Positions 1-64,000 of a DNA stretch of 64,000 nt are shown here, piece after piece. The translations under genes and the position numbers were made by a program. The first letter of the stretch is position 1; each line of letters begins with the position of its first letter. The DNA lies in NCBI RefSeq assembly GCF_019655855.1, contig NZ_BPFX01000020.1:49504-113503 (forward strand). The letters run 5' to 3'. The stretch is from Pseudomonas paralcaligenes (GTDB lineage Bacteria; Pseudomonadota; Gammaproteobacteria; Pseudomonadales; Pseudomonadaceae). Under the pieces are notes generated by a model, which made no database searches, was not told the origin of the DNA, and saw nothing but the letters and a program-made list of their open reading frames with translations.

Positions 1-533
1 GCGCCACGGCGCTGTCGATCGCCTCGGCCAGCGGCGTCGAGCAACTGACCCAGAGCGGCCTGAGCTGGTGGGATGCCTTCATTGGCCTGGAGCAGGGTTC
101 CATGGGCGAGACCAGCACCCTGGCGATCCTGCTCGGCGGCGCGGTCCTGCTGCTGACCAAGATCGCCTCCTGGCGCATCGTGGTGGGCCTGATGCTCGGC
201 ATGATCGCCACCAGCAGCCTGTTCAACTGGATCGGCTCGGACAGCAACCCGCTGTTCGCCATGCCCTGGCACTGGCACCTGGTGGTCGGCGGGTTCGCCT
301 TCGGCATGATCTTCATGGCCACCGATCCGGTGTCGGCCTCCATGACCGACACCGGCAAGTGGGTGTTCGGCGCGCTGATCGGCGTGATGGTGGTGTTGAT
401 CCGGGTGGTTAACCCGGCGTTCCCTGAGGGCATGATGCTGGCGATCCTGTTCGCCAACCTCTGCGCCCCTCTGATCGATCACTTCGTCGTGCAGGCGAAC
501 ATCAAGCGGAGGCTCGCCCGTGGTCAAGCATGA
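1..533 (+). CDS. nqrB: Na+-translocating NADH:quinone reductase subunit B, C-terminal part
   Basis: The reading frame is open from base 3, and the start lies before the window; 176 residues remain. NqrB is a membrane subunit of the sodium-pumping NADH:quinone reductase and carries a covalent FMN. The motif SMGETST near the start of the fragment is where the family attaches FMN to threonine. Several hydrophobic segments follow, ending in a basic cytoplasmic tail ([10 protein letters not shown]). The stop codon overlaps nqrC by 14 bases. Order nqrB-C-D-E-F and the motif make the call secure. Confidence 0.97.
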
Positions 534-1305
534 ATCGACCCTGCGTACCCTGATCGTCGCCCTGCTGGTGTGCCTGGTCTGCTCGGTGTTCGTCGCCGGC
601 GCCGCGGTCACGCTCAAGCCGCTGCAGGACAAGAACCGCGAGCTGGACGAGCAGCGCAGCATCCTCGCCATCGCCGGCCTGGGGCATGCCGACATGAGCG
701 CGGACGAAGTGCAGGAGTTATATGCCCGCAGCATCCATGTGCGTCTGGTGGACCTGCGCACCGGTCGCTTCAGCGCGGATGGCGAGGCGGTGGGCTTCGA
801 TCACCTGGCTGCCGCCCGCGACCCGGCGCAGTCCGACGCGCTGCCGGCGGAACGGGATATCGCCGCGATCGGGCGCCGCGAGCACCTGTCCACCGTCTAT
901 CTGGTCGAACACGACGGTAGCCTCGACACCCTGATCCTGCCGGTGCGGGGCTACGGCCTGTGGTCGACCCTCTACGGCTTCATCGCGGTGAAGAGCGACC
1001 TGAATACCGTGGTCGGCTTCGGCTTCTACCAGCACGGCGAGACGCCCGGCCTGGGCGGTGAAGTGGATAACCCGAAATGGACCGGGCTGTGGTCGGGCAA
1101 GACCCTGTTCGACGACGACGGCCAGCTGGCGGTGGAAGTCATCAAGGGCGTCGTCGACCCGCAATCGGCCCGCGCGGCGCACCAGGTCGACGGCCTGGCC
1201 GGCGCGACCCTGACCAGCAAGGGCGTGAACAATCTGCTGCATTTCTGGCTCGGCGAGAGCGGCTTCGGCCCCTTCCTGGCCAACCTGAAGAAAGGGGAGG
1301 CCTGA
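520..1305 (+). CDS. nqrC: Na+-translocating NADH:quinone reductase subunit C
   Basis: 261 residues, normal NqrC length. One N-terminal transmembrane helix (about residues 9-30) is followed by a periplasmic FMN-binding domain. The flavinylation motif GLAGATLTS places the covalent FMN on Thr at about residue 230; the transferase ApbE is encoded downstream. Translation starts at a GTG inside the end of nqrB, because no better start lies before the helix; the overlap suggests coupled translation. The role is one-electron transfer between the NqrD/E iron centre and the NqrB flavin. Confidence 0.97.
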
Positions 1306-1306
1306 C

Positions 1307-1975
1307 ATGTCTCAACCCAGCATCAAGAGCGTGCTGCTCGATCCCATCCTGCACAACAACCCCATCGGCCTGCAGATCCTCGGCATCTGCTCGGCCCTGG
1401 CGGTGACCTCCACCCTCAAGACCGCGCTGGTGATGTCGATCGCCCTGACCCTGGTGACCGGCTTCTCCAACCTGTTCATCTCGATGATCCGCCGCCAGAT
1501 TCCCACCTCCATCCGCATGATCGTGCAGGTGGTGATCATCGCCTCGCTGGTGATCGTGGTGGACCAGGTGCTGAAGGCCTTCGCCTTCAGCCTGGCCAAG
1601 CAGCTGTCGGTGTTCGTCGGCCTGATCATCACCAACTGCATCGTGATGGGCCGAGCCGAGGCCTTCGCCATGTCCCACCCGCCGATGCTGTCGTTCTTCG
1701 ACGGCATCGGCAACGGCCTGGGCTACAGCGCCATGCTGGTCGCCCTGGGCGTGATCCGCGAGCTGTTCGGCTCCGGCTCGCTGCTGGGCTACCAGATCCT
1801 CCCGCTCGTCAGCGACGGCGGCTGGTACCAGCCCAACGGGCTGCTGCTGCTGCCGCCCTCGGCGTTCTTCCTGATCGGCCTGATCATCTGGGCGCTGCGC
1901 AGCTACAAGCCGGAGCAGAAGGAGGCGCCGTCCTACCGCCTGGCGCCGCAGGTCTCCGATAAGGAGGCCTACTGA
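1307..1975 (+). CDS. nqrD: Na+-translocating NADH:quinone reductase subunit D
   Basis: 222 residues, almost entirely hydrophobic, with about six transmembrane helices. NqrD pairs with NqrE in an inverted-topology arrangement that holds an intramembrane iron-sulfur centre; the conserved [12 protein letters not shown] segment contains one of its cysteines. ATG start one base after the nqrC stop; its stop shares one base with nqrE. RnfE is the paralogue, but the nqr neighbours decide for NqrD. Confidence 0.97.
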
Positions 1976-2583
1976 TGGAGCACTACCTGGGCCTGTTCGT
2001 GAAGGCCATGTTCGTCGAGAACATGGCGCTGGCCTTCTTCCTCGGCATGTGCACCTTCATCGCCATCTCGAAGAAGGTGGAGACCGCGCTGATGCTCGGC
2101 ATCACCGTGGTGGTGGTGCAGGTCATCACCGTGCCGCTGAACAACCTGATGTACACCTACCTGCTGAAGGACGGCGCCCTGGCCTGGGCCGGCCTGCCGG
2201 AGGTGGACCTGAGCTACCTGGGCCTGATCTGCTACATCGGCCTGATCGCGGCCGTGGTGCAGATCATGGAGATGGTGCTGGACAAGTACCTGCCCAAGCT
2301 GCACCACGCCCTGGGCATCTTCCTGCCGCTGATCACCGTGCACTGCGCCATCTTCGGCGGCACCCTGTTCATGGTCGAGCGCGAGTACGACTTCACCGAG
2401 AGCGTGGTCTACGGCCTGGGTTCCGGGTCGTCCTGGGCGCTGGCCATCGTGCTGCTGGCGGCGATCCGCGAGAAGCTCAAGTACAGCGACGTGCCGGAAG
2501 GGCTGCAGGGCCTCGGGATCACCTTCATCACCATCGGTCTGATGTCGCTCGGCTTCATGTCGTTCGGCGGCATCCAGCTGTGA
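1975..2583 (+). CDS. nqrE: Na+-translocating NADH:quinone reductase subunit E
   Basis: 202 residues with six predicted membrane helices. The N-terminal [15 protein letters not shown] segment and the VHCAIFGG segment carry the conserved cysteines that, with NqrD, ligate the intramembrane iron centre. TGATG junction with nqrD (one-base overlap). Eight bases separate the stop from the nqrF start, with GAGGAG as its ribosome site. Confidence 0.97.
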
Positions 2584-2593
2584 GGAGCTACTG

Positions 2594-3817
2594 ATGGCTT
2601 TCGAGATTCTCCTGGCGATCGGCATGTTCGCCGGCATCGTCCTGGCGCTGGTGGCGATCATCCTCGTGGCGCGGGCGCGGCTGGTGTCCGGTGGCGACGT
2701 CAACATCCTGATCAACGGCGAGCGCACGCTCACCGTGCCGGCCGGCGGCAAGCTGCTGCAGACCCTGGCGGCCAACGACCTGTTCCTGTCCTCGGCCTGC
2801 GGCGGCGGCGGCACCTGCGCCCAGTGCAAGTGCATCGTGGAAAGCGGGGGCGGCGAGATGCTGCCCACCGAGGAGTCCCACTTCACCCGGCGCGAGGCCC
2901 GGGCCGGCTGGCGCTTGTCCTGCCAGACGCCGGTCAAGCAGGACATGTGCATCGAGGTGCCGGCCGAAGTGTTCGGCGTGAAGAAGTGGGAATGCACGGT
3001 GGAGTCCAACCCCAACGTCGCCACCTTCATCAAGGAGCTGACCCTGCGCCTGCCGGAGGGCGAGCATGTGGATTTCCGCGCTGGCGGCTACGTGCAGCTG
3101 GAGTGCCCGCCCCACGTGGTGCACTACAAGGACTTCGATATCCAGCCCGAGTACCGTGGCGACTGGGACCGCTTCAACCAGTGGCAGTACGTGTCCAAGG
3201 TCGACGAGACGGTGATCCGCGCCTACTCGATGGCCAACTACCCGGACGAGAAGGGCATCGTCAAGTTCAACATCCGCATCGCCTCGCCGCCGCCGGGCAG
3301 GGAACACATCCCGCCGGGCAAGATGTCGTCCTGGGTGTTCGGCCTCAAGCCGGGCGACAAGGTCACGGTGTACGGGCCGTTCGGCGAGTTCTTCGCCCGC
3401 GACACCGATGCCGAGATGGTCTTCATCGGCGGCGGCGCCGGCATGGCGCCGATGCGCTCGCACATCTTCGACCAGCTCAAGCGCCTCAAGAGCCAGCGCA
3501 AGATCAGCTTCTGGTACGGTGCACGCTCCCTGCGCGAGGCCTTCTACGTGGAGGAGTTCGACCGCCTGGCCGCGGAGAACCCCAACTTCGAGTGGCATCT
3601 GGCGCTGTCTGACCCGCAGCCCGAGGATGACTGGCAGGGCTATACCGGCTTCATCCACCATGTGCTTTACGAGCATTACCTCAAGGACCATCCGGCGCCC
3701 GAGGACTGCGAGTTCTACATGTGTGGCCCGCCGATGATGAACGCGGCGGTGATCCAGATGCTGCTGGACCTGGGCGTGGAGCGCGAGAACATCCTGCTGG
3801 ACGACTTCGGTGGCTAG
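2594..3817 (+). CDS. nqrF: Na+-translocating NADH:quinone reductase subunit F (NADH dehydrogenase)
   Basis: 407 residues. The layout is an N-terminal membrane helix (about 5-27), a 2Fe-2S ferredoxin domain with clustered cysteines at about residues 69-80 ([12 protein letters not shown]) and a fourth near 111, then a ferredoxin-reductase-like FAD domain (RAYSMANYP) and an NADH domain ([17 protein letters not shown]). It oxidises NADH in the cytoplasm and passes electrons through FAD and the 2Fe-2S cluster into the complex. It overlaps apbE by 8 bases. Confidence 0.98.
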
Positions 3818-4847
3818 CACCCCGTTGGCCGGCATCCGCCGGACCGGGCTGCTCGTGGCGCTGCTGGCCGGTGCCCTGCTCGCCGGTTGCGGCGACAGGG
3901 TGGAGGAGTTCGGCGGCCCGACCATGGGTAGCCACTACTCGGTCAAGTACGTGGCCAGTGCGAGCACGCCGGAGCCGGCCACGCTCAAGGCGGAGGTCGA
4001 GGCCCTGCTGGCCGAGGTGGACGAGCAGATGTCCACCTGGCGCGCCGACTCCGAGCTGTCCCGCTTCAACCGCCTGCCGGCCGGCAACTGCCGCGTCATG
4101 CCGGAGCCCGTGCTGCGCCTGGTGCGGCTGGGCGAGGAACTGTCGACGCAGAGCGACGGCGCCTTCGACCTCACCGTGGAGCCGCTGCTCGACCTGTGGG
4201 GCTTCGGCCCGCAGTCGCGCGGCGAGCGGGTGCCCACCGCCGAGGAGATCGCCGAGGCACGGGCCAATGTCGGCCACCAGCTCCTGCGTATTGACGGCGA
4301 GCGCCTGTGCAAGGCGGCCGCGGTGCAGCTCGACCTGAACAGCATCGCTGCCGGCTACACCGTGGACCTGGTCGGTGCGCGGCTGGCCGAACTGGGCGTG
4401 AGCAGCTACCTGCTCGACATCACCGGCGAACTCAAGGGCATGGGCCGCAAGCCGGACGGCACGCCCTGGCGCATCGCCATCGAGGCACCCCGGGCCGACC
4501 AGCGGGTGGCGCAGAAGATACTGACGCTGGACGGCCTCGGCGTTTCCACCTCGGGCGACTACCGCAACTACTTCGAGCGGGACGGCCGGCGCTACTCCCA
4601 CACCCTCGACCCGCGCAGCGGCGCGCCCATCGACCACCGACTGGCCTCGGTCACCGTGCTCGATGCGCAGGCCCTGCGCGCCGACGGGTTGTCTACGCTA
4701 TTGATGGTGCTGGGACCGGAGCGCGGCTACGCCTTCGCCGAGCGGGCGGGCATTCCCGCGCTCTTCGTCACCCGCACCGACGAGGGCTTCGCCAGTCGTG
4801 CCACGCCCGAGTTCACACGCCGCTTCGGCGAAGGAGACAAGCCATGA
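3810..4847 (+). CDS. apbE: FAD:protein FMN transferase (ApbE lipoprotein)
   Basis: 345 residues from a GTG start inside the nqrF end. The N-terminus is a lipoprotein signal ([12 protein letters not shown]), so the protein is probably anchored on the periplasmic face of a membrane. ApbE transfers FMN from FAD to threonines of NqrB and NqrC, which fits its place in the nqr operon. Family motifs seen are [40 protein letters not shown] and [10 protein letters not shown]. It overlaps nqrM by 4 bases (ATGA). Confidence 0.95.
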
Positions 4848-5077
4848 CCTGGTTGCTGGTGTTCGGCCTGATGCTGCTGGTGGTGCTGGGCATGGCCGTG
4901 GGCGTGATCTTCGGCCGCAAGCCTATCGCCGGCTCCTGCGGCGGCATCGCCGCCCTGGGTATCGAGAAGGAGTGCTCGATCTGCGGCGGCAACCGACAGA
5001 AGTGCGAGGAGGCCAATCGCGACGAGAATGGCGATGTAGTGGACGCAAAGCTCGCCTACGACGCGACCAAGCGCTAA
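4844..5077 (+). CDS. nqrM: NqrM, Nqr iron-sulfur maturation protein
   Basis: 77 residues, the usual length of this family. One N-terminal membrane helix (about 2-22) is followed by conserved cysteines (GSCGG, CSICGG, QKC). NqrM is known to be needed for assembling the Cys-ligated iron centre in NqrD/NqrE. The ATGA overlap with apbE makes it the last gene of the operon. Confidence 0.93.
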   Translation: MTWLLVFGLMLLVVLGMAVGVIFGRKPIAGSCGGIAALGIEKECSICGGNRQKCEEANRDENGDVVDAKLAYDATKR

Positions 5078-5138
5078 TGTGCTGCGCGAATTCGCCGGGC
5101 TAAGCTGGGCGACGACGAATGTGCCGTGAGGCACCTGC

Positions 5139-5157
5139 AGGGCGCCGTGGGCGCCCT
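5139..5157 (+). terminator. GC-rich hairpin after nqrM
   Basis: Perfect inverted repeat AGGGCGCC-GTG-GGCGCCCT between nqrM and sthA. There is no U-run, so it may weaken read-through rather than act as a full intrinsic terminator. Confidence 0.3.
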
Positions 5158-5180
5158 GAGCCGTTCTGAGAGGAGTGAGC

Positions 5181-6575
5181 ATGGCGGTCTACAACTACGA
5201 CGTGGTGGTGCTGGGTTCCGGCCCGGCGGGCGAGGGCGCGGCGATGAACGCGGCCAAGGCCGGGCGCAAGGTGGCGGTGGTCGACAACCGCCCGCTGGTG
5301 GGCGGCAACTGCACCCACCTCGGCACCATCCCGTCCAAGGCGCTGCGCCACTCGGTACGGCAGATCATGCAGTACAACACCAACCCGCTGTTCCGCCAGA
5401 TCGGCGAGCCGCGCTGGTTCTCCTTCCCCGACGTGCTGAAGAGCGCCGAGCGGGTGATCGCCAAGCAGGTCGCCTCGCGTACCGGCTACTACGCACGCAA
5501 CCGCATCGACGTGTTCTTCGGCACCGCCAGCTTCTCCGACGAACAGACCGTCGAAGTGGTCTGCAGCAGCGGCGTGGTGGAGACGCTGGTGGCCAAGCAG
5601 ATCGTCATCGCCACCGGCTCGCGCCCCTACCGCCCGGTGGACGTGGACTTCAATCATTCGCGCATCTACGACAGCGACACCATCCTCAGCCTGACCCACA
5701 CGCCGCGCCGCATCATCATCTACGGCGCCGGGGTGATCGGTTCCGAGTACGCCTCGATCTTCAGTGGCCTGGGCGTGCTAGTGGACCTGATCGACAACCG
5801 CGACCAGTTGCTCAGCTTCCTCGACGACGAGATTTCCGACGCCCTCAGCTACCACCTGCGCAACAACAACGTGCTGATCCGCCACAACGAGGAGTACGAG
5901 CGTATCGAGGGGCTGGAGAACGGGGTGATCCTGCACCTCAAGTCCGGCAAGAAGATCAAGGCCGACTGCCTGCTGTGGTGCAACGGCCGTACCGGCAACA
6001 CCGACAAGCTGGGCCTGGAGAACATCGGCATCAAGGTCAACAGCCGCGGCCAGATCGAGGTGGACCAGGAGTACCGCACGCCGGTGAGCAACATCTTCGC
6101 CGCCGGCGACGTGATCGGTTGGCCGAGCCTGGCCAGCGCCGCCTACGACCAGGGCCGCTCGGCCGCCGGCAGCGCGGTGGAGAACGACAGCTGGCGCTTC
6201 GTCGACGACGTGCCGACCGGCATCTACACCATCCCGGAGATCAGCTCCATCGGCAAGACCGAGAAGGAACTGACCCAGGCCAGGATTCCCTACGAGGTCG
6301 GCAAGGCGTTCTTCAAGGGCATGGCCCGGGCGCAGATTTCTCACGAGCCGGTGGGCATGCTGAAGATCCTGTTCCACCGCGACACCCTGGAAATCCTCGG
6401 CGTGCACTGCTTCGGCTACCAGGCCTCGGAGATCGTCCACATCGGTCAGGCGATCATGAACCAGAAGGGCGAGGCGAACAGCATCAAGTACTTCGTCAAC
6501 ACCACCTTCAACTACCCGACCATGGCCGAGGCGTACCGGGTGGCGGCGTTCGACGGTCTCAACCGGCTTTTTTGA
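5181..6575 (+). CDS. sthA: Soluble pyridine nucleotide transhydrogenase
   Basis: 464 residues from the ATG at 5181, which has AGAGGAG at ideal spacing; an in-frame GTG at 5175 lies inside that ribosome site and is rejected. The enzyme is a cytoplasmic flavoprotein that moves hydride between NADPH and NAD+. FAD-binding GSGPAGEG (about 13-20), NAD(P)-binding [13 protein letters not shown] and the FAAGDVIG motif are present. In [13 protein letters not shown] the second redox cysteine of the disulfide-reductase family is replaced by Thr, the mark of SthA rather than lipoamide or glutathione reductase. Confidence 0.96.
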
Positions 6576-6684
6576 CCGGCTCCGACCGGTGGCCTGAACC
6601 GGTCGGGGGCGATCCCCTCAGCGATTCCCGCGAGTGGCGCTGGCCGAACCGGGAGAGCTTCTGAACAGGCGCGACGCTGCAAGA

Positions 6685-6710
6685 AAAAACCGGCCCTTGG
6701 GCCGGTTTTT
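6685..6710 (+). terminator. Intrinsic terminator of sthA
   Basis: Inverted repeat AAAAACCGGCCC-TTGG-GCCGGTTTTT with a T-run after the stem and an A-run before it; it can act in both directions, toward sthA and toward the leftward genes. Confidence 0.85.
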
Positions 6711-6718
6711 CGCTTTCT

Positions 6719-6820
6719 CCCCTCTCCCTTTGGGAGAGGGGCCGGGGGTGAGGGAGTGCCAAGTCGCTCGGAGTTGCCTGCATGTCCCTCACCCTAGCCC
6801 TCTCCCGGAGGGAGAGGGAA
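6719..6820. repeat. Paired GGGAGAGGG / CCCTCTCCC palindromic repeats
   Basis: Two copies of a short palindrome (CCCTCTCCC...GGGAGAGGG with a flanking GGGTGAGGG or CCCTCACCC) face each other about 30 bases apart. A single copy of the same unit occurs at 38711-38747. This is an intergenic repetitive palindrome family, possibly REPIN-like. Confidence 0.7.
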
Positions 6821-6827
6821 TCCAAGG

Positions 6828-7547
6828 TCAGCGCTTGAGCGTATCGACGGCCAGGCCCGGGAAGTCGGTGATGATGCTGTCCACGCCGAAGTCGGCCAGG
6901 CGGCGCATCAGCGCCGGGTCGTTGACCGTCCACACCGACACGTGCAGGCCGGCCTTCTGCGCCTTGAGCAGGCGCTCCGGGGTGCACAGGGTCCAGTTCA
7001 GGGCGAGCATGGAGCATTCGTGGTGGGCGGCCACTTTGAGCGGGTCGAGCCAGTTGTACTCGGCCACCAGGCCGCGCGACAGCTCCGGGGTCAACCGGCG
7101 CAGGGCGCGCAGCACCTCGCGCGAGCTACTGGTGACGGTGACCTTGTCCGTGATGCCGAAGCGCTCGGCCAGCGCCTGGATGGCCAGCACGGTACGCGCC
7201 GCGCGCACCCGCGAGGCGCTCTTCACTTCCAGTTGCCAGTGCTCGAACGGGCACTGCTCGAACAAGGTTTCCAGCTTCGGAATGGGGCAGGGCGTCTTCC
7301 AGCCCGGGCCGCCCAGGCGGGCGTCGAGCTCCACCAGTTCCGCGGCGTCGTGCTCCACCACCTTGCCGCGGCGGCCGGTGGTGCGCTTGAGGGTCGGGTC
7401 GTGGATCACCATCAGCTCGCCGTCGCGCGACAGGTGCAGGTCCAGCTCGCAGCGGTTCACACCGTGTTCGAGACAGCGCTGGAAACTGGCGAGCGTGTTT
7501 TCCGGTGCTTCGCCCTTGGCGCCGCGGTGGCCGTAGATGAGGGTCAC
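6828..7547 (-). CDS. Glycerophosphodiester phosphodiesterase
   Basis: 239 residues, cytoplasmic UgpQ type (no signal peptide). Catalytic motifs are GHRGAKGEAPENT near residue 5, ELDLHLSRDGELMVIHD (acidic metal ligands and second His) and the late VWTVND segment. It would hydrolyse glycerophosphodiesters to glycerol-3-phosphate and an alcohol. The start is taken as the GTG at 7547 (AAGGAAC ribosome site), which overlaps the upstream gene stop (GTGA). It is the last gene of a coupled three-gene set. Confidence 0.9.
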   Translation of the reverse strand: MTLIYGHRGAKGEAPENTLASFQRCLEHGVNRCELDLHLSRDGELMVIHDPTLKRTTGRRGKVVEHDAAELVELDARLGGPGWKTPCPIPKLETLFEQCPFEHWQLEVKSASRVRAARTVLAIQALAERFGITDKVTVTSSSREVLRALRRLTPELSRGLVAEYNWLDPLKVAAHHECSMLALNWTLCTPERLLKAQKAGLHVSVWTVNDPALMRRLADFGVDSIITDFPGLAVDTLKR

Positions 7548-7840
7548 GGTTGTTCCTTGGTGGGATGGCGGGGCTGGTGGTGAAGCACGCTGTTCACCAC
7601 ATGGTCGTACTCGAAGTAGACGCTGAAGGTGCGGTAGTCCCAGCGGGTGATGGGCGGCTGGCCCACCGGCGGGTGTTCCTCGTCCGCCAGGCCGAAGCGC
7701 TCCAGCACCGAGCGCTTGGACTCGCCGAGCTGGGGCAGGCCGGCGACGGCATCGCCCTGCTGGCCGACCGGAATTTCGATGGTCTCGGCCAGCGCCGGCA
7801 GCGGCAACCAGAGGGCCAGCAGCAGGGGAAGGGTTCTCAT
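7544..7840 (-). CDS. Small secreted protein of unknown function
   Basis: 98 residues with a clean signal peptide (MRTLPLLLALWLPLPALA). The mature part is about 80 residues and has the look of small Pseudomonas phosphodiesterase-associated proteins: a GLPQLGESKRSVLERFG segment followed by aromatic WDYRTFSVYFEYDHVV. It is translationally coupled on both sides (ATGA with the PilZ gene, GTGA with the phosphodiesterase). No catalytic motif is seen; the function is unknown. Confidence 0.75.
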   Translation of the reverse strand: MRTLPLLLALWLPLPALAETIEIPVGQQGDAVAGLPQLGESKRSVLERFGLADEEHPPVGQPPITRWDYRTFSVYFEYDHVVNSVLHHQPRHPTKEQP

Positions 7841-8412
7841 CGTTGCTGCTCCTTGGCCATGCGCCGCTCCAGGGCCTGTTTCTGCAGGATGTGGCGGGCC
7901 ACCAGCTGGCGCTGGGCATCGGTGAGCGCCTCGAACTCGGTGCCGATCTCGAACTGGCCGTTGTCGCGCGGCTGGCAGTGCACGACCTTGGCGCGCAGCA
8001 GCAGGCCCAAGGCCTGGGGCATCAGCACCATCTTGATCGCCAGGTGGCTGCCCGGCAGCACGGCCTGGCCGTGGTTGAAGCTGATGCCGCCCTCGGACAT
8101 GGACACCCGGCGCGGCGCGCCGATGTCGCGCAGCAGGCTCTGCGCCACGGCCTGACCGAGCAGGTCGATGCGCTTGTTCATCACCTTGAGGTAGTTGGCC
8201 AGGGTGCGGTCGCGCTCGCCGATATGGCGCAACAGGTGCTGCGACTCGAAGTCCAGCAGGTGCATGTCGCTGAGCAGATTGAACAACGGCGAGTTATCGT
8301 GCAGCGGTTCACTGGCCTGCGCTTCGGCGCCGGAGAGGAGGCTGAAATCCAGTGCTATCGTATCCTCGATACGATAGTATTCGCGGCGATCATCGGCGTC
8401 TTGATTCGACAT
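7837..8412 (-). CDS. PilZ-domain (c-di-GMP-binding) protein
   Basis: 191 residues from the ATG at 8412. An N-terminal DDRREYYRIED segment and a later RRVSMSEGGISF stretch match the PilZ pattern of arginines followed by a D/NxSxxG-type loop; here the loop reads SMSEGG, a degenerate form, so c-di-GMP binding is likely but not certain. A charged C-terminal helix (QKQALERRMAKEQQR) ends the protein. First gene of the leftward trio; its promoter must lie in the 98-base divergent gap shared with lolC. Confidence 0.8.
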   Translation of the reverse strand: MSNQDADDRREYYRIEDTIALDFSLLSGAEAQASEPLHDNSPLFNLLSDMHLLDFESQHLLRHIGERDRTLANYLKVMNKRIDLLGQAVAQSLLRDIGAPRRVSMSEGGISFNHGQAVLPGSHLAIKMVLMPQALGLLLRAKVVHCQPRDNGQFEIGTEFEALTDAQRQLVARHILQKQALERRMAKEQQR

Positions 8413-8510
8413 GGCGAACCCATGGCAGCAGTGGTGGTCTGAGTGTAAAGCCGCGCGCCAGGCCCCGCCACAAGGACGTTTCTCCCTTTCCGCCAGCGAA
8501 CCCCTCACTC

Positions 8511-9767
8511 ATGTTCAGACCCCTGCCGTTCTTCATCGGCTTGCGTTACACGCGGGCCCGACGCCGCAGCCTGTTCGTCTCCTTCATTTCCCTTACCTCC
8601 ATCATCGGTCTGGCCCTGGGCGTACTGGTGATGATAGTCGTGCTGTCGGTCATGAACGGTTTCGACCGCGAAATGCGTGACCGCGTTCTGGGCATGGTGC
8701 CCCACGCCACCCTGGACAGCACCACCCCTATCCAGGACTGGCGCACCATCGGCGAAGGGCTGTTGCGCCATCCGCAGGTGGCGGCGATCGCCCCCTTCAC
8801 CCAGATGCAGGGGCTGCTGACCCATAACGGCCAGGTACAGAAAGTGCTGGTCAACGCCATCGACCCGGCCGAAGAGGGCAAGGTGTCGATCATTGGCGAC
8901 TACTTCCTCAAGGACCAGGGCACGCTCGATTCGCTCGAGGCCGGCGGCTTCGGCATCCTCATCGGCGACCTGGCGGCGAACAAGCTCGGCCTCAAGCTCG
9001 GTGACAAGGTCACCTTCGTCGCGCCCGAGGTGGCGGTGACCCCGGCGGGAATGTTCCCTCGCATGAAGCGCTTCATCGTGGTCGGCATCTTCCATGTCGG
9101 CGCCGGTGAGATCGACGGCCACGTGGTGATGACCCACGTCGAGGACGCCGGCCGCCTGCTGCGCCTCAAGGCGGGCGAGGTGCAGGGCATCCGCCTCAAG
9201 CTGCACGACCTGTTCCAGGCGCCGCAGGTGGCCTGGGAACTGGCCGGCCTGCTGCGCGAGCAGGACTTCTACGCCCGCGACTGGACCCGCACCCACGGCA
9301 ACCTGTACCAGGCCATCCGCATGGAGAAGACCATGATCGGCCTGCTCCTGCTGCTGATCGTCGCGGTCGCCGCCTTCAACATCATCTCCACCCTGGTGAT
9401 GGTGGTGACCGACAAGAAGGCCGATATCGCCATCCTCCGCACCCTCGGCGCCACGCCGCGGCAGATCATGCTGACCTTCATGGTCCAGGGTTCGGTGATC
9501 GGCGTGGTCGGCACCCTGGCCGGCGGTGTGCTCGGTGTGCTCGCGGCGCTCAACGTCAGCGACGCGATCAAGGGGCTGGAGCGCCTGCTGGGCATCCAGT
9601 TCCTCAATTCCGAGGTGTACTTCATCGATTACCTGCCGTCGCAGGTGCAGGTCCAGGACGTCGCGCTGGTCTGCGGCGCGGCGCTGGTCCTGAGTTTCCT
9701 CGCCACCCTTTACCCGGCCTGGCGCGCGGCGCGCACCCAGCCCGCGGAGGCTTTGCGTTATGAGTGA
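8511..9767 (+). CDS. lolC: Lipoprotein-releasing ABC transporter permease LolC
   Basis: 418 residues from ATG 8511; upstream bases lack a clear Shine-Dalgarno. FtsX/MacB topology: a first helix near residues 25-50 ([20 protein letters not shown]), a large periplasmic domain, then three C-terminal helices. LolCDE extracts mature lipoproteins from the inner membrane and hands them to LolA. It is a paralogue of the lolE product; the call as LolC follows gene order. It overlaps lolD by 8 bases. Confidence 0.93.
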
Positions 9768-10443
9768 CAAGTCGGTCCTGAGTTGCCGCAACCTGGGCAA
9801 GAGCTACGAGGAAGGCCCGCAGACGGTCGAGGTCCTGAGCGGCGTGGAGCTGGAGCTGCTGCCCGGCGAGCGGGTGGCCATCGTCGGCTCCTCCGGCTCG
9901 GGCAAGAGCACCCTGCTGAACATGCTCGGCGGCCTGGACACGCCCAGCAAGGGCAGCGTCTGGCTGGCCGGCGAGGAACTCTCGGCGTTGAACGAGAAGG
10001 CCCGCGGCCTGCTGCGCAACCGCGCGCTGGGCTTCGTCTACCAGTTCCACCACCTGCTGCCCGAGTTCACCGCGCTGGAGAACGTGTGCATGCCGCTGCT
10101 GATCGGCAAGACGCCGATCCCCGAGGCGCGCCAGCGCGCCACCACGCTGCTGGAGCGGGTCGGCCTCGGCCATCGCCTGTCGCACAAGCCGTCCGAGCTG
10201 TCCGGCGGTGAGCGCCAGCGCGTGGCCATCGCCCGCGCCCTGGTCAACAGCCCGGCGCTGGTGTTGCTCGACGAGCCCACCGGCAACCTCGACCAGCACA
10301 CCGCCCAGGGCATTCAGGAGCTGATGCACGAACTCAGCCGCGACTCGCGCACCGCCTTCCTGGTGGTGACCCACGACCCGCAGCTGGCCGGCCAGATGGA
10401 CCGCGTGCTGCGCCTGGAAGACGGCAAGCTGGTGGCCGCCTGA
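9760..10443 (+). CDS. lolD: Lipoprotein-releasing ABC transporter ATPase LolD
   Basis: 227 residues. Walker [10 protein letters not shown] (about 45-53), signature [15 protein letters not shown] and Walker [13 protein letters not shown] are intact. It powers lipoprotein release by LolC/LolE. It overlaps lolC by 8 bases and lolE by one, so the three genes are one transcriptional unit. Confidence 0.97.
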
Positions 10444-11687
10444 TGTTCCGCCCGCTGAGCATCTTCGTCGGCGCCCGCTACACCCGGGCCAAGCGGCGCA
10501 ACCACTACATCTCGTTCATCTCGCTGACCTCGATGATCGGCTTGGGCCTCGGCGTGCTGGCGATGATCGTGGTGCTGTCGGTGATGAACGGCTTCCAGAA
10601 GGAAATGAGCTCGCGCATCCTCGGCATGGTGCCCCATGCCACCCTGTCCGCCGCGCAGCCGCTGGACGACTGGCAGGCGGTGGCCGCCGCGGCGATGAAG
10701 CACCGCCAGGTGACTGGCGCGGCACCCTTCGCCGAGCTGGAGGGCATGTTCTCCTACAAGGGCACCATGCAGCCGGTGCAGATCAACGGCATCGACCCGG
10801 TCGAGGAACAGAAGGTCTCGATCATCGGCAAGCACATGGTTCAGGGCCGCCTGGAAGACCTCAAGCCGGGCGAGTTCGGCGTGGTCATCGGCGAGATCAG
10901 CGCGCGGCGCTTCCGTCTCAACGTTGGCGACAAGCTGACCCTGATCGTGCCGGAACTGAGCAACGCCGCCGGCGGCATCACCCCGCGCATGCTGCGCCTG
11001 TCCGTGGTCGGCGTGTTCAAGGTCGGCGCGGAGCTGGACGGCAGCCTGGCGCTGATCAACATCGCCGATGCGTCCAGCGTGCAGCGCATGGCCGAGGGTC
11101 AGGTGCAGAGCGTGCGGATCGCCCTCAAGGACCTGTACCAGGCGCCTCAGGTATCGGCTGCCATCGCCGCCGAGCTGGGTGCCGGCTACAAGGCGGTCGA
11201 CTGGACGCGCACCCAGGGTAGCCTGTTCAGCGCCATGCAGATGGAGAAGACCATGATCGGCCTGCTCCTGCTGCTGATCATCGCGGTGGCCGCGTTCAAC
11301 ATCATCGCCACGCTGATCATGGTGGTGGCCGACAAGCGCGCCGACATCGCCATCCTGCGCACCCTGGGCGCCACACCCGGGCAGATCATGGCCATGTTCA
11401 TGGTCCAGGGCACGGTGATCGGCTGCATCGGCACCCTGATCGGTGGCGTGCTGGGCGTGATCGTCGCGCTCAACGTCAGCACCTGGGTGGCCTGGCTGGA
11501 GCGGATCAGCGGCGCCCATGTGTTCAGCTCGGACGTGTACTTCATCAGCAGCCTGCCGTCCGACCTGCGTGGCCTGGACGTGTTGCTGATCTGCAGCGCG
11601 GCGCTGCTGATGAGCTTCCTCGCCACCCTCTATCCGTCCTGGCGGGCGTCGCGCACTCAGCCGGCCGAGGCCCTGCGCTACGAGTAG
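10443..11687 (+). CDS. lolE: Lipoprotein-releasing ABC transporter permease LolE
   Basis: 414 residues, same architecture as LolC: helix near 25-50, periplasmic domain, three C-terminal helices. Near-identical blocks with LolC ([45 protein letters not shown]) show an old duplication. ATG start shares its A with the lolD stop. Confidence 0.93.
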   Translation: MFRPLSIFVGARYTRAKRRNHYISFISLTSMIGLGLGVLAMIVVLSVMNGFQKEMSSRILGMVPHATLSAAQPLDDWQAVAAAAMKHRQVTGAAPFAELEGMFSYKGTMQPVQINGIDPVEEQKVSIIGKHMVQGRLEDLKPGEFGVVIGEISARRFRLNVGDKLTLIVPELSNAAGGITPRMLRLSVVGVFKVGAELDGSLALINIADASSVQRMAEGQVQSVRIALKDLYQAPQVSAAIAAELGAGYKAVDWTRTQGSLFSAMQMEKTMIGLLLLLIIAVAAFNIIATLIMVVADKRADIAILRTLGATPGQIMAMFMVQGTVIGCIGTLIGGVLGVIVALNVSTWVAWLERISGAHVFSSDVYFISSLPSDLRGLDVLLICSAALLMSFLATLYPSWRASRTQPAEALRYE

Positions 11688-11710
11688 CGAGCCCCGGGGC
11701 TCCTGTCGCC

Positions 11711-11792
11711 CGTAGGAGCGGCCTTGGCCGCGAGTTTTTATCTGATGGCGCCAGGATCCAAGCCAAGAGCTCGCGGCCAAGGCCGCTCCCAC
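11711..11792. repeat. REPIN-type inverted pair, GTAGGAGCGGCC family
   Basis: A copy of GTAGGAGCGGCCTTGGCC at the left and its reverse complement GGCCAAGGCCGCTCCCAC at the right enclose about 35 spacer bases. The same unit recurs at 41373-41426 and 47083-47148. Confidence 0.85.
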
Positions 11793-11840
11793 AAGTCTTG
11801 CTAGACTTGCCCGCTCCGGGGCCCACGGCCTCTCGCCGGG

Positions 11841-14075
11841 ATGCACCTCATGCGCACAGGGATGGTGGCGCTGGCTGCGGGCTTGGTCTGCCTGCGCTTC
11901 CTGTCGGAGCTTCCGCCGCTCTGGCTGCTCCTGCTTTTGCTGCCGGTGGCGCTGATGCTGCTGCCCTGGCGCAGCTACCCGCTTTCCTTCCTGCTGTTCG
12001 GTTTCGTCTGGGCCTGCTTCAGCGCCCAGTTCGCGCTGGACGACCGCCTGCCGGCAGCGCTGGACGGCCGCACGTTGTGGCTGGAGGGGCGGGTGACCGG
12101 GTTGCCGGAAGCGGCCGAGGGCGTGGTGCGCTTTCAGCTCGAAGACGCCATCGCCAGAAAGCACCCGTTGCCGCAGCGCCTGCGCCTGTCCTGGTACGAC
12201 GGGCCGCCGGTGCTGGCCGGCGAGCGCTGGCGCCTGGCGGTCAGGCTCAAGCGCCCGCGTGGCCTGGTCAACCCGCAGGGCTTCGACTACGAGGCCTGGT
12301 TGCTGGCACAGCGCATCGGCGCCACCGGCACCGTCAAGCAGGGCGAGCGGCTGGGCGAGGCGGCTGGCCCCGTCGCGTGGCGCGACGAGTTGCGCCGCCG
12401 GCTGCTGCAGGTCGAGGCCCATGGCCGCGCCGGCGGGCTGGCTGCGCTGGTGCTCGGCGACGATTCGGGTCTGAGCCGCAGCGACTGGCGGGTGCTGCAG
12501 GACACCGGCACCGTGCATCTGATGGTGATCTCCGGCCAGCACGTGGCGCTGCTGGCGGTCTTCATCTATGGGCTGGTCGCCGGCCTGGCGCGGATGGGGC
12601 TGTGGCCGCGCGCTGTGCCCTGGCTGCCCTGGGCCTGCGGACTGGCCTTCGCCGGAGCGCTGGGCTACGGCCTGCTGGCGGGCTTCGAGGTGCCGGTGCG
12701 GCGCGCCTGCGTGATGGTCGCGCTGGTGCTGCTCTGGCGCCTGCGCTTCCGTCACCTGGGGGCATGGTGGCCGCTGGGATTGGCATTCGTGCTGGTGCTG
12801 CTGGTCGAGCCGCTGGCCGTGCTGCAGGCCGGTTTCTGGCTGTCCTTCGGCGCCGTCGCGGTGCTCGCCTGGGTATTCGGCGGGCGGCTCGGCCACTGGC
12901 CCTGGTGGCGGGTCTGGTGGCGCGCGCAATGGACCCTGGCGCTGGGGCTGCTGCCGCTGTTCTTCGCCCTCGGCCTGCCGCTGAGCCTGAGTGGGCCGCT
13001 GGCCAATCTGGTGGCGGTGCCCTGGGTCAGCCTGCTGGTGGTGCCGCTGGCGCTGCTCGGCACCCTGCTGCTGCCCGTGCCCTGTCTGGGCGAGGCGCTG
13101 CTGTGGTTGGCCGGCGGCCTGCTGGAGGTGCTGTTCCGGCTGCTCGCCTGGATCGCCTCCGCCTTGCCCGCCTGGCTGCCCACGTCGCTCCCGCTCTGGT
13201 GCTGGCTGGTGGGCAGCCTCGGCGCGCTGCTCTGCCTGCTGCCGGCCGGAGTGCCGATGCGGGTGCCGGGGCTGATCCTGCTGCTGGCGTTCTTTCTGCC
13301 GCCCCGGGAGCGGATCGCCACGGGGCAGGCGGAGGTATGGCAGCTGGATGTCGGCCAGGGGCTCGCCGTGCTGGTGCGCACCCGCGAACACACCTTGCTG
13401 TACGACGCCGGCCCGCGCTTCGGCGACTTCGACCTGGGCGAGCGGGTGGTGCTGCCCACCCTGCGCCAGCTGGGTGTGTCCTGGCTCGACCTGATGCTGC
13501 TCAGCCACGCCGACAGCGACCACGCCGGCGGCGCCCTGGCGGTGATGCAGGGCATGGCCGTGGCCCGCGTGTCGAGCGGGGAGGCCGACGCCCTGCCGGT
13601 GGAGCTGCGGGCGCGTCCGTGCATCGATGGCGAAAGCTGGGACTGGGACGGCGTGCGCTTCACCACCTGGCGCTGGGCCGGGGCGAAGGAGGGTAATCCG
13701 GCCTCCTGCCTGCTCAAGGTGGAGACGGCGAGCGAGCGATTGCTGCTGACCGGCGACGTGGATGCGGCCACCGAGCGCGTGCTGCTGGCGTCGGGGATCG
13801 ATCTGCGCGCCGAGTGGCTGCAGGTGCCGCACCACGGCAGCCGGAGTTCGTCGTCGGCGGCGTTCCTCGACGCAGTGGCGCCACGGGCAGCGCTGCTGTC
13901 GCGGGGCTGGCACAACCCCTTCGGCCATCCGCATCCGACCGTCCTGGCCCGCTACCGGCAGCGCGGCATCGAGCTGCACGACAGCGCGGAGAAGGGCGCT
14001 GTGCGCCTGCTGTTGGGCGGAGGCGAGGGCGTTTCCGGCTGGCGCGAGCGGCCGCGTTTCTGGCGGGAAAAATGA
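11841..14075 (+). CDS. comEC: ComEC/Rec2-family DNA uptake channel
   Basis: 744 residues, usual length. The order is N-terminal hydrophobic helices and soluble DUF4131-like domain, a multi-helix competence domain (DTGTVHLMVISGQHVALLA is its family signature, about residues 220-240), then a C-terminal metallo-beta-lactamase domain (QLDVGQGLAVLVRT, LLSHADSDHAGG, LLTGDVD, VPHHGSRSSSS). It is thought to pass single-stranded DNA across the inner membrane during transformation. Start ATG 11841; an ATG at 11850 is also possible. Confidence 0.92.
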   Translation: MHLMRTGMVALAAGLVCLRFLSELPPLWLLLLLLPVALMLLPWRSYPLSFLLFGFVWACFSAQFALDDRLPAALDGRTLWLEGRVTGLPEAAEGVVRFQLEDAIARKHPLPQRLRLSWYDGPPVLAGERWRLAVRLKRPRGLVNPQGFDYEAWLLAQRIGATGTVKQGERLGEAAGPVAWRDELRRRLLQVEAHGRAGGLAALVLGDDSGLSRSDWRVLQDTGTVHLMVISGQHVALLAVFIYGLVAGLARMGLWPRAVPWLPWACGLAFAGALGYGLLAGFEVPVRRACVMVALVLLWRLRFRHLGAWWPLGLAFVLVLLVEPLAVLQAGFWLSFGAVAVLAWVFGGRLGHWPWWRVWWRAQWTLALGLLPLFFALGLPLSLSGPLANLVAVPWVSLLVVPLALLGTLLLPVPCLGEALLWLAGGLLEVLFRLLAWIASALPAWLPTSLPLWCWLVGSLGALLCLLPAGVPMRVPGLILLLAFFLPPRERIATGQAEVWQLDVGQGLAVLVRTREHTLLYDAGPRFGDFDLGERVVLPTLRQLGVSWLDLMLLSHADSDHAGGALAVMQGMAVARVSSGEADALPVELRARPCIDGESWDWDGVRFTTWRWAGAKEGNPASCLLKVETASERLLLTGDVDAATERVLLASGIDLRAEWLQVPHHGSRSSSSAAFLDAVAPRAALLSRGWHNPFGHPHPTVLARYRQRGIELHDSAEKGAVRLLLGGGEGVSGWRERPRFWREK

Positions 14076-14148
14076 GAACCCGGATGGTCTGTGCCTGCGC
14101 GTCCCTATGCTAGAGTGGCGCCACTTTTCCAAGTGGGGATGCGCAACC

Positions 14149-14823
14149 GTGTGGGAGTTGGTCAAATCTGGCGGCTGGATGATGCTGCCGATCATTCTGA
14201 GTTCTATCGTCGCGGCCGGCATCATCGCCGAGCGCCTCTGGACCCTCCGTGCCAGCCGTATCACGCCCCCCCACCTGCTGGGTCAGGTGTGGCTGTGGAT
14301 CAAGGAAAAGAAGCTGACCAACGACAAGCTCAAGGAGCTGCGGGCCAATTCCCCGCTGGGGCAGATTCTCGCCGCCGGCCTGGCCAACTCCAAGCATGGT
14401 CGCGAGATCATGAAGGAGTGCATCGAGGAGGCCGCCGCCCGCGTCATCCATGACCTGGAGCGCTATCTCAACACCCTCGGCACCATCGCCGGCGTCGCGC
14501 CGCTGCTCGGCCTGCTGGGCACCGTGCTGGGCATGATCGACATCTTCAGCGCCTTCATGGGCGCCAATATGGCCAACGCGGCCGTCCTGGCCGGCGGTAT
14601 CGCCAAGGCCCTGATCACCACCGCGGCGGGTCTGTTCGTCGCCATTCCGGCTCTGTTCTTCCATCGCTTCCTGGTGCGCCGCGTCGACGAGCTGGTGGTC
14701 GGTATGGAGCAGGAGGCGATCAAGCTGGTGGAGGTGGTGCAGGGCGACCGCGATGTCGACCTGGGCGGCAACGGTGTGGCCCCGGCACCCAAAGAGGCCC
14801 GCAAAGAGGGCAAGAAGGCGTGA
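14149..14823 (+). CDS. exbB: MotA/TolQ/ExbB-type proton channel protein
   Basis: 224 residues from GTG 14149. Three membrane helices: one near the N-terminus (MMLPIILSSIVAAGII) and two in the core (IAGVAPLLGLLGTVLGMIDIF and a following ALITTAAGLFVAIPALF segment). It forms a proton-driven motor with the ExbD-like protein encoded next. The shared operon with lpxK and comEC is the genus arrangement; the energised partner is not known from sequence. Confidence 0.9.
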   Translation: MWELVKSGGWMMLPIILSSIVAAGIIAERLWTLRASRITPPHLLGQVWLWIKEKKLTNDKLKELRANSPLGQILAAGLANSKHGREIMKECIEEAAARVIHDLERYLNTLGTIAGVAPLLGLLGTVLGMIDIFSAFMGANMANAAVLAGGIAKALITTAAGLFVAIPALFFHRFLVRRVDELVVGMEQEAIKLVEVVQGDRDVDLGGNGVAPAPKEARKEGKKA

Positions 14824-15254
14824 AGTTCCGGCGTAAATCCCGGGAGAACGTCGAGATCAACCTGGCGTCGCTGATCGACGTGGTGTTCATCCTCCTGCTG
14901 TTCTTCGTGGTCACCACCACCTTCACCCGCGAGACCCAACTCAAGGTCGACCTGCCCGAGGCCGCCACCGGCACGCCTCCCGAGGAAACCACGCTGAAGA
15001 AGCTGGAAGTGCTGATCAGCGCCGAGGGCAGCTATTCGCTGAACGGCCAGCCGCTGCTCAAGAGCGATCTGGAAGGCCTGATGGCCGCGCTGGGCAAGGA
15101 GTCCGGTGGCGACAACAGCTTGCCGGTAGCGATCAGCGCAGACGGCAAGACCCCGCACCAGGCGGTGATCACCGCCATGGACGCCGCCGGCAAGCTGGGC
15201 TTCTCCCACCTGCGTATCACCACGGTTGAGGCCGAGGCCGAGGCCAAGCCTTGA
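14820..15254 (+). CDS. exbD: ExbD/TolR-type biopolymer transport protein
   Basis: 144 residues, GTG start overlapping exbB (GTGA). A single N-terminal helix ([19 protein letters not shown]) carries the essential Asp of the family; the rest is periplasmic and ends in a Glu/Ala-rich tail. Partner of the upstream channel protein. It overlaps lpxK by 4 bases. Confidence 0.92.
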
Positions 15255-16255
15255 GCCTCGCCGACCGGCTCGTCGCCGCCTGGTACCACGGCCACCCCGC
15301 CCTGACCCTGCTGCGCCCGCTGGAGTGGCTGTACCGGCGGGTGGTGCTCGGCAAGCGCCGCGCCTTCCTTGCCGGCGAGGGCGACATCTATCGCGCGCCG
15401 GTGCCGGTGCTGGTGGTCGGCAACGTCACCGTCGGCGGCACCGGCAAGACCCCCATGATCCTCTGGCTGATCGAGCACTGCCGGGCACGCGGTCTGCGCG
15501 TCGGCGTGGTCAGCCGCGGCTATGGCGCCACGCCGCCGAAATTGCCCTGGCGGGTGCGCGCCGACGACCCGCCCAGCCATGCCGGCGACGAGCCGCTGCT
15601 GATCGTCCAGCGCAGCGGTGTGCCGCTGGTGATCGACCCGCAACGCGCCCGTGCCGCGCAGGCCCTGCTGGAGCAGGAGGAACTGGACCTGATCCTCTGC
15701 GACGACGGCCTGCAGCATTACCGCCTGGCCCGCGACATCGAACTGGTGCTGGTGGACGCCGCGCGCGGCCTCGGCAACGGCCGCTGCCTGCCCGCCGGCC
15801 CCCTGCGCGAGCCGGCGGAGCGGCTGGCCGAGGTCGACGCGGTGCTGCGCAATGGCGCCACTGTGGACGGCGAGGAGGGCTACGCCCTGCAACTGCGCCC
15901 GACCGCGCTGGTCAACCTGCGCAGCGGTGAGCGGGTCGGCCTTGACCATTTCCCGCCCGGCCAGCAGGTCCACGCGGTGGCCGGCATCGGCAACCCGCGG
16001 CGTTTCTTCGCTACCCTCGAGGCGCTAAACTGGCGGCCGATCGCGCATCCCTTCGCCGACCACGCCAGCTACAGCCCCGAGGCCCTGCGCTTCACCCCGG
16101 CGCTGCCGCTGTTGATGACCGAGAAGGATGCGGTGAAATGCCGGGCCTTCGCCGCCGCCGACTGGTGGTACCTGGCGGTGGACGCGGCGCCGTCGCCGGC
16201 CTTCGTCGCCTGGTTCGACCAGCGCCTGGACCGCCTGCCTGCTGCCCGGCCCTGA
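15251..16255 (+). CDS. lpxK: Tetraacyldisaccharide 4'-kinase
   Basis: 334 residues. It phosphorylates the 4' position of the lipid A disaccharide at the inner membrane. P-loop [12 protein letters not shown] at about residues 57-68, then the SRGYG and HAGDEPLLI blocks and [13 protein letters not shown]. The start is a rare TTG at 15251, overlapping the exbD stop (TTGA), with no in-frame ATG or GTG nearby that keeps the conserved N-terminus. Confidence 0.95.
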
Positions 16256-16290
16256 GTTTCGCGTTTTCCCACCTCTCCGAGGATTCCCCG

Positions 16291-16476
16291 ATGGATACCA
16301 AACTGCTCGACATCTTGGCCTGCCCGGTGTGCAAGGGCCCGCTGCAGCTTTCCGAAGACAAGACCGAGCTGATCAGCAAGGGCGCCGGCCTGGCCTACCC
16401 GATCCGCGACGGCATCCCGGTGATGCTGGAGAGCGAGGCCCGCACCCTGACCACCGACGAGCGCCTGGACAAGTAG
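16291..16476 (+). CDS. Trm112/YcaR-family small zinc-ribbon-like protein
   Basis: 61 residues from ATG 16291. The motif [13 protein letters not shown] gives two cysteines; the second Cys pair of eukaryotic Trm112 is absent, as is normal in the bacterial form. The conserved place between lpxK and kdsB supports the call. Its biochemical role in bacteria is unclear. The stop is directly followed by the kdsB ATG. Confidence 0.88.
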
Positions 16477-17238
16477 ATGACCGCCTTCACCGTTGTGATC
16501 CCCGCCCGCTACGCCTCCAGCCGACTGCCCGGCAAGCCGCTGCAGGACATCGCCGGCAAGCCCATGGTCCGGCACGTCTGGGAGCAGGCGAAGAAGAGCG
16601 GGGCCGCCCGCGTGGTGGTGGCGACCGACGACGCGCGCATCGTCGAGGCCTGCCAGGGCTTCGGCGCCGAAGTGCTGCTGACCCGGGTGGACCACAACTC
16701 CGGCACCGACCGCCTGGCCGAAGTCGCCACCCAGCTCGGCCTGGCGGACGACGCCATCGTGGTCAACGTGCAGGGCGACGAGCCGCTGATTCCGCCGAGC
16801 ATCATCGATCAGGTGGCCGCCAACCTGGCCGCCAACCCGCAGGCGGGGATCGCCACCCTGGCCGAGCCCATCGATGATGTGCAGGCGCTGTTCAATCCCA
16901 ACGTGGTCAAGGTGGTTTCGGACAAGACCGGCCTGGCCCTGACCTTCAGCCGCGCGCCGCTGGCCTGGGCGCGCGACGCCTTCGCCCAGCGCCGTGACGT
17001 GCTGCCGGAAGGCGTGCCCTATCGCCGCCACATCGGCATCTACGCCTACCGCGCCGGCTTCCTCCACGACTTCGTCGCCTGGGGCCCGTGTTGGCTGGAG
17101 GACACCGAATGCCTGGAGCAACTGCGCGCGCTCTGGCACGGTGTGCGCATCCACGTCGCCGATGCCCTGGAAGCGCCGGCGGCCGGCGTCGACACCGCGG
17201 AAGACCTGGAGCGGGTGCGCCGCCTGCTGGGGGCCTGA
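16477..17238 (+). CDS. kdsB: 3-deoxy-manno-octulosonate cytidylyltransferase
   Basis: 253 residues. It activates KDO as CMP-KDO for lipopolysaccharide inner core synthesis. Seen: N-terminal nucleotide motif [31 protein letters not shown] and RHIGIYAYR. Stop overlaps the next start (TGATG). Confidence 0.97.
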
Positions 17239-17702
17239 TGCGCGTCCTGTTCGTCTGCATGGGCAACATCTGCCGCTCGCCCACGGCCGAGGGCGTGTTC
17301 CGCCACCGCCTGCTGCAGGCCGGCCTGCACGAGCGGGTGACGGTGGACTCCGCCGGCACCGGCGACTGGCACGTGGGCAAGGCGCCGGACGGCCGTTCCA
17401 GCCAGGCGGCGCTGACCCGCGGCTACGACCTGTCGAGCCTGCGCGCGCGCCAGGTGCTGCGCGACGACTTCCAGCGTTTCGACCTGATCCTGGCGATGGA
17501 CCACGACAACCTGGCCCGCCTGCAGGCGCTGCGCCCGGCCAGCGGCGGCGCCGAGCTGGACCTGTACCTGCGCCGCTACGCCCTGGCCCTGGACGAGGTG
17601 CCCGATCCCTACTACGGCGGGGCGGACGGTTTCGAGCAGGTGCTGGACCTGATCGAGCAGGCCAGCGACGCTCTGCTCGCCGAGATCAGGGGACGCCTGT
17701 GA
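17238..17702 (+). CDS. Low-molecular-weight protein tyrosine phosphatase
   Basis: 154 residues from ATG 17238. The catalytic P-loop CMGNICRSPTAEG starts at residue 7, and the general-acid loop DPYYGG lies near residue 126. It belongs to the small phosphatases often tied to exopolysaccharide tyrosine kinases, but its place between kdsB and murB is a fixed Pseudomonas arrangement and the substrate is unknown. It overlaps murB by 4 bases. Confidence 0.93.
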   Translation: MRVLFVCMGNICRSPTAEGVFRHRLLQAGLHERVTVDSAGTGDWHVGKAPDGRSSQAALTRGYDLSSLRARQVLRDDFQRFDLILAMDHDNLARLQALRPASGGAELDLYLRRYALALDEVPDPYYGGADGFEQVLDLIEQASDALLAEIRGRL

Positions 17703-18718
17703 GCCTGCAACTGAGCGAAGCGGTTTCCCTCAAACCGTTCAACACCTTTGGTGTCGACGTGAAGGCGCGGCTGTTCGCCGAGGCGCGCAACGACGACGAG
17801 GTGCGCCAGGCGCTGGCCGAGGCCGGGCACCGCGACCTGCCGCTGCTGGTGGTTGGCGGCGGCAGCAACCTGCTGCTGACCGGCGACGTCGAGGCGTTGG
17901 TGCTGCGCATGGCCAGTCGCGGTCTGCGAATTGTCGCGGACGACGGCGAGCGGGTGGTGGTGGAGGCCGAGGCCGGCGAGCCCTGGCACCCCTTCGTGCT
18001 CTGGACCCTGGAGCAGGGCCTGGCTGGCCTGGAGAACCTCAGCCTGATCCCCGGTACGGTCGGCGCCGCGCCCATGCAGAACATCGGTGCCTACGGGGTC
18101 GAGATCAAGGACGTGTTCGCCGGGCTCACCGCGCTGGATCGCCGCAGCGGCGAGCTGCGCGAGTTCGGCCTGGAGGAGTGCGCCTTCGCCTACCGCGACA
18201 GCCTGTTCAAGCAGCAGCCCGGGCGCTGGCTGATCCTGCGCGTGCGCTTCGCCCTGAGCCGCAAGGCCGCGCTGCGCCTGGACTACGGCCCGGTGCGCCA
18301 GCGCCTGGAGCAGGACGGCGTCGAGGCGCCGACGGCGATGGACGTGAGCCGCGCCATCTGCGCCATCCGCCGCGAGAAGCTGCCGGACCCCGCCGAGCTG
18401 GGCAATGCCGGCAGCTTCTTCAAGAACCCGGTGGTGCCGGCCGAGCAGGCCGAGCGTATCCATGCCCTGCATGCCGACCTGGTCAGCTATCCGGCCGGGG
18501 AAGGGCGGGTCAAGCTGGCCGCCGGCTGGCTGATCGAGCGCGCGGGCTGGAAGGGCTTCCGCGAGGGTGATGCGGGCGTGCACCGCCTGCAGGCGCTGGT
18601 GCTGGTCAACTACGGCGCGGCCAGCGGCGCCCAGCTGCTGGAACTGGCCCGGCGTATCCAGCAGGACATCCTGCAGCGCTTCGGTGTGGCCCTGGAGATC
18701 GAGCCGAACATGCTCTGA
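17699..18718 (+). CDS. murB: UDP-N-acetylenolpyruvoylglucosamine reductase
   Basis: 339 residues, GTG start overlapping the phosphatase stop. NADPH-dependent reduction giving UDP-MurNAc. FAD-binding segments LLVVGGGSNLLL and LIPGTVGAAPMQNIGAYGVE, catalytic region YRDSLFK and GNAGSFFKNPVV are intact. This is the long type I form found in gammaproteobacteria. Confidence 0.96.
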   Translation: MSLQLSEAVSLKPFNTFGVDVKARLFAEARNDDEVRQALAEAGHRDLPLLVVGGGSNLLLTGDVEALVLRMASRGLRIVADDGERVVVEAEAGEPWHPFVLWTLEQGLAGLENLSLIPGTVGAAPMQNIGAYGVEIKDVFAGLTALDRRSGELREFGLEECAFAYRDSLFKQQPGRWLILRVRFALSRKAALRLDYGPVRQRLEQDGVEAPTAMDVSRAICAIRREKLPDPAELGNAGSFFKNPVVPAEQAERIHALHADLVSYPAGEGRVKLAAGWLIERAGWKGFREGDAGVHRLQALVLVNYGAASGAQLLELARRIQQDILQRFGVALEIEPNML

Positions 18719-18733
18719 CCGGCGACGCCGGTC
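18717..18733. terminator. Short hairpin between convergent murB and plsB
   Basis: GACCGGC-GAC-GCCGGTC palindrome in the 30-base gap between convergent genes. It has no U-run; a weak bidirectional terminator at most. Confidence 0.3.
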
Positions 18734-18748
18734 GGAGCGCCGCGCCTA

Positions 18749-21235
18749 TCAGGCGGGCTCGACCGGGTCTTCCTCGCGTTCCAGCGCCACCTGGCGGATG
18801 GACAGGCGGATTTCCGCGGGCAGCACGCGCTTGGCCACGCCCTCCACCAGCTCTGCCAACTGCGGGTGGTGGCTGAGCTTGCCTTCGCCGTTCTGGCGCA
18901 GCACGCCCTGGTCCAGCAGGGTCTGGATGAAGTGGCGGAACAGGCTCTTGTCGAAGAACTCCGGGGCGTTGAGGCCGTGGAGGATCGACAGGCGCTGGGC
19001 CATCACCACGCACAGGTTTTCCAGCTCCTCGGCGCTCAGCGCGTACTGGCCGGCGTTGATCAGCAGGGCGGTGGCCATGTAGAAGCGCTGCAGGGTCTGC
19101 ACGATGGCGCGGGCCAGCAGGGTGAGCAGGACGAACTGGCGCGAGCTGGGCGCCGGGCGCACGAACATGTCGTCCTCGCGGCGCAGCAGGTCCTGCTCGA
19201 CGAAGGCCTCCAGCCACTGGTCCACGACGCCTTCCAGCTCGTCCACCGACCAGCGGATGAACAGCTCCGACTGCAGATAGGGGTAGAGCGCGGTGGAGTA
19301 GCGCAGGATCTGCTCGCGGCTCATCCGCGAGCTGCTGAGGAAGAAGCTCGCCAGCAGCGCGGGCAGGGCGAACACGTGCAGCACGTTGTTGCGGTAGTAG
19401 GTCATCAGGACGGCGTTCTGCTCGTCCAGATAGAGGATCTTGCCCAGTGCGTCCTTCTGCTCGGCCAGCAGGTCCATGCTCTGCACGTAGCGGATCAGGT
19501 CCTGGCCATCGCCGTCCGGCAGGGTGGCGTGTGGCGAGTAGGGCACCTTGCGCAGCAGCGCCAGGTACAGATCGAGCACCCGGGCCAGGGCCTTCTCGTC
19601 CAGCGCCAGCTTGCTGGTGGAGAGCAGGGCCAGGCCGACCAGGTTGACCGGGTTGATCGCCGCCGCCTCGTTGAGGTGCTGCGCCACCTGCGCGCCGAGG
19701 CGGTTGGTGGTGCGGTTCAGCCACTCGGGGCGGTACTGGTCGCCGTAGTCCTGGGTGCGCCAGCCGGGCTGCTCGGCGTCGAGGAACTCGGCCAGCTTGA
19801 TCGGCTCGCCGAAGTTGACCCGGACGCTGCCGAAGCGCTGTTTGCGGATGGCGCCGATGACCTTGAAGATGTCGAAGATCGACTCCTTCTTCTTCGCCGC
19901 GCCGCGCAGTTCGCCCAGGTAGGTGCGGCCTTCGAGCACGCGCTCGTAGCCGATGTAGACCGGCACGAAGGCGATCGGCAGGCGCGACGAGCGCAGGAAG
20001 CTGCGCAGGGTGATGGCCAGCATGCCGGTCTTCGGCTGCAGGGTACGCCCGGTGCGCGAACGGCCGCCCTCGACGAAATACTCGACCGGGAAGCCCTTGC
20101 TGAACAGGGTGTGCAGGTATTCGTTGAACACCGCGGTGTACAGCGGGTTGCCCTTGAAGGTGCGGCGCATGAAGAAGGCGCCGCCGCGGCGCAGCAGGCC
20201 GCCGACCACCGGCATGTTGAGGTTGATGCCGGCGGCGATGTGCGGCGGGGTCAGGCCGTTGCGGAACAGCAGGTAGGACAGCAGCAGGTAGTCGATATGG
20301 CTGCGGTGGCAGGGCACGTAGATGATCTCGTGGCCATGGGCGATGTCGCGCACCGCCTCCAGATGGTTGACCTGGATGCCCTCGTACAGCTTGTTCCAGA
20401 ACCAGCTCAGCACCGTTTCTAGGAAGCGGATGGCGGTGTAGGTGTAGTCCGAGGCGATCTCGTTGCCGTAGCGCAGGGCCTGTGCTTCGGCCTTCTCCTG
20501 GCTGATCTTCTCGCGCTCCATCTCCTCACGGATGGCCTGACGCACCTGCGGGCCGTGGATAAGCCCCTTGACCAGATTGCGTCGGTGCGACACGTCTGGG
20601 CCGATCACGGCAGCCTTCTGGTTGCGGAAATGTACTCGCAGGATGCGCTGCACCATGCGCAGGGTGCGTTCGCGTCCCTTGCCCTGGTCGAGCAGTTCGC
20701 GCAGGTGGATGGGCGCGGAGAACTGCACACGGGTCTTGCGCCCGAGGATGAGGATGCTGACCAGCTTGCGCAGCCGCCCGGTGACCGCCCAGGTGTCGGC
20801 GAACAGCAGCTTCCACGGGCTGGTCTCGCGGTCCGGCGACTGGCCCCAGAACACGCTGACCGGGACTATCTGGGCGTCGTCCAGGGCATTGCCATCGAGG
20901 CTGGCGAGGATGCGCTGCAGGGTGGGCGGAGCGCCGCGCTTGTCGTGGCCGCCGAACCAGCTCGGCGAGCGGGTCAGGTAGAAGAAACCGGCTGGCTCGA
21001 GCTGGCCGCCGAGCGCCACCGGCAGCACTGGGCGCGGCAGGCCGGCCTTGGTGCACTCCCTGTCCACCACCGCCAGGTCCGCCGCCGAGGGCTGCTGCAG
21101 CACATAGAACACCGGCTTGCCGCGATCCAGGCGCAGGTTGAAGGACGACTGGTTGATGGTTTCCGAGCGTACCCAGAGATACAGCAGGCGACGCAGGGCA
21201 CCGAAGGCAAGGCGGCGGAAGGGGGAGCGGGTCAT
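18749..21235 (-). CDS. plsB: Glycerol-3-phosphate 1-O-acyltransferase
   Basis: 828 residues, normal for PlsB. It carries out the first acylation of sn-glycerol-3-phosphate in phospholipid synthesis at the inner membrane. The HX4D catalytic motif ([10 protein letters not shown]) lies near residue 308, followed by [24 protein letters not shown] and [11 protein letters not shown]. Convergent with murB. In P. aeruginosa, as I recall it, the next genes are the ABC cluster found here at 32484, so the accessory island appears to sit between plsB and that cluster. Confidence 0.97.
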
Positions 21236-21442
21236 AGGTTACGACTGTGAAACGAGCGGTCGCTCGGGGCGGCTAGTGTGCCGCAAGGCCGCGTGGCGGG
21301 CAAAATCTCTCGTTCCCGCTGGTGGTGTCATGGGGTGATCATGCGTGACCACGATGTCCAGGCTGCCCGCCTGGAGCCGCATTCCAGGCGTAACCGTCTG
21401 CGGATTTCACGCCTGTGCGCAGTCGCATGGCGAAGCGAATGG
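21236..21442. other. Gap upstream of plsB
   Basis: 207 bases with no credible gene. The leftward plsB promoter must lie here, but no clear -35/-10 pair stands out. The block GCCTGGAGCCGCATTCCAGGC forms a small inverted repeat. This gap marks the left border of the accessory region. Confidence 0.5.
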
Positions 21443-21943
21443 CTACGCCTTGGCTTCAAACGCTTCGTGGTAAGAAACAGTGCCCGTGGGGTGCGGACCC
21501 TTGAACGAAATGGCCTGGAAGTATTCTGGTGGTACGCCGGGCAGTACCAGCCCTGGGGCCACGACGAAACCGAAGCGGGAATAGTAGGCAGGCTCTCCCA
21601 GCACTACGCATCCGGATGCGCCACTGGACTGCAACTGGTCGAGTGCAGCCCGCATGAGTTGGGCGCCGACGCCTGCCCCTTGCCGTTCCGGCTGGACGGA
21701 AATGGGGCCGAGTCCATACCACCCGGCAGTACCGCTTGAAATGGTTACGGGCGATACCGCGACATGTCCAATGACCGCACCATCGTCTTCCGCAACAAAC
21801 GACACGGACAGCGCCCCAGAGTTGCGCAGTTCCCGAACAATGAACTGTTCCGTATGGTCGGTGTGAGCCGCATTTCTGAATGCTGCGGTAGTCACTGTTG
21901 CAATGGCAGAGGCGTCCGAGGGGAGCTCGCTTCGGATTTTCAT
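21443..21943 (-). CDS. GNAT-family N-acetyltransferase
   Basis: 166 residues from ATG 21943 (AGGATC ribosome site). Acetyl-CoA-binding block VQPERQGAGVGAQLM around residues 80-95 and YYSRFGF further on are typical of the YhbS-like subgroup. The substrate is unknown. It lies between plsB and the AT-rich cassette genes and has no attC-like element, so it may be an ordinary insertion rather than a cassette. Confidence 0.88.
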   Translation of the reverse strand: MKIRSELPSDASAIATVTTAAFRNAAHTDHTEQFIVRELRNSGALSVSFVAEDDGAVIGHVAVSPVTISSGTAGWYGLGPISVQPERQGAGVGAQLMRAALDQLQSSGASGCVVLGEPAYYSRFGFVVAPGLVLPGVPPEYFQAISFKGPHPTGTVSYHEAFEAKA

Positions 21944-22105
21944 GGTGCTTGATCCTGGCCAGGCTTGATTAGGCGGTGGGGTGTCTAGGTTATGTACGAA
22001 AAGTGCCTGCGCTCGGCGATGCGTCGTTAAAAATCGGTTCGGAATGCTCATTTACCATTCGTAAACTCGCATGCGAGCCCAGTCCGCTTCCTCACCGTTT
22101 TTTGC

Positions 22106-22621
22106 CTAGCCTAGCCTTCGCTCGACGACTTTTCGTACCAGAGCGGGTGAGTGAGACAGTTGGATCGGGCTGCGCTCGCCGAGGATGCGGTATATGGAAT
22201 ATACAACGGCGTATTTAAGCTCGGCCTCTGAAAGCCCGTCCAGATCGTTATTTTTCACCTTGCTTAACGAGGTCGGGGGGAGATGTACCTCTGCTAGATT
22301 TCTGGCGAAACTGGCAAGCTTGTACTCTTCGGCGCCGCCGATATCTGGTGTAACTGCTAGAGGAACTCCCAAGAGGGTACGCGCATAAAAGGAGGGGGAC
22401 ATTTCCCGTGATGTGGCTAGGTCGCCCTTGATTCCGAAGTAAAATCGATCACCCTCTGCATCCTCTAGCTCAATGGTTAGAGACCCGCCGTCAGTGAAGA
22501 CAAGGGCATCTATCGAGCTCAATGGAAAGGCAAGGCTAGGTAGGGCGTGCGCATAAAGATATAGACCCACCATGCCTGCTGGGATGGCGATTAGCGGGAG
22601 TGCTAGCCAGCTTGGTTTCAT
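22106..22621 (-). CDS. Membrane-anchored hypothetical protein
   Basis: 171 residues from ATG 22621 (AGAGGC ribosome site); a longer frame to 22663 would put a charged stretch before the helix and is less likely. One N-terminal helix (WLALPLIAIPAGMVGLYLY), then a soluble domain containing IDALVFTDGGSLTIELEDAEGD. The family is not recognised. AT-richer than the core genome. Confidence 0.65.
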   Translation of the reverse strand: MKPSWLALPLIAIPAGMVGLYLYAHALPSLAFPLSSIDALVFTDGGSLTIELEDAEGDRFYFGIKGDLATSREMSPSFYARTLLGVPLAVTPDIGGAEEYKLASFARNLAEVHLPPTSLSKVKNNDLDGLSEAELKYAVVYSIYRILGERSPIQLSHSPALVRKVVERRLG

Positions 22622-22674
22622 GCGTTGCCTCTGACGTTCGTTTTCAGGTCCCTTCGAAGGCATCGAGTTAGATG

Positions 22675-23199
22675 CTAGGGGGACGATTTCTTGAGAGATA
22701 TTTTCCCAAAGGTCATGAAGACGATAGGGCCGCCAGCATCGGCGCGATAACCTCCATTTGCTTCTGCAAGACGATTGGCGATGGCAACAAACTCCCAGGC
22801 TTCGTTCTCCGTAACCTTTATAACTCTAGTCGTGAGCTTTGGAATTCCTTGCTTTTCTCCAAAGGCCTTTATGAGTTTTGCATGCTCCTGAAGGGGAGGG
22901 CTAACGGATGGGTGATCCCAGCCCCACATAAAACTGCTATCTGCTGGGTTGTAGGTGCCGATGATCTGAACTGGGGCTGAAGCCGTTTTCCCGTCAGGAA
23001 GTATCCACCAGATGAGACCGGTATCTTGATCTACATTCCAGCGCGCAGAGCTACCTATACCCCATATTTCTTGATGGGCTTCCGTTTGTATTCTTAAACC
23101 TTCCATCGAGGAAGCGGTGTAAGTGTTCAGGTCGAATTTCTCTTCTGCATGACCCATTGCCATAAAAAACAAAAAGAATGAAGTGATAAAGGATCTCAT
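22675..23199 (-). CDS. Secreted DUF6882-like protein
   Basis: 174 residues with a signal peptide (MRSFITSFFLFFMAMGHA). The motif run TGLIWWILPDGKTASAPVQ, IIGTYNP and FMWGWDHPSV resembles the DUF6882 family, which is common in accessory and interbacterial-conflict neighbourhoods; that family link is from memory. The function is unknown. It follows the membrane gene at 23215 by 15 bases, suggesting co-transcription. Confidence 0.7.
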   Translation of the reverse strand: MRSFITSFFLFFMAMGHAEEKFDLNTYTASSMEGLRIQTEAHQEIWGIGSSARWNVDQDTGLIWWILPDGKTASAPVQIIGTYNPADSSFMWGWDHPSVSPPLQEHAKLIKAFGEKQGIPKLTTRVIKVTENEAWEFVAIANRLAEANGGYRADAGGPIVFMTFGKISLKKSSP

Positions 23200-23214
23200 G
23201 ATGTTGTCAGGCTC

Positions 23215-23625
23215 CTAGTTGTTAGATTGCTGATGGTTCACCGAAACCATGAATTCTGGGTTCGGGCCAAGCAGATGCTGCTTGGCGGCTGACGCAGCAT
23301 ACAGGGTAGTGGCCAGCAGCAAGGTGCCGCCGAGTAACGACAGCGCGAACCAGAAAGCCATGAACAGCGGTATGTCCGCGAGGTTTGGATACCGCAATAC
23401 TACAAGCCATAGTACGCAGAAGGCCAAGAGAGCTCGGCTGAACCACTTGAGTGTGTAGATCGCTCGGCGAAGCATGAATTTGCTCAGGTGCTCACCCTGG
23501 GTTGGATAGGGGCCATGCCAGTCAAGTGCTGCACGTGAAACTAAATTGTTCGGAAAGCGACGTATGAGCCAAATGGTGCTCGACAGTACCGCTACAAAGA
23601 TGGCCAGCTTTAAGTAAAAGGTCAT
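23215..23625 (-). CDS. Small integral membrane protein, unknown
   Basis: 136 residues with an N-terminal helix (FYLKLAIFVAVLSSTIWLI), then two central helices (ALLAFCVLWLVVLRY and LFMAFWFALSLLGGTLLLA). The N-terminal linker is polar. No family is recognised. It lies directly upstream of the DUF6882-like gene. Confidence 0.65.
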   Translation of the reverse strand: MTFYLKLAIFVAVLSSTIWLIRRFPNNLVSRAALDWHGPYPTQGEHLSKFMLRRAIYTLKWFSRALLAFCVLWLVVLRYPNLADIPLFMAFWFALSLLGGTLLLATTLYAASAAKQHLLGPNPEFMVSVNHQQSNN

Positions 23626-23665
23626 ACAGAATTCTAATTTTTATCAGGTGGTCTTGAAAGTTCTT

Positions 23666-24049
23666 CTATATGAATGCCTTGATATATGGAGTGAAAATGA
23701 TTGACCCAATGATTGCAGCTCCTGCGGCACTAAGCAGTACAGCTCCTGCAGCGACATCTTTGGATTTTTTGACCAAAGGATGAAACTCGGGGGAGGCTAC
23801 GTCACACAGAAATTCGAAAGCTGTATTCAAAGCCTCGGACACCCAGACGGCCATGATGGATAGAATCAAAAGGCACCACTCTAGTGTGTTTATCTGAAGG
23901 AGAAATGCGATGAAGCTGATAGCCATGGCCGCAAGAAGGTGAATCCACGCATTGTGCTGGCTTTTGAGCATTTCTGCGATGCCATTTGCAGCGTGCTGAA
24001 TGCTTCTGATTCTTCCCGTGAATGTAAAGGTTTCAGTATTGTTATTCAT
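23666..24049 (-). CDS. Diacylglycerol kinase-like (DgkA family) membrane protein
   Basis: 127 residues from the ATG at 24049; a longer frame to 24076 would begin inside a degenerate attC. Three membrane helices and the family core EALNTAFEFLCD followed by KKSKDVAAGAVLL are seen, so the active-site Glu/Asn and Asp/Lys pattern is kept. Substrate could be diacylglycerol or undecaprenol. Its composition is AT-rich and it is flanked by accessory genes, so it is an extra copy acquired horizontally rather than the housekeeping gene. Confidence 0.85.
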   Translation of the reverse strand: MNNNTETFTFTGRIRSIQHAANGIAEMLKSQHNAWIHLLAAMAISFIAFLLQINTLEWCLLILSIMAVWVSEALNTAFEFLCDVASPEFHPLVKKSKDVAAGAVLLSAAGAAIIGSIIFTPYIKAFI

Positions 24050-24074
24050 GAGGTACCACATAAGGATTATGTTC

Positions 24075-24128
24075 AAGGACAGGCTTTAGCCAGCCCCGAC
24101 GAAAAATTATCGACAGTTGAACATGTCA
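24075..24128 (-). repeat. Degenerate attC-like element
   Basis: The gap between the DgkA-like gene and the next gene contains ACAGGCTTTAGCCAGCCC, the central-stem block of the better attC sites here, but the outer cores are poor. It is probably a decayed recombination site. Confidence 0.4.
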
Positions 24129-24389
24129 TTGAGGGGGCTCGAGCCAATTAATGGGCCATCCTTCTTTTGCAGCTAACTCCACCAGCCAGTGGATCAGTTG
24201 GAGCGGTATGCCATTTTTGTAAACGTTGAAGATGGCTTTGCCATGTTCATCGTAGAAGAAAACCTCTGCTAGCACCTCAACGATTTCATCTGTTCTATCG
24301 GAGAGTTCAAGGTATATGCCATCTCTTTGCACGTCGCTTCCGAAGATGATTTCATATCTTCTACCCTCGAATGTCCTGATGCTGCTCAT
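24126..24389 (-). CDS. Cassette-type hypothetical protein
   Basis: 87 residues from ATG 24389 (GGGATCTC upstream). Acidic, soluble, with a probable two-sheet fold; the phrase VFFYDEHGKAIFNVYKNGI and a C-terminal IHWLVELAAKEGWPI stand out. No family is recognised. Bounded on the right by a good attC. Confidence 0.6.
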   Translation of the reverse strand: MSSIRTFEGRRYEIIFGSDVQRDGIYLELSDRTDEIVEVLAEVFFYDEHGKAIFNVYKNGIPLQLIHWLVELAAKEGWPINWLEPPQ

Positions 24390-24399
24390 TTTTGAGATC

Positions 24400-24466
24400 C
24401 CTGACGTTTGACATGAGAGATGGCGACCAGCTTGCCGGGAGATGCCATCTTGATGAAGGGTTAGGC
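24400..24466 (-). repeat. attC site
   Basis: Right core GTTAGGC at 24460-24466, overlapping the TAA stop of the gene to its right; inner arms AGATGGCGACC and GGAGATGCCATCT; left core reads CCTGACG instead of RYYYAAC. Its stem sequence differs from the other sites. Confidence 0.7.
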
Positions 24467-24982
24467 ATCACCGCGACCATCACTGCCCCACTGAGCTACT
24501 GCTTCCACTGGGTTTGGGAGCCTGCCCTCTAGCTCACTCTTGATCCACTCGGGATCAATGTAATTGAACTTTGACTCAATGACCCAAGCCAGAAACTCCT
24601 CTGGTCCTCCGTTCAGATATGGAGGCGGCGATACCGGCATGAACACCGTGGGTAGATTTTCCTGCATGGATATGTAGTTCAGAATGAAGCCTAGTTCCTG
24701 AATCACCTGCCATGCAAGGGAGTTTGAAATGTCTATCTCGAGCTTTACCCACCAAAATGCATCAGGAGTTGAGTGTGATGATATGACTTTTACTGCGGGG
24801 ATCCGGTTGAGAAATTCAACAAGCTTAGGAAGGCCATTTGAGACTATCGCAGGTTTGATGTACTCGATCGATGGAGTAGAGGCCTCTAGCTTTCTCACGA
24901 TGTGAGCGTGCAGAGTGCGATTGGCGTCGGATGCTTCTCGCTCTAGTGCCTTGCGAAGCTTCGATGGGAGTTCAAGTTCCAT
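24461..24982 (-). CDS. Cassette protein with ribbon-helix-helix-like N-terminus
   Basis: 173 residues. The first 35 (MELELPSKLRKALEREASD..., then HAHIVRKLEAS) look like an Arc/MetJ-type ribbon-helix-helix DNA-binding fold: a beta strand then two helices. The remaining 135 residues are an unrecognised domain rich in Trp, Pro and aromatics. Stop codon TAA lies inside the attC core, as in mobile cassettes. Function is unknown; it could be an autoregulated antitoxin-like protein, but no toxin partner is adjacent. Confidence 0.65.
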   Translation of the reverse strand: MELELPSKLRKALEREASDANRTLHAHIVRKLEASTPSIEYIKPAIVSNGLPKLVEFLNRIPAVKVISSHSTPDAFWWVKLEIDISNSLAWQVIQELGFILNYISMQENLPTVFMPVSPPPYLNGGPEEFLAWVIESKFNYIDPEWIKSELEGRLPNPVEAVAQWGSDGRGDA

Positions 24983-24987
24983 TTAAT

Positions 24988-25061
24988 GCCTAGTGTTTGG
25001 TAAAGGGCGGAGTGTAGTCGGTCCGCTTGAGTGGGTGAACGGCTTTAGTCTATTGTTGGGT
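24988..25061 (-). repeat. attC site
   Basis: Left core GCCTAGT (24988-24994), right core GTTGGGT (25055-25061), with TGTTTGGTAAAGGGCGG on the left arm; 74 bases. It closes the cassette to its right. Confidence 0.75.
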
Positions 25062-25293
25062 TGTTGTAATTAATATTTATTGTAATATCAGGTCTTGGCA
25101 TTTTTATGAGTCTCTCTAGCGTTTGGAGGAGCTAAAAATAGCTGATGATCCGTAGATGATTGGGTGTCCTCAGTAGAGATTTTATATATTCCTTGCGTCA
25201 CTAGCGGCCCGGAGTGAAAATGAGTGGATTGGCAGTGTGATAGTGATTCGCCGCGAAAGAGTTGCACCTGGCGGCAACTGAGCGCGCATGCCA
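25062..25293. other. Non-coding stretch downstream of the Sel1-repeat cassette gene
   Basis: 232 bases between an attC and the Sel1 gene stop. A 68-codon leftward frame exists but has no ribosome site and low-complexity composition. One hairpin, GTTGC-acctGGCG-GCAAC near 25261, could end the Sel1 transcript. Confidence 0.4.
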
Positions 25294-26037
25294 CTATTGC
25301 CGCTCAAAGCCGTTTTCTGTCAGCCAGTTGACGGCCCCTTCATGTCCTGCGGCTGCCCTGCGCATTAAGGTCAAAGTCTTCTCGGGATCTTTGGGAACGC
25401 CCAAACCCATTTCATACATCAGGCCAAGGTCAAAGAGCGCTTGATAGTTTTCCTGCTCAGCCGCTTTTCCGATCCAGATGGCGGCCTGCTCATGGCTTTT
25501 CTCAACACCCCGGCCGTCTTGGTACATGAGTCCAAGCATGTTCTGTGCTGTTGCGTCTCCTTGTTCAGCAGCTTTGCGGTACCACAGGGCGGCCTGTTCG
25601 TGGTCTCGTGCAACGACTTTGCCGTTTTCGTACATGACACCGAGATAGTATTGCGAAGAGGCATCCCCTTGTTCTGCAGCCTTGCGATACCAGATGAAGG
25701 CTACGGCCAGATATCTGGAGATGCCTTCCGCGTCCCCATATGATTCATATGCGTGAGCCAGCCGTCTTTGAGCGTCGACATGCCCCAAATTGGCAGCCTT
25801 GCAGTACCACGCGTAAGCCTGCGTTTTATCTTGGGCGACACCATGACCATCCTTATAAAGGATGCCAAGGTGGTATTGGGCCTCGGCGTGCCCCTGCTCA
25901 GCAGCGATTCGGAGTTGGTCGATATCGGTAGCCATAGGATCCCCTTTTTGTGCCAAAACAGGGGCGCAGATACAAACGGCGAAACTGAAAACGAGGGCTA
26001 TAGAATATGAGGGATGGGAACGGTAGAGAGAAAGCAT
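25294..26037 (-). CDS. Secreted Sel1-like tetratricopeptide repeat protein
   Basis: 247 residues. A signal peptide (SIALVFSFAVCICAPVLAQ) is followed by about five Sel1 repeats of about 36 residues with the usual AEQGHAEAQYHLGILYKDG pattern. Such proteins are helical scaffolds, often periplasmic. The nearly equal repeats leave no catalytic domain. Cassette gene, followed by an attC on its upstream (right) side. ATG 26037 is the likely start. Confidence 0.85.
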   Translation of the reverse strand: MLSLYRSHPSYSIALVFSFAVCICAPVLAQKGDPMATDIDQLRIAAEQGHAEAQYHLGILYKDGHGVAQDKTQAYAWYCKAANLGHVDAQRRLAHAYESYGDAEGISRYLAVAFIWYRKAAEQGDASSQYYLGVMYENGKVVARDHEQAALWYRKAAEQGDATAQNMLGLMYQDGRGVEKSHEQAAIWIGKAAEQENYQALFDLGLMYEMGLGVPKDPEKTLTLMRRAAAGHEGAVNWLTENGFERQ

Positions 26038-26048
26038 GATTGTCTAAT

Positions 26049-26136
26049 GCCTAATGATTAAGCTAATGGGCTGTAAAAAGCATAGCTTTTTTCTGTCTAG
26101 CGAACGTAGTGAGCGATGTTTAGTGCATTGTTAGAG
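26049..26136 (-). repeat. attC site
   Basis: Left core GCCTAAT (26049-26055) then GATTAAGCTAATGGG; right core GTTAGAG (26130-26136) overlapping the stop of the gene to the right; 88 bases. Same subtype as the site at 31467. Confidence 0.85.
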
Positions 26137-26394
26137 TTCTCCAACGATGCCGCCCCAGCTCTTGTATAGAGTTTCATTTGAGAGCACCCATTTTTTGAAA
26201 TGCATGATGGCCTCGGAGTGTGAGGTGAAAGAAGCTAGGTCAAATTTACAGCCGTGCTCGAAGTAGAAGCATTCAACTTCATTGCCGTAATTGAGAATGC
26301 AGAAGCAGCAGTCTTGGGGTATCGCATTGATGCGAATTTGCCCCATGCGGATGCCTGCAGATTTAAGTTCGTTGGCTAGGTTTGTGAATAGCAT
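26131..26394 (-). CDS. Cassette-encoded hypothetical protein
   Basis: 87 residues, ATG 26394 with AAGGATTT upstream. It contains QDCCFCILNYGNEVECFYFEHG, a Cys-rich beta-strand run, and ends in a Trp-rich helix. The TAA stop is within the attC core. No family is recognised. Confidence 0.6.
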   Translation of the reverse strand: MLFTNLANELKSAGIRMGQIRINAIPQDCCFCILNYGNEVECFYFEHGCKFDLASFTSHSEAIMHFKKWVLSNETLYKSWGGIVGEL

Positions 26395-26400
26395 GGAAAT

Positions 26401-26470
26401 CCTTAACGTGCAGGCAAGAGCGCAGCCTTTGGCTGTCCAGTGAGCGTCAAATCGAGCGCACTATGTTTCT
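26401..26470 (-). repeat. Degenerate attC site
   Basis: Left core CCTTAAC (26401-26407), central GCGCAGCCTTTGGCTGTCC stem, then TGAGCGTCAAATCGAGCGCAC and a decayed right core. The gene to its right reads through it to stop at 26403. Confidence 0.6.
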
Positions 26471-26723
26471 TCGCTACGAGGAGACCAAGGCTTGATCTGG
26501 TGGCCCAGTTGGGACTCAATGCTCCAGTTTTCAGGCCTGAAACCAGGCTTGAATAATTTGAAACCGGATGAAGCCCAGCTTTGATAATAGAGCCATGGCC
26601 ATGCTCACAGTCGCAGTATGGGCAAATATCAAAGCAGTGGCTGAACTCTGCCGTACTCTCGTAGCCATATTGGGGCGGGCCGAACCCGCAAATTAGGCAA
26701 TGCTCTGTAGGCACTTCAAGCAT
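26403..26723 (-). CDS. Cys-rich (probably zinc-binding) cassette protein
   Basis: 106 residues. The core CLICGFGPPQYGYESTAEF followed by FDICPYCDCEHGHGS holds two CxxC-type pairs like those in a frequent class of small conflict-island proteins. The last 20 or so residues are encoded by attC sequence, so the original stop was probably lost. Function is unknown. Confidence 0.6.
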   Translation of the reverse strand: MLEVPTEHCLICGFGPPQYGYESTAEFSHCFDICPYCDCEHGHGSIIKAGLHPVSNYSSLVSGLKTGALSPNWATRSSLGLLVAKKHSALDLTLTGQPKAALLPAR

Positions 26724-26786
26724 CCTTGCTGGAGGCTTTAGCCCGTCCCAGTGAGCGAGGCAAGCGATTTGGACTATTTGCTAAAT
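26720..26786 (-). repeat. attC site with decayed left core
   Basis: GGCTTTAGCCCGTCCCAGTGAGCGA is the shared central and right-arm sequence; right core GCTAAAT (26780-26786) departs from GTTRRRY at one base. Left core not recognisable. Confidence 0.65.
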
Positions 26787-27499
26787 CGTTGCTTGCCATA
26801 GTACACGGCGGACCAAAAATTGAATCTCTTTCCCTTCGATGCGCACCAGTGTGGAAACGAATCATCTATTTCTAGGCTGGAGTATTCCTCCCAGCAGGCC
26901 AGAAGATTATTGTAATATTCCAGTTCATTTTGCATCTCAAGCTTCAAATCTCGCGAGCTCAATGTTGCGATAAGATGTTTGGCCTTCTCTAGGGACGACT
27001 TGGCATCACTAATATCTCCCAGGAATATAGACTCAGACAAATGATGGGTTTGATAGTCGATGCCACATAGTTGGGCATGAGCTATCCGGCTGATACAAAC
27101 CTCGTCTTTGGGGTCGAGCGCAAGTGCGTGCTCATAGGCAGTTATGTCTCCAGTCACATAGCCCAGCCATTTGTACGGGATTGGGTTATTGGATTCATCT
27201 GCTGCCCATCTATCCAGTACTTCTTTCAAGAATTTCATCAGTGGGTGAGCAAAGAGCTGATGTACCTCTCCGTGCGAAAAGCCTAGCGCAGACAACTCCT
27301 TCGCTATGGCTCTCTGCTCTTTCAATGGTCGCTTCTTCGCGTCTGCAACAAACTCCTTGATTGAGGAAGCAGCGAGCTTTTTAAGTCCTTGCTCTTTCTG
27401 AAGGCAGTACTTGCCGAAAAGCTCATAGCCTTTTATCGAGGCGTATTTCTCCCCAATGGATCTCAAGCCTTCAAAGTTATCTCGGTTCCAGTAGTGCAT
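26774..27499 (-). CDS. Cassette-encoded helical protein of unknown function
   Basis: 241 residues, largely helical, with TPR-like spacing in the middle (GDITAYEHALALDPKDEVCISR). N-terminus MHYWNRDNFEGL. No catalytic motif is recognised. ATG 27499; its TAG stop lies just before the attC core at 26780. Among the larger cassettes here. Confidence 0.65.
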   Translation of the reverse strand: MHYWNRDNFEGLRSIGEKYASIKGYELFGKYCLQKEQGLKKLAASSIKEFVADAKKRPLKEQRAIAKELSALGFSHGEVHQLFAHPLMKFLKEVLDRWAADESNNPIPYKWLGYVTGDITAYEHALALDPKDEVCISRIAHAQLCGIDYQTHHLSESIFLGDISDAKSSLEKAKHLIATLSSRDLKLEMQNELEYYNNLLACWEEYSSLEIDDSFPHWCASKGKRFNFWSAVYYGKQRFSK

Positions 27500-27505
27500 G
27501 ATTTG

Positions 27506-27568
27506 GGCTAATGCTTTGGTTCAGGGGGGCGTAGTGACGCGGAGCGTCCCCGGGGCCGATTGTTGGGT
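27506..27568 (-). repeat. attC site, short form
   Basis: Left core GGCTAAT (27506-27512), right core GTTGGGT (27562-27568); 63 bases, with a GGGGGGC/GCGTCCCC central stem. Confidence 0.7.
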
Positions 27569-27676
27569 TGCTAGATGGACTGATCGCTAACTTCTTTCAC
27601 GATATAACGCTTGATTGAAGTAGTTGATGTGATTTGCATTGGCTGCAAACAATAGGCGGCCGATCACTGCGATATC

Positions 27677-28588
27677 TCACCTCGCGGCCTGCAACTCGCG
27701 TGCAGACTTTGCCAATTCGATCAGTGCAGTCTTTTCCGCTTCGCCAGGCTCGACGCCGGCGGCCCAGGTGAGTTGGATGACAAGGCCGTTCTCGACGAAG
27801 CTGGTTTCGGCGCGCGGATTGCCACTCTTGCAGGTAAACGACAGTTTCGCTTCCTTGTCCAGTTCCGGTACGTCGCGGGTCTGGCAATCTCCGGCGCGCA
27901 GTACATCGGGTGAGAGGCTGCCGCGCGCCTCCATCGCAGAAAGCAGTAATACACGGGATTGCTTGTCTAGCGCCATGCAACTGTTCTCACCATGTACTTG
28001 CACCTCGTATGGCGTGCCGCCGAACAGCTTCTTCAGGCTGCTTTCGTCGAACCAGGGGCAGGTGGCTGCCTTGCGCTGCATGTCCGCGTCGTTTGCACCG
28101 CGCAGCGCGAACTGGCCGAGTCTCGAGGCGGCCTACACGTCGGCTTCTGTCACCGCACGTTGCAGGCTCAGCATGACGGTGGTGACCATGCGGTCCTTCT
28201 GCGCGGTGATCGAGGTGGTGCGCGAGCCTTGCGCGCCACCGCCCTTCGGTTCGTAGCGGAACGCACGATCACCCAAGGTTTTGACGTCCTTCATAGCATA
28301 TTCGCCGGCCAGTCCCTGCCGCATACCTTCATACACATCATTGGCATCGGCCCTGGACGATTTGAACTGTTGCATGAAGCTGATCGAATTTGGTGGCGAG
28401 CGCTTGTCGGACATAAAGGTGCAGTGGCCGACCGCACCACCGACCATCGTGTGCCAGGGCGCGAACTCGGCGAAGGCCTCATCAACCTCGGACGTCGGAA
28501 GAAAGCCGCAGTCCTCGGCGGCGTGTGCGGTGGTGGTGGCAATGATGAGGATCAGCGGAAGCAGCGGGCGAAAGGGGAAGCAGTACAT
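27677..28588 (-). pseudogene. Secreted two-domain hypothetical protein broken by an in-frame TAG
   Basis: One frame of about 303 codons is interrupted by a single TAG at 28133-28135. Upstream of it: signal peptide (PFRPLLPLILIIATTTAHA) and a domain beginning CGFLPTSEVDEAF; downstream, after 17 more sense codons, the first ATG and a domain beginning CPWFDESSLKKLF. The two domains look like a tandem duplication, each with an early Cys, an acidic strand and a second Cys (GHCTFM, NSCMAL). GC-richer than the cassettes on either side. Could still give a 151-residue truncated secreted protein. Confidence 0.7.
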
Positions 28589-29001
28589 GGAAGGGTTCCT
28601 GCAAAAATGATGGAAAGTCTTCTGGAATGGATCAGGACATGGATTCGAGGTCGTGCATGCCCATGGAGTCCTGGATCATCCCTAGCTGGATAGCCTTGGC
28701 GCAAGGCCCGTAGCGCACCCGGAGCGCTTACCCGGTTGGCTGAGAGCCTGCTGGCCGGGTGCGAAGGATGTCGCGGCCGTACCGATGAAAGATCGAGACC
28801 AGCCAGAGCGGTTAGTCGCATGGCCCCGGCATGTGTGCCGAACAAGGCCGATTGGGTGGTCTGTTCCGCCCTTAATAATTTGTCGTGATGCCGGCAGTCC
28901 AGAGCCGGTCACGCCCGGATGTGAGGGCAACATACGTGCATGATCAGCGGCTGCTGTCTGCATAAAACAGTTGGGTGGGAAGTACCTTGGAGTTGTTAGG
29001 C
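28589..29001. other. GC-rich non-coding block ending in an attC-type core
   Basis: About 400 bases upstream of the broken gene. No frame has a ribosome site and normal codon use. The block has paired GC arms (GCACCCGGAGCGCTTACCCGG against CCGGGTGCG; GGCGCAAGGCCC) and ends in GTTAGGC at 28995-29001. It could be the leader of the broken gene, an insertion-sequence remnant, or a non-coding cassette; nothing decides between these. Confidence 0.4.
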
Positions 29002-29034
29002 GGCATCCGCAGGTACGCCATCACTGTCGATCTG

Positions 29035-29097
29035 TACCTCGAGCTACAATGCTGCCAAGTGAGCGTAGCGAACGGTTTGAACACAATTTTTATCTAT
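29035..29097 (-). repeat. Half-preserved attC site
   Basis: AAGTGAGCGTAGCGAACGGTTTGAACACAATT matches the right arm of the better attC sites, but the right core is decayed (TTTTATC) and the left core unclear. Confidence 0.55.
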
Positions 29098-29451
29098 TTA
29101 CATGCGGGTTATGTCTTTATTTTGGACAATGTAAATGGTTGTGCAAATAGCTGCTGTTAGAAATAAATAGGGCTCTATTGATAACGAGAAATTTAGAATT
29201 TTTTGGTTGAGCTCGGTTGGGTTGCACTGGCCATTAGGGCATTGCATTGGGATAAATGCCATTATTGAAAATTTTGTGAGCTTTGTAATGGTGCAGAGCA
29301 TGAGAAATACGAATGATAAAAAGGCAAAAGCCGAACGTTGCCTTATTGAAAGTATTAAAGATGCAACGCCAAACAAAGAAAATCCAGTAGCAAGGACTAA
29401 CAGTTCAGGTGCAAACATTGTCATTGTGGTAGTGTATTCATTCATATTCAT
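29098..29451 (-). CDS. Cassette-encoded small membrane protein
   Basis: 117 residues with three hydrophobic stretches (LLVLATGFSLFGVASLIL, AFAFLSFVFLMLCTI, YLFLTAAICTTIYIV) and a CPNGQCNP loop. AT-rich codon use. No family is recognised. ATG 29451 or 29445. Confidence 0.65.
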   Translation of the reverse strand: MNMNEYTTTMTMFAPELLVLATGFSLFGVASLILSIRQRSAFAFLSFVFLMLCTITKLTKFSIMAFIPMQCPNGQCNPTELNQKILNFSLSIEPYLFLTAAICTTIYIVQNKDITRM

Positions 29452-29523
29452 AATGTTTGGTTAAGGGCGGCTTTAGCTGGTCCCGCAGTGAGCGATGCGA
29501 GCGACTTGAACCACTAGTTGCAA
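29448..29523 (-). repeat. attC site
   Basis: ATGTTTGGTTAAGGGCGG left arm, GGCTTTAGC centre, AGTGAGCGATGCGAGCGACTT right arm; both cores are degenerate (TCATAAT, GTTGCAA). 76 bases. Confidence 0.7.
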
Positions 29524-29927
29524 GCCAGATACGCAGCAATTTCAGGTCTTTTATGTTTTTTGGCTAGATCGTATGCAGTATTGCCCTGAGCATCCCTTAC
29601 TTCTTTTTCTGCGCCAGCTTTGAGCAGTATTTGTACAGGTTTGAGATTTGCCCGTGCAGCCCAATGGAGCGGCATCATATCGTTGGTATTCTTTGCTTTT
29701 ATATCGTGACGAACCCCAGCTGATAATAGAAAACGAATCATACTTGACCGCCCCCAGGGAGCCGCACCATGTAGCGGTGTTTCACCTGCAGCGTCGATAT
29801 GGTTAACGTCTGCTCCTTTTCTAACTAGCTGGCGGGCTTTGCGCAGACTCCCTGCCCAAGCAATAGCGTGAAGCTCTGTTTCTGCTCCGCCATCCAGTGC
29901 ATTGCCAGGTTCAAAATTTTTATTCAT
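29514..29927 (-). CDS. Ankyrin-repeat protein (cassette)
   Basis: 137 residues with about three to four ankyrin repeats: AETELHAIAWAGSLRKA, GETPLHGAAPWG, MMPLHWAARANLKP and GNTAYDLAKKHKRPE. No signal peptide. Ankyrin proteins bind partners; as a single-domain cassette the partner is unknown. The stop lies in the attC core. Confidence 0.88.
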   Translation of the reverse strand: MNKNFEPGNALDGGAETELHAIAWAGSLRKARQLVRKGADVNHIDAAGETPLHGAAPWGRSSMIRFLLSAGVRHDIKAKNTNDMMPLHWAARANLKPVQILLKAGAEKEVRDAQGNTAYDLAKKHKRPEIAAYLACN

Positions 29928-29929
29928 GG

Positions 29930-29995
29930 CTCCAACGATTAAGCTAAGGGCGACGGAGCGCCGTTCCTGTGAGTGGAATGAGAGTATTATTGGGA
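29930..29995 (-). repeat. attC site with decayed right core
   Basis: CCAACGATTAAGCTAAGGGCG on the left (same subtype as 31467), GGAGCGCCGTTCC centre; right core ATTGGGA. Confidence 0.6.
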
Positions 29996-29999
29996 AGCA

Positions 30000-30269
30000 T
30001 TACTGATGCTCCATTTCATGGGCTGCTAATGCGACACCGCTGCTGGAATGGTGCCCTGGTGAAATCTCTTTCTCTAGCTCTACCCAAGCTTGTCCGTAGC
30101 TGTCCACCTCATAGACTTCTAGAGTGAGTCCGATAAATGCTTTTATTTCCTGGAACTGTGCATCTGTAAGGTGGTTAAAATCAGCTCTCGCCAGATCTAG
30201 AATTTTTACTCGCGAGCCTACAATAACCCGCTTTCCGTTTATGTCATATGCGAACTCGGAATTTTCCAT
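30000..30269 (-). CDS. Cassette-encoded hypothetical protein
   Basis: 89 residues from ATG 30269; an in-frame GTG six bases earlier falls inside the attC. It starts MENSEFAYDINGKRVIVGS and looks like a small beta-rich (SH3-like) domain: VKILDLARADFN and LEVYEVDSYGQAWVELEKE. No family assigned. Confidence 0.62.
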   Translation of the reverse strand: MENSEFAYDINGKRVIVGSRVKILDLARADFNHLTDAQFQEIKAFIGLTLEVYEVDSYGQAWVELEKEISPGHHSSSGVALAAHEMEHQ

Positions 30270-30273
30270 GGGC

Positions 30274-30350
30274 ACCTAACGTTTGGTGAAGGAGTCGGCT
30301 TTAGCCGATTCCGAATTAGTGAGGCGAACGATTTGAGCCGTTTGTTAGGC
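30274..30350 (-). repeat. attC site, best preserved
   Basis: Left core ACCTAAC (30274-30280), then GTTTGGTGAAGGAG, central GTCGGCTTTAGCCGATTCC hairpin, right arm GAGGCGAACGATTTGAG and right core GTTAGGC (30344-30350). 77 bases; both cores fit RYYYAAC/GTTRRRY exactly. Confidence 0.92.
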
Positions 30351-30371
30351 AGTGACCGTATAGATTCGTTA

Positions 30372-30638
30372 TTAACTCTGCTTTTTGTGGCTTAAGGTTA
30401 GGAGAAGCAATATGCAAGCAAGGATGGCTACGATAAAGCTTTGCAGCCAGCCCTCAAATATTCGCGGCCATATGTCCATGGTTTTTGATGTTTCAATGAT
30501 TGCTTCTAGTTTTGAAACGTCTCGGCCCTCTTGCGCAAAAATTTCTTGAAATGATGATGAGGCAAAGTAGAGGATTTGAAATGCGGCTACTGTGGCCGAG
30601 ATTATCAGTGCTTTTAGAGTGTTTACAGTGCTTGGCAT
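30372..30638 (-). CDS. Cassette-encoded membrane protein
   Basis: 88 residues, ATG 30638 with AAGGAA at good spacing. Helices near residues 9-27 (ALIISATVAAFQILYFA) and 65-83 (FIVAILACILLLLTL) are separated by a polar loop (EGRDVSKLEAIIETSK). Family unknown. Confidence 0.65.
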   Translation of the reverse strand: MPSTVNTLKALIISATVAAFQILYFASSSFQEIFAQEGRDVSKLEAIIETSKTMDIWPRIFEGWLQSFIVAILACILLLLTLSHKKQS

Positions 30639-30651
30639 GTTTGATTCCTTT

Positions 30652-30726
30652 GCCTAAGGTTTGGGTAGGGGACGGGCTTTAACCGGTTCCGAGTGAGCGA
30701 GTCGGGCGATTTGAGTTGCTAATCAG
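30652..30726 (-). repeat. attC site
   Basis: Left core GCCTAAG (30652-30658), GGACGGGCTTTAACCGGTTCC centre, AGTGAGCGAGTCGGGCGATTTGAG right arm, right core decayed (GCTAATC). The gene to its right reads into it. Confidence 0.72.
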
Positions 30727-31095
30727 AGGTGCTGGCTTCTTTCTCATTTTGTACATCGATAAAGCTGAAATGGAAACAATAATTCCTGCCTCTAACATGC
30801 GCCCGGCCTTTGAGAAAATTTCATAGCTAACATTAAGTGAGAGCATGTAAGGTAGTGCGCCGATAGCACCTGCAATTGCAGCATAAATTAGAGGTTGACG
30901 CTTGGTGAGCCAGCCCAGTAGGAGTCCTGGGAGAATCTTTGATAAAGCAATTACTGATGGTGCTATCAAGCTATTTATTTGTTCTGCCTTTGAAAAGATC
31001 GACGGAATTAATTGAATTATGTCTGATGCAATATGCAGGCTGCCGAAAAGAGCCAATGTGGTAGTGGTGGTAAGCGCTATTGGATGCAGCCACAT
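30679..31095 (-). CDS. Cassette-encoded membrane protein reading into attC
   Basis: 138 residues from ATG 31095; the frame is open further upstream but through the attC. Hydrophobic helices include ALTTTTTLALFGSLHIA, LIAPSVIALSKILPGLLLG and YAAIAGAIGALPYMLSL. The last 15 or so residues (NSNRPTRSLGTG) are attC-templated, implying loss of the original stop. Family unknown. Confidence 0.6.
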   Translation of the reverse strand: MWLHPIALTTTTTLALFGSLHIASDIIQLIPSIFSKAEQINSLIAPSVIALSKILPGLLLGWLTKRQPLIYAAIAGAIGALPYMLSLNVSYEIFSKAGRMLEAGIIVSISALSMYKMRKKPAPLISNSNRPTRSLGTG

Positions 31096-31106
31096 AATTT
31101 CTAGTC

Positions 31107-31178
31107 TTCTAATAGGCCAAGGAGCGGCGTAACGCCGTTCCAGTGAACAAAGTGAGCTCTTTGAGCGCACTGTTAGGC
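31107..31178 (-). repeat. attC site
   Basis: Left core TTCTAAT, GGAGCGGCGTAACGCCGTTCC central hairpin, right core GTTAGGC (31172-31178) containing the barstar gene's TAA stop. 72 bases. Confidence 0.8.
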
Positions 31179-31460
31179 ATAAATCACTTCGCTTGCCAGT
31201 TGCGGATATTCACTCTGCATTTCGCTAAGGCATTCTTTTAGTAGTGCTGCCTCACGAGGTAACCGTTGAGAGAACTGTTGCCAGCTCAAGAGCTTAACTC
31301 TATGTGGCATTTCAACCAAGCCTGTAATGGAGTCCCAAAAAGCATCCCAGTTAGCGCCATACCAGGCTGGAAAGCTCAGCGATTTCATCAGCGCCGAGTG
31401 CAGGTCTTCTACACTAGCAATAGCTTGGAGGTCGATTTCTATGAGCTGGACGCGGGGCAT
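31173..31460 (-). CDS. Barstar-family ribonuclease inhibitor (cassette)
   Basis: 95 residues, the usual barstar length. The core FPAWYGANWDAFWDSITG and the preceding LIEIDLQAIASVEDLHSAL match the barstar fold, in which this region plugs a barnase-type RNase active site. No barnase-like gene is adjacent on either side. ATG 31460; stop TAA lies in the attC core, so it is a typical one-gene cassette, an orphan immunity gene or one with a host regulatory role. Confidence 0.88.
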   Translation of the reverse strand: MPRVQLIEIDLQAIASVEDLHSALMKSLSFPAWYGANWDAFWDSITGLVEMPHRVKLLSWQQFSQRLPREAALLKECLSEMQSEYPQLASEVIYA

Positions 31461-31466
31461 TTTTTT

Positions 31467-31555
31467 GTCTAACGATTAAGCTAATGGGTAGCCCAAGGCG
31501 TAGCTATTGGGCGTTCTAGGTGAGCAAGGCGAGCGACTCGAGCCAATTGTTAGGC
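31467..31555 (-). repeat. attC site
   Basis: Left core GTCTAAC (31467-31473) followed by GATTAAGCTAATGGG, central AGCCCAAGGCGTAGCTATTGGGC, right arm GCGAGCGACTCGAGCC and right core GTTAGGC (31549-31555). 89 bases, both cores canonical. Confidence 0.92.
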
Positions 31556-31607
31556 GCTTTTGCTATTGTCTAGCTTGGCTTCATGTTGTAGTTGTAGTTG
31601 CTGATTT

Positions 31608-31892
31608 TTACCCTGCATTTCTTGATGCCCTCCAGTCCTCCAGTTCTTGCTCAACAGATTCAAGAAGCTCTACATCATCTATCCACGGGATTATCCAGTG
31701 TCGTTTCAAGTGATCGATATTGTACGAATAGAGCATTCCTTTGCTTTCAAGAATAGAGACCATTTTCTCCCTGTCTCTTTTGTCCTCGAAATTGTATGAC
31801 CGAGGTGGCGCTTTGTTGATCTGGCTAGTAGTTAGTGCGATTAATGCGGCTGAAGCAAATCCAATAAGGTAGGAGATTACATGCTTTTTCAT
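31608..31892 (-). CDS. First surviving cassette: membrane-anchored hypothetical
   Basis: 94 residues. An N-terminal helix (VISYLIGFASAALIAL) is followed by a soluble, charged C-terminal part (DKRDREKMVSILESKG, VELLESVEQELEDWRA). No family recognised. It is the cassette nearest the integrase remnant. ATG 31892. Confidence 0.6.
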   Translation of the reverse strand: MKKHVISYLIGFASAALIALTTSQINKAPPRSYNFEDKRDREKMVSILESKGMLYSYNIDHLKRHWIIPWIDDVELLESVEQELEDWRASRNAG

Positions 31893-31898
31893 GTATAT

Positions 31899-31950
31899 GC
31901 CTAACGGGCAGGTTAAGGGGGCCCGCGAGCGTAGCTTGGGGGCGCCTAGA
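31899..31950 (-). repeat. Half attC at the integrase junction
   Basis: Left core GCCTAAC (31899-31905) and GGTTAAGGGGGCC resemble the left arm of an attC, but no right arm or right core follows; instead the sequence passes into integrase code near 31950. Alternatively it could be part of attI. Confidence 0.6.
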
Positions 31951-32320
31951 GTGAGGCGACAATGTACCCATGCGCACTGGCACGCAAGTATCCGAATACG
32001 GCAACGGAGTTGGGGGCAGTTTATCCTCCCATCGGTAAATCGTTCGCGTGATCCCCGTAGCCACGAGGATATTTCGCCACCACCTGCACGAGAAGACCAT
32101 CCAGCGAGCTGTGCGCGAGGCGGCGCGGCGTGCGGGTCTTATCAAGCATGCAACGCCTCATTCGTTGCGCCATTCCTTTGCGACACATCTGTTGAAGGCC
32201 GGCCAGGACGTTCGTACCGTGCAGGAGTTGCTGGGGCACTCGGGCGTGAAGACGACCATGATCTATACCCATGTGCTTAATCGGGGTGGTCTGGTGGTTC
32301 TGAGCCCGCTCGATCGCTGA
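31951..32320 (+). pseudogene. intI: Integron integrase IntI, C-terminal remnant with two frameshifts
   Basis: Integrase-like code runs through three frames in turn: CALARKYPNTATE (from about 31968), then [17 protein letters not shown] (from 32011), then [19 protein letters not shown] to the stop at 32318-32320. The last part has [39 protein letters not shown] and the SPLD ending typical of IntI: it keeps the second catalytic Arg, the LGH histidine and the Tyr nucleophile. About the first two thirds, with the first catalytic Arg, are missing. Not functional. Confidence 0.88.
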
Positions 32321-32483
32321 GTGTGATATTCCATTTACTCCATATTTCAGCTGGCCACTGAACTTTTTCGCTGTGCTACTGTCTTGCCCTCGTCCGGGAA
32401 CGTGCTGTTGCCCGGCGGTATTGCGGTCTGCGCCCCTTCGGCGATTTCGCTGGGCGCAGGCGCTTTCGCGACGGTGAGAGGCC

Positions 32484-33404
32484 ATGATCGAAATAAGAAA
32501 CCTGACCAAGCGTTTTGCCCATCACACGGCCGTCGACGGCCTCAGTTTCCAGGTCCGGCAGGGAGAGGTGCTGGGCTTTCTCGGTCCCAACGGGGCTGGT
32601 AAATCCACCACCATGAAGATGCTCACCGGGTTCCTGGCGCCGACCTCCGGCACGGCCAGCATCCTCGGCTTCGACATCCAGACCGACACGCTCAAGGCCC
32701 AGCGGCAGATCGGCTACCTGCCGGAAGGCGCGCCCTGCTATGGCGACATGACGGTGCGTGGTTTTCTCGAGTTCATCGCCGAGGTGCGTGGCTTCCGCGG
32801 CGCCGAGAAGAAGCAGCGGGTGCAGCGTGCGGTCGAGCAGGTGGAGCTGCAGAAGGTGCTCGAGCAGAGCATCGAGACGCTGTCCAAGGGCTTCAAGCGC
32901 CGTGTCGGCCTGGCCCAGGCCATCCTCCACGACCCGAAGGTGCTGATCCTCGACGAGCCCACCGACGGCCTCGACCCCAACCAGAAGCACCAGGTGCGCC
33001 AGCTGATCCAGAGCCTGGCCAGGGACAAGATCGTGATCATCTCCACCCACATCCTCGAAGAGGTCTCCGCCGTGTGCACCCGCGCCGTGGTGATTGCTGC
33101 CGGCAAGGTGGTGGCCGACGGTACGCCACTGGAGCTGGAGAGCCGTTCGCGCTACCACCAGGCGGTGACCCTGGTCGCCGAGGGCGAGCTGGACCGCGCC
33201 GCCCTGGCCGCGCTGCCGGGCGTGGCCGGCGTGGAGGACAACGCCGAGGGCAGCCTGACCCTGCTGGCACGGCCGGGCGAGGTGATCTTCCCGCAGGTCA
33301 ACGAACTGATCCGCCAGCGCGGCTGGCACGTGAAGGAGCTGGACGTGGAGCGCGGCCGGCTCGACGAGGTGTTCCGCAGCCTGACCCGGGGGGAGGCGGC
33401 ATGA
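32484..33404 (+). CDS. ABC transporter ATP-binding protein, Gld type
   Basis: 306 residues. Walker A GPNGAGKST, signature LSKGFKRRVGLAQAI and Walker B LILDEPTDGLDPN are intact; a C-terminal accessory domain follows. With the permease and GldG-like protein next to it, this forms a transporter of the type first known from gliding motility; in Pseudomonas the substrate is not established. Overlaps the permease gene by 4 bases (ATGA). Confidence 0.92.
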   Translation: MIEIRNLTKRFAHHTAVDGLSFQVRQGEVLGFLGPNGAGKSTTMKMLTGFLAPTSGTASILGFDIQTDTLKAQRQIGYLPEGAPCYGDMTVRGFLEFIAEVRGFRGAEKKQRVQRAVEQVELQKVLEQSIETLSKGFKRRVGLAQAILHDPKVLILDEPTDGLDPNQKHQVRQLIQSLARDKIVIISTHILEEVSAVCTRAVVIAAGKVVADGTPLELESRSRYHQAVTLVAEGELDRAALAALPGVAGVEDNAEGSLTLLARPGEVIFPQVNELIRQRGWHVKELDVERGRLDEVFRSLTRGEAA

Positions 33405-34132
33405 AGCAGTTGCCCGTAGTCTTCAAGCGCGAGCTGGCCAGCTATTTCGCCACGCCGCTCGCCTACGTATTCATCGTGGTGTTTCTGGTGCTGTCCGGGG
33501 CCTTCACCTTCTACCTCGGCGGCTTCTACGAGAGCGGCCAGGCGGACCTGGCGCCGTTCTTCAACTTCCATCCCTGGCTGTACCTGTTCCTGGTGCCGGC
33601 CATCGCCATGCGCCTGTGGGCCGAGGAGCGCAAGTCCGGCTCCATCGAGCTGCTGATGACCCTGCCGATCACCCGCGCCGAGGCGGTGCTGGGCAAGTTC
33701 CTCGCCGCCTGGGTGTTCGCCGGCATCGCCCTGCTGCTGACCTTCCCGATGATCATCACGGTCAACTACCTGGGCCAGCCGGACAACGGCGCAATCTTCA
33801 CCGGCTACTTCGGCAGCTGGCTGCTGGCCGGCTCCTACCTGGCCATCGGTTCGTGCATGTCGGCTCTGGCGAAGAACCAGGTGATCGCCTTCATCCTCGC
33901 CGTCAGCGCCTGCTTCCTGTTCATCGTCAGCGGTGTTCCGATGGTGCTCGATGCACTGGCGTGGGCGCCGCAGTGGGCCGTCGACGCGGCCGCCTCGCTG
34001 TCCTTCCTGATTCGCTTCGAAGCGATCAGCAAGGGTGTGATCGACCTGCGCGACCTGCTCTATTTCATCACCCTGATGGGCGCCTGGCTGGCTGCCACCG
34101 CCATCGTGGTCGATCTGAAGAAGGCTGACTGA
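33401..34132 (+). CDS. ABC transporter permease, Gld type
   Basis: 243 residues, ABC-2 family, six hydrophobic segments (LAYVFIVVFLVLSGAF, LYLFLVPAIAMRLW, FAGIALLLTFPMIITV, VIAFILAVSACFLFIVSG and others). The EERKSGSIELLMTLPIT stretch is a family hallmark. Start ATG 33401; two bases separate its stop from the next gene. Confidence 0.92.
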   Translation: MKQLPVVFKRELASYFATPLAYVFIVVFLVLSGAFTFYLGGFYESGQADLAPFFNFHPWLYLFLVPAIAMRLWAEERKSGSIELLMTLPITRAEAVLGKFLAAWVFAGIALLLTFPMIITVNYLGQPDNGAIFTGYFGSWLLAGSYLAIGSCMSALAKNQVIAFILAVSACFLFIVSGVPMVLDALAWAPQWAVDAAASLSFLIRFEAISKGVIDLRDLLYFITLMGAWLAATAIVVDLKKAD

Positions 34133-34134
34133 CC

Positions 34135-35970
34135 ATGAAGAAACTGATGTATTCCGGCGCCGGCCTGCTGCTGATCGCCGTGGCCTTCCTGGCCTTCAAC
34201 ATGCTCTCGGCCCTGGGTCTGGGCAATGTGCGCCTGGACCTGACCGAGCAGAAGCTCTACACCATCTCCGAGGGCACCGAGCGCATCCTTGGCGAGCTGG
34301 GCGAGCCGATCAACCTGTACTTCTTCTACTCCGACAAGACCTCCCGAGGCCTGCCGCCTGAATGGCGCAACTACGCGGTGCGCGTGGAGGAAATGCTCAA
34401 GGCCTACGAGCGCGAGGCGAACGGCAAGATCAAGCTGCATATCGTCGACCCCGAGCCGTTCTCCGAGGACGAGGACAAGGCCGCCGGCTTCGGCCTGCAG
34501 GCAGTGCCGGCCAACCAGAGCGGCGAGCAGATCTACTTCGGCCTGGCCGGCACCAACGCGGTGGACGACAAGCAGGTCATCCCGTTCTTCCCGCTGGATC
34601 AGGAGGAGTTCCTCGAATACCAGCTGAGCCAGCTGGTGCAGGGCCTGGCCAAGCCGGAGCGGCCGGTGATCGGCCTGCTCTCCGGGCTGCAGCTCAACGG
34701 CGGCTTCGACATGGCGGCGCGCCAGCCGACACCACCCTGGATGGTGATGGAGGAAGTCCGCCAGCTGTTCCGGATCGACAGCCTCAAGGCCGGCATCGAC
34801 AAGATCCCGGACGAGGTCTCGGTGCTGCTGCTGGTGCATCCGAAGCACCTGCCGGAGCCGACCCTGTACGCCATCGACCAGTTCGTCCTGCGTGGCGGCA
34901 AGCTGCTGGTGTTCGTCGACCCGCTCGCTGAGGCGGACAACGCCCAGCCGATGATGCCGGGCGACGAGCAGGACAAGGCGTCCGACCTGGAACCGCTGTT
35001 CAAGGCCTGGGGCCTGCGCATGGTGCCGGGCAAGGTGCTGGGCGACGGCTCCTATGCGATCTCGGTGAGCATGGGGCAGGGCCAGCGCCCGGCGCGCCAT
35101 GCGGCCTGGTTGGCGCTGCCGCAGCGGGCCATGAGTCAGGACGACGTGGCCACCGCTGGCCTGGAGAGTATCAACATCGCCACCGCCGGCATCCTCGAAC
35201 CGGTCGAGGGCGCCAGGACCCGTTTCGTGCCGCTGTTGCGAAGCTCTGAATACGCCATGCCGCTGGAGGTGGATCGCTTCGCCATGCTGGCCAACCCCGA
35301 GGAGCTGATGCGCGACCTGGAGCCGACCGGCGAGCGCTACGCCGTCGCCGCCCGCATCAGCGGCCCGGCCGAGTCCGCCTACCCGAACGGCATCGAGGGG
35401 CAGAAGGACGGCTTGAAGTCCGCGGAGAACATCAACGTGATCGCCGTGGCCGACACCGACCTGCTTACCGACCGCATGTGGGTGCAGGTGCAGGACTTCT
35501 TCGGCCAGCGCGTGCCGCAGCCGTTCGCCGACAACGCCGGCTTCGCGATCAACGCCCTGGACAACCTGTCCGGCAGCGACGCGCTGATCAGCGTGCGTTC
35601 CCGTGGCCGCTTCAGCCGTCCGTTCGAGGTGGTCGAAGCGTTGCAGCGCGACGCCGAGGCACAGTTCCGGGTCAAGGAAGAGGACCTGCAGAAACGCCTG
35701 GCCGAAACCGACCAGCAGCTCGCCTCGCTGCAGCAGCAGGACCCGGAAAAGGCGCTGGAACTGACCCCCGAGCAGCAGGCCGCGGTGCAGCAGTTCATCG
35801 CCGAGAAGCTGCGTATCCGCAAGGAGCTGCGCGAGGTGCGCTTCCAGCTCAACGCCCAGATCGAGGAACTGGGCCGCACCCTCAAGCTGCTCAACATCCT
35901 CGCCGTGCCGCTGCTGCTGACCCTCGGCGTGCTGGCCCTGTGGCTGTGGCGCCGGCGCAAGGCCGCGTGA
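34135..35970 (+). CDS. GldG-like ABC transporter accessory protein
   Basis: 611 residues. An N-terminal helix (LLLIAVAFLAFNMLSAL) and a C-terminal helix (LNILAVPLLLTLGVLALWLW) bracket a large periplasmic domain with EQKLYTISEGTERIL at its start and a coiled-coil (EEDLQKRLAETDQQLASLQQ) before the end. Partner of the two preceding genes. Confidence 0.88.
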   Translation: MKKLMYSGAGLLLIAVAFLAFNMLSALGLGNVRLDLTEQKLYTISEGTERILGELGEPINLYFFYSDKTSRGLPPEWRNYAVRVEEMLKAYEREANGKIKLHIVDPEPFSEDEDKAAGFGLQAVPANQSGEQIYFGLAGTNAVDDKQVIPFFPLDQEEFLEYQLSQLVQGLAKPERPVIGLLSGLQLNGGFDMAARQPTPPWMVMEEVRQLFRIDSLKAGIDKIPDEVSVLLLVHPKHLPEPTLYAIDQFVLRGGKLLVFVDPLAEADNAQPMMPGDEQDKASDLEPLFKAWGLRMVPGKVLGDGSYAISVSMGQGQRPARHAAWLALPQRAMSQDDVATAGLESINIATAGILEPVEGARTRFVPLLRSSEYAMPLEVDRFAMLANPEELMRDLEPTGERYAVAARISGPAESAYPNGIEGQKDGLKSAENINVIAVADTDLLTDRMWVQVQDFFGQRVPQPFADNAGFAINALDNLSGSDALISVRSRGRFSRPFEVVEALQRDAEAQFRVKEEDLQKRLAETDQQLASLQQQDPEKALELTPEQQAAVQQFIAEKLRIRKELREVRFQLNAQIEELGRTLKLLNILAVPLLLTLGVLALWLWRRRKAA

Positions 35971-35978
35971 GTGTTACC

Positions 35979-36005
35979 GGGGAAGGGGCGTTTTGCCCCT
36001 TCCTC
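35979..36005 (+). terminator. Hairpin after the GldG-like gene
   Basis: GAAGGGGC-GTTTT-GCCCCTTC stem, immediately after the stop, without a strong U-run; a possible terminator separating the inserted gene pair. Confidence 0.4.
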
Positions 36006-36108
36006 GGGGTCGCGGCGGGCGGAGATGTGATCCGCTCCCACGCCTGACGTTTTCCGCTCGATTATTCTCGGCTGCTCCTATCCCAGCCCCTACCCAAGGA
36101 AGGTTTCC

Positions 36109-36570
36109 ATGGCAGCCGATATCTACCTGCGCTCGTTCAGCGGCAATGAGCTCGTCCTCGACGAGAGCGAAACCCGTATCGCGTTGAAGTTCTTCTTTCC
36201 CCACGATGGCGCGCATATCGACGCCATGGCCGTCAACGATCAGCTCCGCTCCTTCGCCCAGGCACTGCTGGTGGCGGGCATCGATGCCACCTACGCGATG
36301 GGCTACGTCGAGGCGCTCTTTTCCAGCCTGGGCCGTTCGGGCGCGAACGCGGGCAAGCTGATCAAGGGCTTCGGCAAGAAGGCGGCCAAGCACTGGTTCA
36401 AGCACGCCAGGGCCAGCGACCTGATGGACGCGAAGATATACGAGTCGGTGCGCGTGGAGATGAGCCGGCGATTCCGCACCTACCTGCACACCGCGCAGGC
36501 GAGCGCGGCGCGCTATCGCAACCAGCTCGCCGTTGCCTGGCGGCCTGCCGGCCAGGGCGGGGTGGCATGA
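36109..36570 (+). CDS. Hypothetical protein, first gene of an inserted pair
   Basis: 153 residues, start ATG 36109 with GGAAGG upstream. N-terminal beta-rich part (MAADIYLRSFSGNELVLDE) and a helical, basic middle (LIKGFGKKAAKHWFKHA). No signal peptide or membrane segment; no family recognised. It overlaps the ankyrin gene by 4 bases, so the two are coupled. Confidence 0.65.
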   Translation: MAADIYLRSFSGNELVLDESETRIALKFFFPHDGAHIDAMAVNDQLRSFAQALLVAGIDATYAMGYVEALFSSLGRSGANAGKLIKGFGKKAAKHWFKHARASDLMDAKIYESVRVEMSRRFRTYLHTAQASAARYRNQLAVAWRPAGQGGVA

Positions 36571-37079
36571 TGAAGCGGATATTCGGCGCGCTCGTCCTGT
36601 TGCTCGCGATCGGCGCGGGCATGGCGTTCTACGCGATGAGCAACTTCCGTGTCGAGCAGCTCGTGCTGTGCAGCGAGCCGGGTACAGGCTTCGCCATTCC
36701 GGCGCCCCTGTGCCGCCAGTACCTGCTGCACTTCCGTATGAACCAAGACGACATCGATGACCTGCAGGCCGGTGGTGGCCTGGCATTCGTGCTGGAGTCC
36801 GGTGCTCCCGGCAAGTTTGAACTGGCCGAGCGGTTCATCGACAAGGGCCTAGACGTGAATGCCGATGTCCGCCCGGGGCCAGGTGATCGAACCCAGTCGG
36901 CCTTGCACAGCGCGGTCATCCTGAATCAGCCGGACAATGTCGCGTTTCTTCTCCAGCACGGCGCCGACAAGGCCAAGCCGGACAGCGAGGGGCAGACGCC
37001 ATTGCAAGTAGCGGAGCGGTTGCAGAGTGCGCAGCCGGAAGAGAGCCGCGCCGAGGTCATCAGGCTGCTGCGCGAGTGA
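36567..37079 (+). CDS. Membrane-anchored ankyrin-repeat protein
   Basis: 170 residues. An N-terminal helix (IFGALVLLLAIGAGMAFYA) leads to a periplasmic ankyrin-type domain: FELAERFIDKGLDVNA, SALHSAVILNQPDNVAFLL and GQTPLQVAERLQ. Periplasmic ankyrin proteins often pair with an effector or enzyme as partner or immunity protein; here the partner may be the preceding gene. That is inference. Confidence 0.82.
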   Translation: MMKRIFGALVLLLAIGAGMAFYAMSNFRVEQLVLCSEPGTGFAIPAPLCRQYLLHFRMNQDDIDDLQAGGGLAFVLESGAPGKFELAERFIDKGLDVNADVRPGPGDRTQSALHSAVILNQPDNVAFLLQHGADKAKPDSEGQTPLQVAERLQSAQPEESRAEVIRLLRE

Positions 37080-37097
37080 ACCTCTCCCGGTGAAGCG

Positions 37098-37127
37098 AGG
37101 GCGTCACGCCGGCATGGCCGACGCCCT
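37098..37127 (+). terminator. Hairpin after the ankyrin gene
   Basis: AGGGCGTC...GACGCCCT with a 14-base loop and TTGTT after it. It could end the inserted pair before the DUF4340 gene. Confidence 0.4.
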
Positions 37128-37193
37128 TGTTCCTCGAGCCTCTCGCCGCTCGCTCCATTCAACTCCCATCCCTAGAGCGAGGAGAGCAACGCC

Positions 37194-38171
37194 ATGAATC
37201 GCAGAACCCTGTCCATCCTGACCGTGCTGGTGTTGGCCCTGGTGGCCGGCTGGTACTTCACCCGTCAGGTGAGCAGGCCGCCGGTGCCGGTCCAGGCCGA
37301 GGCCTGGCTGCCGGGCCTGCAGCCGCAGCAGGTGTCCGCCATCGAAGTCCAGCGCGCCGACCAGCCTCTGGTGCGGATCGAGCGTCGCGAGCAGGGCTGG
37401 ATACTGCCGGCCAAGGCCGATTACTCGGCCGACCAGGCGGTGGTGAGCACGCTGCTCAAGGCCCTGGCCGAGTCACGCAAGGTCGAGCCGCGCACCGCCA
37501 ACCCCGAACTCTACGGCCGTCTCGGCCTGGCCGAGGACGGAGACGCGCAGCAGCAGGCCGTGCGCCTCAAGCTGGAGCAGGGCGACCAGCCACCGCGCGC
37601 GCTGCTGATCGGCAAGGCCGGCCAGCGCGACGGCACCCTGGTGCGCGGTGCCGGCGAGGCTCAGAGCTGGCTGGTCAGCCAGCGCATCGAGCTGCCGACC
37701 ACCGAGTTGGAGTGGCTGGACCGGCGCGTCGCCGCCGTGCCCTTCACTTCCGTGCGCGAACTGGAGCTGCGCCATGCCGGCGGCGAGCGCCTGACCCTGT
37801 TCCGCGACAAGGCCGAGGACGTCGACCTGCGCGTGCGCGAGCTGCCCAAGGGCAAGCGGCTGGCGTTCGACGGCGCCGCCAACGGCGTGGCCACCTTCTT
37901 CGCCGACCTGCGTTTCGCCGATGCCGCGCCGCTGGCCCAGCTGACCTTCGAAGGCAAGCCCGCGCTGCAGTTCAGGCTCGTCACCTTCGATGACAAGCGC
38001 CTGGAAGGGCGGGTGTTCGCCAAGGGCGAGCAGCACTGGCTGCTGCTGGAGAAGGACAGTGACCTGCCTGCCGCCGAGCTGCCCGGGCGCAGCGACTGGG
38101 CCTATCGCATCGAGTCCTACCAGTATCTGAGCCTGGCCAAAAAGCTGACCGACCTGCTGGCCAAGGAGTGA
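37194..38171 (+). CDS. DUF4340-domain protein of the Gld-type ABC cluster
   Basis: 325 residues. An N-terminal helix (ILTVLVLALVAGWYFTRQ) is followed by a repeated DUF4340 fold containing RIERREQGWILPAKADYSAD and PELYGRLGLAEDG. In many proteobacteria this gene follows gldG-like genes directly; here a gene pair lies between. It is probably periplasmic, anchored by the first helix. Its own ribosome site is GAGGAGAG. Confidence 0.85.
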   Translation: MNRRTLSILTVLVLALVAGWYFTRQVSRPPVPVQAEAWLPGLQPQQVSAIEVQRADQPLVRIERREQGWILPAKADYSADQAVVSTLLKALAESRKVEPRTANPELYGRLGLAEDGDAQQQAVRLKLEQGDQPPRALLIGKAGQRDGTLVRGAGEAQSWLVSQRIELPTTELEWLDRRVAAVPFTSVRELELRHAGGERLTLFRDKAEDVDLRVRELPKGKRLAFDGAANGVATFFADLRFADAAPLAQLTFEGKPALQFRLVTFDDKRLEGRVFAKGEQHWLLLEKDSDLPAAELPGRSDWAYRIESYQYLSLAKKLTDLLAKE

Positions 38172-38227
38172 CAGAAAATCCCTGCAGCCCATGAGCCACG
38201 GGCCTTGCAGCCGGCCGAAAAAATCCC

Positions 38228-38255
38228 TTGGCAAGCCGAACGCTTGTTTTATACT
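38228..38255 (+). promoter_or_regulatory. Sigma-70-type promoter with long leader for the cold-shock gene
   Basis: TTGGCA (38228-38233), 16-base spacer, TATACT (38250-38255). Transcription near 38262 would leave an untranslated leader of about 140 bases before the ATG at 38401, as known for csp mRNAs whose leader folds differently in the cold. Confidence 0.65.
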
Positions 38256-38400
38256 CGCCAGGCGGTCGCATCAGGACGCCATTCGGAATACCGCTCCACG
38301 CTCGTATCGGTCGGGGTCGGAAATGACGAAGAACAACGTTTGCGCCGAGCCGTCGAGCCCGCAAGGGCAACAATAAAATCGAGAATCGAGGGAAGTGGTA

Positions 38401-38610
38401 ATGGCTGATCGTGAGATCGGAACCGTCAAGTGGTTCAATGATTCCAAGGGGTATGGCTTCATTCAACGCGAAAGCGGTCCGGACGTATTCGTCCATTACC
38501 GCGCCATCCGTGGCGAAGGCCACCGTTCTCTGGTCGAAGGCCAGCAGGTCGAGTTCTCCGTGATCCAGGGCCAGAAGGGCCTGCAAGCGGAAGACGTGTC
38601 CAAGGTCTGA
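38401..38610 (+). CDS. Cold-shock protein (CspA family)
   Basis: 69 residues. RNP1 KGYGFI and RNP2 VFVHY are present, in a normal-length OB-fold nucleic-acid chaperone. ATG 38401 is used (GAGGGAAG upstream); an in-frame GTG at 38395 is discarded. Has its own promoter and terminator. Confidence 0.96.
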
Positions 38611-38628
38611 CGACCCGCGCGGCACAAA

Positions 38629-38665
38629 AAAGAAGGCCCGTCATCGACGGGCCTTCTGCTTTTTA
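38629..38665 (+). terminator. Intrinsic terminator of the cold-shock gene
   Basis: AGAAGGCCCG-TCATCGA-CGGGCCTTCT stem followed by a T-rich run; A-run before it. Confidence 0.88.
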
Positions 38666-38710
38666 CGCTTTCTCTTTGGGGGATGGCCGGCGGCTCGGAG
38701 TAGCCGGGTG

Positions 38711-38747
38711 ACCCTCACCCCCGGCCCCTCCCCCGGAGGGAGAGGGG
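38711..38747. repeat. Single CCCTCACCC / GGGAGAGGG palindromic repeat
   Basis: One copy of the same unit found paired at 6719-6820, here between the csp terminator and a convergent gene. Confidence 0.65.
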
Positions 38748-38790
38748 AGTCCCGCGTGTAGGGCGGGTGAAACCCGCGATTGGCGCCAGC

Positions 38791-39162
38791 TCAATCGGTT
38801 CGCCAGATGAATTCCTGCTCGCCTTCCGCGTTGACCTTGATCCAGCGGTCCGCGTCCTCTTCGCCCTGCTCCTCGCTCCAGCCGCCGGTAGAGCAGCGAA
38901 CTTCTACGCCGAGTGCGGCGAAGGCGGCGTGGGCGCAGGCGATGTCGTTCTGCCAGGGCGTGGCGTCGCTCTCCAGCATCAGGCTGTGCCACTTGCCCAC
39001 GGCCCTGGGCAGGAACACCACCGGAATCTCGCCGGCCCGGCACTGGAAGGTCTGGCCGCGCTGTTGCCACTCGCTGCAGGAGCCGAGCGCCTCGCTCAGC
39101 CAGGCGGTGATGGCGTCCTGGCTGGCGTCCTTGAGGTAGATCTCGATATCGGGTTGGCGCAT
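38791..39162 (-). CDS. Conserved-looking hypothetical protein
   Basis: 123 residues from ATG 39162. Small soluble acidic protein with many Trp (TAWLSEAL, EIPVVFLPRAVGKWHSLML, VRCSTGGWSEEQGEEDADRW) and no signal. It is next to rlmA in the same direction, 11 bases downstream. Family not recognised. Confidence 0.7.
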   Translation of the reverse strand: MRQPDIEIYLKDASQDAITAWLSEALGSCSEWQQRGQTFQCRAGEIPVVFLPRAVGKWHSLMLESDATPWQNDIACAHAAFAALGVEVRCSTGGWSEEQGEEDADRWIKVNAEGEQEFIWRTD

Positions 39163-39173
39163 GGCGGGGTTCT

Positions 39174-39977
39174 CTAGATTCTCTCGATCCAATCGTAGCG
39201 GATGGCGACGGTGACTTCGAAGGGTTCGGCGACCACCGCGGCGCGGCGTTCGGCACTGGCGCGCCAGCCGTGCGGGGTCATGGCCAGCAGGTCGGCGCGG
39301 GCCTGGGCGTCGGCCAGCAGCAGCGGGAAGCTGATGGTCTCGCTGTGGGCCAGGCGCATGCCCTCGGGGATCAGTTCCAGGTGCTTCTGGTCGTCGTAGT
39401 CGCGGACCTCGTCGTACAGCTTCTGGCGCAGTTCCATCAGGTGCACGCGGGTCGGGCCCATGCGCAGCAGGCCGCCGCCGGGCTTGAGCAGGCGTAGGGC
39501 CTCCTGCCAGTCCAGCGGGCTGAACACGCTGGCCAGCAGGTCGCAGCTGGCATCGGCCAGCGGCACACGGGCCATGCTCGCCACCAGCCAGCTCAGTTGT
39601 GGCGCGCGCTTGCAGGCGCGCTTGACCGCCTCGCGGGAGATGTCCAGAGCGTAGCCGTCGGCGTCTGGCAGCAGCTCGGCGAGCTGCGCGGTGTAGTAGC
39701 CCTCGCCGCAACCGATATCCAGCCAGCTGCGCGGGCCGCGCTCGGCGGCCAGTTCGGCCAGGCGCCGGGCCAGTGGGGCGTAGTGGCCACCGTCGAGGAA
39801 GCGCCGGCGCGCCTCGACCATGGCCTGGTTGTCGCCGGGATCACGGCTGTTCTTGTGTTGCACCGGCAGCAGGTTGTAGTAGCCCTGGCGGGCGCGGTCG
39901 AAGCGATGGTTGGCCGGGCAGGCCAGGCCGTTGTCGACCGTGCTCAGCGGCGCCTGGCAGATCGGGCAGGTCAACAT
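39174..39977 (-). CDS. rlmA: 23S rRNA (guanine-N1)-methyltransferase
   Basis: 267 residues. N-terminal zinc site CPIC..., CPANHRFD, then SAM-binding SWLDIGCGEGYYTAQL (about 85-100) and the segment CDLLASVFSPLDWQE. It methylates G745-type guanine of 23S rRNA helix 35. Confidence 0.92.
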   Translation of the reverse strand: MLTCPICQAPLSTVDNGLACPANHRFDRARQGYYNLLPVQHKNSRDPGDNQAMVEARRRFLDGGHYAPLARRLAELAAERGPRSWLDIGCGEGYYTAQLAELLPDADGYALDISREAVKRACKRAPQLSWLVASMARVPLADASCDLLASVFSPLDWQEALRLLKPGGGLLRMGPTRVHLMELRQKLYDEVRDYDDQKHLELIPEGMRLAHSETISFPLLLADAQARADLLAMTPHGWRASAERRAAVVAEPFEVTVAIRYDWIERI

Positions 39978-39981
39978 GCGA

Positions 39982-40123
39982 AAAATCCATGAACAGGCCG
40001 TCGCGAGCGACCCGAGAGCAAGGCGGACGGAACGCAGCGACGAGACATATCGAATAGATAGGCGAGGAGCGAGTACCGCCCAACGCAGCTATCGGGTTGC
40101 GTAGCAGGCATGTTCATGGATTT

Positions 40124-40124
<1 letters not shown>
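39982..40124. repeat. Inverted-repeat-bounded intergenic element
   Basis: AAAATCCATGAACA (39982-39995) and its perfect complement TGTTCATGGATTTT (40111-40124) bracket about 115 bases that fill the whole dapE-rlmA gap; the right repeat touches the dapE stop. It could be a MITE-like element or a long structured RNA. Confidence 0.6.
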
Positions 40125-41302
<1,178 letters not shown>

Positions 41303-41303
41303 T

Positions 41304-41336
41304 TAAAGCAAAACGGCGGCCCCAAGGCCGCCGTTT
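41304..41336 (-). terminator. Terminator downstream of ndvB
   Basis: On the minus strand AAACGGCGGCC-TTGG-GGCCGCCGTTT is followed by TTTTGCTTT, before dapE begins. Confidence 0.8.
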
Positions 41337-41372
41337 CGGTGAGCGGGTGCACGCCAGAGCGACGAGCAAGCT

Positions 41373-41426
41373 CTTGTGGGGGCCACGCCTTGGCCGGCAT
41401 CTATCGCGGCCAAGGCCGCTCCCACC
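41373..41426. repeat. REPIN-type inverted pair
   Basis: GTGGGGGCCACGCCTTGGCC and GGCCAAGGCCGCTCCCACC face each other in the gap between ndvB and dapE. Same family as 11711-11792. Confidence 0.75.
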
Positions 41427-41456
41427 ATGGCGTCGACCCACCACTGTCGAGGTGGG

Positions 41457-44045
41457 CTATGCGGTTTGCGCGGCTTCTTCTCCGGCAGGCAGGGGCAGGG
41501 AGGAGAGCAGGGCCATCAGCAGCGCCGCCAGGTACGGCAGGGACTGCACCAGCAGGGTGGCGACCCAGAACTTCACGTCGGCGTTGCCGATGTCCTGGGC
41601 GAAGGCGATGCCGATGGCCGCGCCCCACAGCAGGAGCATGATGAACACTTCCTCGCGGGCCTCGGCCAGGGCCACGAGGATGCCGTGGTTGTTGGCCATC
41701 TTCGGCGTGCGGAAGAACGGGATGGTCTTGGTGAACGCCCCGTACAGCACCGCCTTGGCGATGGTGTGCGACAGCGCCAGGCCGGCGATGGCCGCCTGGA
41801 ACGAGCGCGCCAGGTCCACGCCGACGGCCTTGCGGTAGAGGAACATGATCTTGCCGAACTTGAAGAAGAACAGCGCCAGCGGTGGGATGGCGAAGATCAT
41901 CAGCGGCGGGTCGACCCGGTTGGGCACGATGATCATGGCCGCCGACCAGAGCAGCGCGCCGACGGTGAAGAAGATGTTCAGGCCGTCGGCGATCCACGGC
42001 AGCCAGCCGGCGATGAAGTGGTAGCGCTGGCCGCGGGTCAGTTCCGAGCCCTGGCCGCGGAACAGGCTGCGAGCGTGGCCCTTCATGATCTGGATGGCGC
42101 CGTAGGCCCAGCGGAAGCGCTGCTTCTTGTAGTCGATGAAGGTGTCCGGCATCAGGCCGCGGCCGAAGCTCTCATGGGCGTAGGCCGCCGAGTAGCCCTT
42201 CTCGAACACGCGCAGGCCCAGCTCGGCATCCTCGCAGATGGTCCAGTCGGCCCACTTCAGCTCGTCCATCACGCTGCGCCGGATCATGGTCATGGTGCCG
42301 TGCTGGATGATCGCGTTGCGGTCGTTGCGAGTGACCATGCCGATGTGGAAGAAGCCCTTGTACTCGGCGTAGCAGAGCTTCTTGAAGGTGTTCTCGTCGC
42401 CGTCGCGGTAGTCCTGGGGCGACTGCACCACGGCGATCTTCGGGTCGGCGAAGTGCGGCACCATGTGCTTGAGCCAGTTGCGGTCGACGCAGTAGTCGGA
42501 GTCGATCACCGCGATCACTTCGGCGTCCGGCGCTGTATGCGGCAGGATGTAGTTCAGCGCGCCGCCCTTGAAGCCCTCGATGGGTGCCACGTGGAAGAAG
42601 CGGAAGCGCGGGCCGAGCTGCTGGCAGTACGCTTCTACTGGCTCCCACACCTTCGGGTCCTTGGTGTTGTTGTCGATGATGATGACTTCGAAGTCCGGGT
42701 AGTCCATGGCCGCCAGGGCGTCCAGGGTCTGCTTCACCATCTCCGGCGGCTCGTTGTAGCAGGGCACGTGGATCGACACCTTGGGCCGGTAGGCGGTGTC
42801 GGCGATCACCGGCAGGAATGGCCGGCGGCGCTTGCGCACCCAGGCGGTCTCGGCCAGCTCGTGGGCTTCGGTGAGCAGGACGATGAACACGCCCAGCGCG
42901 CCGATGCCGAGCAGGCAGCCCACGGTCAGGCTGAACCAGGTGCTGTACTGCTGGCTGTAGTCGTAGGCGATCCACACCAGGGCGGAGCCGCCGACGAAGG
43001 CGACGAAGGTGAGGAAGGTGCGGCCGCGCTGGCGCAGCGAACTGCCGTCGATCAGCATCAGCGCCAGGGCCAGCAGGCCCATCACCACCGAAGCCACGGC
43101 CAGCAGGCGCCACTGGGGAATGGCGATCACCGGGCCCTCGAAGGCGAACTTGGGCTGGCGGTCCAGGTTGTAGACGCCCCAGTAAGCGCCCACCGAGCCC
43201 TCGTCGCTGGCCTTCCACGGCTGGTCGAAGGCCTCGATGACGAAATAGTTGTAGCCCTTGGCGTTCAGCGCGTTGACCAGGGTGCGCAGGTAGATGGCCT
43301 GGTCCGCCTGGTCGGCCTCGGCGCCGCCGCGGGTGCGGCCGTTGCTCGGCCAGCCCACCTCGGAGAGCAGCAGCGGCTTCTTCGGGAACAGCCGGCGCAT
43401 GTCCTTGGCGCGTTCGAGGACGAAGTCGGTGGAGTCCTCCATCGGCACGAACTCCCAGTAGGGCAGGACGTGGGCGGCGATCAGGTCGACGTGGTCGGCC
43501 AGCTCCGGGTATTCCTGCCAGATGTGCCACTGCTCGGAGGTGGTGACGGGCACCTTGACCGCGGCGCGCACCCGGTCGATGTAGGCGATCAGGTCCTTGA
43601 CCTTGATCTCGCTGCGGAACAGCGCCTCGTTGCCGACCGCCACCCGCACCACGCTGCGCGAGTTGTTGGCGATCTCGATCGCCTTGGCGATCTCGCGCTC
43701 GTTGCGCTCCAGGTCGGTGCCGATCCACACGCCCAGCGTCACCCGCAGGCCGAACTCCTCGGCGAGGAGCGGGATGTGCTCCAGCGTGCCGTCCACCGAG
43801 TAGGTGCGGATGCTGTCGGTGTGCTGGCTCAGCAGCTCCAGGTCGGCGCGCATCTGGGCGTCGTCGGGGTAGATGTTCTGCTGCGGGTTCTGCCCGGCGC
43901 GGAAGGGCGAGTAGGAGAAGCCGGAGATTTGCTCCGGCCATTCCGGGGCGCTGACCGGGCGGTTGTAGAGTGCCCAGAGGCCGGTGAACAGGGCGGCGAT
44001 CGCCACGATGACCACCAGGTTGATTCCGAGTTTGCGCGTTGGCAT
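41457..44045 (-). CDS. ndvB: NdvB-type glucan glucosyltransferase (GH17 + GT2)
   Basis: 862 residues. First helix (LVVIVAIAALFTGLWALY), then a GH17-like domain with GNEALFR (acid/base Glu) and LSEVGWPSNG (nucleophile Glu) at about 190-310, several helices, then a GT2 domain with VIDSDYC, the EDAELGLRV segment and QRFRWAYGA (Q/RxxRW type), then more membrane helices. In P. aeruginosa this enzyme makes cyclic or linear beta-glucans linked to biofilm antibiotic tolerance (family knowledge). Confidence 0.92.
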   Translation of the reverse strand: MPTRKLGINLVVIVAIAALFTGLWALYNRPVSAPEWPEQISGFSYSPFRAGQNPQQNIYPDDAQMRADLELLSQHTDSIRTYSVDGTLEHIPLLAEEFGLRVTLGVWIGTDLERNEREIAKAIEIANNSRSVVRVAVGNEALFRSEIKVKDLIAYIDRVRAAVKVPVTTSEQWHIWQEYPELADHVDLIAAHVLPYWEFVPMEDSTDFVLERAKDMRRLFPKKPLLLSEVGWPSNGRTRGGAEADQADQAIYLRTLVNALNAKGYNYFVIEAFDQPWKASDEGSVGAYWGVYNLDRQPKFAFEGPVIAIPQWRLLAVASVVMGLLALALMLIDGSSLRQRGRTFLTFVAFVGGSALVWIAYDYSQQYSTWFSLTVGCLLGIGALGVFIVLLTEAHELAETAWVRKRRRPFLPVIADTAYRPKVSIHVPCYNEPPEMVKQTLDALAAMDYPDFEVIIIDNNTKDPKVWEPVEAYCQQLGPRFRFFHVAPIEGFKGGALNYILPHTAPDAEVIAVIDSDYCVDRNWLKHMVPHFADPKIAVVQSPQDYRDGDENTFKKLCYAEYKGFFHIGMVTRNDRNAIIQHGTMTMIRRSVMDELKWADWTICEDAELGLRVFEKGYSAAYAHESFGRGLMPDTFIDYKKQRFRWAYGAIQIMKGHARSLFRGQGSELTRGQRYHFIAGWLPWIADGLNIFFTVGALLWSAAMIIVPNRVDPPLMIFAIPPLALFFFKFGKIMFLYRKAVGVDLARSFQAAIAGLALSHTIAKAVLYGAFTKTIPFFRTPKMANNHGILVALAEAREEVFIMLLLWGAAIGIAFAQDIGNADVKFWVATLLVQSLPYLAALLMALLSSLPLPAGEEAAQTA

Positions 44046-44239
44046 GGCTGTTTGGGGGTTCCGCGAAAAGGAACTGGAGAAGGCCGGCGAACGCCGGATG
44101 GCGCGCATGCTACTCCGCGCCATCCGGACTGTATAGCGCAGCCGATGGTCGCTCATTGGGCCGCCGCTGGCCCGATGGGTTCCGCCCGGATGCGCCGCGC
44201 GCGGCTTATAATGCCGGCCGGATTTCCAGGGGATGCGAG

Positions 44240-45046
44240 ATGACGGATGAACAGCGCTTCGGCGGCATAGCCCGGTTGTACGGGCGCGAGGGGCTGGAGC
44301 GCCTGGCGGCGGCGCACGTGGCGGTGGTGGGTATCGGCGGCGTCGGCTCCTGGGCGGCCGAGGCACTGGCCCGCTCCGGGGTGGGCGAGATTTCGCTGTT
44401 CGATCTGGACGACGTGTGCATCACCAACACCAACCGCCAGGTGCACGCCATCGAAGGCGCCGTGGGCAAGGCCAAGGTCGACGAGATGGCGGCGCGCATC
44501 CGCGCGATCAATCCTGCGTGCGTGGTGCACGCGGTGGCCGACTTCGTCACCCGCGAGACCATGGCCGAGTACATCACCGAGCAGCTCGACGGGGTGATCG
44601 ACTGCATCGACAGCGTGGCGGCCAAGGCCGCGCTGATCGCCTGGTGCAAGCGGCGCAAGATCCAGATCGTCACCACCGGGGGGGCCGGCGGGCAGGTCGA
44701 CCCCACGCAGATCCAGGTCGCCGACCTCAACAAGACCTTCAACGATCCGCTGGCGGCCAAGGTGCGTTCCACCCTGCGCCGTGATTACAACTTCTCCCGC
44801 ACGCCGGGGCGCAGCTACAGCGTGCCCTGCGTGTTCTCCACCGAACAGCTGCGCTACCCGAAGCCGGACGGCACCGTGTGCCAGGCCAAGGGCTTCGTCG
44901 GCGAAGGGGTCAGGCTGGACTGCGCCGGCGGCTTCGGCGCGGTGATGATGGTCACCGCCAGCTTCGGCATGGCCGCCGCCGCGCGCCTCGTCGACAAGCT
45001 GGTGGCCGGCGCTCGCCGGCCTGCTGAGCGCCGGCCTAGCGCCTGA
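44240..45046 (+). CDS. tcdA: tRNA threonylcarbamoyladenosine dehydratase
   Basis: 268 residues from ATG 44240. ThiF/E1-like fold: ATP motif VVGIGGVGSWAAEALARSG, DLDDVCITNTNRQ and IDCIDSVAAK; the cysteine in PCVFSTEQ is near the C-terminal third. It cyclises t6A to ct6A in tRNA, and the csd genes lie nearby, as in other genomes. It overlaps the convergent next gene tail-to-tail by 11 bases. Confidence 0.92.
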   Translation: MTDEQRFGGIARLYGREGLERLAAAHVAVVGIGGVGSWAAEALARSGVGEISLFDLDDVCITNTNRQVHAIEGAVGKAKVDEMAARIRAINPACVVHAVADFVTRETMAEYITEQLDGVIDCIDSVAAKAALIAWCKRRKIQIVTTGGAGGQVDPTQIQVADLNKTFNDPLAAKVRSTLRRDYNFSRTPGRSYSVPCVFSTEQLRYPKPDGTVCQAKGFVGEGVRLDCAGGFGAVMMVTASFGMAAAARLVDKLVAGARRPAERRPSA

Positions 45047-45818
45047 GCAGAAGTCCGGGCAGTCGCCCGGCCTTGCGGGCCGGCTGGCAGCCGATCAGCG
45101 GCAGCAGCACCGGCAGCACGGCGAGCCCGGCCAGCAGGTGCTTGACGCTGTGCCCCGAGAGCAGCTCGCCGCTGAGCTGGAACAGGTAGCCGTCGCCCAG
45201 CTCGAACAGCTTGGCCAGGCCATACCAGGCGACGCACAGCCCCAGCCTGAAGCCATGGCCGCCACGCACCGGGCGGGCGATGGCGAGCAGCGCCAGGAGC
45301 AGCATACCGCCACCCTGCAGCACGACCCAGGGCAGCAGGTCGCCTCGGCTCCACCACACCCACAGGCCGGCCGCGCCGCCCGCCAGCACGCCGAGCGAGG
45401 TCATGCCGCCGGCGGCCAGGCCCATGCGGTCCGCGCTCGCCAGGCCGAGCACGCCGGCGAACAGCACCAGCATGCCGAGGCGGTCGTAGAGCAGCCCGCC
45501 GTCGGTGGGCGCCAGGTGATAGGCGGCGGAGCCGAGGAAGGTGGTCAGCAGCCCCAGACTCAGCAGCAGGCCGAGGCCGCGCCAGCGGGCGTCGGCGATG
45601 TGCCGCAGGCGGGCCAGACCGAGCAGGCCGAGCAGCAGGAAGGGCAGATTGCTGAGCACGTCCATGGCGCAGGGAATGCCGGGCAGGGCGCGCTGGTCGG
45701 CGAAGGCGTGGTAGTGCTCCGGCTGCTGCACGGCGGGGCCGAAGAGAGCGATGAGCGCCAGGCCGAGGCCGAACAGGGCGAGCGGGAGAGGCACGGGGCG
45801 TGGCGGGGTGGTGATCAT
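45036..45818 (-). CDS. Alkaline ceramidase-like membrane protein
   Basis: 260 residues, about seven helices. The spaced motif set DVLSNLPFLLLGL, SAAYHLAPTDGGLLYDRLGM and GHSVKHLLAGLA resembles the CREST/alkaline ceramidase (aPHC) family with its metal-binding Ser, Asp and His residues. Whether it cuts ceramides is unknown; membrane hydrolase of a lipid amide is a fair guess. Confidence 0.75.
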   Translation of the reverse strand: MITTPPRPVPLPLALFGLGLALIALFGPAVQQPEHYHAFADQRALPGIPCAMDVLSNLPFLLLGLLGLARLRHIADARWRGLGLLLSLGLLTTFLGSAAYHLAPTDGGLLYDRLGMLVLFAGVLGLASADRMGLAAGGMTSLGVLAGGAAGLWVWWSRGDLLPWVVLQGGGMLLLALLAIARPVRGGHGFRLGLCVAWYGLAKLFELGDGYLFQLSGELLSGHSVKHLLAGLAVLPVLLPLIGCQPARKAGRLPGLLLRR

Positions 45819-45936
45819 CGGTCTGCTCCATCAGGTCGGTTGTGATGGCGCAGTCTGTTGCTGGGGTGAAGAAAAGTCTCTCTGCAGTGTGCTGGGTGGC
45901 GTATAAGTGTCTGCCTGGTTCATTCAGGCGATACCC

Positions 45937-46668
45937 ATGGGCGCGACCACCGATCTGGTAGACATCATCAAGCGAGAGCTGAAGGCTCGTCAGCTCACCT
46001 ACGCGGACCTGGCCCGGGAGCTGGGCATGTCCGAATCCAACGTCAAGCGCATGCTCGCCAGGGCGGACATGCCGCTGTCGCGGGTAGATGCCATTTGCCG
46101 CGTGCTGCAGCTGGACTTCGCCGACCTGGCCCGCCAGGTGGTGGAGGCGCAGCCGCTGCTGGGCCGGCTGAGCCTGGAACAGGAGCAGGCCGTGGTGGCG
46201 GACGAGCAACTGCTGCTGGTGGCGATCTGCGTGCTCAGCCAGTGGACCTTCGAACAGATCGTCTCCACCTACCGCCTGAGCGACGCCGAGGCGGTGCGCT
46301 CGCTGATACGCCTGGACCGACTCGGCGTGATCGAACTCAAGCCGCTCAACCGCTACCGGCTGAAGCTGGCCAAGACCTTCCGCTGGCAGCCGGACGGCCC
46401 GGTGATGCGCTACTTCCGCAGGCAGGCGCTGCAGGACTACTACGCCGGCCACTTCGCCGGCGACGACGAGGGCCTGCTGCTGGTGCACGGGCGGATCAGC
46501 CGGGCGCTGGCGCCGTCCTTCGTGGAGCGCCTGCAGCGGGTGGCGCAGGAGTTCGCCCAGCAGCACCTGGCCGACCAGAAGCTGGCCGAGCACGAGCGCG
46601 AGGGCTACACCCTGGTGCTGGCGATGCGGCGCTGGGAATTCGCCCTGTTCGAGTCGATGCGGCGTTAG
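45937..46668 (+). CDS. XRE-type HTH transcriptional regulator
   Basis: 243 residues from ATG 45937. An N-terminal helix-turn-helix (LTYADLARELGMSESNVKRML, about 20-40) is followed by a long all-helical C-terminal domain of unknown role (WTFEQIVSTYRLSDAEAV...). It lies between the ceramidase-like gene (divergent) and csdE (convergent, 4-base overlap at the ends). Confidence 0.85.
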   Translation: MGATTDLVDIIKRELKARQLTYADLARELGMSESNVKRMLARADMPLSRVDAICRVLQLDFADLARQVVEAQPLLGRLSLEQEQAVVADEQLLLVAICVLSQWTFEQIVSTYRLSDAEAVRSLIRLDRLGVIELKPLNRYRLKLAKTFRWQPDGPVMRYFRRQALQDYYAGHFAGDDEGLLLVHGRISRALAPSFVERLQRVAQEFAQQHLADQKLAEHEREGYTLVLAMRRWEFALFESMRR

Positions 46669-47072
46669 CCAGCGGCCAGATCGCGCATGCGCAGCAGCAC
46701 GGCGTTCAGGCCGTTGCTGCGCGAGGGCGACAGCTGGCGGGAGAGGCCGAGCCGGGCGAACCAGTCGGCCAGGTCGAGGCGCTGCAGCTCGGCGTCGTCC
46801 AGGCCTTCGACCCGCGCCAGCAGCACGGCCAGCAGGCCGCGGATCAGGCGTGCGTCGCTGGCGGCGCGGAAGCGCCAGGCGCCGCCGTCGCGCTCGCCCA
46901 CCAGCCAGACCTGGCTCTCGCAGCCGCTGACCCGGTTGGCTTCGTTGCGCTCGTCCTCGCTCAGCGGCGCCAGGCGCTCGCCCCACTGCATCAGCAGGCG
47001 CGCGCGCTGTTCCCAGCCGGGGCAGGCGGCGAAGGCCTCCAGCGCCTCCCGGGCGGCGGCCGGCAGGGTCAT
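46665..47072 (-). CDS. csdE: SufE/CsdE-family sulfur acceptor
   Basis: 135 residues from ATG 47072; a GTG at 47078 is also in frame. The active Cys is in VSGCESQVWL. It takes sulfur from the cysteine desulfurase CsdA encoded just upstream. Confidence 0.88.
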   Translation of the reverse strand: MTLPAAAREALEAFAACPGWEQRARLLMQWGERLAPLSEDERNEANRVSGCESQVWLVGERDGGAWRFRAASDARLIRGLLAVLLARVEGLDDAELQRLDLADWFARLGLSRQLSPSRSNGLNAVLLRMRDLAAG

Positions 47073-47082
47073 GGGCACGCCC

Positions 47083-47148
47083 TTGTAGGAGCGGCTTCAG
47101 CCGCGAAAGCAGATGATGCCGAGGGTTCGCGGCTGAAGCCGCTCCCAC
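47083..47148. repeat. REPIN-type inverted pair between csdA and csdE
   Basis: TTGTAGGAGCGGCTTCAGCC and GGCTGAAGCCGCTCCCAC with about 20 spacer bases. Same family as 11711 and 41373, different inner arm. Confidence 0.82.
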
Positions 47149-47160
47149 GGGAATTGCGCT

Positions 47161-48369
47161 TCATCGCAGCAGCTCCAGGGCCTGGTCGAGGGCGGCGAAG
47201 AAGCGCTCCAAGTCGGCGCCATCGTTGTATAGGCCGAGGGACACGCGGATCGCGCCGCTCAGGCCCAGGCGCTTGAGCAGCGGCATGGCGCAGTGGTGGC
47301 CGGTGCGCACGGCGATGCCCTGGTCGGTCAGCAGGTGGGCCAGGTCGGCGCTGTGTACGCCGTCCACGGTGAGGCTGGCCAGGGCCAGCTGCGGTTCGCC
47401 GAGCAGGCGCACGCCGTCGCGGACGGCCAGGCCGGCAAGCAGTTCGGCGTGCAGCGCGGCCTCGTGGCGGGCGACGGCGGTGGCGTCCAGGCCGGCCAGG
47501 TAGGCCAGCGTCGCGCCCAGGGCGATGACGCCGGAGATCGGCGGCGTGCCGGCCTCGAAGCCCAGCGGCGCGGCGCGGAAGCGGGATTCCTCGTAGTCGG
47601 CCTGCAATACCATCTCGCCGCCGAACTGCCAGTGGCGTAGCCGCTCTAGGGCCTCGCGCCGGCCGTGCAGCAGGCCGACGCCGTCCGGGCCGTACAGCTT
47701 GTGGCTGGAGCAGACATAGAAGTCGCAGCCCAGCGCCTGGATGTCGTGCCGGCCGTGAACCGCGCCCTGGGCGCCGTCGACCACGCTTAGCGCGCCTTGG
47801 GCGCGGGCCAGGGCGGCCAGCTCCCGCACCGGCTGCCAGCGGCCGAGCACGTTGGACAGTTGCGATATCGCCAGCAGGCGGGTGCGGGGGCCGATCAGCC
47901 CGGCGGCCCGTCCCAGGTCGATGGTGCCTGCGGCGTCCAGCGGCAGCACCGCCAGTTCAAGACCGCGGCGCAGCGCCAGCTGTTGCCAGGGCAGCAGGTT
48001 GGCGTGGTGTTCCAGGGCGCTGACGACGATCCGGTCGCCGGGCTGGAACAGGTGCTCCAGGCCGTAGGCGAGCAGGTTGAGGGATTCGGTGGCGCCACGG
48101 GTGAAGACGATCTCGTCGCGACTGGCCGCGTTCAGCCAGGCCGCGGCCTGGTCCCGGGTGGCCTCGAAGGCGCGGGTGGCGCGCTCGCCGGGCAGGTGCT
48201 GGGCGCGGTGCACGTTGGCCGCGCCGCCGGCCAGGTGGCCGAGCAGGCTGTCGAGCATGGCCCGGGGCTTCTGCGCGGTGGCGGCGCTGTCCAGGTAGGT
48301 CTGGCCTTCGGCGTCGAAGGCCGCCAGGGCCGGGAAGTCCTGGCGCCAGGGCGAAACGAGCGAACTCAC
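47161..48369 (-). CDS. csdA: Cysteine desulfurase CsdA
   Basis: 402 residues, GTG start overlapping the gltS stop (GTGA). PLP lysine in VCSSHKLYGP (about 225), catalytic Cys in RTGHHCAMPLLKRLG near the C-terminus. It supplies sulfur to CsdE and, with TcdA close by, matches the csd neighbourhood. The group II SufS-type enzymes are the nearest alternative. Confidence 0.92.
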   Translation of the reverse strand: MSSLVSPWRQDFPALAAFDAEGQTYLDSAATAQKPRAMLDSLLGHLAGGAANVHRAQHLPGERATRAFEATRDQAAAWLNAASRDEIVFTRGATESLNLLAYGLEHLFQPGDRIVVSALEHHANLLPWQQLALRRGLELAVLPLDAAGTIDLGRAAGLIGPRTRLLAISQLSNVLGRWQPVRELAALARAQGALSVVDGAQGAVHGRHDIQALGCDFYVCSSHKLYGPDGVGLLHGRREALERLRHWQFGGEMVLQADYEESRFRAAPLGFEAGTPPISGVIALGATLAYLAGLDATAVARHEAALHAELLAGLAVRDGVRLLGEPQLALASLTVDGVHSADLAHLLTDQGIAVRTGHHCAMPLLKRLGLSGAIRVSLGLYNDGADLERFFAALDQALELLR

Positions 48370-49607
48370 AGGGTTACCAGCAGGTTGATGATCAGGGCGT
48401 TGACCAGATCGATGAAGAAACCGCACACCAGCGGCACCAGGATGAAGGCCCGGTGCGCCGCGCCGTATTGCTGGGTGACGGCAGTCATGTTGACGATGGC
48501 CGTCGCGGTCGAGCCCAGGGCGATGCCGCCGAAGCCGGAGCAGATCACGGCGGCCTCGTAGTCGCGGCCCATCAGGCGGAATACTACCAGCAGGGTGAAG
48601 GCCACGCACATCAGCACCTGCAGGCCGATCACCAGTAGGATCAGGCCGAGCAGCCCTTCCAGCTCCCACAGGCGCAGGCCCATCAGCGCCATGGTCAGGA
48701 ACAGCCCCAGGCAGATGTCGGAAATCAGCGCCAGGCCGTCCTTGGCGTTGAGCCAGCTGCTGGCCCGGGCCGTGCGCGGGCTGAGCAGGCGGCTGCGGAA
48801 CAGCCAGCGGCGCAGCGGTGGCAGGCCGTTGCGCAGCGCGATGCCGGCCATCAGGCAACTGACGAACTCCGGCAGGGTCAGGCCGGTGCGGGCGAGCAGG
48901 CCGTGCAGGCCTTCGCCGATCAGCAATGTCAGGTTGAGCCACATCCAGGCCCAGAGCACGCCGTAGTAGTCGAGCTTGGGGCGTTCCTCGGCGAAGCTCA
49001 GGCCGACGTCCAGCCGGGTCGTCTCAGGCGGCTGCAGGCGGTGGCGGGTCAGCAGGTAGCGGGCGATGGGGCCGCCGATCAGACAGGCCGCGATCAGCCC
49101 CATGGTGTTGGCCGCGATGCCCAGTTCCAGGGCGTTGTCGATGCCGAGGCTGTCGACGAAGTAGGGCGACCAGGCCAGGGTGGTGCCCACGCCGCCGGTC
49201 AGCGAGATGGAGCCGAGCATCAGCCCCGCCTTGGCGTCCAGCCCGAAGGCATCGGCCAGGCCCATGCCGAGCAGGTTCTGCGCGAGGATATAGGTGGTCG
49301 CCAGGGCCAGCAGGACGGTGAGCGCCCGTCCGCCCTTGAGCAGAGTCGAGAGGTCGGCGCGCAGCCCGATGGCGGCGAAGAAGTACAGGAGCAGCAGGTC
49401 GCGCACTTCCAGTTCGAAGCGCGGCTGCAGGTCGAAACCGTAGTAGAGCAGGGCGGTGGCGGCGGCGCAGATGAAGCCGCCGATCACCGACTCCGGGATG
49501 CTGTAGCGGCGCAGCGGCTCGAAGGCGTGGGTGAGCGCCTTGCCGGCGAACAGCAGGAGGATCGCCAGGGTGAAGCTGACGAAGGCGGAGACGTCGAGTG
49601 TCTGCAT
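48366..49607 (-). CDS. gltS: Sodium/glutamate symporter
   Basis: 413 residues from ATG 49607, about ten to twelve membrane helices with the family's inverted halves (ISLTGGVGTTLAWSP; GFGGIALGSTATAIVNMTAV). It takes up glutamate with sodium. Coupled to csdA. Confidence 0.9.
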   Translation of the reverse strand: MQTLDVSAFVSFTLAILLLFAGKALTHAFEPLRRYSIPESVIGGFICAAATALLYYGFDLQPRFELEVRDLLLLYFFAAIGLRADLSTLLKGGRALTVLLALATTYILAQNLLGMGLADAFGLDAKAGLMLGSISLTGGVGTTLAWSPYFVDSLGIDNALELGIAANTMGLIAACLIGGPIARYLLTRHRLQPPETTRLDVGLSFAEERPKLDYYGVLWAWMWLNLTLLIGEGLHGLLARTGLTLPEFVSCLMAGIALRNGLPPLRRWLFRSRLLSPRTARASSWLNAKDGLALISDICLGLFLTMALMGLRLWELEGLLGLILLVIGLQVLMCVAFTLLVVFRLMGRDYEAAVICSGFGGIALGSTATAIVNMTAVTQQYGAAHRAFILVPLVCGFFIDLVNALIINLLVTL

Positions 49608-49651
49608 GGCCGTGCATGGCACGGGGCGGCCCGGAGCCGCCCCGCCATGGA

Positions 49652-50686
49652 TCAGTTGTGCGCGTGCAGGGACTCGTTCAGCTCGATGGCGGTGCGGTTG
49701 GTCTTGCACTCCACCGCGCCGGTCTGCGAGTTGCGGCGGAACAGCAGGTCCGGCTGGCCGGCAAGCTCGCGGGCCTTGACCACCCGCACCAGGTTGTTCT
49801 GGTCGTCGAGCAGGGCCACCTTGGTGCCGGCAGTGACGTACAGGCCGGACTCCACGGTGTTGCGGTCGCCCAGCGGGATGCCGATGCCGGCGTTGGCGCC
49901 GATCAGGCAGCCTTCGCCGACGCTGATGACGATGTTGCCGCCGCCGGACAGGGTGCCCATGGTCGAGCAGCCGCCGCCCAGGTCCGAGCCCTTGCCTACG
50001 AACACGCCGGCGGAGACGCGGCCTTCGATCATGCCCGGGCCCTCGGTGCCGCCGTTGAAGTTGACGAAGCCCTCGTGCATCACCGTGGTGCCCTCGCCGA
50101 TGTAGGCGCCCAGGCGCACGCGGGCGCTATCGGCGATGCGCACGCCGGCCGGCACCACGTAGTCGGTCATCTTCGGGAACTTGTCCACCGAGAACACTTC
50201 CAGCAGCTCGCCCTTCAGGCGCGCTTCCAGCTGGCGCTCGCCCAGCTCGGCCAGGTCGACGGCGCCCTGGCTGGTCCAGGCCACGTTGGGCAGCAGCGGG
50301 AAGATGCCGGCCAGGTTCAGGCCGTGGGGCCGGGCCAGGCGGTGGGACAGCAGGTGCAGCTTGAGGTAGGCCTCGGGAGTGGAGGCCAGGGTCGTGTCCT
50401 CGGCCAGCAGGGTGGCGACCAGCGGCTTGTGGCTCTCGGCCAGGCGGGTGAGCAGGGCGGCCTGGGCGGCGTCCACGCCCTTGATCGCGGCGGCCAGCTC
50501 GGCGGCCTGGGTGGTGCTGATGGCGATGGCCTGGTTGCCGCCTGCGTAGCCCAGCTTCCCGGCGACCAGTGCGACCAGCTCGGCGGCCGGGTTCAGCAGC
50601 GGTTGCGCGTAGAAGACTTCCAGCCAGGCGCCCTGGCGGTTCTGGGTGCCGACACCGAAGGCCAGGCTGAACAGGGATTGCGACAT
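49652..50686 (-). CDS. dapD: Tetrahydrodipicolinate N-succinyltransferase
   Basis: 344 residues, the longer Pseudomonas form. Left-handed beta-helix with hexapeptide motifs (VRLGAYIGEGTTV, IEGRVSAGVFVGKGSDLGGG) and GANAGIGIPLGD. It succinylates tetrahydrodipicolinate before DapC and DapE act. Confidence 0.96.
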   Translation of the reverse strand: MSQSLFSLAFGVGTQNRQGAWLEVFYAQPLLNPAAELVALVAGKLGYAGGNQAIAISTTQAAELAAAIKGVDAAQAALLTRLAESHKPLVATLLAEDTTLASTPEAYLKLHLLSHRLARPHGLNLAGIFPLLPNVAWTSQGAVDLAELGERQLEARLKGELLEVFSVDKFPKMTDYVVPAGVRIADSARVRLGAYIGEGTTVMHEGFVNFNGGTEGPGMIEGRVSAGVFVGKGSDLGGGCSTMGTLSGGGNIVISVGEGCLIGANAGIGIPLGDRNTVESGLYVTAGTKVALLDDQNNLVRVVKARELAGQPDLLFRRNSQTGAVECKTNRTAIELNESLHAHN

Positions 50687-50832
50687 GTGGGGATTCCTTG
50701 TGACAAGACGAATGGAGGGCAGGGGCGGCCATGCGCCGGCCCGGACTGCGAACCGGATTGTGTGGCGCGCAGTTTACAACTGTCCGGGCGTATTCCCGAG
50801 CCCCAATCGCTGCCGCATGTCTCCGCGGGCGT

Positions 50833-51513
50833 TCAGGCCACCTGGGTGAAGCGCGCGGACAGGTAGTCCAGGGCGTCGCGCTGCGCCTCGTTGAGGCTGC
50901 CCTCACGCTTGACCAGGCGGTTGGCCAGGCGCAGCAGCAGGTGCCGAGCGTCGCCGGTCAGGCGCTTGCCGAGGCGGCCGACCCAGGCGCGGTAGGCCTG
51001 GGCGCCGGCGCCGCGGATCGGCGTCAGGCGCTCGTCGAGCGCGGCCTCGCTGATGCGCTCGTCGCCGCTCAGGTGGCGGCAGGTCTCGGCGAGGGCGGCG
51101 GTCACCTGCTCGGAGGAGTTGTCGCCGGCCTCCAGCAGGTACAGCAGTACGCGCAGGACGTCGTGCTGCTCGTTCATCAGGCAGTCGAGGGTGTAGTCCG
51201 GCGTGCCCATGTACAGGTTGTGCAGATGCTCGTAGACATCCTCGACCGGTTGGCCGGTGCTCTCGTCGAAGCAGCTGTGGATGCGGTCGATGCGGAACTC
51301 GCGCACGGCGTCGCGCAGCCGGCAGTGGGCCAGGATGGTCGGGCCGAAGGCCAGGTTGGCGAACATGCGGGTATCGATCACCCGCTCGACCACGCTGCCG
51401 ACGGTGTCTTCATAGCCGATGCGCAGCACGGTGGCGGCGGGCATGCCGATCTGCCGCCAGACTTCGGGCATGTCGCCGTGGCGCGTCGGGTCGTACTGGA
51501 TGGAGGCGGACAT
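50833..51513 (-). CDS. WYL-domain-like protein without an HTH
   Basis: 226 residues. The stretch GPTILAHCRLRDAVREFRIDRI matches the core of WYL regulatory domains, which bind small ligands or nucleic acid. No N-terminal helix-turn-helix is seen; the first 60 residues are unassigned and the C-terminal 110 are helical (DVLRVLLYLLEAGDNSSEQV) and TerB-like in feel. It could be a standalone sensor. Genus-typical codon use. Confidence 0.7.
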   Translation of the reverse strand: MSASIQYDPTRHGDMPEVWRQIGMPAATVLRIGYEDTVGSVVERVIDTRMFANLAFGPTILAHCRLRDAVREFRIDRIHSCFDESTGQPVEDVYEHLHNLYMGTPDYTLDCLMNEQHDVLRVLLYLLEAGDNSSEQVTAALAETCRHLSGDERISEAALDERLTPIRGAGAQAYRAWVGRLGKRLTGDARHLLLRLANRLVKREGSLNEAQRDALDYLSARFTQVA

Positions 51514-51613
51514 GGGGGCTCCCTCTCGCTGGGTGGACGGGAGGGAACACTATCGAGTCGCGCCGGGAGCCCTATAGATCGAGATCAATGAATCGTCTCC
51601 CGGAGCTGGGTGG

Positions 51614-51961
51614 CTACTCGAGGGCGGCGGCGTAGAGGTCCGGCTTGAAGCCGACCAGCGTCCTGTCGCCCAAATCCAGCACCGGGCGCTTGATCATCGA
51701 GGGCTGGGCCAGCATCAGCTCGATGGCCTTGCTCTGGTCCAGATCGGCCTTCTGCGCGTCGTCCAGCTTGCGGAAGGTGGTGCCGGCGCGGTTCAGCACG
51801 GTTTCCCAGCCATGCTCGGCGCACCATTTCTGCAGATTGGCGCGGTCGATGGCGGAGACCTTGTAGTCGTGGAAGTCGTAGGCGACGCCATGCTCGTCGA
51901 GCCAGGTGCGGGCCTTCTTCATGGTGTCGCAGGCCTTGATCCCGTAAAGAACGTAAGACAT
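51614..51961 (-). CDS. ArsC/Spx-like (YffB-type) thioredoxin-fold protein
   Basis: 115 residues. KACDTMKKARTWLDEHG gives one active Cys near residue 11; the RPVLDLGDRTLVGF loop is that of ArsC-family proteins. It is probably a thiol-dependent reductase rather than a true arsenate reductase, since the family's arsenate-reductase residues (RxxxxR set) are not all seen. Confidence 0.85.
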   Translation of the reverse strand: MSYVLYGIKACDTMKKARTWLDEHGVAYDFHDYKVSAIDRANLQKWCAEHGWETVLNRAGTTFRKLDDAQKADLDQSKAIELMLAQPSMIKRPVLDLGDRTLVGFKPDLYAAALE

Positions 51962-52082
51962 TGATCCTCCTGGATATTATTTGGTTTTAGGATGCCCGTT
52001 GGGCAGCGCTGGAAGACGCGGGCGGGCTTTTCACATTCTTTTCACGTCCACCCGGTCAAGGTGACACCGTGATGCTCTCCCT

Positions 52083-52109
52083 ACCCGGCCCCCGTGCCGG
52101 GTTTCTTTT
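52083..52109 (+). terminator. Intrinsic terminator on the plus strand with no gene before it
   Basis: ACCCGGC-CCCCGT-GCCGGGT followed by TTCTTTT. Both flanking genes (ArsC-like and dapC) run leftward, so its strong strand is opposite to them. It may end a small RNA transcribed rightward from the 51962-52080 gap. Confidence 0.6.
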
Positions 52110-52118
52110 GCCCGCTGA

Positions 52119-53312
52119 TCAGCCCCGGATGAAGTCGCGAATGCGTTGCGCGGCCTCGATGCATTCGGCCAGCGGCGCAACCAGCGCCATGCGCACGCGG
52201 CCCGCGCCCGGGTTCTCGCCATTCACTTCGCGCGACAGGTAGGAACCCGGCACCACGGTGACGTGCTCGCGGGCGAACAGGTCGCGGGTGAAGACGGTGT
52301 CGTCGCCCGGGGTGCGTGCCCACAGGTAGAAGCTGCCGTCCGGGCGCTGCACGTCCAGCACCGGTTGGAGGATTTCCAGCACGGCAGCGTATTTCGCCCG
52401 GTACTGGTCGCGGTTGGCGCGCACGTGGGCCTCGTCCTGCCAGGCGGCGATGCTGGCCAGCTGGGTCTGCACCGGCATGGCGCAGCCGTGGTAGGTGCGG
52501 TACAGCAGGAAGGCCTTGAGGATGTCGGCGTCGCCGGCGACGAAGCCCGAGCGCAGGCCCGGCAGGTTGGAGCGCTTGGACAGGCTGTGGAACACCACGC
52601 AGCGCTTGAAGTCGCGGCGGCCCAGTTCGGCGCAGGCGGTCAGCAGGCCGGGCGGCGGGTTGTCCTCGTCGAAATACAGCTCGCTGTAGCACTCATCGGC
52701 GGCGATCACGAAGTCGTGCTCGTCGGCCAGGTCGATCAGCTTCTTCAGCTGCTCCATCGGCACCAGCGCGCCGGTGGGGTTGCCCGGCGAGCAGAGGAAG
52801 AGGATCTGGCAGCGCCGCCAGACGTCGACCGGCACAGCGTCGAAGTCCGGGTTGAAGCCGTTGTCTTCCCGGCACGGCAGGTAGTGTGGCTCGGCGCCGG
52901 CGAGCAGGGCCGCGCCTTCGTAGATCTGGTAGAACGGGTTGGGGCTGACCACCAGGCCGCCCGCATCGCGCTGCACCACGGTCTGGGTGAAGGCGAACAG
53001 CGCTTCGCGGGTGCCGTTGACCGGCAGTACGTGGCGGGCGGCGTCCAGCCAGCCGTTTGGCACGCCGAAGCGGCGTTCGCACCAGGCGGCGATGGCTTCG
53101 CGCAGGGGCGGGATGCCCAGGGTGGTGGGATAGACGGCCAGCTGATCGAGATTGTCCGCCAGGGCCTTGGCCACGAAGTCCGGCGACTTGTGCTTGGGTT
53201 CGCCGATGGACAGGGCGATCGGCCGCTTGTCCGCCGGCGGGGTGATGCCGGCGAGCAGGGCGCGCAGTTTCTCGAAGGGGTAGGGCTGCAGCTGGGTCAG
53301 GGCGTGGTTCAT
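52119..53312 (-). CDS. dapC: Succinyldiaminopimelate aminotransferase
   Basis: 397 residues, class I/II fold. PLP lysine in FHSLSKRSNLPGLRSG (about 240), substrate block VNGTREALFAF and SPGNPTGALVP. It makes the third step of the succinylase lysine branch between DapD and DapE. Leftward, 31 bases after glnD. Confidence 0.93.
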   Translation of the reverse strand: MNHALTQLQPYPFEKLRALLAGITPPADKRPIALSIGEPKHKSPDFVAKALADNLDQLAVYPTTLGIPPLREAIAAWCERRFGVPNGWLDAARHVLPVNGTREALFAFTQTVVQRDAGGLVVSPNPFYQIYEGAALLAGAEPHYLPCREDNGFNPDFDAVPVDVWRRCQILFLCSPGNPTGALVPMEQLKKLIDLADEHDFVIAADECYSELYFDEDNPPPGLLTACAELGRRDFKRCVVFHSLSKRSNLPGLRSGFVAGDADILKAFLLYRTYHGCAMPVQTQLASIAAWQDEAHVRANRDQYRAKYAAVLEILQPVLDVQRPDGSFYLWARTPGDDTVFTRDLFAREHVTVVPGSYLSREVNGENPGAGRVRMALVAPLAECIEAAQRIRDFIRG

Positions 53313-53343
53313 GAGGTCTCTTTCTTGCGCGGTGCGGCCAGGG

Positions 53344-56046
53344 TCAGATGCTGATCGAGCCGAGGTCGAGGGTTTCGCCGTTGGCCTGGGACAGCTGCCG
53401 GATGATGGTGTCCTGCAGGTGGGCGCACAGTTCGGGGTCGGAGAGCGGCTGGTTGTTGGCGTCGGTGACGAAGAACACGTCCTCCACCCGCTCGCCGAGG
53501 GTGGCGATCTTGGCGTTCTGCAGTGACAGGTCGAAGTCGAGGAAGATCTTGCCGATCCGCGCCAGCAGGCCGGGGCGGTCCGGCGCGGTGATCTCCAGCA
53601 CGGTGACCGGGCGCTGGGCGTCGTTGTGGATGGTCACCTGCGGGGCGAAGGCGAAGTGCTTGAGCTGGCGCGGCACCCGGCGCTGGATGATGGACGGGTA
53701 GTCGTCCGGGTTCTTCAGCGCCTCCACCAGGCCGTCGCGGATTTCCCGGATGCGCGCGGGGTTGTCGCCGATGCGGCCGCCGTCGGCGTCGAGGACGATG
53801 TAGGTGTCCAGGGTGAACTGGCTGGTGGAGGTGATCACCCGGGCGTCGTGGATGTTCAGGTTGAGCTGGTCCATGGCCGCCACGGTCACGGCGAAGAAGT
53901 CGTGCTGATCCGGGGCGTAGATGAATATCTGGGTGGCGCCCTCGAACTCGCGCTGGGCGGTCTCCTTGATCAGCACCAGCGGGTCCTTGCCGGCCGGGTG
54001 CTGGAGGATGGCCTCGGTGTGCCAGGCCACGTCGCTGGCGGTGTGGCGCAGGAAGTAGTCGTCGCCGAGCTGGCTCCACAGCTGCTCGGCGTCGTCCTGG
54101 TCGATGCCGTTGCGCACCAGGATGTCGATGGCGGAGACCTGGGTGGCGCGGATCTGTTCCTCGCGGTCCAGCGGATTCTCCAGGCCGCGGCGCAGGGCGC
54201 GCTTGGTCTCGGTGTAGAGCTGGCGCAGCAGGCTGGCGCGCCAGGAGTTCCACAGGCTGGGGTTGGTGGCGTTGATATCGGCCACGGTGAGCACGTAGAG
54301 GTAGTCCAGGCGGGTCTGGTCGCCGACCAGTTGGGCGAAGTCGAAGATCACCTGCGGGTCGGACAGGTCCTTGCGCTGGGCGGTGGTGGACATCACCAGG
54401 TGGTTCTGCACCAGCCAGACGATCAGCCGGCTGTCCCACAGCGGCAGCTGGTGGCGGGCACAGAAGGCTTCCGCATCCACCGCGCCGAGTTCGGAGTGGT
54501 CGCCGCCGCGGCCCTTGCCGATGTCGTGGTAGAGGCCGGCGATGTAGATCAGCTCGGGTTTGGGCAGCTTGTCGATGACCTTGCTGGCCAGCGGGTACTT
54601 CTCCGCCATCTCCGGCCACTTCAGCTTGCGCAGGTGCTTGATCAGATTGAGGGTGTGGGCGTCGACCGTATAGATGTGGAACAGGTCGTGCTGCATCTGC
54701 CCGACGATGTGGCCGAACTCCGGCAGGTAGCGGCCGAGGATGCCGTAGCGGTTCATCCGCCGCAGGTTGCGGTGGATGCCCTGGGGCGACTTGAACAGCT
54801 CGATGAACAGGCTGGTGTTGCGGATGTCGCGGCGGAACTCGTCGTCGATCAGGTAGCGGCTGTCGCGCAGCAGGCGGATGGTGTCCGCGCGCACGCCCTT
54901 CAGTTCGGGGTGCTGGGCCAGCAGCACGAACACCTCGAGGATGGCGAACGGGGTGCGCTTGAAGACGTTGGCGTGGGCCACCTCGATGTAACCGTCGCGG
55001 ACCTGGAAGCGGCTGTTCAGCGGTTGCGCCACGCCGCTTCCGCCGCCGCGCAGCAGCACGTCCTCGAAATGCTGGTTGATCAGGTCGGACAGTTCGGCGA
55101 CGCCCATCACCACCCGGTAGTACTTCTGCATGAAGCGCTCGACGGCCAGCTTGCCGTCGCCGTCCTCGAAGCCGAGCAGGCCGGCGATCCTGCGCTGGTG
55201 ATCGAACAGCAGGCGGTCCTCGGCGCGGCCGGCCAGCATGTGCAGGGCGTAGCGCACCTTCCACAGGAATTCCTGGGCCGAGGCCAGCATGCTGTACTCG
55301 CTGTCGACCAGGAAGCCCTGCTGCACCAGGGAATGCAGGTTGAGGCTGCCGAACTGGCGGCGGGCGACCCAGAGGATGGTCTGGATGTCGCGCAGGCCGC
55401 CGGGGGAGCCCTTCACGTTGGGCTCCAGGTTGTACTCGGTGTCGTTGTACTTGGCGTGGCGCGCTTTGGCTTCGCGGCGCTTGGCGATGAAGAATTCGCT
55501 GCTCGGCCACATCCGCTGCGGGCTGGTGACCTCCTGCATGCGCATGCGCAACCGCTCGGGGCCGGCGATGGTGCGGCTTTCCATGAGGTTGGTGACCACC
55601 GTCAGGTCGGCGCGCGCCTCCTCGGCGCATTCGTCGACGCTGCGCACGCTCTGGCCGACTTCCAGGCCGATGTCCCAGAGCAGGGTCAGGAAGCCCTCGA
55701 TGGGCTCGCGGAAGGTCTCGTGGTCGGCGCTGTCCAGCAGGATCAGCAGGTCGATGTCGGAATTGGGGTGCAGTTCGCCACGACCGTAGCCGCCGACCGC
55801 CAGCAGGGCGATGTCGGCGTCCTCGCTCCAGTCGAAGCGCTTCCACGCCTCCCGGAGGATCTGGTCGACGAACCAGGCGCGGTCCTCGACCAGGCGGCGG
55901 ATGTCGCGCCCCTCGCGAAAGCGCTCGTCGAGCACCTCGCGCGCCTGCTTGATGGCCTTCTTGAAGGCCGAGATGGGACTGGACTTGAGCGCCAGTTCCG
56001 CCTGGAACTGGCCGTGGTCGAACAACTCCGGGTCCATCTGGGGCAT
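53344..56046 (-). CDS. glnD: Bifunctional PII uridylyltransferase/uridylyl-removing enzyme
   Basis: 900 residues, normal length. Nucleotidyltransferase domain ([20 protein letters not shown], about 85-105), HD hydrolase domain ([19 protein letters not shown], about 500-520) and two C-terminal ACT domains (start [13 protein letters not shown]). It modifies PII proteins according to glutamine level. Confidence 0.97.
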
Positions 56047-56073
56047 GCGCGCCTACCTTCTATATATGTGGGC

Positions 56074-56874
56074 TCAGGCGGAGGTGCGCGGCAGGGTGTC
56101 GTCGCGGCGCAGGGTAAGAATCTCGTAGCCGTCCGCGGTGACCAGCACGGTGTGCTCCCACTGGGCGGAGAGCTTGCGGTCCTTGGTGATGGCGGTCCAG
56201 CCGTCGCCCAGCAGGCGGGTTTCCGGGCGGCCCTGGTTGATCATCGGCTCGATGGTGAAGGTCATGCCTTCCTTGAGTTCCACGCCGGTGCCGGCGCGAC
56301 CGTAGTGCAGCACCTGGGGCTCCTCGTGGAAGATCGCGCCGATGCCGTGGCCGCAGTATTCGCGGACCACCGAGAAGCCGTTCTTCTCGGCGTGCTTCTG
56401 GATCACCTCGCCGATGTCGCCCAGGCGCGCGCCCGGGCGGACCAGCTGGATGCCCTTGTACATGCATTCCTGGGTGACCTGGGCCAGGCGCTGGGCCCAC
56501 TCCGGCACCTTGCCGACCATGAACATCTTGCTGGTGTCGCCGTGGTACCCGTCCTTGATCACGGTGACGTCGATGTTCAGCACGTCGCCGTCCTTCAGCG
56601 GCTTGTCGTTGGGGATGCCGTGGCAGACCACGTGGTTGATCGAGGTGCAGATCGACTTGGGGAAGCCCGGGCGGCCCGGCGCGGCGCCGTAGTTGAGCGG
56701 GGCGGGGATGGCCTTCTGCACGTTGACGATATGGTCGTGGCAGATGCGGTCGATTTCCTCGGTGGTGACGCCCGGCCTGACGTGTTCGCCGATCATCTCC
56801 AGCACTTCGGCGGCCAGGCGGCCGGCCACGCGCATCTTTTCGATCTCTTCGGGCGTCTTGATGGTCACGGTCAT
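56074..56874 (-). CDS. map: Methionine aminopeptidase type I
   Basis: 266 residues from ATG 56874. Metal ligands in NIDVTVIKDGYHGDTS, YCGHGIGAIFHEEP and FTIEPMINQG. It removes initiator methionine. Divergent from rpsB. Confidence 0.97.
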   Translation of the reverse strand: MTVTIKTPEEIEKMRVAGRLAAEVLEMIGEHVRPGVTTEEIDRICHDHIVNVQKAIPAPLNYGAAPGRPGFPKSICTSINHVVCHGIPNDKPLKDGDVLNIDVTVIKDGYHGDTSKMFMVGKVPEWAQRLAQVTQECMYKGIQLVRPGARLGDIGEVIQKHAEKNGFSVVREYCGHGIGAIFHEEPQVLHYGRAGTGVELKEGMTFTIEPMINQGRPETRLLGDGWTAITKDRKLSAQWEHTVLVTADGYEILTLRRDDTLPRTSA

Positions 56875-56991
56875 GCGATATCTCTCGGCGCCGATGGCGC
56901 TAGGCAAATCAGGGAAGGGGGCGATTCTAACAAAGAAAGCCGCCCGGCGCGGCAAAGTGGGGTTCGGCTAGCCTGTGATCGCAGACTGTGG

Positions 56992-57127
56992 TATAAAACG
57001 CGCCGCTTTACGGGCAGTAGGCCCGCAGAGCCTAACCCGCACACGTATCGACACGATTTCCTGGGTGCCCGCAAGGGTTGGAGATTGGGATGCGTGGAGG
57101 CCTAACCCGACTTATCAAGGAACTATC
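56992..57127 (+). promoter_or_regulatory. rpsB promoter and leader
   Basis: -10-like TATAAA at 56992-56997 (weak -35). The following 130-base leader is long enough and GC-rich enough to hold the S2 autoregulatory structure known for rpsB mRNA in gammaproteobacteria; the fold was not computed. Confidence 0.5.
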
Positions 57128-57868
57128 ATGTCCCAAGTCAATATGCGCGATATGCTGAAGGCCGGTGTGCACTTCGGCCACCAGACCCGTTACTGGAACC
57201 CGAAAATGGGCAAGTTCATTTTCGGCGCGCGCAACAAGATCCACATCATCAACCTGGAAAAGACCCTTCCGATGTTCAACGACGCTCTGTCGTTCGTCGA
57301 GAAGCTGGCTTCCGGTAAAAACAAGATTCTGTTCGTCGGCACCAAGCGTTCCGCTGGCAAGATCGTCGCCGAAGAAGCTGCACGCTGCGGCTCTCCGTAC
57401 GTCGATCACCGCTGGCTCGGCGGCATGCTGACCAACTTCAAGACCATCCGTGCTTCGATCAAGCGCCTGCGCGAGCTGGAAACCCAGTCCCAGGACGGCA
57501 CCTTCGCCAAGCTGACCAAGAAAGAAGCCCTGATGCGCTCCCGTGATCTGGAAAAACTGGATCGCAGCCTGGGCGGCATCAAGGACATGGGCGGTCTGCC
57601 GGACGCGCTGTTCGTGATCGACGTCGACCACGAGCGCATCGCCATCACCGAAGCCAACAAGCTGGGCATCCCGGTCATCGGCATCGTCGATACCAACAGC
57701 AGCCCGGAAGGCGTTGACTACATCATCCCGGGTAACGACGACGCCATCCGCGCCATCCAGCTGTACATGGGTGCCATGGCCGACGCCGTGATCCGTGGTC
57801 GTGGCAACTCCGCTGGCGGCACCGACGAGTTCGTCGAAGAAGCCGCCTCCGAGGCCAGCGAAGGCTGA
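57128..57868 (+). CDS. rpsB: 30S ribosomal protein S2
   Basis: 246 residues. Hallmark blocks [13 protein letters not shown] near the N-terminus, [12 protein letters not shown] and [22 protein letters not shown] 57128 with AAGGAAC ribosome site. Head of the rpsB-tsf pair. Confidence 0.98.
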
Positions 57869-57897
57869 TAACGGGAGCGAGCATCCCGTTGCGCGAG

Positions 57898-57919
57898 AAG
57901 GGGGCTAGGCCCCCTTTTT
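57898..57919 (+). terminator. Terminator/attenuator between rpsB and tsf
   Basis: GGGGGC-TAG-GCCCCC then TTTTT. It sets the ratio of rpsB to tsf mRNA, as in other bacteria (inference). Confidence 0.85.
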
Positions 57920-58002
57920 GCCTCTTGCGAATTTTGTCGCGAATTTTGTGCCCGGCGTGGCCGGGTTGAATGGTTGAACACCACTTCAAGAGGATTGTGA
58001 AC

Positions 58003-58866
58003 ATGGCAGAAATCACTGCAGCCCTGGTTAAAGAACTGCGCGAGCGTACCGGCCAAGGCATGATGGAGTGCAAGAAGGCCCTGGTTGCCGCCGAGGGCGA
58101 CATCGAGAAGGCCATCGACGACATGCGCGCCTCCGGTGCCATCAAGGCCGCCAAGAAGGCCGGCAACATCGCCGCCGAAGGCGCCATCGCCGCTCGTGTG
58201 GAAGGTGGTCGCGGCCTGCTGATCGAAGTCAACTCGCAGACCGACTTCCTGGCCCTGCAGGACGACTTCAAGGCCTTCGTCAAGGAGAGCCTGGACGAAG
58301 CCTTCGAGCAGAAGCTGACCGACGCCGCCCCGCTGATCGCTTCCCGCGAATCCGCCCGTGAGGCCCTGGTTGCCAAGTGCGGCGAGAACGTCAACATCCG
58401 TCGCCTGACCGCCGTCGAAGGCGAGGTCGTGGGCTCCTACCTACACGGCCACCGCATCGGCGTGCTGGTCGTCCTGAAGGGCGGCACCGAGGAGCTGGCC
58501 AAGCATGTCGCCATGCACGTCGCCGCTTCCAACCCGGCCGTACTGAGCCCGTCCGATGTTTCCGAGGAACTGGTTGCCAAGGAAAAGGAAATCTTCCTGC
58601 AGCTGAACGCCGACAAGATCGCCGGCAAGCCGGAGAACATCGTCGAGAACATGGTCAAGGGCCGTATCGCCAAGTTCCTGGCCGAAGCCAGCCTGGTCGA
58701 GCAAGCCTTCGTCATGGACCCGGAAGTCAAGGTCGGCGATCTGGTCAAGAAGGCCGGTGCCGAGATCGTTTCCTTCACCCGCTATGAAGTGGGCGAGGGC
58801 ATCGAGAAGGCCGAGTCGGACTTCGCTGCCGAAGTAGCTGCCCAGGTAGCCGCTGCCAAGCAGTAA
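58003..58866 (+). CDS. tsf: Elongation factor Ts
   Basis: 287 residues from ATG 58003; an upstream in-frame ATG at 57970 lacks conservation. N-terminal [24 protein letters not shown] and [12 protein letters not shown], core domains, and an alanine-rich helical tail. Nucleotide exchange factor for EF-Tu. Confidence 0.98.
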
Positions 58867-58889
58867 GACGGTTCTACACTGTCGCATCG

Positions 58890-58924
58890 AAGAGGCTGCC
58901 CGCTCGCGCGTGCAGCCTCTTTTG
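58890..58924 (+). terminator. Intrinsic terminator of tsf
   Basis: AAGAGGCTGC with a GC loop and GCAGCCTCTTTT. Confidence 0.88.
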
Positions 58925-59018
58925 CAAAGTGCGGGGCCATCCCGCACCAATTCTCCGGGCAGCGGTCTGACTGCCGGGTAGAATAAGCAGCCAAACAACG
59001 CCGCAGGAGAGATACGCA

Positions 59019-59762
59019 ATGGCTCAGCAGGTGAGTGGTCGTCAACCTCGCTATAAACGCATTCTGCTCAAACTAAGCGGCGAGGCCCTGATGGGCTCGG
59101 AAGAGTTCGGCATCGATCCCAAGGTGCTCGATCGCATGGCGCTCGAGGTCGGCCAGCTGGTCGGCATCGGTGTGCAGGTCGGCCTGGTGATCGGCGGCGG
59201 CAACCTGTTCCGCGGCGCGGCGCTGTCCGCCGCCGGCATGGATCGGGTCACCGGCGACCACATGGGCATGCTGGCCACCGTGATGAACGCCCTGGCCATG
59301 CGCGACGCCCTGGAGCGCTCGAACATCCCGGCGCTGGTGATGTCGGCCATCTCCATGGTCGGCGTGACCGACCACTATGATCGCCGCAAGGCCGTGCGCC
59401 ACCTGTCCACCGGCGAGGTGGTGATCTTCGCCGCCGGCACCGGCAACCCCTTCTTCACCACCGACTCGGCGGCCTGCCTGCGCGCCATCGAGATCGACGC
59501 CGACCTGGTGCTGAAAGCCACCAAGGTCGATGGCGTGTACACTGCCGACCCCTTCAAGGACCCCAACGCGGAGAAATTCGAGCGCCTGACCTATGACGAG
59601 GTGCTCGACCGCAAGCTGGGCGTGATGGACCTGACGGCCATCTGCCTGGTGCGCGACCACAAGATGCCGCTGCGGGTCTTCAATATGAACAAGCCGGGCG
59701 CCCTGCTGAACATCGTCGTGGGCGGCGGCGAAGGAACCCTGATCGAGGAGGATGCACAATGA
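59019..59762 (+). CDS. pyrH: Uridylate kinase
   Basis: 247 residues. Amino-acid-kinase fold: [13 protein letters not shown] at the start, [10 protein letters not shown] and [14 protein letters not shown]. Makes UDP from UMP. ATG 59019; stop overlaps frr (ATGA). Confidence 0.97.
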
Positions 59763-60316
59763 TCAACGAGATCAAGAAAGACGCCCAGGAGCGCATGAGC
59801 AAGTCCCTGGAGTCCCTGGGTCGTAACCTGGCTTCCATTCGTACCGGTCGTGCGCATCCGAGCATTCTGGATAGCGTCAAGGTCCCGGCTTACGGCAGCG
59901 ACATGCCGCTGAACCAGGTCGCCGCGATCACTGTGGAAGATGCTCGCACGCTGAAGATCGTCGCCCATGACAAGACCCTGAGCGCCGCGATCGAAAAGGC
60001 CATCATGACCTCTGATCTCGGGCTGAACCCGAGCAGCGCCGGTACCACTATCCGGGTACCGATGCCTGCCCTGACTGAAGAGACGCGCAGGGGCTACACC
60101 AAGCAGGCGCGCGGCGTTGCCGAGGATGCCAAGGTGGCCGTGCGCAACGTGCGTCGCGATGCCCTGGCCGAGCTGAAGAAGCTGTCCAAGGACAAGGAAA
60201 TCAGCGAAGACGAAGAGCGCCGCGCCGCCGACGAGGTGCAGAAGCTCACCGACAAATTCGTCGCCGAAGTCGACAAGGCCCTGGAAGTCAAAGAAGCCGA
60301 CTTGATGGCGGTGTGA
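59759..60316 (+). CDS. frr: Ribosome recycling factor
   Basis: 185 residues. [20 protein letters not shown] near the start and the three-helix arm ending in [14 protein letters not shown]. It splits post-termination ribosomes with EF-G. ATG overlaps the pyrH stop. Confidence 0.98.
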
Positions 60317-60317
60317 T

Positions 60318-61076
60318 GTGAGCAAGGCCAAGCAGGAAGCCCCGGCGGTAATACCTCGTCACGTGGCCATCATCATGGATGGCAACAACCGCTGGGCGAA
60401 GAAGCGCCTGCTGCCCGGCGTGGCCGGGCACAAGGCCGGCGTCGACGCCGTGCGAGCGGTCATCGAGGTGTGCGCCGAGGCCGGCGTCGAGGTGCTGACC
60501 CTGTTCGCCTTCTCCAGCGAGAACTGGCAGCGGCCGGCCGAGGAGGTCGGCGCGCTGATGGAGCTGTTCCTTAGCGCCCTGCGCCGCGAGGCGCGCAAGC
60601 TCAAGGAAAACGCCATCAGCCTGCGCATCATCGGCGACCGCTCGCGCTTCCATCCAGAGCTGCAGGCCGCCATGCGCGAGGCCGAGTTGCAGACCGCCGG
60701 CGAGAACCGCTTCGTCCTGCAGATCGCCGCCAACTACGGTGGCCAGTGGGACATCGCCCAGGCCGCCCAGCGGCTGGCGCGCGAGGTCCAGGCCGGCCAT
60801 CTACAGGCGGAGGACATCACCCCCGGTCTGCTGCAGGGCTGCCTGGCCACTGGCGACCTGCCGCTTCCGGACCTGTGCATCCGCACCGGCGGCGAGCACC
60901 GCATCAGCAACTTCCTGCTCTGGCAGCTCGCCTATTCCGAGCTGTACTTCTCCGACCTGTTCTGGCCGGACTTCAAGCACGAGGCCATGCGCAAGGCGCT
61001 GGCCGATTTCGCCAGCCGCCAGCGTCGCTTCGGCAAGACCAGCGAACAGGTGGAAGCCGAGGTCCGTCAATGCTGA
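60318..61076 (+). CDS. uppS: Undecaprenyl diphosphate synthase (cis-prenyltransferase)
   Basis: 252 residues from GTG 60318. VAIIMDGNNRWAKKR (catalytic Asp), LFAFSSENW and CIRTGGEHRISNFLLWQ are the family signatures. It builds the C55 carrier for cell-wall synthesis. Overlaps cdsA by 7 bases. Confidence 0.97.
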   Translation: MSKAKQEAPAVIPRHVAIIMDGNNRWAKKRLLPGVAGHKAGVDAVRAVIEVCAEAGVEVLTLFAFSSENWQRPAEEVGALMELFLSALRREARKLKENAISLRIIGDRSRFHPELQAAMREAELQTAGENRFVLQIAANYGGQWDIAQAAQRLAREVQAGHLQAEDITPGLLQGCLATGDLPLPDLCIRTGGEHRISNFLLWQLAYSELYFSDLFWPDFKHEAMRKALADFASRQRRFGKTSEQVEAEVRQC

Positions 61077-61885
61077 AGCAGCGCATCATCACCGCTCTCA
61101 TCCTGCTGCCCATCGCCCTGGGCGGGTTCTTCCTGCTTGAAGGAGCATGGTTCGCCCTGTTCATCGGCGCCGTGGTCAGCCTGGGCGCCTGGGAGTGGGC
61201 GCGCCTGGCGGGGCTGGAGGCACAGCCGCAACGGGTGATCTACGCAGTCGTGGTCGCGGCCCTGTTGTTCGGCGCCTGGCAGGTGTCGGCGCTGGCGCCC
61301 TGGCTGCTCGGTGCTGCGGTGCTCTGGTGGTTGGCCGCGACCCTGCTGGTGCTGAGCTATCCCGACAGCAGCCGCTACTGGGGCGGGCTACCCGGCAAGC
61401 TGCTGATCGGCCTGCTGATCCTGCTGCCGGCCTGGCAGGGGCTGGTGCTGCTCAAGCAGTGGCCACAGGCCAATGCCCTGATCATCGCGGTGATGGTGCT
61501 GGTGTGGGCGGCCGACATCGGCGCCTATTTCTCCGGCAAGGCCTTCGGCAAGCGCAAGCTGGCGCCGCGGGTGAGCCCGGGCAAGAGCTGGGAAGGTTTC
61601 TACGGTGGCCTGGCCACCAGCCTGCTGATCACGCTGGCGGTCGGTCTGCAACAGGGCTGGCAGATCGGCAACCTGCTGCTCGCCCTGGCCGGCGCCGCCC
61701 TGGTGGTGGCGGTCTCGGTGATCGGCGACCTGACCGAGAGCATGTTCAAGCGCCAGTCGGGCATCAAGGACAGCAGTAACCTGCTGCCGGGCCATGGCGG
61801 CGTGCTGGATCGGATCGACAGCCTCACCGCCGCCGTACCGGTGTTCGCCGTGCTGCTGTGGCTCGCGGGCTGGGGCGTACAGTGA
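61070..61885 (+). CDS. cdsA: Phosphatidate cytidylyltransferase
   Basis: 271 residues with about eight helices. The C-terminal signature [20 protein letters not shown], then [11 protein letters not shown], is intact. It makes CDP-diacylglycerol. Overlaps dxr by 4 bases (GTGA). Confidence 0.97.
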
Positions 61886-63072
61886 GCCAACCGCAACGCA
61901 TCGTGGTGCTGGGGGCGACCGGTTCGATCGGCCTGAGCACCCTGGACGTGATCGCCCGCCATCCGCAGCGCTACCAGGCCTTTGCCCTGACCGGCTTCTC
62001 CCGCCTGGATGAACTTGAACAGCTGTGTCTCAGGCACCGGCCCAGCTTCGCCGTGACCGCCGATGAAGGCAGCGCGCGTGCGCTGCAGGATGCCCTGCAG
62101 GCCGCCGGCCTGGCGACCCGGGTGCTGGCGGGGGAGGGCGGGCTGTGCGAGGTGGCCGCTCATCCGGAGGCGGATGCGGTGATGGCTGCCATCGTCGGCG
62201 CCGCCGGCCTCAAGCCGACCCTGGCGGCGGTACGGGCGGGCAAGAAGGTGCTGCTGGCGAATAAAGAAGCGCTGGTGATGTCCGGCGACCTCTTCATGCA
62301 GGCGGTGTGCGAGCACGGCGCCACGCTGCTGCCCATCGACAGCGAACACAATGCCATCTTCCAGTGCCTGCCCGGCGACCATGCCCGTGGCCTGGGCGCC
62401 GTGGGGGTGCGCCGCATCCTGCTGACCGCCTCCGGCGGTCCCTTCCGCGAGACGCCGCTGGCGGCGCTGGAACAGGTATCGCCCGAGCAGGCCTGCGCCC
62501 ATCCGAACTGGTCCATGGGGCGCAAGATCTCGGTGGATTCGGCGAGCATGATGAACAAGGGGCTGGAGCTGATCGAGGCCTGCTGGCTGTTCAATGCGCG
62601 GCCCGACCAGGTGGAAGTGGTGATCCATCCGCAGAGCGTGATCCATTCCCTGGTCGACTACGTGGACGGTTCGGTGCTGGCCCAGTTGGGCAACCCGGAC
62701 ATGCGCACGCCGATCGCCAATGCGCTGGCGTGGCCGGAGCGCATCGACTCCGGGGTGGCGCCGCTGGACCTGTTCGCGGTGGCGCGCCTGGACTTCCAGC
62801 ATCCCGACGAGCAACGCTTCCCCTGCCTGCGCCTGGCCCGGCAGGCAGCCGAGGCCGGCGGCTGCGCACCGGCCCGGCTGAATGCGGCGAACGAGGTGGC
62901 GGTGGCGGCGTTTCTCGAACGGCGCATCCGTTTCCCCGAGATCGCGGGTATCATCGAGGACGTTCTGAATCGCGACGCCCCGGCGCAGGTCGAGGACCTG
63001 GATGCCGTGCTGGCGGCGGATGCCAGGGCCCGGGCCCTGGCGGTCGACTGGTTGAATCGCCACGGGCGCTGA
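61882..63072 (+). CDS. dxr: 1-deoxy-D-xylulose-5-phosphate reductoisomerase
   Basis: 396 residues from GTG 61882. NADPH site [34 protein letters not shown] and [13 protein letters not shown] (metal/substrate). Second step of the MEP isoprenoid pathway. Confidence 0.97.
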
Positions 63073-63092
63073 GCGGCCCGGAGGAAAGTGGA

Positions 63093-64000
63093 ATGAGCGC
63101 GTTGTACATGTTCTTCGGCACCCTGATCGCACTCGGGGTGCTGGTGACCTTTCACGAATTCGGCCACTTCTGGGTGGCGCGGCGCTGTGGGGTCAAGGTG
63201 CTGCGCTTCTCGGTGGGCTTCGGCACACCGCTGGTGCGCTGGCACGACCGCCACGGCACCGAGTTCATGGTTGCCGCCATCCCGCTGGGCGGCTACGTGA
63301 AGATGCTCGACGAGCGCGAGGGCGACGTGCCGTTCGAGCAGCTCGACCAGGCCTTCAACCGCAAGTCGGTGCGACAGCGCATCGCCATCGTCGCGGCCGG
63401 CCCCATCGCCAACTTCCTGCTCGCCATCCTGTTCTTCTGGGTCATCGCCCTGCTGGGCACCCAGCAGGTGCGGCCGGTGATCGGCCAGGTCCAGCCGGAC
63501 AGCATGGCGGCGACGGCAGGGCTGCGCGCCGGCCAGGAGATCGTGTCGGTGGACGGCGAGAACACGCCCGGCTGGTCGGCGGTCAATCTGCGCCTGGTCC
63601 GCCGGCTCGGCGAGAGCGGCGTGGTCCAGCTGCAGGTGCGTGACCAGGGCTCGTCCCTGGTCGCCGAACGCCAGCTGGTGCTGCGTGACTGGCTGCGCGG
63701 CGTCGACGAGCCCGATCCGCTCGCGTCCCTGGGCATCACACCCTGGCGGCCGGCGGTCGAGCCCGTGGTCAACGAACTCGATCCGGAAGGGCCTGCCGGG
63801 AAGGCGGGCGTGCGCCTGGGCGATCGCCTTCTGGCGCTGAACGAGCAGAAGCTGGATGAATGGCAACAGGTGGTGGACTGGCTGCGCACCCGGCCCGAAG
63901 AGCGGGTGACCCTGCGCCTGCAGCGCGGTGACGAGCAGCTCGAGCTGCCCATCACGCTGGGCGCGCGGGGCGAGGGCGAGGCCCGGGGCGGCTACCTGGG
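63093..64000 (+). CDS. rseP: Site-2 protease RseP (MucP), partial
   Basis: Starts at ATG 63093 (GGAGGAAAG) and runs off the window after 302 residues. First helix with the zinc motif TFHEFGHFW (about 20-28), then a second helix and two PDZ domains in the periplasm. The second metal motif (NxxPxxxLD type) is beyond the edge. In Pseudomonas it cleaves the anti-sigma factor MucA, releasing AlgU. Confidence 0.96.
   Translation, partial: MSALYMFFGTLIALGVLVTFHEFGHFWVARRCGVKVLRFSVGFGTPLVRWHDRHGTEFMVAAIPLGGYVKMLDEREGDVPFEQLDQAFNRKSVRQRIAIVAAGPIANFLLAILFFWVIALLGTQQVRPVIGQVQPDSMAATAGLRAGQEIVSVDGENTPGWSAVNLRLVRRLGESGVVQLQVRDQGSSLVAERQLVLRDWLRGVDEPDPLASLGITPWRPAVEPVVNELDPEGPAGKAGVRLGDRLLALNEQKLDEWQQVVDWLRTRPEERVTLRLQRGDEQLELPITLGARGEGEARGGYL

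Follow-up and report, generated by a model that had tools for sequence, protein, structure and literature searches.

The chromosomal integrons studied in Pseudomonas, of the P. stutzeri, P. alcaligenes and P. mendocina types, have a working intI. Loss of this gene is also on record: the accessible text of a 2008 survey places nearly one third of intI genes among the pseudogenes and interprets loss as a common process (PMC2426708), and the available part of a study in Acinetobacter baylyi reports that an active class 1 integrase lowered fitness and was lost through frameshift within 30-42 days of serial transfer (PMC3510236). Frequent intI pseudogenes, large intI deletions in Xanthomonas, an integrase fitness cost and the view of CALINs (clusters of attC sites lacking an integron integrase) as degraded integrons are likewise found in accessible portions of the literature (PMC2426708, PMC12444791, PMC3108266, PMC3510236, PMC9024848, PMC3607928). 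Nothing on the present locus or on an integron at plsB was found among the papers listed by a literature search that had most subscription journals outside its reach.

The DNA analyzed here (the window) is the whole 64,000-nucleotide stretch from Pseudomonas paralcaligenes, and it very probably contains a dead sedentary chromosomal integron, or CALIN, located between plsB and an ABC transporter gene, in which a single illegitimate deletion would have joined the middle of an attC site to about codon 205 of intI. The intI remnant (31968-32320, forward strand) carries IntI codons ~205-321 spread over three frames; of the ~321 codons of a complete integron integrase gene, ~116 remain at the 3' end and ~205 are missing. 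Its longest open piece (32048-32320, forward strand; 90 residues from a GTG start) was found to match the integron integrase profile TIGR02249 at 145 bits (3.2e-42, profile positions 229-314 of 315) compared with 89.8 bits for XerC and 83.7 bits for XerD, and an Xer-like or phage recombinase was rejected on these scores. The same match lies below the TIGR02249 cut-off of 265, covers only the end of the profile and belongs to code divided among three frames, which is not what a full-length IntI would give. The first-pass annotation had described IntI-like code in three successive frames with the Tyr nucleophile kept and the first two thirds of the gene missing, and all of this was confirmed, including: (i) a frame 1 segment from 31974 (GCA CTG GCA CGC AAG...); (ii) a 17-residue IntI-like segment in frame 2; (iii) a frame 3 segment, RHHLHEKT...SPLDR and the stop, ending at 32320; and (iv) the tyrosine, within IYTHV. 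Alignment of the DNA with the intI of four relatives (G247, G062, G176, and G201; our genome labels) placed a 2-base loss near 32014, within a G run (32010-32016), and a 1-base gain near 32059 (32057-32062), both on the forward strand and both within ~90 bases of the remnant's left end. An extra 1-base gain near 31970 is possible if the intI homology extends left to 31960.

The open piece keeps the H-x-x-R box together with the Tyr, and lacks the box-I Arg and the core-binding domain. The GAGLRLLE segment in the intI of relatives, which we take to be the box-I Arg segment, falls before codon ~205 and hence is absent here. An active tyrosine recombinase has both catalytic Arg residues and the core-binding domain, and in this locus everything before codon ~205 is gone. 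A protein without the core-binding domain and the box-I Arg should not recombine, and the remaining IntI protein is thus predicted to be incapable of recombination. The genome itself, a draft of 351 contigs scored 100% complete, has no TIGR02249 match above the cut-off of 265 that would represent a second integron integrase; the remnant ranked first (140.9 bits), followed by a match of 84.8 bits in an Xer-sized ORF. The front of intI was also not found elsewhere in this genome, the matches to the front of TIGR02249 being of 38.6 bits or less and located in Xer-sized ORFs.

To the left of the remnant is a truncated attC (31899-31955, reverse strand) that retains about two thirds of its length, including the R box (GTTAGGC), and has lost the far arm. 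Positions 31898-31955 were found to be 81-82% identical to two complete attC sites of genome G147, a match that stops at 31955 with AGTGAG as its last bases; the truncated site scored just 9.6 bits with our attC model R1. The initial description of a half attC stopping abruptly near 31950 was therefore correct as to truncation and a sudden end, but about two thirds are kept and the end is at 31955-31959. We also considered this site as an attI, a candidate that was rejected because it is unlike the attI of relatives and has complete attC cousins in G147. The intI homology is clear from about 31968, with the best BLAST alignments beginning at 31973, which leaves a junction of 12 bases (31956-31967) assignable to either side. 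As about 12 bases separate the cut ends of attC and intI, one deletion can account for both, and the proposal of a single deletion made from the letters alone stands as the simplest cause; the attI and leader of relatives are absent between the two and intI is truncated, such that a complete integron (intI, attI, and attC array) is not present. This deletion would have removed the far arm of the attC, any cassettes nearest to attI, attI with the intI leader, and the first two thirds of intI; it would have been at least about 0.75 kb in size, judging from the relatives, and would leave the array frozen unless an integrase comes from outside. The sequence GGCGA at 31955-31959 recurs in an attC of the same array (AGTGAGGCGA) and in the intI of relatives, and might conceivably be the microhomology behind the deletion.

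Damage is also seen in further attC sites of the array (28995-29095; and 26713-26786, reverse strand, with one arm replaced), so the attC next to intI could have been truncated before the intI front was lost. A history of two or more events, with the attC losing its arm first and the intI front and attI leaving in another deletion, is nonetheless unlikely, given that the two truncated ends lie within about 12 bases of each other and a single deletion is enough. Integrases can use secondary sites, and IntI itself might have made the deletion by joining the attC to such a site within intI; however, the GTT of the R box (31899-31905), which we take to be the position where IntI cuts attC, is undamaged and at a distance of 50 bases from the junction, making an IntI reaction barely credible as the cause. 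The junction between attC and intI was absent among the matches listed from 391 other genomes (the best began at query base 84, corresponding to 31973, and one at base 78) and from a second search of 397 other genomes, partly the same ones, at E ≤ 1e-60, in which matches began at base 84 or later. This absence among the matches listed, the draft state of the assembly in 351 contigs and the location of one frameshift in a G run would all be consistent with an assembly or sequencing artefact. An artefact is nevertheless extremely improbable, as the intI front was found nowhere else in a genome scored 100% complete, and as no two repeats in the array exceed 81% ungapped identity, which makes an attC an unlikely place for a false join. 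We found no conspecific genome by which the deletion could be dated.

The same chromosomal site was examined in relatives. The array is anchored on the left by plsB (18749-21235, reverse strand; TIGR03703, 1079 bits) and on the right by a GldA-like ABC transporter ATPase gene (32484-33404, forward strand; TIGR03522, 322 bits, under the cut-off of 402.6), the latter being part of a GldA/GldF-like pair with TIGR03522 and TIGR03518 as best families, each under its cut-off. The spacer between the remnant and the ABC gene (32321-32483, forward strand) is homologous to that of G247, G062, G176, G201, and G476. The site is shared, as expected of a sedentary chromosomal integron: plsB on the left and ABC on the right were found in G201, G247, G062, AOB-7, 8O, and G476, with the order plsB, array, intI, ABC common to G201, G247, G062, AOB-7, and G476. 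For 8O, one end of plsB was visible with intI and ABC, and for S. nitrititolerans and G176 the intI/ABC side only, the G176 contig ending before plsB. A full-length intI was found in G247, G201, 8O, S. nitrititolerans, and G476, in four of which (G247, G201, 8O, and G476) both flanks were seen; an intact counterpart at the same locus, which the first-pass annotation had suggested looking for, is thus present in these four genomes, and in G247, G201, and 8O attI could also be read, within a leader upstream of intI. The distance from the attI core to the intI start codon is 134 bases in six loci and 129-131 in two. Broken copies of intI occupy the plsB/ABC site in four other genomes, one of them visible from the ABC side only, and include those with a stop at codon 219 (G062), a frameshift and stop at codon 57 (AOB-7), and a frameshift and stop at codon 165 (G176). 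In the fourth of these, G012, 12.5 kb separate plsB from ABC and contain an intI piece at about 6933-7154 of locus L166 (codons 81-156, 63% identical, one stop), and this reads as a further dead integron at the site. In G008 (L167), the 10.3 kb separating plsB from ABC gave neither an intI nor an R1 attC match.

The leaders of the relatives were found to contain a repeated hexamer. In six loci, L147 (G247), L149 (G062), L145 (G201), L053 (AOB-7), L151 (G176), and L152 (G122), the ~135 bases before intI carry 3-7 copies of GCGACA/TGTCGC (≤2 in 2000 shuffles of each), one of which abuts the intI start codon in all six; the G247 leader additionally bears the palindrome TTGTCGCGACAA, and the leaders of S. 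nitrititolerans and 8O have zero copies. IntI or a regulator may bind at these repeats.

Identity to G247 by codon position is similar for the remnant (0.94/0.95/0.60), the ABC gene (0.92/0.93/0.68), and plsB (0.89/0.91/0.73), which fits vertical descent of the remnant rather than recent import. Descent at the site is not simple, however, as G013 and G028, which of 58 other genomes from the genus come closest in plsB (96%) and ABC (93-94%), have an empty site, with 273 bases (L163) and 305 bases (L164) between plsB and ABC, respectively, and their own intI genes on other contigs. The window may represent the middle state of a loss completed in G013 and G028, or the integron may have been lost independently from, or never present in, these two.

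The two frameshifts, which may have preceded or followed the deletion, had been taken in the first-pass annotation as later events showing that the remnant was not under selection, and this claim of absent selection was not supported by the codons. In the last 83 codons, the changes specific to the window relative to six relatives comprised 17 synonymous and 4 nonsynonymous. A codon model of 15 sequences estimated an omega of 0.028 on the window branch versus 0.038 in the background. Equal omegas fit equally well (lnL −1678.2 versus −1678.1), and an omega of 1 on the window branch was rejected (lnL −1685.9; 2 delta lnL 15.6), with the optimizer run for at most 40-60 iterations. These 15 sequences were taken from 26 (the window and 25 gapless relatives, G108 having been dropped earlier for a gap); the 11 left out were G074, which is broken in this stretch, more distant sequences, and some encoding a protein identical or almost identical to that of a sequence kept, and 3 of the 14 relatives retained have a broken intI (G062, G176, and AOB-7). 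When a two-phase model was fitted, functional and then neutral, the best fit was at zero neutral time, and the log likelihood was 1.9 units lower once neutral time reached about 7% of the branch (interpolated between 5% and 10%); the unselected phase of the remnant thus spans at most ~7% of the window branch, a rough figure given the fixed topology, the short stretch, and the long branch (2.1 neutral changes per codon). Because the window-branch omega is like that of a working intI, the unselected time would be short, and inactivation looks recent when set against the divergence from the G247 group. Frameshifts alone, then, do not prove long neglect, and the codons here still bear the mark of recent selection.

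The alternative to recent inactivation, that the fragment is still constrained, is unlikely. In its specific form, this alternative holds that a C-terminal fragment of 69-90 residues, a mini-protein made by the deletion from the second half of the catalytic domain, is still produced and selected, for example as a tyrosine recombinase antagonist or a DNA-binding competitor of incoming integrases. An omega of 0.028 with no relaxation detectable is compatible with such a role, as is the opening of 90 codons, but the same omega figures are expected under recent inactivation. Short IntI C-terminal proteins also exist in the database, such as one of 78 residues from P. chengduensis that is 92% identical over 87% of the query. 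The search that returned them scored 7999 candidates of 0.55-1.75 times the query length, and the short matches are partly fragments from contig ends, so they do not show that a short IntI is kept; a match of 69 residues and 99% identity (P0012) was taken to be the window's own protein. Moreover, no ribosome-binding site was seen by eye upstream of 32048, and 3 of the 4 nonsynonymous changes (E to K, I to V, and D to G) fall at positions invariant across the other 25 gapless sequences. We consider a kept mini-protein very unlikely.

The cassette array (21443-31892, reverse strand) holds about 20 small ORFs, as picked by us on that strand, with attC sites between them. The ORF families included GNAT, DUF6882, DAGK, Sel1, ankyrin, and barstar-like proteins, the rest having no match among the Pfam families scanned. 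Comparison of 20 array ORFs with the loci of 8 relatives returned zero matches at 1e-6, and PADLOC detected nothing in 10 of the about 20 cassette ORFs. The barstar-like protein is encoded in a cassette at 31173-31460 (PF01337, 71 bits) and is possibly the product of an orphan immunity or antitoxin gene. At 27600-29060, beside the cut attC at 28995-29095, the G+C content is 59% within an array of 45-50%; two ORFs of this segment are without a Pfam match, and it looks like foreign or rearranged DNA. Rfam at gathering thresholds identified in the window t44 RNA only (RF00127, 69 bits; 57020-57106).

An early attC scan by box pattern and folding was dropped, having returned one true attC and one chance match. 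The R1 model was built from ten attC sites (three from G247, two each from AOB-7, G062, and 8O, and one from the window), and it favors the loci that built it; S. nitrititolerans, G201, and G476 contributed none yet have sites of 93-103 bits. R1 identified six attC matches of 31-82 bits in the window array. The best kept (30274-30350, reverse strand) scored 82 bits and is itself among the ten model sequences, and a long-type attC (31467-31555, reverse strand) keeps both end boxes at 40.6 bits, a score that says little because R1 scores this type low (31.7 bits for one in G247). The GTT core is lost at 31107-31178 (ATTAGAA), 30652-30728 (CTTAGGC), and 29448-29523 (ATTATGA), all on the reverse strand. 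With no TIGR02249 match over the cut-off in the genome, these six matches place the locus among the CALINs, for which the accessible text sets a minimum of two attC sites with an integrase gene absent from the vicinity (PMC9024848), the call being made with our own R1 model rather than IntegronFinder.

Wear of the attC sites was compared among loci by the GTT core, which was kept in 2 of 6 sites in the window, 17 of 17 in G247, 10 of 11 in S. nitrititolerans, 6 of 7 in G062, and 3 of 4 in AOB-7, these counts being based on 53 of 65 attC rows, at 28.5 bits and up, with few sites per locus. The 12 rows dropped include four weak ones in the orientation of the array (8O 5505, window 24059, window 29042, and AOB-7 8673), so the fraction of sites retaining the core is probably overestimated for the window, 8O, and AOB-7. 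The worn sites of the window alone would suggest long inactivity, counter to a recent death. This is not decisive because 8O (3 of 6) and G201 (1 of 2) have a full-length intI and are also worn, and attC decay was rejected as a clock for intI loss on the same ground. If the deletion took the cassettes proximal to attI, the array that remains might be its old end. In 8O, the best preserved sites are the two attI-proximal ones (98 and 88 bits), while G062 has 108, 59, 64, 98, and 89 bits from attI outward with no clean gradient; the nine matches in G476 ranged from 66 to 103 bits.

Loss of intI is common in the genus. Among the matches listed from 298 genus genomes, at least 45 places read as IntI rather than Xer, a place being a match above 92 bits with weaker fragments beside it counted into it; 28 are full length without a stop, at least 16 are interrupted or partial, and 1 is unclear (G241). 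The 16 broken places include this window, some of the partial ones may be contig ends, and the number is a lower bound, the intI piece of G012 being outside the matches listed. A share of 16 in 45 agrees with the nearly one third of intI genes counted as pseudogenes in the accessible text of the 2008 survey (PMC2426708).

When compared with known systems, the locus shares with CALINs an attC array without a functional intI, and differs in retaining the tail of intI next to the array, which lets the mode of loss be read. Inactivated integrons have been described in Xanthomonas at ilvD; here the genus and the site (plsB/ABC) are other. The intI pseudogenes in the accessible parts of published reports are mostly frameshifts and stops, whereas here a deletion very probably fused intI to attC. 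The chromosomal integrons of the P. stutzeri, P. alcaligenes, and P. mendocina types belong to the same IntI family, and a database relative of the remnant carries the name IntIPac; unlike those integrons with their working intI, the window has a remnant only. Overall, integron death by this route has been seen before, and the present locus adds one more case, a readable one in which the deletion would run from an attC into intI, at a plsB/ABC site that allows full-length, broken, and empty states to be compared across species.
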